From an uncultured Sphingobium sp. (GTDB lineage Bacteria; Pseudomonadota; Alphaproteobacteria; Sphingomonadales; Sphingomonadaceae): 27,413 nt of DNA. Positions 1 through 27,413 of this stretch are shown here, piece by piece. Under the pieces are notes generated by a model. The model saw only the letters and a list, made by a program, of their open reading frames with translations, did no database searches and was not told the DNA's origin. Where the stretch lies: positions 1 through 27,413 of the forward strand of contig CAMPHJ010000025.1 in assembly GCA_946885845.1 (NCBI GenBank), in the 5' to 3' direction. The position numbers and the translations under genes are program-made. The number at the start of each line of letters is the position of its first letter. Positions within the stretch are counted from its first letter, which is position 1.

Positions 1-33
1 GTGCGGGGCACGGACGGGGCTGGGCGGCTGAGG

Positions 34-165
34 TCATGCTTCGGTTCCGGCTTTGATGGAGAGATATTCGCGGTCGAAATGATCAAGCCCGTTAGCGCCG
101 ATCAACGCCATGTTGCGATCAATTTCGGCGCGCCTGCTTCTATGCTTGTCCAGATTATTTTTCAT
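34..165 (-). CDS. Small hypothetical protein (43 aa), doubtful
   Basis: I do not recognise this protein. It starts at an ATG preceded by a GAGAGG purine run 6 nt upstream, which is the main reason to consider it real. The product is 43 residues, hydrophilic, with a basic N-terminal part (KHRSRR) and a C-terminal HFDREYLSIKAG segment. It has no signal peptide, membrane segment or cysteine. A longer reading from 249 adds residues with no similarity I recognise, and the ribosome-binding site favours the shorter form. It lies near the left window edge and runs opposite to the DUF1080 gene, so any operon partner would be to its left, outside the window. It could be a chance ORF. Confidence 0.35.
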   Translation of the reverse strand: MKNNLDKHRSRRAEIDRNMALIGANGLDHFDREYLSIKAGTEA

Positions 166-405
166 GCCCGGCCTCTCGACAATCTGAATAGGCGGCAACA
201 CAAGCCAGTGGTCATATAACGGCCCTTGCAAGATATGCCTGATTGGCATGGCACTGGGCCTTCGCGCCCTATCGCTTCGCCCATTGCCCGTTCATCAACA
301 TCGCGAAAGATGTCAACGCGCGGAGGTGCCCTGCTTGCGCTCAGCAGGACTTTCGGCAACGATGCTGTGAGCAAAAGCCGGCACGCTGGCATGATGGAGA
401 GGGCC
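166..405. other. Intergenic region between divergent genes
   Basis: This stretch separates the small minus-strand ORF from the exported DUF1080 protein. A short palindrome (ATGCC, 5-nt loop, GGCAT) lies at 235-249 and could be an operator, but such short repeats are common by chance. No convincing EcfG-type or -35/-10 promoter was found. Open frames here have no similarity that I recognise. Confidence 0.4.
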
Positions 406-1179
406 ATGGATTACATGACGGGGCGGCGCACTTTCATTGTGGGCATAGGCGCTTTGGCGGCTTTCCCACGCCTCGCTGCAGCGGCGCAGCCGTCAGACGG
501 CCATGGGCGGCACGCCATGCCGCCGATGCCCCGGCCAATCGACGGCGACGGCCCCGGATTCAGGCCCTTATTTGATGGCCGAACCCTTTCCGGCTGGCGG
601 GGAGATCCCAGATATTGGCGTGTGGAGGACGGCGCGATAATCGGCGAGGTTACGCCGGACACTCTCCTCCGCAGCAATACATTTCTGATATGGAACGGCG
701 GTAAACCTGAAGATTTCGAGTTGAAGTTCGATTACAGGATCACGCCTGGTGGCAATAGCGGGGTGAATTACCGCAGCGCGGTTGTCAAAGACGAGATCAC
801 CCCAGCCAACCGTTTTGCGCTATCGGGGCTGCAGTTCGACATTGATGGGCGAAATCTCTTCACCGCCATGGTTTACGAAGAACGCGGGCGTAGCTTTATC
901 GCCCGCCGCGGGCAATTTTCGCGAACAACCACACCGCCTTCGCAGGTTATTGGAGCGATTGGGGAGCCAGGATCGTCAAGAACGATCAAAGCTGACTGGA
1001 ATGAAGCTCACATTATCGCCAAGGGCCCGTCCCTTTATCATCTGTTGAACGGCCAACTGATGGCGGCGGCCATTGATGAATCAAAAGGCCGTCGGCGCAA
1101 TGGCGAAATAGGCATGCAGGTGCATGTAGGTCCGCCGATGAAGGTGGAATATCGGAACATTCGGTTGAAACTGCTGTAA
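406..1179 (+). CDS. Exported DUF1080 (3-keto-disaccharide hydrolase-like) protein
   Basis: This is a DUF1080-family protein (257 aa from this start). The family is a concanavalin-like jelly-roll fold, and some members hydrolyse 3-keto-glycosides made by sugar 3-dehydrogenases. Residues 4-27 form a twin-arginine-type signal (TGRRTF, a hydrophobic run, then AAAAQ), so export to the periplasm is expected. The domain covers about 50-257. Typical family signatures are visible: FRPLFDGRTLSGW (52-64), YWRVEDGAIIGE (70-81), and a FELKFDYRITPGGNSGVNYRS-like stretch near 104-124. A GGAGAGGG run at 396-403 supports a start at 406 or at the ATG at 415 (the signal motif begins there), and an in-frame ORF extends further upstream without support. 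No oxidoreductase partner is adjacent. Substrate is unknown; it might act with the glycoside-processing genes farther right, but this is speculation. Confidence 0.85.
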   Translation: MDYMTGRRTFIVGIGALAAFPRLAAAAQPSDGHGRHAMPPMPRPIDGDGPGFRPLFDGRTLSGWRGDPRYWRVEDGAIIGEVTPDTLLRSNTFLIWNGGKPEDFELKFDYRITPGGNSGVNYRSAVVKDEITPANRFALSGLQFDIDGRNLFTAMVYEERGRSFIARRGQFSRTTTPPSQVIGAIGEPGSSRTIKADWNEAHIIAKGPSLYHLLNGQLMAAAIDESKGRRRNGEIGMQVHVGPPMKVEYRNIRLKLL

Positions 1180-1202
1180 CGCGGTAAAGCGGCACCGACA
1201 GC

Positions 1203-1400
1203 TCACGGTCGGGAAGCGTCCCGATCCTTTTGCGGATAGTCTTCCGGCTTCACCGTCCCGACATTCGGCCTGTCCTCGACATCTTCCGGGGGCTGGGCGC
1301 CGCCGGTCCGGGGATCGGCCTTTTCGTGGCCCGGCAGCGTATCGCCCAGCGGCCCGCGCGGTGTTTTCGAATCCTCGCGAGGATCAGTCTTGTCAGTCAT
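1203..1400 (-). CDS. Small hydrophilic protein (65 aa), stress-operon member
   Basis: The 65-residue protein starts MTDKTDPRED and is rich in Asp, Glu, Pro, Gly and Lys, with no hydrophobic segment and no cysteine. It is probably largely unfolded and cytosolic. A near-perfect ribosome-binding site (GGAGGAAAAATC then ATG) fixes the start; an upstream in-frame extension to 1466 has no such support. It follows the alcohol dehydrogenase on the same strand after 89 nt and is probably the last gene of the SRPBCC / dehydrogenase operon. Its make-up resembles small hydrophilic proteins commonly induced by stress in alphaproteobacteria, but I recognise no named family and give no function. Confidence 0.75.
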   Translation of the reverse strand: MTDKTDPREDSKTPRGPLGDTLPGHEKADPRTGGAQPPEDVEDRPNVGTVKPEDYPQKDRDASRP

Positions 1401-1489
1401 GATTTTTCCTCCGATCTGGTTTGCGAAGGCCAGTCCGACCGCGCGCTGCGCCCGCGATGATTGCAAACTTGTCCGCCATACTTCGCTCC

Positions 1490-2683
1490 TCAGGCAGCCG
1501 ACGCCGCGGCCATGCCGGGCTTCAGCACCACCTTGGTCACTTCATTCTGCTTGTCGTGAAACATCTTGTAACCGTCTGCCGCCTGCTCCAGCGGCAGGCG
1601 GTGGCTGATGAGGAAGGTCGTGTCGATCTTGCCTTCCATGATCGCATTCAGAAGCGCAGGCATATAATGCTGCACATGGGTCTGGCCCGTCCTGAGCGTC
1701 AGCCCCTTCTCCATGAACGCGCCCAGCGGAAATTTGTCGACAAAGCCGCCATAGACCGCTGGCATGGAAACGCGCCCGCCCTTGCGGCACGCAAGGATGG
1801 CCTGGCGGATCGAATGGGCCCTGTCGGTGCCCAGGAAAGTCGATACCTTGATCTGGTCCCACACATTGTCGGCGAAAAGGCCATGCGCTTCCAGCCCCAC
1901 CGCGTCGATACAGGCGTCAGGCCCCACGCCGCCCGTCATTTCCATCAGCGCCTCATAGGTTTTGCTTTCCTCATAATTGATCGTTTCAGCACCGAATCTT
2001 TTCGCCAAGTCCAGCCGGTGGGGGAAGTGATCGATCGCGATGACCCGCTCCGCGCCCATCAGAAATGCGGATTGAACGCAGAACAGACCTACCGGGCCAC
2101 AGCCCCAGACGGCGACCGTGTCACCCGGCTCGATCCCGGCATATTCGGCAGCCTGCCAGCCCGTCGGCAATATGTCGGACAGGAACAGCACCTTGTCATC
2201 GTCCACGCCGTCGGGAACGACGATCGGGCCTATGTCGGAAAAGGGGACGCGCACAAATTCCGCCTGGCCGCCAGCATAGCCGCCGGTCATGTGGCTATAG
2301 CCGAACAGCCCCGACATGGGATGACCATAAAGCGTTTGCGCGATGTCCTGATTATCCGCCGGAAGGCCGTTGTCGCAGGCCGAATATTGATGTTTCGAGC
2401 AATGGAAACAGGCCCCGCAGGCGATGGTGAAGGGCACGACCACGCGCTGCCCTTTCTTCAGCGTTGATCCCGGACCGGTTTCGACCACCTCGCCCATGAA
2501 TTCATGGCCCAATATATCCCCCGCCTTCATCGTGGGGATGAAGCCATCGTAAAGATGCAGGTCGGACCCGCAGATCGCCGTCGACGTGATGCGGATGATG
2601 GCGTCACGCGGATTGATGATCTCCGGGTCGTCCACCGTCTCCACGCGGACATCATGCTTGCCGTGCCAGGTCAGCGCACGCAT
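1490..2683 (-). CDS. Zinc-dependent alcohol dehydrogenase, formaldehyde-dehydrogenase-like
   Basis: This is a 397-residue medium-chain (MDR) zinc alcohol dehydrogenase of the class III / glutathione-independent formaldehyde dehydrogenase-like branch. It should oxidise an alcohol or aldehyde adduct with NAD in the cytosol. The catalytic zinc ligands Cys38 and His60-Glu61 (GHEF) are present. Structural zinc cysteines are at 89, 92, 95 and 103. The Rossmann motif GCGPVG is at 194-199, and Asp218 at the end of the second strand suggests NAD rather than NADP. Its ATG overlaps the stop of the upstream SRPBCC gene (TGATG), so the two are translationally coupled. The substrate cannot be read from sequence; related genes often sit in stress-response operons, which fits the neighbouring EcfG-type promoter. 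Confidence 0.93.
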
Positions 2684-3267
2684 CAGTCTGTCTCCTCGTC
2701 ATGCTGCTGGCGCGTGTATGCGCCTGTCGCGATCTCTCCAGTTTCCATCAACTGCTTGAAACGTCGCAGGTCCCGGCGCGCCTGAATGGCCGGCTCGCGC
2801 TGGAACATCTTGGCGATGACCTTGCCGATGACCCCGGCCGGCGGATCATAGAGGATCGTCGCCGTGACCCAGCTGCCCCGGCCTCCGGGCGCATCGCTGA
2901 AATCCACGCGGCCACTGTTGGGCACGTCCGCGCCCTCTTCTGATGTCCAGGCGATGGTTCTGCCCGGCACATCTTCAGTGATGAACGATGTCCACTCGAC
3001 AGTGCCGCCGCCGGGCGCCCTGACTGTCCATCGGGAGCGCTGCGCGTCCAGGCAATCGATCGCCACTACATTATCCATGAAGGCTGGCAACTTCGTGAAG
3101 TCCCGCCAATAATCATAGAGCTGCTGGCGCGGTCGGTTGATCGTCACCGTCTTGCCGCTGAGGCTGCGCCCCTTCGCGCCGGGGATGCTTTCTCCCGCCG
3201 CTGCTTCCGTTTTCGCTGTCGTCAGAGGCGCGTCGTCGCGCCCCATGCTGTCACGCACGTCGCCCAT
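2683..3267 (-). CDS. SRPBCC / polyketide-cyclase-like protein
   Basis: The protein is 194 residues with an SRPBCC (START/Bet v1-like) fold over about 37-175. The opening [20 protein letters not shown] (38-57) is the typical first strand and helix of cyclase/dehydrase members, and the closing [19 protein letters not shown] (162-180) is the long C-terminal helix typical of this group. No signal peptide is present. The start at 3267 is chosen because AGGAG lies just upstream; the frame extends to 3378 but that part is unlike the family. Its stop overlaps the alcohol dehydrogenase start by one base. Members of this subgroup may bind a hydrophobic ligand, but its nature is unknown. Likely first gene of a three-gene operon. 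Confidence 0.88.
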
Positions 3268-3301
3268 GGATATTCTCCTGTCACGGCTCATGGGCAGAAA
3301 T

Positions 3302-3323
3302 AACGGCGGGGCCCGACCGTTCC
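3302..3323 (-). promoter_or_regulatory. Off-spacing EcfG-like element upstream of the SRPBCC operon
   Basis: On the minus strand GGAAC (3323-3319) is followed by CGTT (3305-3302) with a 13-nt spacer. Position relative to the SRPBCC start would suit a promoter, but known EcfG promoters have 16-17 nt between the boxes. It may be a weak or non-functional element, or chance. Confidence 0.25.
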
Positions 3324-3454
3324 ATCGAAGCCGTGAAATGGACGGATTTTGCGACCGATCACAGCAAGGCACCACCAATATGAATGGCGCTCACGGACGA
3401 CATGCCCGTTTGGCGGGGCGCATGGCATCAGCCTGCGCGTCGCCGCAAAAAGTC

Positions 3455-3479
3455 GGAACACTCGCGAGCCAGCCTCGTT
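3455..3479 (+). promoter_or_regulatory. EcfG (general stress response) type promoter
   Basis: GGAAC at 3455-3459 and CGTT at 3476-3479 are separated by exactly 16 nt, matching the alphaproteobacterial EcfG consensus GGAAC-N16/17-CGTT. A start of transcription near 3486 would leave a leader of about 22 nt holding the GGAG ribosome-binding site of the small ORF at 3508. This is the best-supported promoter in the window. Confidence 0.75.
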
Positions 3480-3507
3480 GACGACCTGCATTCACCGGAG
3501 AACCGTC

Positions 3508-3612
3508 ATGGCTGCGCATTCTCATATGTTTTTCGAGCGCCGGGACAGGCGCAGCCGCCGACCGGAAATGCGCGGCGACAAGGCGCGGCCCGACAAGGGC
3601 GCGCGACGCTGA
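3508..3612 (+). CDS. Small basic peptide (34 aa) ahead of pncC
   Basis: This short ORF encodes a 34-residue Arg/Lys-rich peptide beginning MAAHSHMFFERRDRR. A GGAG ribosome-binding site lies at 3497-3500, 7 nt before the ATG, and the ORF is the first one after the EcfG-type promoter. It ends 5 nt before the pncC start, which itself has no obvious ribosome-binding site, so translation of this peptide may feed translation of pncC. Nothing in the sequence indicates a separate function; the high charge could allow binding to nucleic acid or acidic partners, but that is a guess. Confidence 0.6.
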   Translation: MAAHSHMFFERRDRRSRRPEMRGDKARPDKGARR

Positions 3613-3617
3613 TCGAC

Positions 3618-4139
3618 ATGGCAGGTCCCGCCCAAACCCTGTCTCCCGCGCTGCCAAATGATGTCGAGCAGGTTGCCGAACAACTGCTCAAGGCCTGCTG
3701 TAAGCGGAATCTGAAATTGGCGACTGCGGAGAGCTGCACCGGCGGATTGCTGGCATCGCTCCTCACCGATGTCGAAGGCGCCAGCCACGCCTTCGAGCGG
3801 GGCTTTGTCGTTTATAGTGAAGAAGCCAAATGCGAGCTTCTGGGCATCGCCCGCAAACAGATCGACGCCTGCGGCGCCGTGAGCCGCGAAGTCGCCATCG
3901 CCATGGCGCAAGGAGCCCTGCATGGGTCCCATGCCGACGTGGCGCTGGCCGTGACGGGCTATGCCGGGATGGCGCCCGAAGGCGGGGAAGCGGGGTTGGT
4001 GCATCTGGCCTGCGCCCGCGGCAACGGCGCGATCGAACATCGTGAAATGCATTTCGGCGACATCGGTCGGGGTCCAGTCAGGATCGCCACACTCAGGATC
4101 GCTCTGAAGATGATGATGGACGCCATAGAGGATGACTGA
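3618..4139 (+). CDS. pncC: Nicotinamide-nucleotide amidase PncC / CinA C-terminal domain protein
   Basis: The 173-residue product is a stand-alone CinA C-terminal domain. Characterised relatives deamidate nicotinamide mononucleotide to nicotinate mononucleotide, recycling the pyridine ring of NAD in the cytosol. The family motif TAESCTGG is at 36-43, followed by ASLLTDVEGAS and VVYSEEAKCELLGI (64-77). The later AVTG segment (111-114) reads AVTGYAGMAPEGGEAGL, where most relatives have a glycine-rich AVTGIAGPGG-type loop, so this loop is divergent. Length is normal for stand-alone forms. The ATG at 3618 is chosen because it begins the domain and follows the small ORF by 5 nt; the frame is open back to 3384 but without support. 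It is probably under EcfG control. Confidence 0.85.
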   Translation: MAGPAQTLSPALPNDVEQVAEQLLKACCKRNLKLATAESCTGGLLASLLTDVEGASHAFERGFVVYSEEAKCELLGIARKQIDACGAVSREVAIAMAQGALHGSHADVALAVTGYAGMAPEGGEAGLVHLACARGNGAIEHREMHFGDIGRGPVRIATLRIALKMMMDAIEDD

Positions 4140-4388
4140 TCCGTCCTGTCCGCCGTTGATCCCTGCCCCCTCGCGGCAGCACAGCCGCACTTTGGAAGCA
4201 GAAAGCCGCAGCCCAGCATATTGAGTGGGTTGGCGCAGCCTTTGCTGGTCGTGCAAAAATACTCAGGCTGGCTGTATAGGTCAGGAGCGGCCGCACAGCG
4301 ACCAGGGCTTACCGATGCTTCGGGCCAGGGCATCGTACGCAAAGGTGGGCACCGGTTGTGCGCTTAAAAACTACGCGATAACAAAAAA
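4140..4388. other. Intergenic region, no gene recognised
   Basis: This region separates the convergent pncC and DUF3325 genes. Frames here are open only in short pieces, and none shows a family I recognise. A plus-strand frame ending with a TAA near 4368 is open for about 60 codons without a good start, and could be the tail of a decayed gene, but I cannot support it. A palindromic repeat element follows directly. Confidence 0.4.
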
Positions 4389-4534
4389 CTAGAGTGCGCG
4401 ACCTGCGCCCGATTGAACGCAGCGCGCTCTAAAGCATATTCTAAGCAGATGGCATCATCTGCTGACTCGGAAAATGCGGAAAATCAAAGGCAAATAAAGC
4501 ATGTCCGATTCAGTATGATCGGATCATGCTCTAG
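4389..4534. repeat. Composite palindromic repeat element bounded by CTAGAG/CTCTAG
   Basis: The stretch begins with CTAGAG (4389-4394) and ends with its inverse CTCTAG (4529-4534). Inside it are the 39-bp dispersed repeat (4391-4429), a perfect 8-bp hairpin AGCAGATG/CATCTGCT with loop GCAT (4444-4463), and a long hairpin (4498-4530) whose AGCATG-TCCGAT arm pairs with ATCGGATCATGCT, leaving one bulged base. It lies between convergent genes and overlaps the last codons of the DUF3325 gene. A second copy of only the 39-bp part is at 8966-9004. It resembles a REP or MITE-like intergenic element and may act as a bidirectional terminator. Confidence 0.6.
4391..4429 (+). repeat. 39-bp dispersed repeat, copy 1
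   Basis: This copy matches 8966-9004 at 37 of 39 positions, with 30 consecutive identical bases (4396-4425). The ends form an imperfect inverted repeat (AGAGTGCGC and GCGCGCTCT). Both copies lie between convergent gene ends. Confidence 0.85.
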
Positions 4535-4790
4535 GTCTGCTGAGCCACATGGTGCTGAACCAGCCAGTGACCGCGCAGGCCCCTAGCCAGACCAGGAACG
4601 CCGGTGCGTCGCCCGACCAGGCCAGCGCTATGCCCGGAAGCAATGCGACAAGAGTGAGGGCGCGGCGCTTGCGCACAGATGCGGTCTGTCCCCCCAGGCC
4701 GCCTGAGCGAACCCGCTTGGGATCGCCGACGCAAAGCGCAAGGATGCAGAACAGGGACAGGCCCGTGGCGATCAATGTCCAGGCGATCAT
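4524..4790 (-). CDS. DUF3325-like small membrane protein of the iron locus
   Basis: The 88-residue protein has three hydrophobic helices (about 2-21, 43-58 and 63-82) separated by a basic loop (residues 24-43, rich in Arg/Lys). Size, topology and place match DUF3325, a small membrane family that typically follows PepSY-TM and DUF3649 genes beside siderophore receptors. Its start overlaps the end of the PepSY gene in an ATGA junction (4787-4790). The stop codon (4524-4526) lies inside a hairpin of the adjacent repeat element, so the last few codons are contributed by repeat sequence. The role in iron uptake is assumed from gene neighbourhood; the biochemical function is unknown. Confidence 0.7.
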   Translation of the reverse strand: MIAWTLIATGLSLFCILALCVGDPKRVRSGGLGGQTASVRKRRALTLVALLPGIALAWSGDAPAFLVWLGACAVTGWFSTMWLSRPRA

Positions 4791-6370
4791 GCGGTTGCCA
4801 CGACCGGGGATGACGCCGCAGCTATACCGACCGGACGGGCTTTGGCGCCCTGTCGGATCATGCAGATCCCTCCGACCAGAAAGGCAAGGTCGAGAGCCGC
4901 GATGATTGGCTGGCCCGCTTCGATCACGTCAGGCCAGCCAGGCCCACCCATGATCAATCGCAAGGCTGGAAGCGCCACCATGACAAGTCCTGTGGTCAGT
5001 TCGAGCAGGGGCGTGAGCATGGTCGATCGAAGCGAAAATCCGGCGACGATCACGACAGCCGACGCCATTAGGAAGGTCGCAGGCGTCCAATATGCGGCTG
5101 AACCCATCGGCATGGTCATGAAAAATGCAGCCGCCGCCGCGCACAGTGCGAGTGGCAGGCCGAATGCAACGATGGTCACGGTCCGGCTCAGCCATTCGAG
5201 CGATCGAACGCTTTCGTTACGCCGCGCCAGCCACAGCCGCATGCCGGTGATCGTGACGTAGCACATGGCAAAACCCAGCGCGAACCAGACCGCCTTCGAC
5301 ACCATGCCTGCGAAATTACCGAAATGCAGCGGCGCCATGATCGCCGCCAGCGTGCCGCCGGTGGACGGTTGCGTTCCGATCGACGGTTTGGTCTGGATGA
5401 ATTGCGCCTTTGCTCCGTCATAGAGCAAGGTCGCAGGTTCGATGTCGCCCTCTCGCGCTGGATGGAAGCTTGTCACCTTCGCATCGGCGCGCCCGAAATT
5501 CTCGATCGAAACGAAGGTTGGAACTTGCCTGCTACGGGCGATGGCGTCGGCGGTAATCCGGTCGAGATTGCCGATGACCGCCGGGCGGGGGTCAGGGCGA
5601 CCGGGATTGCCGAACACCGTGTCGTTGAGCGCCTGCACATCGCCGCCAAAGGCCGCCATCGCGACAAGTGGCACGCCGATCGTGCCAAAGAAGGAAAAGA
5701 AGCTGCCCGTGAACGCCAGGATGAACGCGAAGGGCAGGCTCCATGAACCCGCGACGCTATGCCGGTCGCGATCCGCCAGAACGGGGTGGGCGTTCCGACG
5801 CAAGGTGAAAATGTCCTTGAGCAGATGCCGGTGGATCAGCAGGCCGGAAATGGCCGCGACCAGCATGGCGAGGCCGACGATCCCGGTCAGCAGCAAACCC
5901 CAGGGATCAGGCACGTGAAGGCGCACATGGGTATCGACCAGAAAATGGCTGAGCGCATCGTCATTTCTGGGGCCGAATACTTCTTCGCCCGTTCCGAACT
6001 GCTTGTTGGCAATTTCACCCTTGCCGTTGAGCTGGTAATAGACACCACGGCTGACGAATGTCCCGTCGGGATCGGTCTCGTGCCGGTGAAAGAACGCGCC
6101 CAGATTATGGTCGCCGATCTCGAACAGATCGACACCCTCATAATATTTGGCGGGCGTCTGGGCGGCCAGGCGTCGGACGCTGTCGTCGATCGGCCGTTCG
6201 AATGCTGACCGGCTTTCGACATGGCCGGCTGACCATATCCCGATTTCCTCGGCGAAGACCGCGGCCATTCCGGTAAACACCACCGCATAGAGGAGCAGGC
6301 CCAGCACGATGCCCGCCCATCCGTGGACAGCGACCATCAGCTTGGTCTGGTCCTTTTTCAAATGGATCAT
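4787..6370 (-). CDS. PepSY-associated membrane protein, iron-siderophore reductase-like
   Basis: This 527-residue inner-membrane protein belongs to the PepSY-TM family found beside siderophore receptors. A first membrane helix at about 13-35 is followed by a periplasmic region with a PepSY-like part, then further helices near 160-182, 208-230 and 358-380 and a cluster of helices in the last 130 residues. Conserved histidines near the helices (for example in HRHLLKD and in APLHFGNF) could ligate heme, as proposed for the family, whose members are thought to reduce ferric siderophores in the periplasm. It overlaps DUF3649 upstream and DUF3325 downstream by ATGA junctions, so the three are one translational unit. 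Confidence 0.88.
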   Translation of the reverse strand: MIHLKKDQTKLMVAVHGWAGIVLGLLLYAVVFTGMAAVFAEEIGIWSAGHVESRSAFERPIDDSVRRLAAQTPAKYYEGVDLFEIGDHNLGAFFHRHETDPDGTFVSRGVYYQLNGKGEIANKQFGTGEEVFGPRNDDALSHFLVDTHVRLHVPDPWGLLLTGIVGLAMLVAAISGLLIHRHLLKDIFTLRRNAHPVLADRDRHSVAGSWSLPFAFILAFTGSFFSFFGTIGVPLVAMAAFGGDVQALNDTVFGNPGRPDPRPAVIGNLDRITADAIARSRQVPTFVSIENFGRADAKVTSFHPAREGDIEPATLLYDGAKAQFIQTKPSIGTQPSTGGTLAAIMAPLHFGNFAGMVSKAVWFALGFAMCYVTITGMRLWLARRNESVRSLEWLSRTVTIVAFGLPLALCAAAAAFFMTMPMGSAAYWTPATFLMASAVVIVAGFSLRSTMLTPLLELTTGLVMVALPALRLIMGGPGWPDVIEAGQPIIAALDLAFLVGGICMIRQGAKARPVGIAAASSPVVATA

Positions 6371-6672
6371 CGTCCACTCTCCGTTGCGGCGGGTTGAGTT
6401 TCCAGCAGCTTTTGCGCCATCAGCCCCCCGTGAGCGAGAAATAGCGTGACAGCGACGACCGCCACGCGCGCGAGCCTGCGATCAAGGCAGGCATGGAAGA
6501 ACAGCGCCGCCCATATCAGCGGAATGAGGACCAGCGGCAACACCAGGTTGTCGACCCCCGCAGCTCCACGCGGCAGCCAGAGCGGCATTCCACCCACGAC
6601 GACGAGCGATACGATGATCGCGCCCGGCCCAGCCAGGAACACGCGAATCCCTTTACGCAACCCTTCAGACAC
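6367..6672 (-). CDS. DUF3649-like small membrane protein (GTG start)
   Basis: From a GTG start at 6672 the product is 101 residues with three or four hydrophobic helices (about 10-32, 42-59 and 68-85). The GTG is favoured because GGAG lies 6 nt upstream; the frame continues to an ATG at 6792, but that would run over the divergent promoter region and adds a poor N-terminus. Position as the first gene before a PepSY-TM protein and beside a siderophore receptor matches the DUF3649 family. Its stop overlaps the PepSY start (ATGA at 6370-6367). The molecular role is unknown; a helper of siderophore-iron handling is the usual inference. Confidence 0.7.
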   Translation of the reverse strand: MSEGLRKGIRVFLAGPGAIIVSLVVVGGMPLWLPRGAAGVDNLVLPLVLIPLIWAALFFHACLDRRLARVAVVAVTLFLAHGGLMAQKLLETQPAATESGR

Positions 6673-6739
6673 GCCCTTCTCCGCCCGGCTTCCTGCACAT
6701 GCGCCACCGTTAACGCCCAAACATCCACCGGGCAAGAAC

Positions 6740-6764
6740 ATTGCTATTGAGAATATCTTGCAAT
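6740..6764. promoter_or_regulatory. Candidate Fur box between the DUF3649 and receptor genes
   Basis: A dyad with outer arms ATTGC (6740-6744) and GCAAT (6760-6764) surrounds an AT-rich centre containing TATTGAGAATA. It is about 40 nt upstream of the receptor start and 68 nt from the divergent membrane gene, so one site could control both. Shape and AT content suit a Fur-type iron repressor site, but it does not match a strict consensus. Confidence 0.4.
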
Positions 6765-6803
6765 CCATGTATCGGCCCCGCGGATTGCACAAAGGGGATC
6801 AAG

Positions 6804-8873
6804 ATGAAGAATTTCGCTCTGGCCAGCGTGGCTGGACTGTTGTCGATCCAGCCTGCCCTCGCCAACGATAGCGCCGCCGATTCGGCATCGGCGCCTGAAT
6901 CCAGCGACGCCATCGTGGTCACCGCGTCCCAATATGCGGGCACCAAGACCGAAACCCCGCTGATCGAAACGCCCCAGCCGATCACGGTCATCACGTCTGA
7001 CCAGTTCATCTCGCAGGGCGCGATCAGCATCAGCGACACGGTCAAATATGGCGCCAGTGTCCTTGCCAATCCCTACGGTCGCGACACGCGCGTGGACGGC
7101 TTCAACATTCGCGGCATCGACGCGTTGCAGTTCCGCGACGGGATGCGCGACATATTCAGCTATTATGCCAGCATCACGTCCGACCCTTATAATTTTTCCC
7201 GCGTGGAAATCGTGCGCGGCCCCGCATCCGTGCTCTACGGACAGGGTTCGATTGGCGGCCTCGTCAACCTCGTTTCAAAGACGCCGGAATTCAAAACGGG
7301 CGGCGAACTGAAGCTCGTCTATGGCAACTTTGATCGCAAGGAAGCGATGGGCGACGTCAACATCGCGCTGGCGGACAACCTCGCGATCCGCGCCGTCGCC
7401 CGCGTCCGCGATGCCGACACCTTTGTCGACCATGTCCCCGATGACCGCGTCATGTTCGCGCCGTCGATCCGCTGGCAGCCCACGCCCGATACGGACATCG
7501 TGCTGACCGGCCTTTATCAGGAGGACGACACGGGTTCGACCTCCCAGTTCCTGCCGATCGTCGGCACGTTCCGGCCGAATATCGTCGCAGGCGAGCAGCT
7601 CGACCGTTACACTTTCGTCGGAAAGCCGGGCTGGGACCGCTATAATGGGCGGTCGCTTCAGGGCGGCGGTTCCATCACCCACGCCTTCTCGGACAATGTC
7701 AGGTTAAGCCTGAAGGCTCGCTATATCGACAGCGACCTTGAATATTTCACCCACTATGCCGACAGCTATACCAACCCGCTCGACCCCTTTTCGGTCTATG
7801 GTACAGACGGACGCACCATCGGCCTGACCGCCGATGCCAGCGACGCGCGGATGAACGTCTTTTCCACCGACAATAATCTGCAATTCAACTTCAACACCGG
7901 CGCCAATATCGAACATAAGTTGCTGGTGGGCATCGACTATAGCTGGAACAAGGTCGGTAAACGCTATGACGGCGGTTCGCAGTTGGTCGATCTCTACGAC
8001 ATCGACTATGACGCACTGCTGACCTACGATCCGACCGGCCCCTTCACCTATGAATCGCAGAAGCAGCTGGGCATCTATATGCAGGACCAGATCCGCTTCT
8101 ACGATCGCGTCTCGCTCGTGCTGGGCGCGCGGCGCGACCGTGTCACCGGCTCTTCGGGTCAAAAGGACAACGCAACCACGTTCCGCGCGGGCATCATCGG
8201 CGAAATCGGCGCGGGTTTCTCGCCCTTCTTCAGCTACACGGAAAGCTTCCTGCCGGTGGCGGGTAACATCCAGGGCCCAGGCGGCGTTCCCATCTCGCCT
8301 TATCGCCCGATGACCGGCACGCAATATGAGGTCGGCGTCAAATGGCAACCAGCCCCCGGCACGCTGGTCACCGTCACCGGCTTCCACATCAAGGAACGCA
8401 ACCGCGTCCTGTATCTGGCCGCCAATGCCACGACCCAGTCGGGCGAGCTGACGACCAAGGGCTTCGAGATCGAGGCAAGCCACACGCTGCCCGGCAATTT
8501 CGAACTGCTGGCCAACTATGGCTACAGCAAGCTCAAGTCGGAGGTGAACACCAACCTGGACTATATGCCGCGCCACACCGCATCGATCTGGTCGACCAAG
8601 ACCTTTGGCCTTCCCGACGCAGCCCAACTGCGCCTGGGCGGCGGCGTGGTCTATAATGGCAAGAGCGTATCGACCAGTTCGCTATGGTCAATCACCACCC
8701 CGTCCCGCACCACCGTGGACGCCCTGGCGGAAATCAGCTGGCAGAACTGGCGCTTTGCGATCAACGCCACCAACCTGCTCAACAACAAATTCTACGCATC
8801 CTGCCTGGCGCGTGGCGACTGTTTCATGGGCGCGCCCCGCAACGTGATGGGCACTGTCGGCTTCCGCTTCTGA
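6804..8873 (+). CDS. TonB-dependent siderophore receptor
   Basis: The 689-residue outer-membrane receptor has a signal peptide (1-20, ending ALA) and a TonB-box-like segment DAIVVTASQ (35-43). A plug domain follows at about 55-165, with RVDGFNIRGID and the VEIVRGPASVLYGQGSIGGLVNLVSK region typical of the siderophore-receptor branch (FhuA/FoxA type). The rest is the beta-barrel, ending in the aromatic GTVGFRF terminus expected for outer-membrane insertion. The start at 6804 follows an AGGGGAT ribosome-binding site; an ATG at 6741 is in frame but lacks one and would overlap the Fur-like site. It is divergent from the DUF3649/PepSY/DUF3325 operon, a usual arrangement for ferric-siderophore uptake. 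The siderophore cannot be named. Confidence 0.95.
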   Translation: MKNFALASVAGLLSIQPALANDSAADSASAPESSDAIVVTASQYAGTKTETPLIETPQPITVITSDQFISQGAISISDTVKYGASVLANPYGRDTRVDGFNIRGIDALQFRDGMRDIFSYYASITSDPYNFSRVEIVRGPASVLYGQGSIGGLVNLVSKTPEFKTGGELKLVYGNFDRKEAMGDVNIALADNLAIRAVARVRDADTFVDHVPDDRVMFAPSIRWQPTPDTDIVLTGLYQEDDTGSTSQFLPIVGTFRPNIVAGEQLDRYTFVGKPGWDRYNGRSLQGGGSITHAFSDNVRLSLKARYIDSDLEYFTHYADSYTNPLDPFSVYGTDGRTIGLTADASDARMNVFSTDNNLQFNFNTGANIEHKLLVGIDYSWNKVGKRYDGGSQLVDLYDIDYDALLTYDPTGPFTYESQKQLGIYMQDQIRFYDRVSLVLGARRDRVTGSSGQKDNATTFRAGIIGEIGAGFSPFFSYTESFLPVAGNIQGPGGVPISPYRPMTGTQYEVGVKWQPAPGTLVTVTGFHIKERNRVLYLAANATTQSGELTTKGFEIEASHTLPGNFELLANYGYSKLKSEVNTNLDYMPRHTASIWSTKTFGLPDAAQLRLGGGVVYNGKSVSTSSLWSITTPSRTTVDALAEISWQNWRFAINATNLLNNKFYASCLARGDCFMGAPRNVMGTVGFRF

Positions 8874-8902
8874 TCGGTCGCAGTTAACAGCGGACTTGTC
8901 CC

Positions 8903-8934
8903 AAGGGGGAGTGGATAATGATCCGCTCCCCCTT
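8903..8934 (+). terminator. Strong hairpin after the siderophore receptor
   Basis: A 14-bp stem with one G-T wobble (AAGGGGGAG and CTCCCCCTT outer arms, GGAT/ATCC inner arms) closes an AATG loop 29 nt after the receptor stop. It is followed by a short TT then ATGG, with no long T-run, so termination may be intrinsic but not classical. It may also act for the opposing phosphatase gene. Confidence 0.7.
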
Positions 8935-8965
8935 ATGGCGGCCTATATTCTTTAGAGCATCGAAA

Positions 8966-9004
8966 AGAGCGCGCGACCTGCGCCCGATTGAACGCAGCGC
9001 CCTC
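8966..9004 (+). repeat. 39-bp dispersed repeat, copy 2
   Basis: Matches copy 1 at 4391-4429 with 2 differences. A TTTAGAGCAT stretch lies just upstream (8951-8960), echoing the AGAGC and AGCAT motifs in the other element. Located between the receptor and the convergent phosphatase gene. Confidence 0.85.
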
Positions 9005-9022
9005 ACCATCCCAACTGTGCAT

Positions 9023-10135
9023 TCATTGCAGATAGGTCGCACGCAGCAGCCTTATATCCTCGCCGTTCAATCCCAATCCGCTCCGCACATAGGCGTCAAA
9101 GCTGCCATAGCGCCTCTCCACCTCGTCGAACGCCGCCTCCAGATAGCTGGCCCGGACCGTCATCACCGCTTCCAGATTGGCCGGATCGATGGGGCTGTTC
9201 GACTTCGCCAGCATCTCCATCGCCCGGTCGTTTTTCGCCTTCAGAAACGCGTTGCTCGCCAGATAGTCCGCCATGACCGTTTCGCGCGGCACGCCCAGCA
9301 ACATCAGGATCACCGCACTCGCCCATCCCGTCCGGTCCTTGCCCGCCGTGCAATGATATAGAATGGGCGCGCCGTTCATCTGGTCCAGCAGCGTGGCATA
9401 GGAACGGCGCGCGCTGCCCAGCGATACGAAATCGCGGTTCGCCGCCGTCAACATCTCCACGCCCCTGCCCTCGGTGATGGCCGCAATCGCCTTGCGCATG
9501 TCACCGCCCAGCGACCCTTCGCTGTCCGCCGCGACGTCCAATATCAGGGGCTGGCTTCCCTTTGGCAGCCGATCCGGCTCGCGCGCCCTTTCGCTCTCCG
9601 TCCGCAAATCGGCGACCAGCCGCAGCTTCAACTGCTCCAGCGCCTTCAGGTCCGCATCGCTCACCCGGTCCAGCTGGTCCGACCGGAACAGCAGGCCCAT
9701 CTTGACCCATCGGCCATCGCTGGTCCGATAACCGCCAATGTCGCGCAGATTAGCAATGCTGGACAAATGCAGCGCCCGGTCGGCAATGACCAGCGGCGCG
9801 CCACGGTCGGGCACCAGCGTGAAATAGGGCCGCGTGCCCGGCGCCAAGTTGCGAACCGTGACGCTGCCCGCCCCGCCGCCCTGCGCCAGGGGCGTGCCGG
9901 TCAACACCGGAATTGGCGATCCTGTGACATGGACGGCAACATGCTCCACCCCAGCCGCCTGCCATGCGATCTGATAATCCTCGCTCTCTCCAACCCTGAC
10001 CGCGCTGGCCGTCAGGAACGGACTGACCGCGCTGCCGCTGCGCGCAACAGGCGTGGCGCACCCTGCCAGCCCCGTGATCGAAACGGCTAGGGCAGCCGCG
10101 ACAAATTGACGGCGTTCGATCAGAATTGCAGTCAT
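9023..10135 (-). CDS. Lipoprotein tyrosine/serine phosphatase (PF13350-like)
   Basis: The 370-residue protein carries the P-loop HCTAGKDRTG (261-270) with the nucleophile Cys262 and Arg268. An upstream DLR segment (176-178) is the likely general-acid region, as in the bacterial Y_phosphatase3 family. The N-terminus has both a twin-arginine-like ERRQFVAAALA (7-17) and a lipobox LAGC (23-26), so export and lipid attachment at Cys26 are expected. Residues 40-110 form a beta-rich N-terminal part. It starts 7 nt after the stop of the upstream SDR, so the two are co-transcribed, downstream of a TonB receptor. The substrate is unknown; protein, lipid or sugar phosphates are all possible. An in-frame extension to 10258 would overlap the SDR gene and is rejected. 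Confidence 0.9.
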   Translation of the reverse strand: MTAILIERRQFVAAALAVSITGLAGCATPVARSGSAVSPFLTASAVRVGESEDYQIAWQAAGVEHVAVHVTGSPIPVLTGTPLAQGGGAGSVTVRNLAPGTRPYFTLVPDRGAPLVIADRALHLSSIANLRDIGGYRTSDGRWVKMGLLFRSDQLDRVSDADLKALEQLKLRLVADLRTESERAREPDRLPKGSQPLILDVAADSEGSLGGDMRKAIAAITEGRGVEMLTAANRDFVSLGSARRSYATLLDQMNGAPILYHCTAGKDRTGWASAVILMLLGVPRETVMADYLASNAFLKAKNDRAMEMLAKSNSPIDPANLEAVMTVRASYLEAAFDEVERRYGSFDAYVRSGLGLNGEDIRLLRATYLQ

Positions 10136-10142
10136 ATTTCGG

Positions 10143-10919
10143 CTACCCCCGTTGAGACGATATGTTGCCGCCGTCGACGACAATCTCGGACGCGGTGATA
10201 TAGCTTGCCTCGTCCGACAAAAGAAAGCGCACAACCCGCGCCACTTCATCCGCTTCACCCAGACGATTTAACAGGATGCGCTTTTCGTAATAGCCGTCAG
10301 GCAATGCTTCCACTGATGGACGCAACATCGGCGTCATGATCTGGCCCGGCGACACCGAATTGATGCGAATGCCATCCGCCGCCAGCCGGTCGGCCAGCGA
10401 TCGCACCAGCGACAATATCCCCCCCTTGGCGGCGCTGTAGATCGGGTTGGCCGCATTGCCCAAGGTCGCGTTGATCGACGCAATCGCCACGACTGCAGAA
10501 CCGGGCCGCGCGGCCAGATCACCCCGGATCGCCTGAATGATGAAGGCCAGTGCGCGCAGATGGATCGCAATGCCGCTGTCCCAGCTGTCCGCCGTCATGC
10601 CGTCCAGCGATCCCGTGTCCACGACCCCGGCGGCATGAACCAAGCCGCCTGGCGCGCCGATGGCGTCCCGCGTCGCCGCCAGCGCCGTTTCGATGGCGCC
10701 AATTTCACGCAGGTCTACGGCAATGCTGGTCGCTGGCGTCCCATGCGCATCGGAAATGGCGCGACATGCCTCGGCGGCCATGTCGCCATTGATGTCCCAC
10801 AGGGCGACGGGGCGTCCAACGGCAGCCAGCGCCTGCGCGCAGGCAAGGCCGATGCCCGACGCACCGCCCGTAATGATGACGGGTGACGAAGGGGAGGCAA
10901 AAGCAGGGACAAGCGACAT
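10143..10919 (-). CDS. Short-chain dehydrogenase/reductase (SDR) A
   Basis: The 258-residue classical SDR has the cofactor loop TGGASGIG (17-24), Asp42 at the end of the second strand (WDIN, favouring NAD), HAAG (95-98) in place of the usual NNAG, Ser148, Tyr161 and Lys165 (YSAAK) as the catalytic set, and the SPGQIMTPM segment at about 190-198. It should interconvert an alcohol and a ketone in the cytosol. The start at 10919 follows GGAAG by 8 nt; the frame extends to 11000 without support. It lies 122 nt after the TonB receptor and 7 nt before the phosphatase, so the three genes probably form one operon. Substrate unknown; a steroid-like alcohol fits the neighbourhood but is inference. Confidence 0.92.
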   Translation of the reverse strand: MSLVPAFASPSSPVIITGGASGIGLACAQALAAVGRPVALWDINGDMAAEACRAISDAHGTPATSIAVDLREIGAIETALAATRDAIGAPGGLVHAAGVVDTGSLDGMTADSWDSGIAIHLRALAFIIQAIRGDLAARPGSAVVAIASINATLGNAANPIYSAAKGGILSLVRSLADRLAADGIRINSVSPGQIMTPMLRPSVEALPDGYYEKRILLNRLGEADEVARVVRFLLSDEASYITASEIVVDGGNISSQRG

Positions 10920-11041
10920 GCGCGAAACTTCCTTTATCGGGGCGACGGGCCGTATGTGTCGGAAAGCCCGTTGAAACGAAGCCGCTGATCTGCCGTCCAC
11001 CCTTACGCGGCGGAACGCGGATCAGCGTGACCGCTCCATCC

Positions 11042-13192
11042 TTAAAATTCAACGTTCAGGTCGATGCCATAGGTGCGTGGTTCGCCGAACAATGCGCCCG
11101 GACGACCGACATTGAACTGCATGATATAATAATTCTTGTCCGTCAGGTTGCGTCCCCACAGGCTCGCACGCACACCGCCAAGGCCGGGAATGTCGCCCAG
11201 CGTCAGCCGCGCGTTCAACAGGCCATAGTCACCGATGATATATTTGCCGCTGCTGATCGTGCTGCTGGTATATTTGTCGCTCTGCGCCGTATAATTGACG
11301 TTGGCGCTCATCTGGCCAATCGGCAATCTGGGCAGGTCATAGGTCAGGTCCAGCGCAATCGTATGTTTCGGGGCATTGGTGAAACGGTAATTGTCGGCGA
11401 CATTCGCTCCGGTAGCCCCGGTGATTTCATCATATTCGGCTAGCAGATAGCCATAGTTGACCGACATGCGCAGGTTACGCACCGGCACCATCGTCAGGTC
11501 GACCTCGATCCCCTTGACCGTCGCCTTGCCTGCATTCAGCACGTCGGTCAGGCGGATGTTGGTCGGGTCCGATTGAACATTGACCTGAATGTCCGAATAT
11601 TTGGAAATGAATCCCGCCGCGTTGAAACGCAGCCTGTTGTCCAGCCACTGGCTCTTGATGCCCGCTTCATAGGACCATAGCGTCTCTGGCCCGAAACCTT
11701 CGTTGAACCGCGCGATGGAACTGGCGCGGACATTGAATCCGCCGCTCTTGTAGCCTTTCACCGCCTTGGCATAGATGTTCACGTCCCGCGACACGTCAAA
11801 GGCGACGATGAAGCTGGGGCTGAAATCCTTGAACGTCTCGCTGCCGTCGCCAAAGCCCGGCACCGTGGTGATCGGGCCGCCATTGACCTGTGTCTGGCGC
11901 GCCAGCGTCGCCTCCCGCTTGTCCCAGCTTTGCCGGACGCCGACCGTCAGGTGCAGCCGCCGGTCCAGCCATTGCGGCGTATAGGTCGCCTGGCCGAACA
12001 GCGCATAGGACCGGTTGTCGATGGTCGCCGTGGTAAAGCTGCGCGTCAGCGACGACGGGCTGTAGCTGTTGCTGAAATTGCTGCCGCTTTCGGAAAAATA
12101 ATAGGCGCCCGCCACATATTGCAGGCCGCCGTCCAGCGCGTCGCCGATCAGCTGCACTTCCTGGCTCCACTGGTCCTGCTTCGCGCGGCTGCTATTCTTT
12201 TGCAGCGGGTCGGGACCCAGCGCGCCGGTCAGATAATCCTGGTTCTGGAAATTATCCAGTTTGCGATAGCCTGTGATCGACCGCACCGTCAGTGCGTCGC
12301 TCGCCGCCCATTCCGCCGTCAGGCTGTGCCCGTCCGCGGTGATGTCGTTTGGCGCCACATCGCGCACCAGCGGGCTGCCCGCTTCCGGCCGGTCGGCCAC
12401 CAGCGGATGCAGCGGCGAGACCGCGACATAGGTGGGCGTGTCGCCAATCTCCGTGCGATCATAGCTGTAGCGCAGGCTGAACCGGTCGGACGGCTGCCAA
12501 AGCACGTCGGCGCGCATCGCTTGTCGGTCCTCGTCGCCCCAACGGTCAATTCCGGTGCCGGGGTTGCGGATGAAGCCGTCCTGCCGCTGCTTCACATAGG
12601 ACAGCCGGGCCGCGATGGTGTCGCCCAGCGGAATGTTGACCGCCGCCTTGAAGCGCCGGTTGTCATAATTGCCGATCGTCACCTGACCTTTGAATCCGAA
12701 GTCGCCAAGGTCGGGTTTGCGGGTGATGAAGTTGATCGCGCCGCCGGTCGCGTTGCGGCCATAGAGCGTGCCCTGCGGGCCGCGCAGCACTTCGATCCGC
12801 TCCAGATCGGCAACCTCCATCGCCAGCCCTTGGCTGCGTGCGACATAGACGCCGTCCATATAGACCGCGACGCCGCCATCCTGGGTGATCTGGTCGTCCG
12901 CCAGTCCAACGCCGCGCATGAATATCTGCGTCGTGGCGGCATTGTTGGGAAATGGCGTCAGCTGCAGGTTGGGCACCTGCGCGCGCAGGTCGGTCAGTCC
13001 GCTTATGCCCTTATTCTCCAGGTCGCGGGCGCTAAACGCCGCTATCGAAATGGGCGTGTCCTGCAACGATTCCTCGCGCTTCTGCGCGGTGACGACAATC
13101 TCCTCGATCGCGCCATCCTGCGCCAGCGCCGGCGCGGCAGTCGAACTCATCAGCAAGGCGGCAATGGAACGGGCAAACAGGTGATTCGGCAT
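11042..13192 (-). CDS. TonB-dependent receptor, catabolic type
   Basis: The 716-residue outer-membrane receptor starts at an ATG with a GGGGAGGATCT ribosome-binding site. A signal peptide (about 1-25, ending ALA-Q) precedes a TonB-box segment EEIVVTAQKREES. The plug has IFMRGVG, VYMDGVYVARS and the IEVLRGPQGTLYGRNATGGAINFIT region typical of the large sphingomonad/caulobacter receptor group that takes up plant or aromatic compounds. The C-terminus ends with an aromatic residue (IDLNVEF), as expected. It is divergent from a TetR regulator with an operator overlapping its likely promoter, so it is probably induced by the transported compound. The substrate cannot be read from sequence. Confidence 0.95.
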   Translation of the reverse strand: MPNHLFARSIAALLMSSTAAPALAQDGAIEEIVVTAQKREESLQDTPISIAAFSARDLENKGISGLTDLRAQVPNLQLTPFPNNAATTQIFMRGVGLADDQITQDGGVAVYMDGVYVARSQGLAMEVADLERIEVLRGPQGTLYGRNATGGAINFITRKPDLGDFGFKGQVTIGNYDNRRFKAAVNIPLGDTIAARLSYVKQRQDGFIRNPGTGIDRWGDEDRQAMRADVLWQPSDRFSLRYSYDRTEIGDTPTYVAVSPLHPLVADRPEAGSPLVRDVAPNDITADGHSLTAEWAASDALTVRSITGYRKLDNFQNQDYLTGALGPDPLQKNSSRAKQDQWSQEVQLIGDALDGGLQYVAGAYYFSESGSNFSNSYSPSSLTRSFTTATIDNRSYALFGQATYTPQWLDRRLHLTVGVRQSWDKREATLARQTQVNGGPITTVPGFGDGSETFKDFSPSFIVAFDVSRDVNIYAKAVKGYKSGGFNVRASSIARFNEGFGPETLWSYEAGIKSQWLDNRLRFNAAGFISKYSDIQVNVQSDPTNIRLTDVLNAGKATVKGIEVDLTMVPVRNLRMSVNYGYLLAEYDEITGATGANVADNYRFTNAPKHTIALDLTYDLPRLPIGQMSANVNYTAQSDKYTSSTISSGKYIIGDYGLLNARLTLGDIPGLGGVRASLWGRNLTDKNYYIMQFNVGRPGALFGEPRTYGIDLNVEF

Positions 13193-13258
13193 AGATCCTC
13201 CCCGGAAAAACATCAGCCTGGCGGGCGATTTGGCGCGCTTCTCCCCAGGCAGCTGCAA

Positions 13259-13280
13259 ATCTACCTACTAGTCCGTAGAT
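13259..13280. promoter_or_regulatory. TetR-type operator between the receptor and tetR genes
   Basis: A 22-bp dyad has 6-nt arms ATCTAC (13259-13264) and GTAGAT (13275-13280), and a central ACTAGT (13267-13272) that is itself palindromic. Only the two bases on each side of the centre break the symmetry. It lies between the divergent receptor and TetR genes, the usual place for an autoregulatory TetR site. Confidence 0.75.
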
Positions 13281-13290
13281 AATGACGCAA
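13262..13290 (-). promoter_or_regulatory. Likely promoter of the TonB receptor operon
   Basis: On the minus strand TTGCGT (13290-13285) and TAGGTA (13267-13262) are separated by 17 nt. The TetR dyad covers the spacer and the -10 box, so binding would block the polymerase. The -10 is a modest match, so the call rests mainly on spacing and position. Confidence 0.45.
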
Positions 13291-13358
13291 CTCTTTTCCA
13301 TCCGCTGGATCATTCATGCAATCGACATTGCCTCCCCCCTCCTCCACCGCATAAGAAC

Positions 13359-13997
13359 ATGATGATGACCGCAACCAGACCGACCATCCGCCAGCCCCGC
13401 GGCGACGCCACCCGCATCCAGATTCTCGACGCCGCCGAACGCATCTTCGCCGACATCGGCTACGCCGCCGCCCGCCTCGATCACGTGGCGGAAGCAGTGG
13501 GAATCCGCCGCCCGTCGATCCTCTATTATTTCACCGGCAAGCAGCAGCTTTATGATGAAGTCGAAGCCGACATCTTCGCCTCCATGCACAGCTTCGTGCT
13601 CAACCGGACAGACGGCGTCACGGACCCGATGGAACGATTGCTCGCCCTGCTCGACGCCTGGCTCGATTTCCTGGTAAGCCGCCCCACCGCTGCGCGGATC
13701 ATCCAACGCCTCATCGCGGACTCCGCCGCCTACGGTAACAACCCAGTACGCTTCTCAGAATCCGCGCTCCAGGACCTGGAGGATGTCGTGGCTACCGGCG
13801 TTGCAAGCGGTCAGTTTCAGCCGGTCTCTGCGATGGTTCTGCTCAACACCGTCGCAGGCGGCGCTCTGCATTATGTCTGCAACGCGCATCAACTGGGCCC
13901 AACTCGCTCATACGATCCAGCGGCTCCCGCCCAGCTTACAGAATTCCGCTCGATGATGCACCGGCTGGCAAAGGCAGCGGTCGTGCCGCCGGGCTGA
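13359..13997 (+). CDS. TetR-family transcriptional regulator
   Basis: The 212-residue regulator has an N-terminal TetR helix-turn-helix at about 18-66. The recognisable DHVAEAVGIRRPSILYYFTGKQQLYDEV (41-68) covers the recognition helix and the conserved YYF-K-LY stretch. The remaining part is a divergent helical ligand-binding domain. Three in-frame ATGs (13359, 13362, 13365) are possible and no strong ribosome-binding site is visible. It is divergent from the TonB receptor and the shared intergenic space holds a near-perfect palindrome, so it probably represses the receptor / SDR / phosphatase operon and itself. The inducer is likely to be the transported compound or a metabolite of it. Confidence 0.93.
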   Translation: MMMTATRPTIRQPRGDATRIQILDAAERIFADIGYAAARLDHVAEAVGIRRPSILYYFTGKQQLYDEVEADIFASMHSFVLNRTDGVTDPMERLLALLDAWLDFLVSRPTAARIIQRLIADSAAYGNNPVRFSESALQDLEDVVATGVASGQFQPVSAMVLLNTVAGGALHYVCNAHQLGPTRSYDPAAPAQLTEFRSMMHRLAKAAVVPPG

Positions 13998-14121
13998 TGG
14001 CGCGCCAGCCCCGACTACACTTGCCTCCACGAATGCCTTTGCGATAGTGGCTTCCGAATAACGATCGCCACTGAGCGATTATCTCCCGTTTATCCGTAAA
14101 AAAGGGCAAGGCGTTTCGGTG

Positions 14122-15756
14122 ATGGTGAAGGCTGATTTTATTGTCGTAGGGACAGGCGCTGGCGGCCTGGTAGGCGCAATCTCAGCCAAGCTGAACGGCC
14201 TCAACCCGCTGATCATCGAGAAAACCGCACATTGGGGCGGGACGAGCGCACTGTCTGGCGGCGGGGTCTGGATTCCCAACAACCACCTGATGCAGCGCGA
14301 CGGGGTAGAAGACAGTTTCGACGCCGCCCTTGCCTATATGGAAGCCACCATCGGCGATGTCGGCCCGGCCAGCAGCAGCGAACGCAAGGCGGCCTATCTG
14401 AATGTCGGCCCGGAAATGGTAAAGGCTCTTGAGGCGCTGGGCCTGGGCTGGCGCCGTGCCCCCCGATATCCCGACTATCATCAGGACCAGCCCGGCGCGC
14501 GGGTAGGCCGCACGCTGGAAGGCGTGAGTTTCGACGGAAAGAAGCTGGGCAACTGGCTCAAGACCATGCGCAAGTCGGACCTCCCGTCGATGGTGATGAG
14601 CACCGATGACGCGCCCCAAATTCCAACCATGCTCCGGTCGCTCAAGTCATTTTGGGCCGCGATGCGCATGATAGGGCGGACGCTGGCGTGGCGCGCGCGC
14701 GGACGCGAGCCGCTGTCCATGGGAACCACGCTCGTGGCGCAGTTGATGGCCATCGCCCAACGGCTGGAAATCCCTGTCCTGCTGGACACCCCGCTCAAAT
14801 CCCTGATTCAGGAGGACGGCAAGGTGGTGGGTGTCGTAACCGGCCATGGTGAGACCGAACAACGGATCATGGCGCCACGCGGCGTGCTGCTGGCTACAGG
14901 CGGGTTCGCCAAGAACAGCGGTTACCGAAAGCTGTTTCAGGAAGTTGATGGTGAATGGAGCCCGGCAAGCCCAGGCGATACCGGCGACGGCCAGCGGATT
15001 GGCGCGGAAATTGGAGCTGAACTCGCCCTGATGGATGCCGCCACCTGGTATCCTGTATCAATCCTGCCGGATGGCACCATCAATGTCGGCATTTGGGAAC
15101 GCACCTTGCCTGGGTCAATCATCGTGGACGCTTCCGGGCAGCGATATACGAACGAAGCGGCATCCTATGTCAATGCGGGCCGTGCAATGCTGGATCGCGA
15201 CAAGACCGTGAGCGCAGTTCCCAGCTGGCTCATTTTCGACAATCGCTATCGCAGCCGTTATTTCTTTGGATCAACTCCTCCTGGCGTGAATGGCGAATTT
15301 CTGAAAAGCGGTTTCTTCATCAATGCGCCCACGCTCCATCAACTCGCCGATAAGTGCGGGATCAATGCGGACGGGCTGGAGCGAACGGTCCAACGGGTAA
15401 ACAGCATGGCGATAAGCGGCGTCGATGAAGATTTCGGCCGTGGCGACAATGTCTACGATCAATATTATGGAGATCCTGGGAATCGGCCAAATCCATCCTT
15501 TGGTCCCATCGACAAAGCTCCCTTCTATGCCACGCGCTTTTATCCGGGTGACCTCAGCACCAAGGGAGGATTGATGGCGGATGAGCATGCCCGGGTCCTT
15601 CGCCCGGACGGCAGCGTCATCGAAGGGCTTTATGCTGCGGGCAACTGCGCCGCTCCCGTCATGGGCAGAACCTATCCCGGCGCAGGCGCAACGCTTGGTC
15701 CGGCCATGGTATTTGCATGGATCGCCGGTCGACATGGTGCGTCTAGCGCTGGGTGA
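14122..15756 (+). CDS. FAD-dependent 3-ketosteroid-Delta1-dehydrogenase-like protein
   Basis: The 544-residue flavoprotein of the FAD_binding_2 family closely resembles 3-ketosteroid Delta1-dehydrogenases (KstD), which insert a 1,2 double bond in the steroid A ring. It begins with the FAD loop GTGAGG (10-15) and has GGTSALSGGGVWIPN (39-53), a family signature. Residues matching the KstD active site are visible: Tyr119 in RYPDYH, Tyr349 in RYTNEAASY, and Tyr518 with Gly522 in TYPGAGAT near the C-terminus. The C-terminal FAD part reads YAAGNCAAPVMG. ATG 14122 is used; a GTG at 14119 is equally possible. Related enzymes act on other substrates too, so the steroid assignment is likely but not certain. 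SDR genes nearby fit steroid-like catabolism. Confidence 0.88.
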   Translation: MVKADFIVVGTGAGGLVGAISAKLNGLNPLIIEKTAHWGGTSALSGGGVWIPNNHLMQRDGVEDSFDAALAYMEATIGDVGPASSSERKAAYLNVGPEMVKALEALGLGWRRAPRYPDYHQDQPGARVGRTLEGVSFDGKKLGNWLKTMRKSDLPSMVMSTDDAPQIPTMLRSLKSFWAAMRMIGRTLAWRARGREPLSMGTTLVAQLMAIAQRLEIPVLLDTPLKSLIQEDGKVVGVVTGHGETEQRIMAPRGVLLATGGFAKNSGYRKLFQEVDGEWSPASPGDTGDGQRIGAEIGAELALMDAATWYPVSILPDGTINVGIWERTLPGSIIVDASGQRYTNEAASYVNAGRAMLDRDKTVSAVPSWLIFDNRYRSRYFFGSTPPGVNGEFLKSGFFINAPTLHQLADKCGINADGLERTVQRVNSMAISGVDEDFGRGDNVYDQYYGDPGNRPNPSFGPIDKAPFYATRFYPGDLSTKGGLMADEHARVLRPDGSVIEGLYAAGNCAAPVMGRTYPGAGATLGPAMVFAWIAGRHGASSAG

Positions 15757-15955
15757 ACCCTTCCGCCCGGATTGCTGTATGCTCACGCGCCGCCCGACGA
15801 CCCTGCTATCGTAATCCGCCTTCGCGAAAATCCTTCGCGCTACGACAGGCAGCGATGGGCGTGGCATCAGCATGGATCAGCTTATGCACGCGTTGCGCAA
15901 ACGGGGGCACCCACCTTTGGTGAGCGCGTTTCCCCAAAACTATCGCGATCCAGCT
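15757..15955. other. Spacer between convergent genes, nothing recognised
   Basis: This 199-bp region separates the convergent flavoprotein and SDR genes. A plus-strand frame from 15872 runs into the SDR gene and matches nothing I recognise. No strong terminator hairpin was seen. Confidence 0.4.
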
Positions 15956-16759
15956 TTAGCTGTCAGGACCCAGATCTGGCACCCATCCCGCGCCGTTGAT
16001 GTGCGCGCCCCCATCGACGAACAATGTACTACCTGTAAGGTAGCGCGCGTCTTCGCTGGCCAGGAATAATGCAACGCCGCCGATATCTGCCTCTGGATCA
16101 CCCATGCGGCCCATCGGATTTCCTGCGGTGGTAGCGGCTGCGATCTCTGGCTCGGCCTTCTGGAATTCCCGATATCCGGCGGATACGGCGGCGGGGCAGA
16201 TGATATTGGCACAGATGCCGTAGCCCGCCCATTCCCGCGCGGCGCTGCGGGTGTAAGCGCGAAGCGCTTCCTTGCCGACATTATATTCGGCGGTCCCCAT
16301 ATGCGCATTGACGCCATTGAGCGACCCGATGTTGATGATGCGGCCCCAATGTCGGCTGCGCATGTGCGTGAAAGCTGCCTCCATCGACCATTTCGCGGCG
16401 TAAAGGCACATGTTCATGCAGGATTCGAATTGCGCGTCGGACAGCGTTTCGATGCGCTGCACTCCTCCGCCGCTAAACGCATTGTTGACCAGCACATCGA
16501 CAGAACCGAAGCGATCTACACAGGCCTGAACGGCACCGACCACATCGTCCCGCACCGTAACATCACATTTACGGAAATCAGCTTCCACACCGAGACCGCG
16601 CAATTCCTCCACAACCTGCACGCCCTTATCGGCATTGAAGTCAGCGACCAGGATAGACCCGCCCTCCTGGGCAAATCGCAACGCGATGCCCCGGCCAATT
16701 CCGTCCGCCGCTCCGGTAATTAGCGCCGCACGCCCGGCAAGCCTATTTCCCACGCTCAT
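15956..16759 (-). CDS. Short-chain dehydrogenase/reductase (SDR) B
   Basis: The 267-residue classical SDR has TGAADGIG (15-22), Asp40 (VADF, NAD preference), NNAF at 92-95 where NNAG is standard, Ser146, Tyr159 and Lys163 (YNVGK), and a C-terminal LTGSTLFVDGGAHI stretch. It should oxidise a secondary alcohol or reduce a ketone in the cytosol. The start at 16759 follows AGGAGATC and is well supported. It is divergent from another SDR and convergent with the KstD-like gene, so it is likely part of the same catabolic block. Many sterol and terpene dehydrogenases are of this type, but the substrate cannot be derived. Confidence 0.92.
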   Translation of the reverse strand: MSVGNRLAGRAALITGAADGIGRGIALRFAQEGGSILVADFNADKGVQVVEELRGLGVEADFRKCDVTVRDDVVGAVQACVDRFGSVDVLVNNAFSGGGVQRIETLSDAQFESCMNMCLYAAKWSMEAAFTHMRSRHWGRIINIGSLNGVNAHMGTAEYNVGKEALRAYTRSAAREWAGYGICANIICPAAVSAGYREFQKAEPEIAAATTAGNPMGRMGDPEADIGGVALFLASEDARYLTGSTLFVDGGAHINGAGWVPDLGPDS

Positions 16760-16816
16760 ACGTCGATCTCCTGCATCTGTGATGTCGCTCCCGAGCAAGG
16801 TCGAGTAACGGATGGC

Positions 16817-16830
16817 GATTGTCAACAATC
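16817..16830. promoter_or_regulatory. Short palindrome between divergent SDR genes
   Basis: GATTGT (16817-16822) and ACAATC (16825-16830) form a perfect inverted repeat around a CA centre, in the space between two divergent genes. It could be an operator for a TetR or MarR type regulator. It overlaps a TTGACA-like box on the minus strand. Confidence 0.45.
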
Positions 16831-16913
16831 TGCGAATATGATGTATCGTTCAGCGCGATGCCCTCGGGCGAGTGTCGAGCAAGGCCCGACAGAGGCAGAA
16901 GGACCATGATTTG

Positions 16914-17768
16914 ATGACAGGTGAGAATGAAGTTCAACGCCCGGTGGCACTAGTCACCGGGGCGACGCGCGGAATCGGCCGGGCAATAGCGATCGCCCTT
17001 GGCCGCGCCGGTTTTGCAGTCGCGGTGACCGGGCGCACCATGGCGGAAGGCACGGGGCGCATGGACAGCATGGGTAGCACGCCCGTTCCGGGCAGCGTCG
17101 CATCGACCGTGGCAGCGATAGAAGCGGCGGGCGGCCAGGCGATGGGTGCCCGGATCGACCTGCTCGACCGCGAATCCATCGATTCAGGCGTCGCGGCGGT
17201 GCTCGACCGCTGGGGTAGGATCGACGTGCTGGTGAACAACGGCATCTATCAGGGGCCGGTCATCCTGCAACCGGTAATGGAAGCCGCGTTGGAGGACGCC
17301 GAACGCGCAATCACAGGCAATTTCATCAACCAGTTTTACCTTAGCCGCATCGTGCTGAAGACTATGATCGCGCAGGGATCAGGGCGGATGATCTTCATGA
17401 CCACATTGTCGTCGGCAGAACCCGCCGCCAAAGCTGCCGGGGTCGGGTTATTCTACCTCGCGCCCAAGGCGGCGTTTAATCGCATCCCGGACCACATCAA
17501 TTTTGAACATGGGAAGGACGGGATCAGCGCCTTTTTGATCGAACCGCGCTTTACGATGACGGACACATTGCGTGCTGCGATGGGCGACGATGCAGATTCG
17601 ATCGGACAGGGTGAAGCTGCGCGTGATCCTGAGGAAACTGCACAGACCGTAGTTTGGTTGGCGAGCGATGTGGATGCGCCGAAATATGCGGGGCCGGAAA
17701 TGATCAATGCGCCGGATTTCCTTTCGGAACGAGGAATTTTGGCGCGGGAATGCATGAAGGAAGCATAG
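16914..17768 (+). CDS. Short-chain dehydrogenase/reductase (SDR) C
   Basis: The 284-residue SDR has the cofactor loop TGATRGIG (15-22), VNNG at 107-110, a Ser pair at 166-167 and Tyr181-Lys185 (YLAPK). Unlike the other two SDRs it has an insertion of about 18 residues after strand two (MAEGTGRMDSMGSTPVPGS) and Arg41 after Gly40 (TGRT), which suggests NADP use. The start at 16914 lies after an AGAAGGA sequence 10 nt upstream. It is divergent from SDR B with a palindrome between them and convergent with the GH106 gene. Reaction and substrate are unassigned; a ketone reductase or an alcohol dehydrogenase of the same pathway is likely. Confidence 0.9.
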   Translation: MTGENEVQRPVALVTGATRGIGRAIAIALGRAGFAVAVTGRTMAEGTGRMDSMGSTPVPGSVASTVAAIEAAGGQAMGARIDLLDRESIDSGVAAVLDRWGRIDVLVNNGIYQGPVILQPVMEAALEDAERAITGNFINQFYLSRIVLKTMIAQGSGRMIFMTTLSSAEPAAKAAGVGLFYLAPKAAFNRIPDHINFEHGKDGISAFLIEPRFTMTDTLRAAMGDDADSIGQGEAARDPEETAQTVVWLASDVDAPKYAGPEMINAPDFLSERGILARECMKEA

Positions 17769-17793
17769 GTTTGTAGCGGTTTTCAGATAATGG

Positions 17794-17821
17794 GTCGGCA
17801 GTCGATCGTTTCGCTGCCGAC
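17794..17821. terminator. Bidirectional terminator between SDR C and the GH106 gene
   Basis: GTCGGCAG (17794-17801) pairs with CTGCCGAC (17814-17821) around a 12-nt loop, in the 68-bp gap between convergent genes. On the plus strand it is followed by a T-rich stretch (TCTATTATT), which supports intrinsic termination of the SDR C transcript. Confidence 0.6.
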
Positions 17822-17836
17822 TCTATTATTGCTGGC

Positions 17837-20698
17837 TTATTTCCGTGCCTCCAGCCGGACCGGGCCGACCCAGCCGGCGGGGACGGGTTTGAGTTTTTTG
17901 TACACCGCGTCGTTGGGATTGATCATCCCGTTTTGCAGCACATTGGCGACGACCACGGTCAGGGCATTGGCGCCCGGTTTGAGAGCCGGGGTCAGGTCGA
18001 CCCGGAAGGGCGCGGCGATGACCGGTTGCAAGGTGCGGCCATTGACCGTCACGGTGGCGATGTCGTGCACTTGACCGAGGTCGAGCGTGACCCTGGTCCC
18101 GGCGGCCAGCCAGCCCGGATCGACGGTGAAGGATCGGCTATAGCTTGCCTGACCCGCGAAACCCGCCAGTTCGGGGACTTCGCGCCAGTCCTTGAGCGAC
18201 ACTGAACCAAAGTCGTGGGTAAAGGGCTGGCGCATGACATGCCCCTTGACCGACAGCGACCAGCCGGTGGCGGGCAGGTCCGCCGAACCGACGAGCGCGG
18301 GCGCGGCAACCGTCCGGGGCTGCGTTTTCGGATCGAGGACAAGGAGCGCGCTTTCCCCCGCCGCCAGCGTCAGCGGCACGCGGGTCGCCCCATCAACCGC
18401 ACCCGCAGATTGCGCCGATATGCTGCCGTCCATCGCGTCCCAGCGCGTCACGCCGCCAATGCCCGGCAGCGATATGTTGACGTTCCGGGCGGCGTCGGCG
18501 CGGTTGTGAAGGAAGGTCGCGGTGCGTCCATCGACCCGCCGTTGCACAAAGACCAGGTCGCTGGCGTCGCCGCCAAAACTGAGGTTCGCGGGCACGGAGG
18601 CTGCGCGGAGCGCCGCTGAAACTTCGCCCGCTGGCACGACCTTTGCCCCGGCCTTGAGAGCGGCGGCGACAGCCTTGCGGACGCGGGCGTCCCGCGCCTT
18701 TGCGTCCGCCAGCCCTTCGTCACGGCTGGGCGCGCGGCCGGTGAAGATGACCGGCAGGCCCGATTTGGCCATGGCGGCAATCGCTTCAGCCGTGTCGGCG
18801 CGAATGCCATCGATAGGTGGCAGGACGAGCGCTCCGTAGCGCTGGCCGCCCCTGGACAAGAGCTGCCGTCCCTCGACCTTTGCCTGCGCGATGGAGTCGG
18901 GATTGATGCGGTCGAAGTCATAGCCGCTGGCAAGGAACGCCTTTTCCGCCGCCTGCTTGCCAGCGCCATCATCTTCTATGCCGACATAATAGCCATAACG
19001 GCCATAGAAATAGGCGACGGGCACCACAGCCTCACCCGCCTGCAATACGGACTGGAGACGGCCGATATAGGCGGCCAGCGTCTTCATGCCGGGCCAGACC
19101 GGATTGGTTTCATTGATCGGCCCGCTGAACCCCAAGGCGAAGGGGCTGGGCTGGAAGGCGTGCCAGCCGGGCCAGTCGTCGGCATGGAAACGGTAGTTCA
19201 TGCCGTGCATGATGATGCTGTTGACGCCGCCCGACAGGATGGTGTCGGCGCGGCGGCGCATTTCGCCGGGCGTCACGTCATAGGGCCGGTCTTTCCACGC
19301 GAAACTTTCGGCCGATATGATGGGCCGCCCGTAAAGATGAGCGGCGGAACGGGCAAAGCGCATGAACAGGGGATCGCCGCCATGGGGCAGATCCTCCGTT
19401 TCTGGAATATCGGCCAGGCCATAGCCGCGGATGATGTCGAACGCGCCGCCATGCGCCTGAAACTTTGCCTTCAACCCATGGGCATGGTTCCACGCCACGA
19501 ACGGTTCGATGAACCCGGCGAACATCATGTCGGACACGGTGCGGCGATAATCGGCGCGCACCCGTTCCGCCAGGTCGCTGGCCGATGTGTCGAAATAAGG
19601 TGGCGAATAATGTTCGTCCCACGCCTGCATCCAACCGGGCTGCACGACGAAGGGGAGATAGGGGGTCAGGTCATATCCCCGGCGCTTGCGGAATTCGTCG
19701 AGAAGTTGCGGACCCCATTGGATGTCCTGCATCAGTTCCAGGCTGTCGACGAAGGTCGATCGCAACCCGGTCGGGTTCCTGCCCAAAGGCGCGCCGACGC
19801 GCGCGGCGTGCGCGGCGAAGCCGGTCGGGTCCATATGATCCAGGATCAGTTGCGGCCCCTGCCCTGCCGCGCCCAGCACGCCGACATCGGCGGCATATTG
19901 GCGAAAGACGAAGACCTGCCAGTCGCCCGGCGGCGGCGTCCAGTCGAGCGTGCCGTCGTCGTTCAGCCGGTCGGTCAGCACAATGCGGCTGGCCGGGTCC
20001 AATGTGCCCGAAGTCAGCACGTCGCTCCACGGAGAGATCGTCAGGCCCATGGCGCCAGGGCGCTTCACAAGATCGGGCGCGCTGCCCTTCATCGCGACGA
20101 CGGCGACCGTCCGCGCGCGGGCATCAAGCCGCTTGCCCCAGTCGGCGACCTTTGGGTCCTTGACGCGGGCATCCAGGAAGTTGAGCGCGCCCAGCCGCCG
20201 CGTCCGTTTTGGCAATGTCACCTTGATGGGGCCGGATTGACCGCCCTTCACCTCGGTACGGGCCATGCTGAGTTCGGTGAACGCCTTTTCCGGGGGAATG
20301 GCAAAGCCGCCGCCCGACGGCCAGGAGGACCCAAGCGTATAGTCCAGCGTCAGGCCCGCCGCCTTTGCCGCCTCCCGTGCTGTGCGCAAATGGGCGAAGA
20401 AACTGGGTTCGCCATAGTTGTTCACGGCGACCTTTTCTTCCGGGGTCAAGGTCACGAAACCGGGGGTGAACGACGCCACTTCCGCGCCACCAAAGCCATT
20501 GTCCGCCATCAGCCGGACCTCTCGCGTCAATTCCGCGTCGGTGACGGCGTCGCCCGGCCACCACCAGCGCAGACGGGGCCGCGCCTCGACAGCCGGGGTC
20601 TTGAACCCATCTTCAAGGGTCTGCGTCCAGCCTGTCGTGACTGTCGTGGCGAACATCGCCGTTGCGGCGAGCAAACCGCCCATTGCCCTGCTGTTCAA
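17837..20698 (-). CDS. Exported GH106-like alpha-L-rhamnosidase (TTG start)
   Basis: The 953-residue protein resembles GH106 alpha-L-rhamnosidases, which remove terminal rhamnose from plant glycosides or polysaccharides. A signal peptide (about 1-25) points to the periplasm. The family opening PRLRWWWPGDAVT (41-53) and NGFGGAEV (67-74) is clear. The catalytic barrel runs to about 620 and contains ISAESFAWKD (461-470, conserved Glu464) and the MHGMNYRFHADDWPGW stretch (498-513). A C-terminal beta-sandwich follows (about 810-953), with VTVNGR and FRVDLTPALKPGAN as in galactose-binding modules. The TTG at 20698 is used because GGAGG lies 7 nt upstream; ATG 20683 is the alternative. It is the only glycoside hydrolase in the block. 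Confidence 0.9.
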   Translation of the reverse strand: MNSRAMGGLLAATAMFATTVTTGWTQTLEDGFKTPAVEARPRLRWWWPGDAVTDAELTREVRLMADNGFGGAEVASFTPGFVTLTPEEKVAVNNYGEPSFFAHLRTAREAAKAAGLTLDYTLGSSWPSGGGFAIPPEKAFTELSMARTEVKGGQSGPIKVTLPKRTRRLGALNFLDARVKDPKVADWGKRLDARARTVAVVAMKGSAPDLVKRPGAMGLTISPWSDVLTSGTLDPASRIVLTDRLNDDGTLDWTPPPGDWQVFVFRQYAADVGVLGAAGQGPQLILDHMDPTGFAAHAARVGAPLGRNPTGLRSTFVDSLELMQDIQWGPQLLDEFRKRRGYDLTPYLPFVVQPGWMQAWDEHYSPPYFDTSASDLAERVRADYRRTVSDMMFAGFIEPFVAWNHAHGLKAKFQAHGGAFDIIRGYGLADIPETEDLPHGGDPLFMRFARSAAHLYGRPIISAESFAWKDRPYDVTPGEMRRRADTILSGGVNSIIMHGMNYRFHADDWPGWHAFQPSPFALGFSGPINETNPVWPGMKTLAAYIGRLQSVLQAGEAVVPVAYFYGRYGYYVGIEDDGAGKQAAEKAFLASGYDFDRINPDSIAQAKVEGRQLLSRGGQRYGALVLPPIDGIRADTAEAIAAMAKSGLPVIFTGRAPSRDEGLADAKARDARVRKAVAAALKAGAKVVPAGEVSAALRAASVPANLSFGGDASDLVFVQRRVDGRTATFLHNRADAARNVNISLPGIGGVTRWDAMDGSISAQSAGAVDGATRVPLTLAAGESALLVLDPKTQPRTVAAPALVGSADLPATGWSLSVKGHVMRQPFTHDFGSVSLKDWREVPELAGFAGQASYSRSFTVDPGWLAAGTRVTLDLGQVHDIATVTVNGRTLQPVIAAPFRVDLTPALKPGANALTVVVANVLQNGMINPNDAVYKKLKPVPAGWVGPVRLEARK

Positions 20699-20858
20699 AA
20701 TGTCGCCTCCAAATTGATCGGTTGCGTTCAATAAAACATAAGGTTCTGGTGAACGCCAGAGCAGGCTGAAAATCAATCATGCGCGCAGGAAACAACCGCA
20801 GGAACATTGCGGATCGTTACGGCTTGATATCGCAACCGCCAGAATGGGGAGCAAGCGT

Positions 20859-22142
20859 GTGAATCGATGGCAATGGGCAATTGCGCTGCTCACGCGCAGA
20901 ATGTGGTTTCGGGCATCGCTTTTTTGCCTGTTCGCCGTGGCGCTGGCGCTGGCAGGCGCGCTGATCGGAGAGGCGATTTCCTACGATTTCGCGACAAAGG
21001 TCGGCGCGAAGGCGGTGGACAATATTCTGAACGTGCTGGCCACCAGCATGTTGGCGGTCACGACATTTTCCCTGACGGCAATGGTGTCCGCCTATGCCGG
21101 GGCGACCAGCAACATCACCCCGCGCGCCGTGCAACTGCTGGTCGATGATGTGACGGCGCAAAATGCGCTCGCGACCTTTCTTGGCAGCTTCCTGTTCGCG
21201 ATCGTGGGGATCATCGCACTGTCGACCGGAATTTACGGCGAAACCGGCCGCGTCATCCTGTATGCGGGGACGGTTCTGGTGATCGTGGTGATCGTCATCA
21301 CATTTCTGCGATGGATTGAGCATATCACCCGATTTGGCCGGGTCGGCGATACCATCGACCGAGTGGAAAGGGCCGCGACCGCCGCAGCAGGCGCGATGGG
21401 GCAAGGGTTATGTTTTGGACCGCGCCCGGCAGAGCCTGTCCCCGATGGCGCGACCCTGATCCGCCATTCCAAAATCGGTCGCGTGACCCATGTCGATACC
21501 GACGCCATCGCCAAAGTGGCTGACGAAACTGGCGCGCCTGTCATGCTGACCGCCCTGCCCGGCAATGTGATCGAGCCGTGGCGTCCGCTGGCCTGGACCG
21601 CGGCCACGCTGGATGACAAGTTGGAGGAGTGCATAAGGGAGGCATTCACCATTTCGCACAATCGGGCCTATGATCATGATCCCCGGTTTGGCCTGGTCGT
21701 GCTGTCCGAAATCGGATCGCGGGCGCTGTCCCCGGCGGTGAACGATGGCGGGACTGCCATCGCCGTATTGGAAGCGGGCACCCGCGTCCTGGCCGCGATG
21801 CTTCGCCTGGAGGCTGAGCCCAAGGAGGAAGGGGAGAAGGAGAAGCAAACGGGCGTGCGCGTCCCGCCATTCGCATTTTCAGACCTGCTGGAAGACCTGT
21901 TCCACCCCATCGCGCGTGATGGCGCGGGGTCGGTCGAAGTCGGCATCCGTCTGCAAAAGTCACTCGCGGCGCTGCAGGTGATTGCGCCCGAAGCGCGATC
22001 CGACTGCCGGGACGCAGCGCGCGATGCCCTGGAGCGGGCCTGCGCGGCATTGACCAGCGAAAAGGATCGGGAACGGGTGAAGCGCGTCCACTATCGATTC
22101 TGGCACGGCGGCCTGGACGCGGGAAGTTCGCGTCCAGGCTGA
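20859..22142 (+). CDS. DUF2254 membrane protein (GTG start)
   Basis: This 427-residue inner-membrane protein belongs to DUF2254, a family of unknown function. Four hydrophobic helices are visible (about 18-38, 57-79, 105-125 and 133-153). They are followed by a soluble region of about 270 residues with the conserved HTDAIAKVADETG-like part and the segment LSPAVNDGGTAI (about 280-291), a family signature. The GTG at 20859 is preferred because GGGGAG lies 7 nt before it; ATG 20844 is in frame but has no ribosome-binding site. It is divergent from the GH106 gene and convergent with the SulP transporter. A channel or transport role is often assumed for the family but is not shown here. The 3-prime end forms a hairpin. 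Confidence 0.88.
   Translation: MNRWQWAIALLTRRMWFRASLFCLFAVALALAGALIGEAISYDFATKVGAKAVDNILNVLATSMLAVTTFSLTAMVSAYAGATSNITPRAVQLLVDDVTAQNALATFLGSFLFAIVGIIALSTGIYGETGRVILYAGTVLVIVVIVITFLRWIEHITRFGRVGDTIDRVERAATAAAGAMGQGLCFGPRPAEPVPDGATLIRHSKIGRVTHVDTDAIAKVADETGAPVMLTALPGNVIEPWRPLAWTAATLDDKLEECIREAFTISHNRAYDHDPRFGLVVLSEIGSRALSPAVNDGGTAIAVLEAGTRVLAAMLRLEAEPKEEGEKEKQTGVRVPPFAFSDLLEDLFHPIARDGAGSVEVGIRLQKSLAALQVIAPEARSDCRDAARDALERACAALTSEKDRERVKRVHYRFWHGGLDAGSSRPG
22111..22139. terminator. Perfect 11-bp hairpin inside the last codons of the DUF2254 gene
   Basis: GCCTGGACGCG (22111-22121) pairs perfectly with CGCGTCCAGGC (22129-22139) around a 7-nt loop. It covers the last ten sense codons, ending one base before the stop codon TGA. 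The convergent SulP gene ends 20 nt further on, so it may terminate both transcripts, although no T-run follows on either side. Confidence 0.6.
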
Positions 22143-22158
22143 GCGATCCCCTTCCCCT

Positions 22159-23643
22159 TCAGTGGGCGGCGGGTAGTGCTTCCGCGTCCATTTTGTCGTG
22201 CGTGGCGAAGCGTTCGACCATCGACGCGCTAGCCTCATTCAGGCCCACGACTTCGACGACCGTGCCCGCTCGGCGGAATTTCAGGACGGCCTTGTCAAGC
22301 GTGCCCACCGCCGAAATGTCCCAGAAATGCGCGGCGCTGACGTCGATGATGACGCGGTCGAGCGGTTCCTTGTAATCGAAGGACGAGGTGAAACTGTCTG
22401 CCGAGGCAAAGAACAGCTGACCCGCGACGCGATAGGTGCGCGCCTTGCCATCGGCGGACAGGTCGGAGCTGACCGTGAAAAGCCGCTTCACCTTGCTGGC
22501 GAAGAACAGCCCCGACAGGATGACGCCCGCAAGCACGCCTTGGGCAAGGTCACGTGTCCACACGACGATGACGACCGTTGTGATCATCACCACAGAAGAC
22601 TGCCAGGGATGGTGGCTAATGTCCCGGATCGAACGCCAGCTGAAGGTGCCGATGGAGACCATGATCATGACCGCGACGAGCGCTGGCATGGGAATACGCG
22701 CGACCAGCGGGCCAAGAACGACGATCAGGAACAGCAGGAACGCACCCGCGACGAAGGTCGACAGGCGGGTCGATCCGCCCGATTTCACATTGATGACCGA
22801 CTGGCCGATCATGGCGCAACCGCCCATGCCGCCCAGGAATCCGGTCACGAAATTGGCGATGCCCTGCCCCTTCATTTCCCGACGCTTGTCCGAACCGGTG
22901 TCGGTCAGGTCGTCCACGATCTGCGCCGTCAGCATCGATTCCAGCAGGCCCACCGCCGCCATCGTCAGCGAATAGGGCAGGATGATCTGCAAGGTTTCCA
23001 GCGTCAGCGGCACGTTGGGGATGAGGAAGGTCGGCAGGGACGACGGCAGGTTGCCCATGTCGCCAACCGTGTTGACGTTCAGCCCGCCATAGATGGCCAT
23101 GATCGTCAGGATGATGATCGCCACCAGCGGCGAAGGCACGGCCTTGGTCAACCGGGGGAACAGATAGATGATGGCAAGGCCACTGGCGACCATCGCATAG
23201 GTGACCCAGGTCACCCCCGTCAGTTGGGGAAGCTGGGCAATGAAGATCAGGATCGCGAGCGCGTTGACGAACCCGGTGATAACCGAACGCGACACATATT
23301 GCATCAACAGGTCCAGCCGCAGGAAACCGGCTGCGACCTGGACGACGCCCATCAGGACCGTGGCGGCGAACAGATATTCGATGCCATGCGTGCGAACCAG
23401 CGGGGTGACCAGGACCGCAACGGCAGCGGTCGCGGCGGAAATCATGCCGGGGCGACCGCCCACGAAGGCCGTAATGACGGCGATGGAGAAAGAGGCATAG
23501 AGGCCGACGCGGGGATCGACCCCGGCGATGATCGAAAAGCCGATGGCTTCCGGTATCAGCGCCAGGGCGACGACGATCCCGGCAAGGATGTCCGCGCGCG
23601 GATTTACGAACCATTCGCGTTTCAGCGAGGCGATGGATGTCAT
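22159..23643 (-). CDS. SulP-family anion transporter with STAS domain
   Basis: The 494-residue inner-membrane transporter belongs to SulP (SLC26-like), whose members carry sulfate, bicarbonate or other anions. The N-terminus reads [27 protein letters not shown], a typical first-helix region with the conserved PEA. About twelve membrane segments follow up to residue 375. The C-terminal STAS domain (about 385-490) includes [20 protein letters not shown], with the expected loop. The [22 protein letters not shown] motif is at about 271-292. The ATG at 23643 is the only sensible start, with a weak ribosome-binding site. Sequence alone does not separate sulfate from bicarbonate. A long structured leader precedes it, which suggests control at RNA level. 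Confidence 0.92.
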
Positions 23644-23712
23644 TTCAAGGAACCTGCAGACTGGCTAGCGGGGCATCGCGGCGATGGCGCGGCGACTCTT
23701 CAAACTCGGAGA

Positions 23713-23783
23713 AGCGAAGCCCAATTTCGCTAATGGTTATCCCGGGGATAGGCGCCGGGCCGAGCCACCCGGCATTGCCGGGT
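23713..23783 (-). promoter_or_regulatory. Structured 5-prime leader of the SulP gene
   Basis: On the minus strand, between a putative start of transcription and the sulP start codon, three hairpins follow each other: a perfect 7-bp stem (ACCCGGC/GCCGGGT, loop of 3, 23767-23783), a short stem at 23738-23750 (TATCC/GGATA) and a 6-bp stem at 23713-23731 (AGCGAA/TTCGCT). The leader has no gene of its own. Alphaproteobacterial sulfate transporter genes can carry a conserved leader called the sul1 RNA motif; I cannot verify from memory that this one fits. Confidence 0.4.
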
Positions 23784-23888
23784 CCAACGGATGCGGGTCC
23801 CTAACGCGTGGGCGCATGTGTCACAAGGCGAAAATAGGGATGAGGCGTGGTCAACTGGTTCGATAATTCTGCATCCTTCGAAATTTTA

Positions 23889-23917
23889 TTGACGGTTTTG
23901 AGGGGTAGTCATATTTC
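23889..23917 (+). promoter_or_regulatory. Promoter of the ars operon
   Basis: TTGACG (23889-23894) and TATTTC (23912-23917) are spaced by 17 nt, upstream of arsR. The -10 box overlaps the first arm of the ArsR operator, so bound ArsR would block it. Confidence 0.6.
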
Positions 23918-23930
23918 GATGATTATCGAA
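23915..23930. promoter_or_regulatory. ArsR operator
   Basis: TTCGAT (23915-23920) and ATCGAA (23925-23930) form a perfect inverted repeat with a 4-nt centre, 13 nt before the arsR start. ArsR/SmtB operators are short AT-rich dyads like this and are often placed over the promoter. Confidence 0.7.
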
Positions 23931-23943
23931 TCAAGGATAGGCG

Positions 23944-24291
23944 ATGGAACAGGACAAGGCTGTCGCAGCGCTCGCCGCGCTTGCGCAGGATACGCGGCTG
24001 TCGGTATTCCGGCTGCTGGTGAAGGCTGGTCCCGATGGCATGATCGCAGGGTCGGTGGCAGAGGCGATGGGCGTTCCTCCATCGACCATGTCGCACCATC
24101 TGGCCAAGCTGGAGCAGGCGGGGCTGGTCACGTCATGGCGGACCAGTCGGCTGATCCATTATGCCGCGGACTATGCCGGGATGCAGGGCCTGCTCACATT
24201 CCTGATGGCGGATTGTTGTCAGGGTGATCCCCGCGCCTGTTCGGACATGGTGTCCGCCATCGCCTGCGCCCCCGTTGCGCAAGGAGCCTGA
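23944..24291 (+). CDS. arsR: Arsenite-responsive repressor ArsR
   Basis: The 115-residue ArsR/SmtB winged-helix regulator has its recognition helix region at about 37-60 (SVAEAMGVPPSTMSHHLAKLEQAG). Cysteines are at 91, 92, 99 and 108. A C-terminal Cys-Cys pair with a third downstream Cys is the metal-site type of several proteobacterial ArsR proteins and differs from the E. coli type, whose cysteines lie in the DNA-binding helix. An AAGGATAGGCG ribosome-binding site precedes the ATG. It is the first gene of the ars operon; arsC follows directly. When As(III) binds, it should leave the operator at 23915-23930. Confidence 0.92.
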   Translation: MEQDKAVAALAALAQDTRLSVFRLLVKAGPDGMIAGSVAEAMGVPPSTMSHHLAKLEQAGLVTSWRTSRLIHYAADYAGMQGLLTFLMADCCQGDPRACSDMVSAIACAPVAQGA

Positions 24292-24293
24292 TC

Positions 24294-24752
24294 ATGACCG
24301 CTGATATCATCATCTACCACAATCCCGAATGCGGCACGTCGCGCAACGCGCTGGCGATGATCCGCAATGCAGGGGTCGAGCCGCATGTCGTCGAATATCT
24401 GAAAACCCCGCCTTCGCGCGCGATGCTGGAAAGCCTGATCGCGCGCGCCGGGATGGGCGCCCGCGCCCTGCTGCGTGAAAAGGGCACGCCTTATGCCGAA
24501 CTGGGCCTGGGCGATGAAAGCCTGTCCGACGGCGCGCTGGTCAATGCGATGATGGCCCATCCGGTCCTGATCAACCGCCCGCTGGTCGTGTCGCCGCTGG
24601 GCGTGAAGCTGTGCCGCCCGTCGGAAGAGGTGCTGGACCTGATCCCCGCAGCACAGCGCGGGGCTTTTGCGAAAGAGGACGGCGAACTGGTGGTCGACGA
24701 GGCTGGCCAGCGCGTGAGCGTTGGCGACGCCGCGCAGCGGACCAACCGCTGA
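24294..24752 (+). CDS. arsC: Glutaredoxin-dependent arsenate reductase ArsC
   Basis: The 152-residue protein is a glutaredoxin-coupled arsenate reductase of the E. coli ArsC type. It reduces arsenate to arsenite in the cytosol. The active-site motif [10 protein letters not shown] (9-18) has the catalytic Cys13. The conserved NRP (94-96) and LCRPSEEV (106-113) arginines, which hold the arsenate, are present. A C-terminal tail of about 30 residues is longer than the core fold and unremarkable. The gene begins 2 nt after arsR and its stop overlaps the acr3 start (TGATG), so all three are co-transcribed and probably translationally coupled. Confidence 0.95.
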
Positions 24753-25822
24753 TGACCGCGACCAGCCGGCCGCGACTGTCGTTCCTCGACCGATATCTTA
24801 CCTTGTGGATATTCCTTGCGATGGGGCTGGGCGTCGCACTGGGATCCATGATCACGGGGTTGCCCGACGCCATCAACCGCCTGTCATGGGGCACGACCAA
24901 TATCCCCATCGCCATCGGCCTAATCCTGATGATGTACCCGCCGCTTGCCAGGGTGCGTTACGAGGAACTGCCGCGCGTGTTCGAGGACAAGCGGGTGCTG
25001 GCGATGTCCCTGATCCAGAACTGGATCATCGGCCCGGTGCTGATGTTCGCCCTGGCCATCATCTTCCTGCGCGACGAGCCGGAATATATGACCGGCCTGA
25101 TCCTGATCGGTCTGGCGCGATGCATCGCCATGGTCATCGTCTGGAACCAGCTGGCCAAGGGCGACAATCAATATGTGGCTGCTCTGGTTGCGTTCAATTC
25201 GATCTTTCAGATCCTGTTTTTCAGCGTTTACGCCTGGTTGTTCCTGTCCGTCCTGCCGCCGCTGTTCGGTCTGGAAGGGAGCGTCATCGATGTCAGTTTC
25301 TGGACCATCGCAGAAGCGGTCGGCATCTATTTGGGCATTCCATTCCTGGCGGGCTATCTGACCCGCAAATGGCTGGCCGCGGCCAAGGGGCGGGACTGGT
25401 ATGAGGGCGTGTTCCTGCCCAGGATCGGCCCGGTCACGCTGATCGCCCTGCTGTTCACCATTGTCGCCATGTTCAGCCTGAAGGGGAGCGAGATCGTGAC
25501 ATTGCCGGGCGACGCCATTCGCATCGCCATCCCCTTGAGCATCTATTTCGTGGTGCAGTTCACGATCAGTTTCGCCATGGGCAAGCTGATCGCCAGCGAC
25601 TATCCGCGCACCACAGCGGTCGCGTTCACCGCGGCGGGCAATAATTTCGAACTGGCCATCGCCGTCGCCATCGCCGCCTATGGGCTGGCGTCGCCGGTCG
25701 CCTTTGCAGCCGTCATCGGGCCGCTGGTCGAGGTGCCGGTGCTGATCCTGCTGGTGAACGTCGCCTTTTGGTTCGGGCGGCGCTGGTTCCCCGATAGCGT
25801 GCCCGTGGGGAAACAGATATGA
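24752..25822 (+). CDS. acr3: Arsenite efflux transporter Acr3
   Basis: The 356-residue inner-membrane transporter belongs to the Acr3 (BASS-related) family and exports arsenite. About ten membrane helices are visible. Cys124 in the [13 protein letters not shown] stretch is the conserved helix-4 cysteine essential for transport in characterised members, and the [20 protein letters not shown] segment (about 290-309) is a family hallmark containing a conserved Glu. The ATG at 24752 overlaps the arsC stop by one base; the in-frame ORF from 24611 is rejected because it lies within arsC. It completes an arsR-arsC-acr3 operon. No strong terminator follows; a weak 5-bp stem (ACGCG/CGCGT) lies near 25898-25912. 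Confidence 0.95.
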
Positions 25823-25950
25823 ATGCGATGGCGGCGCCTTATTTCTGAGCATGGGCGCAGACGGGGATATCGATCGATCAAGAAGGCGTTATGCAAGACG
25901 CGCAAGTCGCGTGTATGACAAGTCAATTCTGCTGATCCCCCGGTGCCCCC

Positions 25951-27413
25951 ATGCCTGAATCGATGACGCCTCCCCGGAAAGATCGCGCTGGCGACGATCT
26001 GGACTTTTTGACCGGCGGTGGGGAGATGGGCGCGCGCATCAGGGCGCATGACTGGTCGAAAACGGCGCTGGGACCGCCCGAAACCTGGCCGCAATCGTTG
26101 CGGTCCGCCCTGTCGATATGCCTTCATTCCAGCTTTCCGACCGCCATTTACTGGGGGCTGGACCTGCATATTCTCTACAATGACGCGTGGGCGCCCATTC
26201 CTGCCGAGCGGCATCCGGGCGCCCTGGGTCGGCCCGCGAGGGAAGTGTGGACCGACATCTGGGACGTTGTCGGCCACCAGTTCGAACAAGTGCGCCGGAC
26301 CGGCGAAGGCTATGCGACATATGACCAGATGTTGCCGATGGTCAGGGCGGGCGTCGCTCAGGAAACCTACTGGAATTACAGCTTCACGCCGATCCGCGGC
26401 GAAGATGGCACGGTTGCCGGTGTCTTCAACCAGGGGCATGAAACAACTGCGCGCATCATGAGCGAGCGACGCGCGCTGGCCGAGCGCGAGCGATTGCGGC
26501 GCATGTTCGACCAGGCCCCCGGTTTCATGGCGATGCTGCAGGGCGAGGAGCATATATTCGAGCTGGCGAACGATGCCTACATCAGGCTGATCGGCCGCGC
26601 CGACGTGCTGGGCAAATCGGTGCGCGAAGCCCTGCCCGATGTGGAGGGGCAAGGCTATTTCGAGTTGCTGGACAAAGTCTATGAATCCGGGGAACCCTAT
26701 GTCGGCAGCGCGGTCCCGGTCGAGTTGCAGCGCACCGACGGCGAACCTGTCGAACGCCGTTTCGTCGACATTGTCTATCAGCCGATCACCGACGCACAGG
26801 GACAGGTCACGGGTATTTTCGTCGAAGGGTCCGACGTTACCGAGCGGGTCGACGCGGAAGCGCGGCTTCGCGACCTGAATGAAACGCTGGAACGACGCGT
26901 CGCCGATGCGCTGGCGGAACGCAAGGTGTTCGCCGACCTGTTCGAAACCACCAGCGCGCTGGTGCAGATACTGGACCGCGATTATAAATTCCTGGCCATC
27001 AACGCCGCATCCACGGATGAATATCAACGCATATACGGTGTCAGGCCTGCTGCTGGCGACAATGTGCTGACGCTGCTGGAAAATACACCCGCCCGTGACG
27101 GGATCGAGGCGCTGTGGGCGCGCGTGCTGGCGGGAGAGGATTTCAACCAACTTTCGGAATTCACCTATCTGGACGGTGGACGGCACTGGTACGATATGAA
27201 GTTCGCCCCCGTGAGGTTGCCCGATGGCGAGATTATCGGCGCAAGCCTGTTCGGATATGATGTCACCGCGCGCGTCCATGAACAGGAGCAACTGGCCAAG
27301 GCCGAATCCGCCCGCCGGGAAGCGGACGCCCTGTACCGCGCCTATTTCGAAAATACGGCCGAAGCGCTGTTCGTGATTGGCGTGGGCGACGATGGCGGCT
27401 TCACGATCGAAGA
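25951..27413 (+). CDS. Multi-PAS sensor protein, probable histidine kinase (cut by window end)
   Basis: This open frame starts at ATG 25951 and runs off the right end; 487 complete codons are visible. A stop at 25933-25935 in this frame means no start lies further upstream. The N-terminal part (about 25-170) resembles the sensor modules that precede PAS repeats, with the stretch LGPPETWPQSLRSAL. Three or four PAS/PAC-type units follow at about 185-300, 330-440 and from 460 on, each linked by charged helical segments such as the LRDLNETLERRVADALAERK stretch. No membrane segment is visible, so a soluble sensor is likely. The kinase core, if any, lies outside the window; a diguanylate cyclase or hybrid kinase is possible instead. 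The long opposing ORF in this region is a shadow. Confidence 0.82.
   Translation, partial: MPESMTPPRKDRAGDDLDFLTGGGEMGARIRAHDWSKTALGPPETWPQSLRSALSICLHSSFPTAIYWGLDLHILYNDAWAPIPAERHPGALGRPAREVWTDIWDVVGHQFEQVRRTGEGYATYDQMLPMVRAGVAQETYWNYSFTPIRGEDGTVAGVFNQGHETTARIMSERRALAERERLRRMFDQAPGFMAMLQGEEHIFELANDAYIRLIGRADVLGKSVREALPDVEGQGYFELLDKVYESGEPYVGSAVPVELQRTDGEPVERRFVDIVYQPITDAQGQVTGIFVEGSDVTERVDAEARLRDLNETLERRVADALAERKVFADLFETTSALVQILDRDYKFLAINAASTDEYQRIYGVRPAAGDNVLTLLENTPARDGIEALWARVLAGEDFNQLSEFTYLDGGRHWYDMKFAPVRLPDGEIIGASLFGYDVTARVHEQEQLAKAESARREADALYRAYFENTAEALFVIGVGDDGGFTIE

Follow-up and report, generated by a model that had tools for sequence, protein, structure and literature searches.

A probable plant steroidal glycoside catabolic locus with a GH106 rhamnosidase in a Sphingobium-like bacterium

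Gene content and proposed function

Comparative analysis of a 27,413 bp window (the whole stretch of DNA analysed) suggested that it carries a locus which is probably devoted to the catabolism of plant steroidal glycosides (steroidal saponins or glycoalkaloids) in a Sphingobium-like bacterium. Most likely, the locus lets a soil bacterium use plant steroid saponins as food or render them harmless; it would then help to account for the ability of root bacteria to tolerate these plant defence compounds and to grow on them. Profile search with Pfam and NCBIfam recovered all eight genes of the original prediction in the window, namely a TetR regulator, a TonB receptor, three short-chain dehydrogenases (SDRs), a KstD-like flavoprotein, a GH106 rhamnosidase and a phosphatase, confirming that the gene set is real. 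The features are:

9023..10135 (ORF 9023-10258), minus strand: PTP-type phosphatase, probable exported lipoprotein, gene 3 of the receptor operon (Y_phosphatase3, Pfam E 2e-68)
10143..10919 (ORF 10143-11000), minus strand: SDR1, classical short-chain dehydrogenase, gene 2 of the receptor operon (Pfam; YSAAK and G...G.G motifs; start by eye)
11042..13192 (ORF 11042-13258), minus strand: TonB-dependent receptor, gene 1 of the receptor operon (Pfam; start by eye)
13260..13279, no strand assigned: probable TetR operator TCTACCTACTAGTCCGTAGA in the receptor-TetR intergenic region (seen on aligning 11 such regions)
13359..13997, plus strand: TetR-family regulator, divergent from the receptor (Pfam TetR_N and TetR_C_29; 94% in S. 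vermicomposti)
14119..15756, plus strand: KstD-like flavoprotein, extra relative to S. vermicomposti (FAD_binding_2; best NCBIfam model 3-ketosteroid-delta-1-dehydrogenase)
15956..16759 (ORF 15956-16828), minus strand: SDR2, divergent partner of SDR3 (Pfam; start by eye)
16914..17768 (ORF 16872-17768), plus strand: SDR3, rare short-chain dehydrogenase (Pfam; start by eye)
17837..20698 (ORF 17837-20776), minus strand: GH106 alpha-L-rhamnosidase, signal-like segment at the N-terminus (Pfam E 5e-65; start and signal by eye)

In the proposed pathway, GH106 would remove terminal L-rhamnose outside the cytosol, as its family and the biochemistry of a neighbouring clade suggest, and the TetR-repressed outer-membrane receptor would import the trimmed glycoside or free aglycone, a role suggested by its co-occurrence with steroid-ring catabolism. 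Cytosolic SDRs would then oxidise hydroxyls, the 3-OH probably included, and the KstD-like enzyme, judging from its family and key residues, would add the ring-A double bond. The phosphatase belongs to the receptor operon; KshA, seen in relatives only, and the later steps would be encoded elsewhere in the genome.

Co-occurrence with the steroid marker KshA

The steroid rather than flavonoid setting of the original prediction was supported by the distribution of KshA. Among 94 Sphingobium genomes, KshA was found in 10/11 with GH106 (counting G275, whose copy is divided between the ends of two contigs) and in 8/83 without it (p = 5e-8). The receptor, at 77% identity or more, was present in 9/94 Sphingobium genomes, and KshA accompanied it in 9/9 versus 9/85 without the receptor (p = 5e-8); two control genes of the window showed no link to KshA within the genus (p = 1.0 and 0.73). 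Across the family, the receptor was found at E ≤ 1e-200 in 12/298 genomes, five of the 12 at paralogue level and seven at 63% identity or more, G073 being counted among the seven on the strength of a match to part of the protein (residues 261-738, 66%); all 12 carried KshA, against 26/286 of the others (p = 3e-12). These Fisher tests ignore relatedness, and their genome lists were transcribed by hand from tables. KshA was called at E ≤ 1e-45, a cut set after the genus table had been seen, the best match per genome dropping from 4.8e-48 to 1.4e-35; the Pfam curated cut-off alone placed KshA in 47/94 genomes, many of them by short matches near 25 bits.

The KshA association favours a steroid nucleus over a triterpenoid one. 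It is improbable that the locus serves an oleanane- or dammarane-type triterpenoid saponin by means of steroid-type enzymes: neither Sphingobium sp. RC1 nor its six saponin glycoside hydrolases acted on soyasaponin Bb or glycyrrhizin, the strain degrading neither and the enzymes yielding no product from them (PMC10653915). Two points speak for a triterpenoid: Sp3betaHSD1 and 2 of RC1 oxidise glycyrrhetic acid too (PMC10653915), and the window SDRs, which carry the motifs of their family, are unspecific by sequence, solved-structure searches with all three giving broad SDR matches only. A Pfam match to SBF (bile acid symporter) at 24611-25822 was rejected as steroid evidence; the gene is an ACR3 arsenite transporter, scoring over the cut-off and adjoining ArsC.

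The GH106 rhamnosidase and its relatives

The window GH106 matched profile PF17132 at 220.7 bits (cut-off 29), has 6q2f and 5mqm as solved relatives, and by family is probably an alpha-L-rhamnosidase; its N-terminus, read by eye, suggests that it is exported. Across 95% of the protein it shared 73.6-76.4% identity with the GH106s of 12 Sphingobium plasmids (11 Tom plasmids and that of S. herbicidovorans), which in the three inspected (TomMM7A, TomTYG65 and S. herbicidovorans) sit in a GH3-GH106-esterase-GH78 operon. The order matches that of RC1 (SpGH3-1, SpGH106-1, one gene, SpGH78-1), and plasmids with this operon belong to tomatine-degrading Sphingobium, the Tom isolates (PMC10653915). SpGH106-1 of RC1 removes alpha-1,2-rhamnose from alpha-solanine (PMC10653915, mBio 2023).

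In a quick tree, whose rows do not include SpGH106-1 itself, the window GH106 fell in a 9-row clade (support 99), apart from the 20-row clade that holds the Tom and S. herbicidovorans operon copies; together with a third, 10-row clade they formed a 39-row group (support 93) with no resolution of its inner branching. On this tree, in which it lies outside the Tom plasmid operon clade, the window enzyme was rejected as the orthologue of SpGH106-1, a point against the steroidal glycoside reading. Because it belongs to a neighbouring paralogue clade, its substrate is inferred. The locus adds a second GH106 clade next to the saponin-active one.

The published saponin rhamnosidase in the neighbouring clade (PMC10653915) gives precedent to the idea of a saponin-type rhamnoside. 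It also means that the pairing of steroid genes and a rhamnosidase, which had been thought unusual, is not new: steroid-ring genes have already been reported in the same genomes as saponin glycoside hydrolases, in RC1 among others of that study (PMC10653915). The window resembles the RC1 system in its neighbouring-clade GH106 and in SDR3, which occurs on 11 Tom plasmids from the same paper. It differs in that GH106 adjoins SDR3 and is accompanied by the receptor module and kstD, but not by GH3, esterase or GH78. The lack of GH3 and GH78 in the window counts against the steroidal glycoside reading; in S. vermicomposti, a GH3 78-79% identical to the plasmid-operon GH3 lies about 1.5 kb past the equivalent of the window end. 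The window holds GH106 along with the KstD-like protein and SDRs, and the genome of this relative has GH106, GH3 and KshA.

There is a smaller but real chance that two neighbours with separate jobs were joined by chance on a catabolic island, one a set for uptake and oxidation of free steroids (bile salts, sterols or hormones) and the other a GH106 that acts on flavonoid or pectic rhamnosides of plants. A GH106 of Novosphingobium PP1Y is reported to act on flavonoid glycosides (PMC10653915), and of the nine genus genomes with the receptor, four (G314, G321, G323 and G348) lack this GH106. Also speaking against the steroidal glycoside reading, 6/11 GH106-positive genomes lack the receptor at 77% identity or more, and 6/11 lack SDR3. 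The bile-salt degrader Sphingobium sp. Chol11 has a kstD orthologue (87%), SDR2/SDR3 (63-64%), the receptor module (receptor 90%) and both GH106 types, at separate places except for SDR2/SDR3 near the GH106 operon; the consulted passages of two Chol11 papers assign none of these parts a role. Against separate jobs, GH106 tracks KshA as above, SDR3 (E ≤ 1e-60) was found in 5/94 Sphingobium genomes, all 5 GH106-positive (p = 8e-6), and the neighbouring-clade enzyme acts on steroidal saponins. Moreover, in Chol11 and G350 the single GH106 copies that fall in the same clade as the window enzyme adjoin GH39, GH43, epimerase/3-beta-HSD-like and FAD_binding_2 genes.

The KstD-like flavoprotein and synteny with S. 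vermicomposti

The KstD-like protein is alike over its whole length to the KstD family (AcmB-type 7p18; KstD 4c3x), its closest solved relative being 7p18, a 3-oxosteroid 1-dehydrogenase (E 2e-111). It differs in scoring under the NCBIfam cut-offs, the best model, NF009478, giving 648.4 bits and not reaching the curated equivalog threshold of 789. The key residues of KstD are Tyr119, Tyr318, Tyr487 and Gly491 (PMC5960168); with numbering matched by eye on the 8jbz alignment, all four equivalents were present (Y120, Y350, Y519 and G523), including the active-site tyrosines that had been expected. The protein is thus a probable 3-ketosteroid delta1-dehydrogenase, with delta4 activity also possible.

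From base 5055 onward, the window aligned gene for gene with about 21 kb of S. vermicomposti DSM 21299 (genome G001, contig C1, about 599-621 kb, locus L012), with the exception of kstD and a DUF2254 gene; window bases 1-5054 had no match at this block. The shared order is PepSY, receptor, phosphatase, SDR1, receptor, TetR, SDR2, SDR3, GH106, SulP, ArsC, ACR3 and kinase, and these genes are kept at 83-94% protein identity. The S. vermicomposti block lacks the DUF2254 gene, and its TetR and SDR2 genes have no kstD in between; the kstD of this species, 89% identical to that of the window, is on a different contig (C3). This gene-for-gene match minus kstD indicates that the block is real and that kstD is, on sequence comparison, a movable guest, which would have been inserted between tetR and SDR2 in the window or lost there in S. 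vermicomposti. A single fixed gene cluster, with kstD as a constant member, was therefore ruled out. Window DNA 14037-15772 aligned at 84% with the kstD place of locus L001, and no other block gene was found in the kstD neighbourhood of the four relatives inspected (L001, L002, L055 and L008); Pfam search of five neighbours each in L001 and L002 gave none in common.

SDR2 and SDR3

SDR2 adjoins SDR3 in loci L003, L012, L016, L031, L032, L034 and L035; in L018, L033, L036 and L037, the 1.5-kb flanks of SDR3 gave no SDR2 match. All 11 plasmid records with SDR3 at E ≤ 1e-60 are from Tom isolates. The locus links this rare SDR pair with Sphingobium that degrade saponins. The pair lies 10-11 kb from the GH106 of the plasmid-type operon in Chol11, G382 and TomTYG65; in G350 and TomMM7A, the closest GH106 of the same replicon is about 450 kb away (about 446 kb in the latter).

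The genes are thus partly scattered in related genomes, as regards kstD in the four relatives and the SDR pair in G350 and TomMM7A, but the rest of the block is intact in S. vermicomposti. Such distances, the receptor module, GH106 operon and kstD of TomTYG65 each being more than 300 kb from one another, and the absence of kstD and DUF2254 from the matching place in S. vermicomposti would fit a neutral juxtaposition of genes gathered by transfer on a plasmid-like replicon with no shared substrate. We consider this very improbable, given the conservation of the remaining block and the co-occurrence of its parts, but not of the two window controls, with KshA.

The receptor module

The order receptor, SDR1, phosphatase was the same in S. 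vermicomposti (L012) and in 8/8 further receptor loci (L076-L083). TetR, receptor, SDR and phosphatase form a conserved unit to which the phosphatase belongs, contrary to its earlier description as an unrelated gene. Its CX5R motif is CTAGKDR (residue 303 in the long ORF); the start, lipobox and twin-arginine were judged by eye from the N-terminus.

The unit is probably TetR-controlled and divergent, with a conserved palindrome-like candidate operator. The operator pattern was found at the same place in 10/10 module loci (L004, L012 and L076-L083); among five more distant loci (receptor 63-74%, tblastn), a looser pattern was present in two and missing in three. In the window it occurs once, ahead of the receptor operon, with no copy ahead of kstD, SDR2/SDR3 or GH106. 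The genes therefore do not appear to be one co-regulated set, a point in favour of separate jobs for the steroid genes and the rhamnosidase. The steroidal glycoside reading, which remains the preferred one, thus keeps the steroid setting and the saponin rhamnosidase precedent of the original prediction and gives up the new pairing, common regulation, a fixed kstD and an unrelated phosphatase.

Loci of this kind have published precedent, and the uptake module is the freshest lead and may be new; the word TonB occurs 0 times in the main text of the RC1 paper (PMC10653915). Tentatively, the module could be a dedicated system, not described so far, by which Sphingomonadaceae take up steroid conjugates across the outer membrane. 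The receptor would import the conjugate, periplasmic phosphatase(s) would cleave off a phosphate-type ester, and the hydroxyl thus freed would be oxidised by the SDR ahead of ring degradation; in combination with GH106, the substrate of the module would be a rhamnosylated steroid. The receptor module is a small, specific and genetically testable candidate.

An extra metallophosphatase was carried in the receptor module of several relatives.

Gene content of the block

The original prediction proposed 9023..20698 as a possible locus for a rhamnosylated steroid-like or terpenoid compound, and all eight genes it named were present as described: phosphatase, SDR1, TonB receptor, TetR, kstD (KstD-like), SDR2, SDR3 and GH106 rhamnosidase. 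The active-site tyrosines claimed for the KstD-like protein were also found, the four key residues, named as in the available text of PMC5960168, being in place when matched by eye. Its best solved relative was 3-oxosteroid 1-dehydrogenase 7p18 (E 2e-111); 3-ketosteroid dehydrogenase 4c3x scored 302 bits, the delta4-5alpha enzyme 4at0 matched weakly (73 bits), and the protein scored below the NCBIfam equivalog cut-offs. GH106 passed its Pfam cut-off and aligned with the solved structures 6q2f and 5mqm; inspection of N-termini by eye predicts that GH106 and the phosphatase are exported.

Receptor module and putative operator

Relatives of the receptor (at least 77%) were found in 9/94 Sphingobium genomes, and a tenth at E<=1e-150 reached 53%. 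TetR, receptor, SDR1 and phosphatase were kept together in the same order in all eight loci fetched besides that of S. vermicomposti, and a calcineurin-like phosphoesterase gene joined them in five of these eight and in TomTYG65. A TCTACCTACNNGTNNGTAGA-like sequence lay in the receptor-TetR gap of 11/11 aligned regions; it occurred once in the window (13260-13279), and a search allowing up to 3 mismatches gave no further site there, apart from the opposite-strand match to this position. A looser form of this putative operator was seen in 2/5 more distant family loci (L084-L088). At 4787-8873 the window also has a second TonB receptor gene, widespread in the genus (51/94), and, divergent from it, a gene for a PepSY_TM protein.

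Co-occurrence with KshA

The steroid marker KshA (PF19298, E<=1e-45) was found in 18/94 genus genomes. Block genes and control genes were compared at this level.

Table. KshA-positive genomes among carriers and others in the genus sample (94 genomes); p values here and in the text treat genomes as independent, and the genomes are related
Block receptor: 9/9 vs 9/85, p 5e-8
GH106: 10/11 (exception G364) vs 8/83, p 5e-8
SDR3: 5/5, p 2e-4
kstD orthologue (at least 84%; next best match 45%): 3/3, p 0.006
Control, the window's other receptor (6741-8873): 10/51 vs 8/43, p 1, no link
Control, SulP at >=80%: 2/15 vs 16/79, p 0.73
Control, SulP at E<=1e-150: 10/56 vs 8/38, p 0.79

Among 298 family genomes the receptor (E<=1e-200) was found in 12, all among the 38 with KshA (p 3e-12); after removal of the 6 genomes shared with the genus set, 10/10 carriers had KshA (p 2e-10). 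Five of the 12 receptors were at paralogue level (49-58%), and the remaining seven, at least 63% identical, gave 7/7 (p 3e-7). Receptor paralogues (50-51%) in two relatives, G348 (C1:250102-252168) and G382 (C2:253213-255312), lay within about 460 bases of KshA matches at 252623 and 255769, respectively, the regions as a whole being C1:250102-253219 and C2:253213-256365.

GH106 and the saponin operon

GH106 proteins 73.6-76.4% identical to that of the window over 95% of its length were found on 12 PLSDB plasmids, from 11 tomatine-degrading Tom isolates of Sphingobium and from S. herbicidovorans. The order GH3-GH106-alpha/beta hydrolase-GH78 was seen in the three inspected (TomMM7A, TomTYG65 and S. 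herbicidovorans); in S. herbicidovorans, Pfam was applied to the esterase and the GH78. According to the available text of PMC10653915, genes 03247, 03248 and 03250 of the saponin degrader RC1 (SpGH3-1, SpGH106-1 and SpGH78-1) have the same order; SpGH106-1 removes the alpha-1,2-linked rhamnose of alpha-solanine and probably acts on dioscin too; the six RC1 glycoside hydrolases gave no product with soyasaponin Bb or glycyrrhizin; the gene set is present in all tomatine-degrading isolates; and S. herbicidovorans MH converts tomatine to putative intermediates. From gene order, gene families and the strain list in that text, we infer that the operon on these plasmids is the one described for RC1.

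A quick tree of 109 GH106 rows places the window copy as a paralogue, not an orthologue, of the operon GH106. The window and S. vermicomposti copies fell in a clade of 9 rows (support 99) together with single copies of G382, G350, Chol11, G275, a Sphingomonas paucimobilis record and two further rows. Operon copies from the Tom isolates and from S. herbicidovorans were in a 20-row clade, and esterase and GH78 genes also adjoin GH106 in a third clade of 10 rows (G307, G347). The three clades form a 39-row group (support 93), within which the quick tree does not resolve the branching.

Both types, window-clade copy and operon copy, were present in G350, Chol11 and G382. By Pfam analysis, the Chol11 cluster around the window-clade copy (L052:2578-16832), nearly identical to that of G350 (L053), encodes aldehyde dehydrogenase, GH35/42-like, GH43, GH39, GH106, TetR, epimerase/3-beta-HSD-like and FAD_binding_2 proteins; it is another candidate cluster for saponins, and Chol11 is a strain known for bile salts. 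In G382 the window-clade copy adjoins GH35/42-like, GH3 and acetyl-xylan-esterase-like genes. These neighbours indicate that the GH106 clade of the window sits in sugar-removing clusters near steroid-type enzymes.

SDR2/SDR3 pair

SDR3 (E<=1e-60) was found in 5/94 Sphingobium genomes, all within the 11/94 having GH106 (E<=1e-100; p 8e-6), and all 11 plasmid records with SDR3 at that threshold were Tom isolates. In the 298 family genomes, SDR3 occurred in two (G001, which is S. vermicomposti, and G232) and GH106 in two (G001 and G275), all KshA-positive. The divergent SDR2/SDR3 pair adjoins GH106 both in the window and in S. vermicomposti, lies 10-11 kb from the operon GH106 in TomTYG65, Chol11 and G382, and is about 450 kb from GH106 in TomMM7A and G350; no SDR2 was found in the 1.5-kb flanks of SDR3 in G367 and G232. 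Among 7998 candidates scored from a 5.8-billion set, 70 proteins were SDR3 relatives at E<=1e-80. One of the SDR3 relatives (P0255) and a GH106 (P0140) both come from contigs 48293 long, which suggests one and the same contig.

Synteny and the place of kstD

A GH106 search identified an S. vermicomposti contig on which the window gene order is kept from base 5055 on.

Table. Identity of S. vermicomposti block genes to the window, in order
PepSY: 79%
receptor: 77%
phosphatase: 83%
SDR1: 84%
receptor: 91%
TetR: 94%
SDR2: 93%
SDR3: 89%
GH106: 91%
SulP: 92%
ArsC: 88%
ACR3: 91%
kinase: matched by DNA

Gene order of the block was conserved in S. vermicomposti, with kstD and the DUF2254 membrane protein gene (20844-22142, between GH106 and SulP) missing there. 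The TetR-SDR2 gap in S. vermicomposti is only some 40 bases; therefore kstD (at most 13982-15956) was either gained in the window or lost there. DUF2254 is a second gain or loss, beside that of kstD.

A kstD scan of genome contigs gave two loci, in S. vermicomposti (89%; another contig of the same genome) and Novosphingobium sp. Chol11 (87%), renamed Sphingobium in later papers. Window DNA 14037-15772, including about 80 bases of upstream sequence, was 84% identical to the kstD place on S. vermicomposti contig C3. When 18 window proteins were compared with the 10 kb either side of both copies, the sole match besides kstD was a receptor at 31%.

At the window end, a sensor-kinase-like gene (25951-27411, domain by eye) is cut; its S. 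vermicomposti counterpart is followed by a GH3 gene (L013 12457-14679; GH3 family by Pfam), about 1.5 kb past the point matching the window end and 78-79% identical to the saponin-operon GH3.

Proposed function

Alongside the observed gene content and order, operator conservation, motifs and co-occurrence, a pathway may be proposed in which GH106 would act outside the cytosol and take rhamnose off a steroidal glycoside, the receptor would bring in glycoside or aglycone, the SDRs would oxidise hydroxyls, the KstD-like enzyme would desaturate ring A, and KshA, encoded elsewhere, would act on the nucleus. In the boldest reading, taken from gene content alone, the phosphatase would target a phosphate-type conjugate.

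The pairing of a rhamnosidase with steroid genes, originally called unusual, is already published: the available text of PMC10653915 describes GH106 acting on steroidal saponins and GH106 in genomes with steroid genes. The receptor module, SDR pair and second GH106 clade had no mention in the examined text of PMC10653915, PMC12882949, PMC8044976 and PMC8540908, and no paper on them was among the literature matches listed.

Other genes in the window

The genes at 24294-25822 encode ArsC and an arsenite transporter of the ACR3 type (above the TIGR00832 cut-off), the Pfam name of which, 'Sodium Bile acid symporter family', could mislead toward a steroid role. A 3-keto-disaccharide hydrolase family protein (PF06439), possibly a glycoside-handling enzyme, is encoded at 226-1179, about 8 kb from the block.
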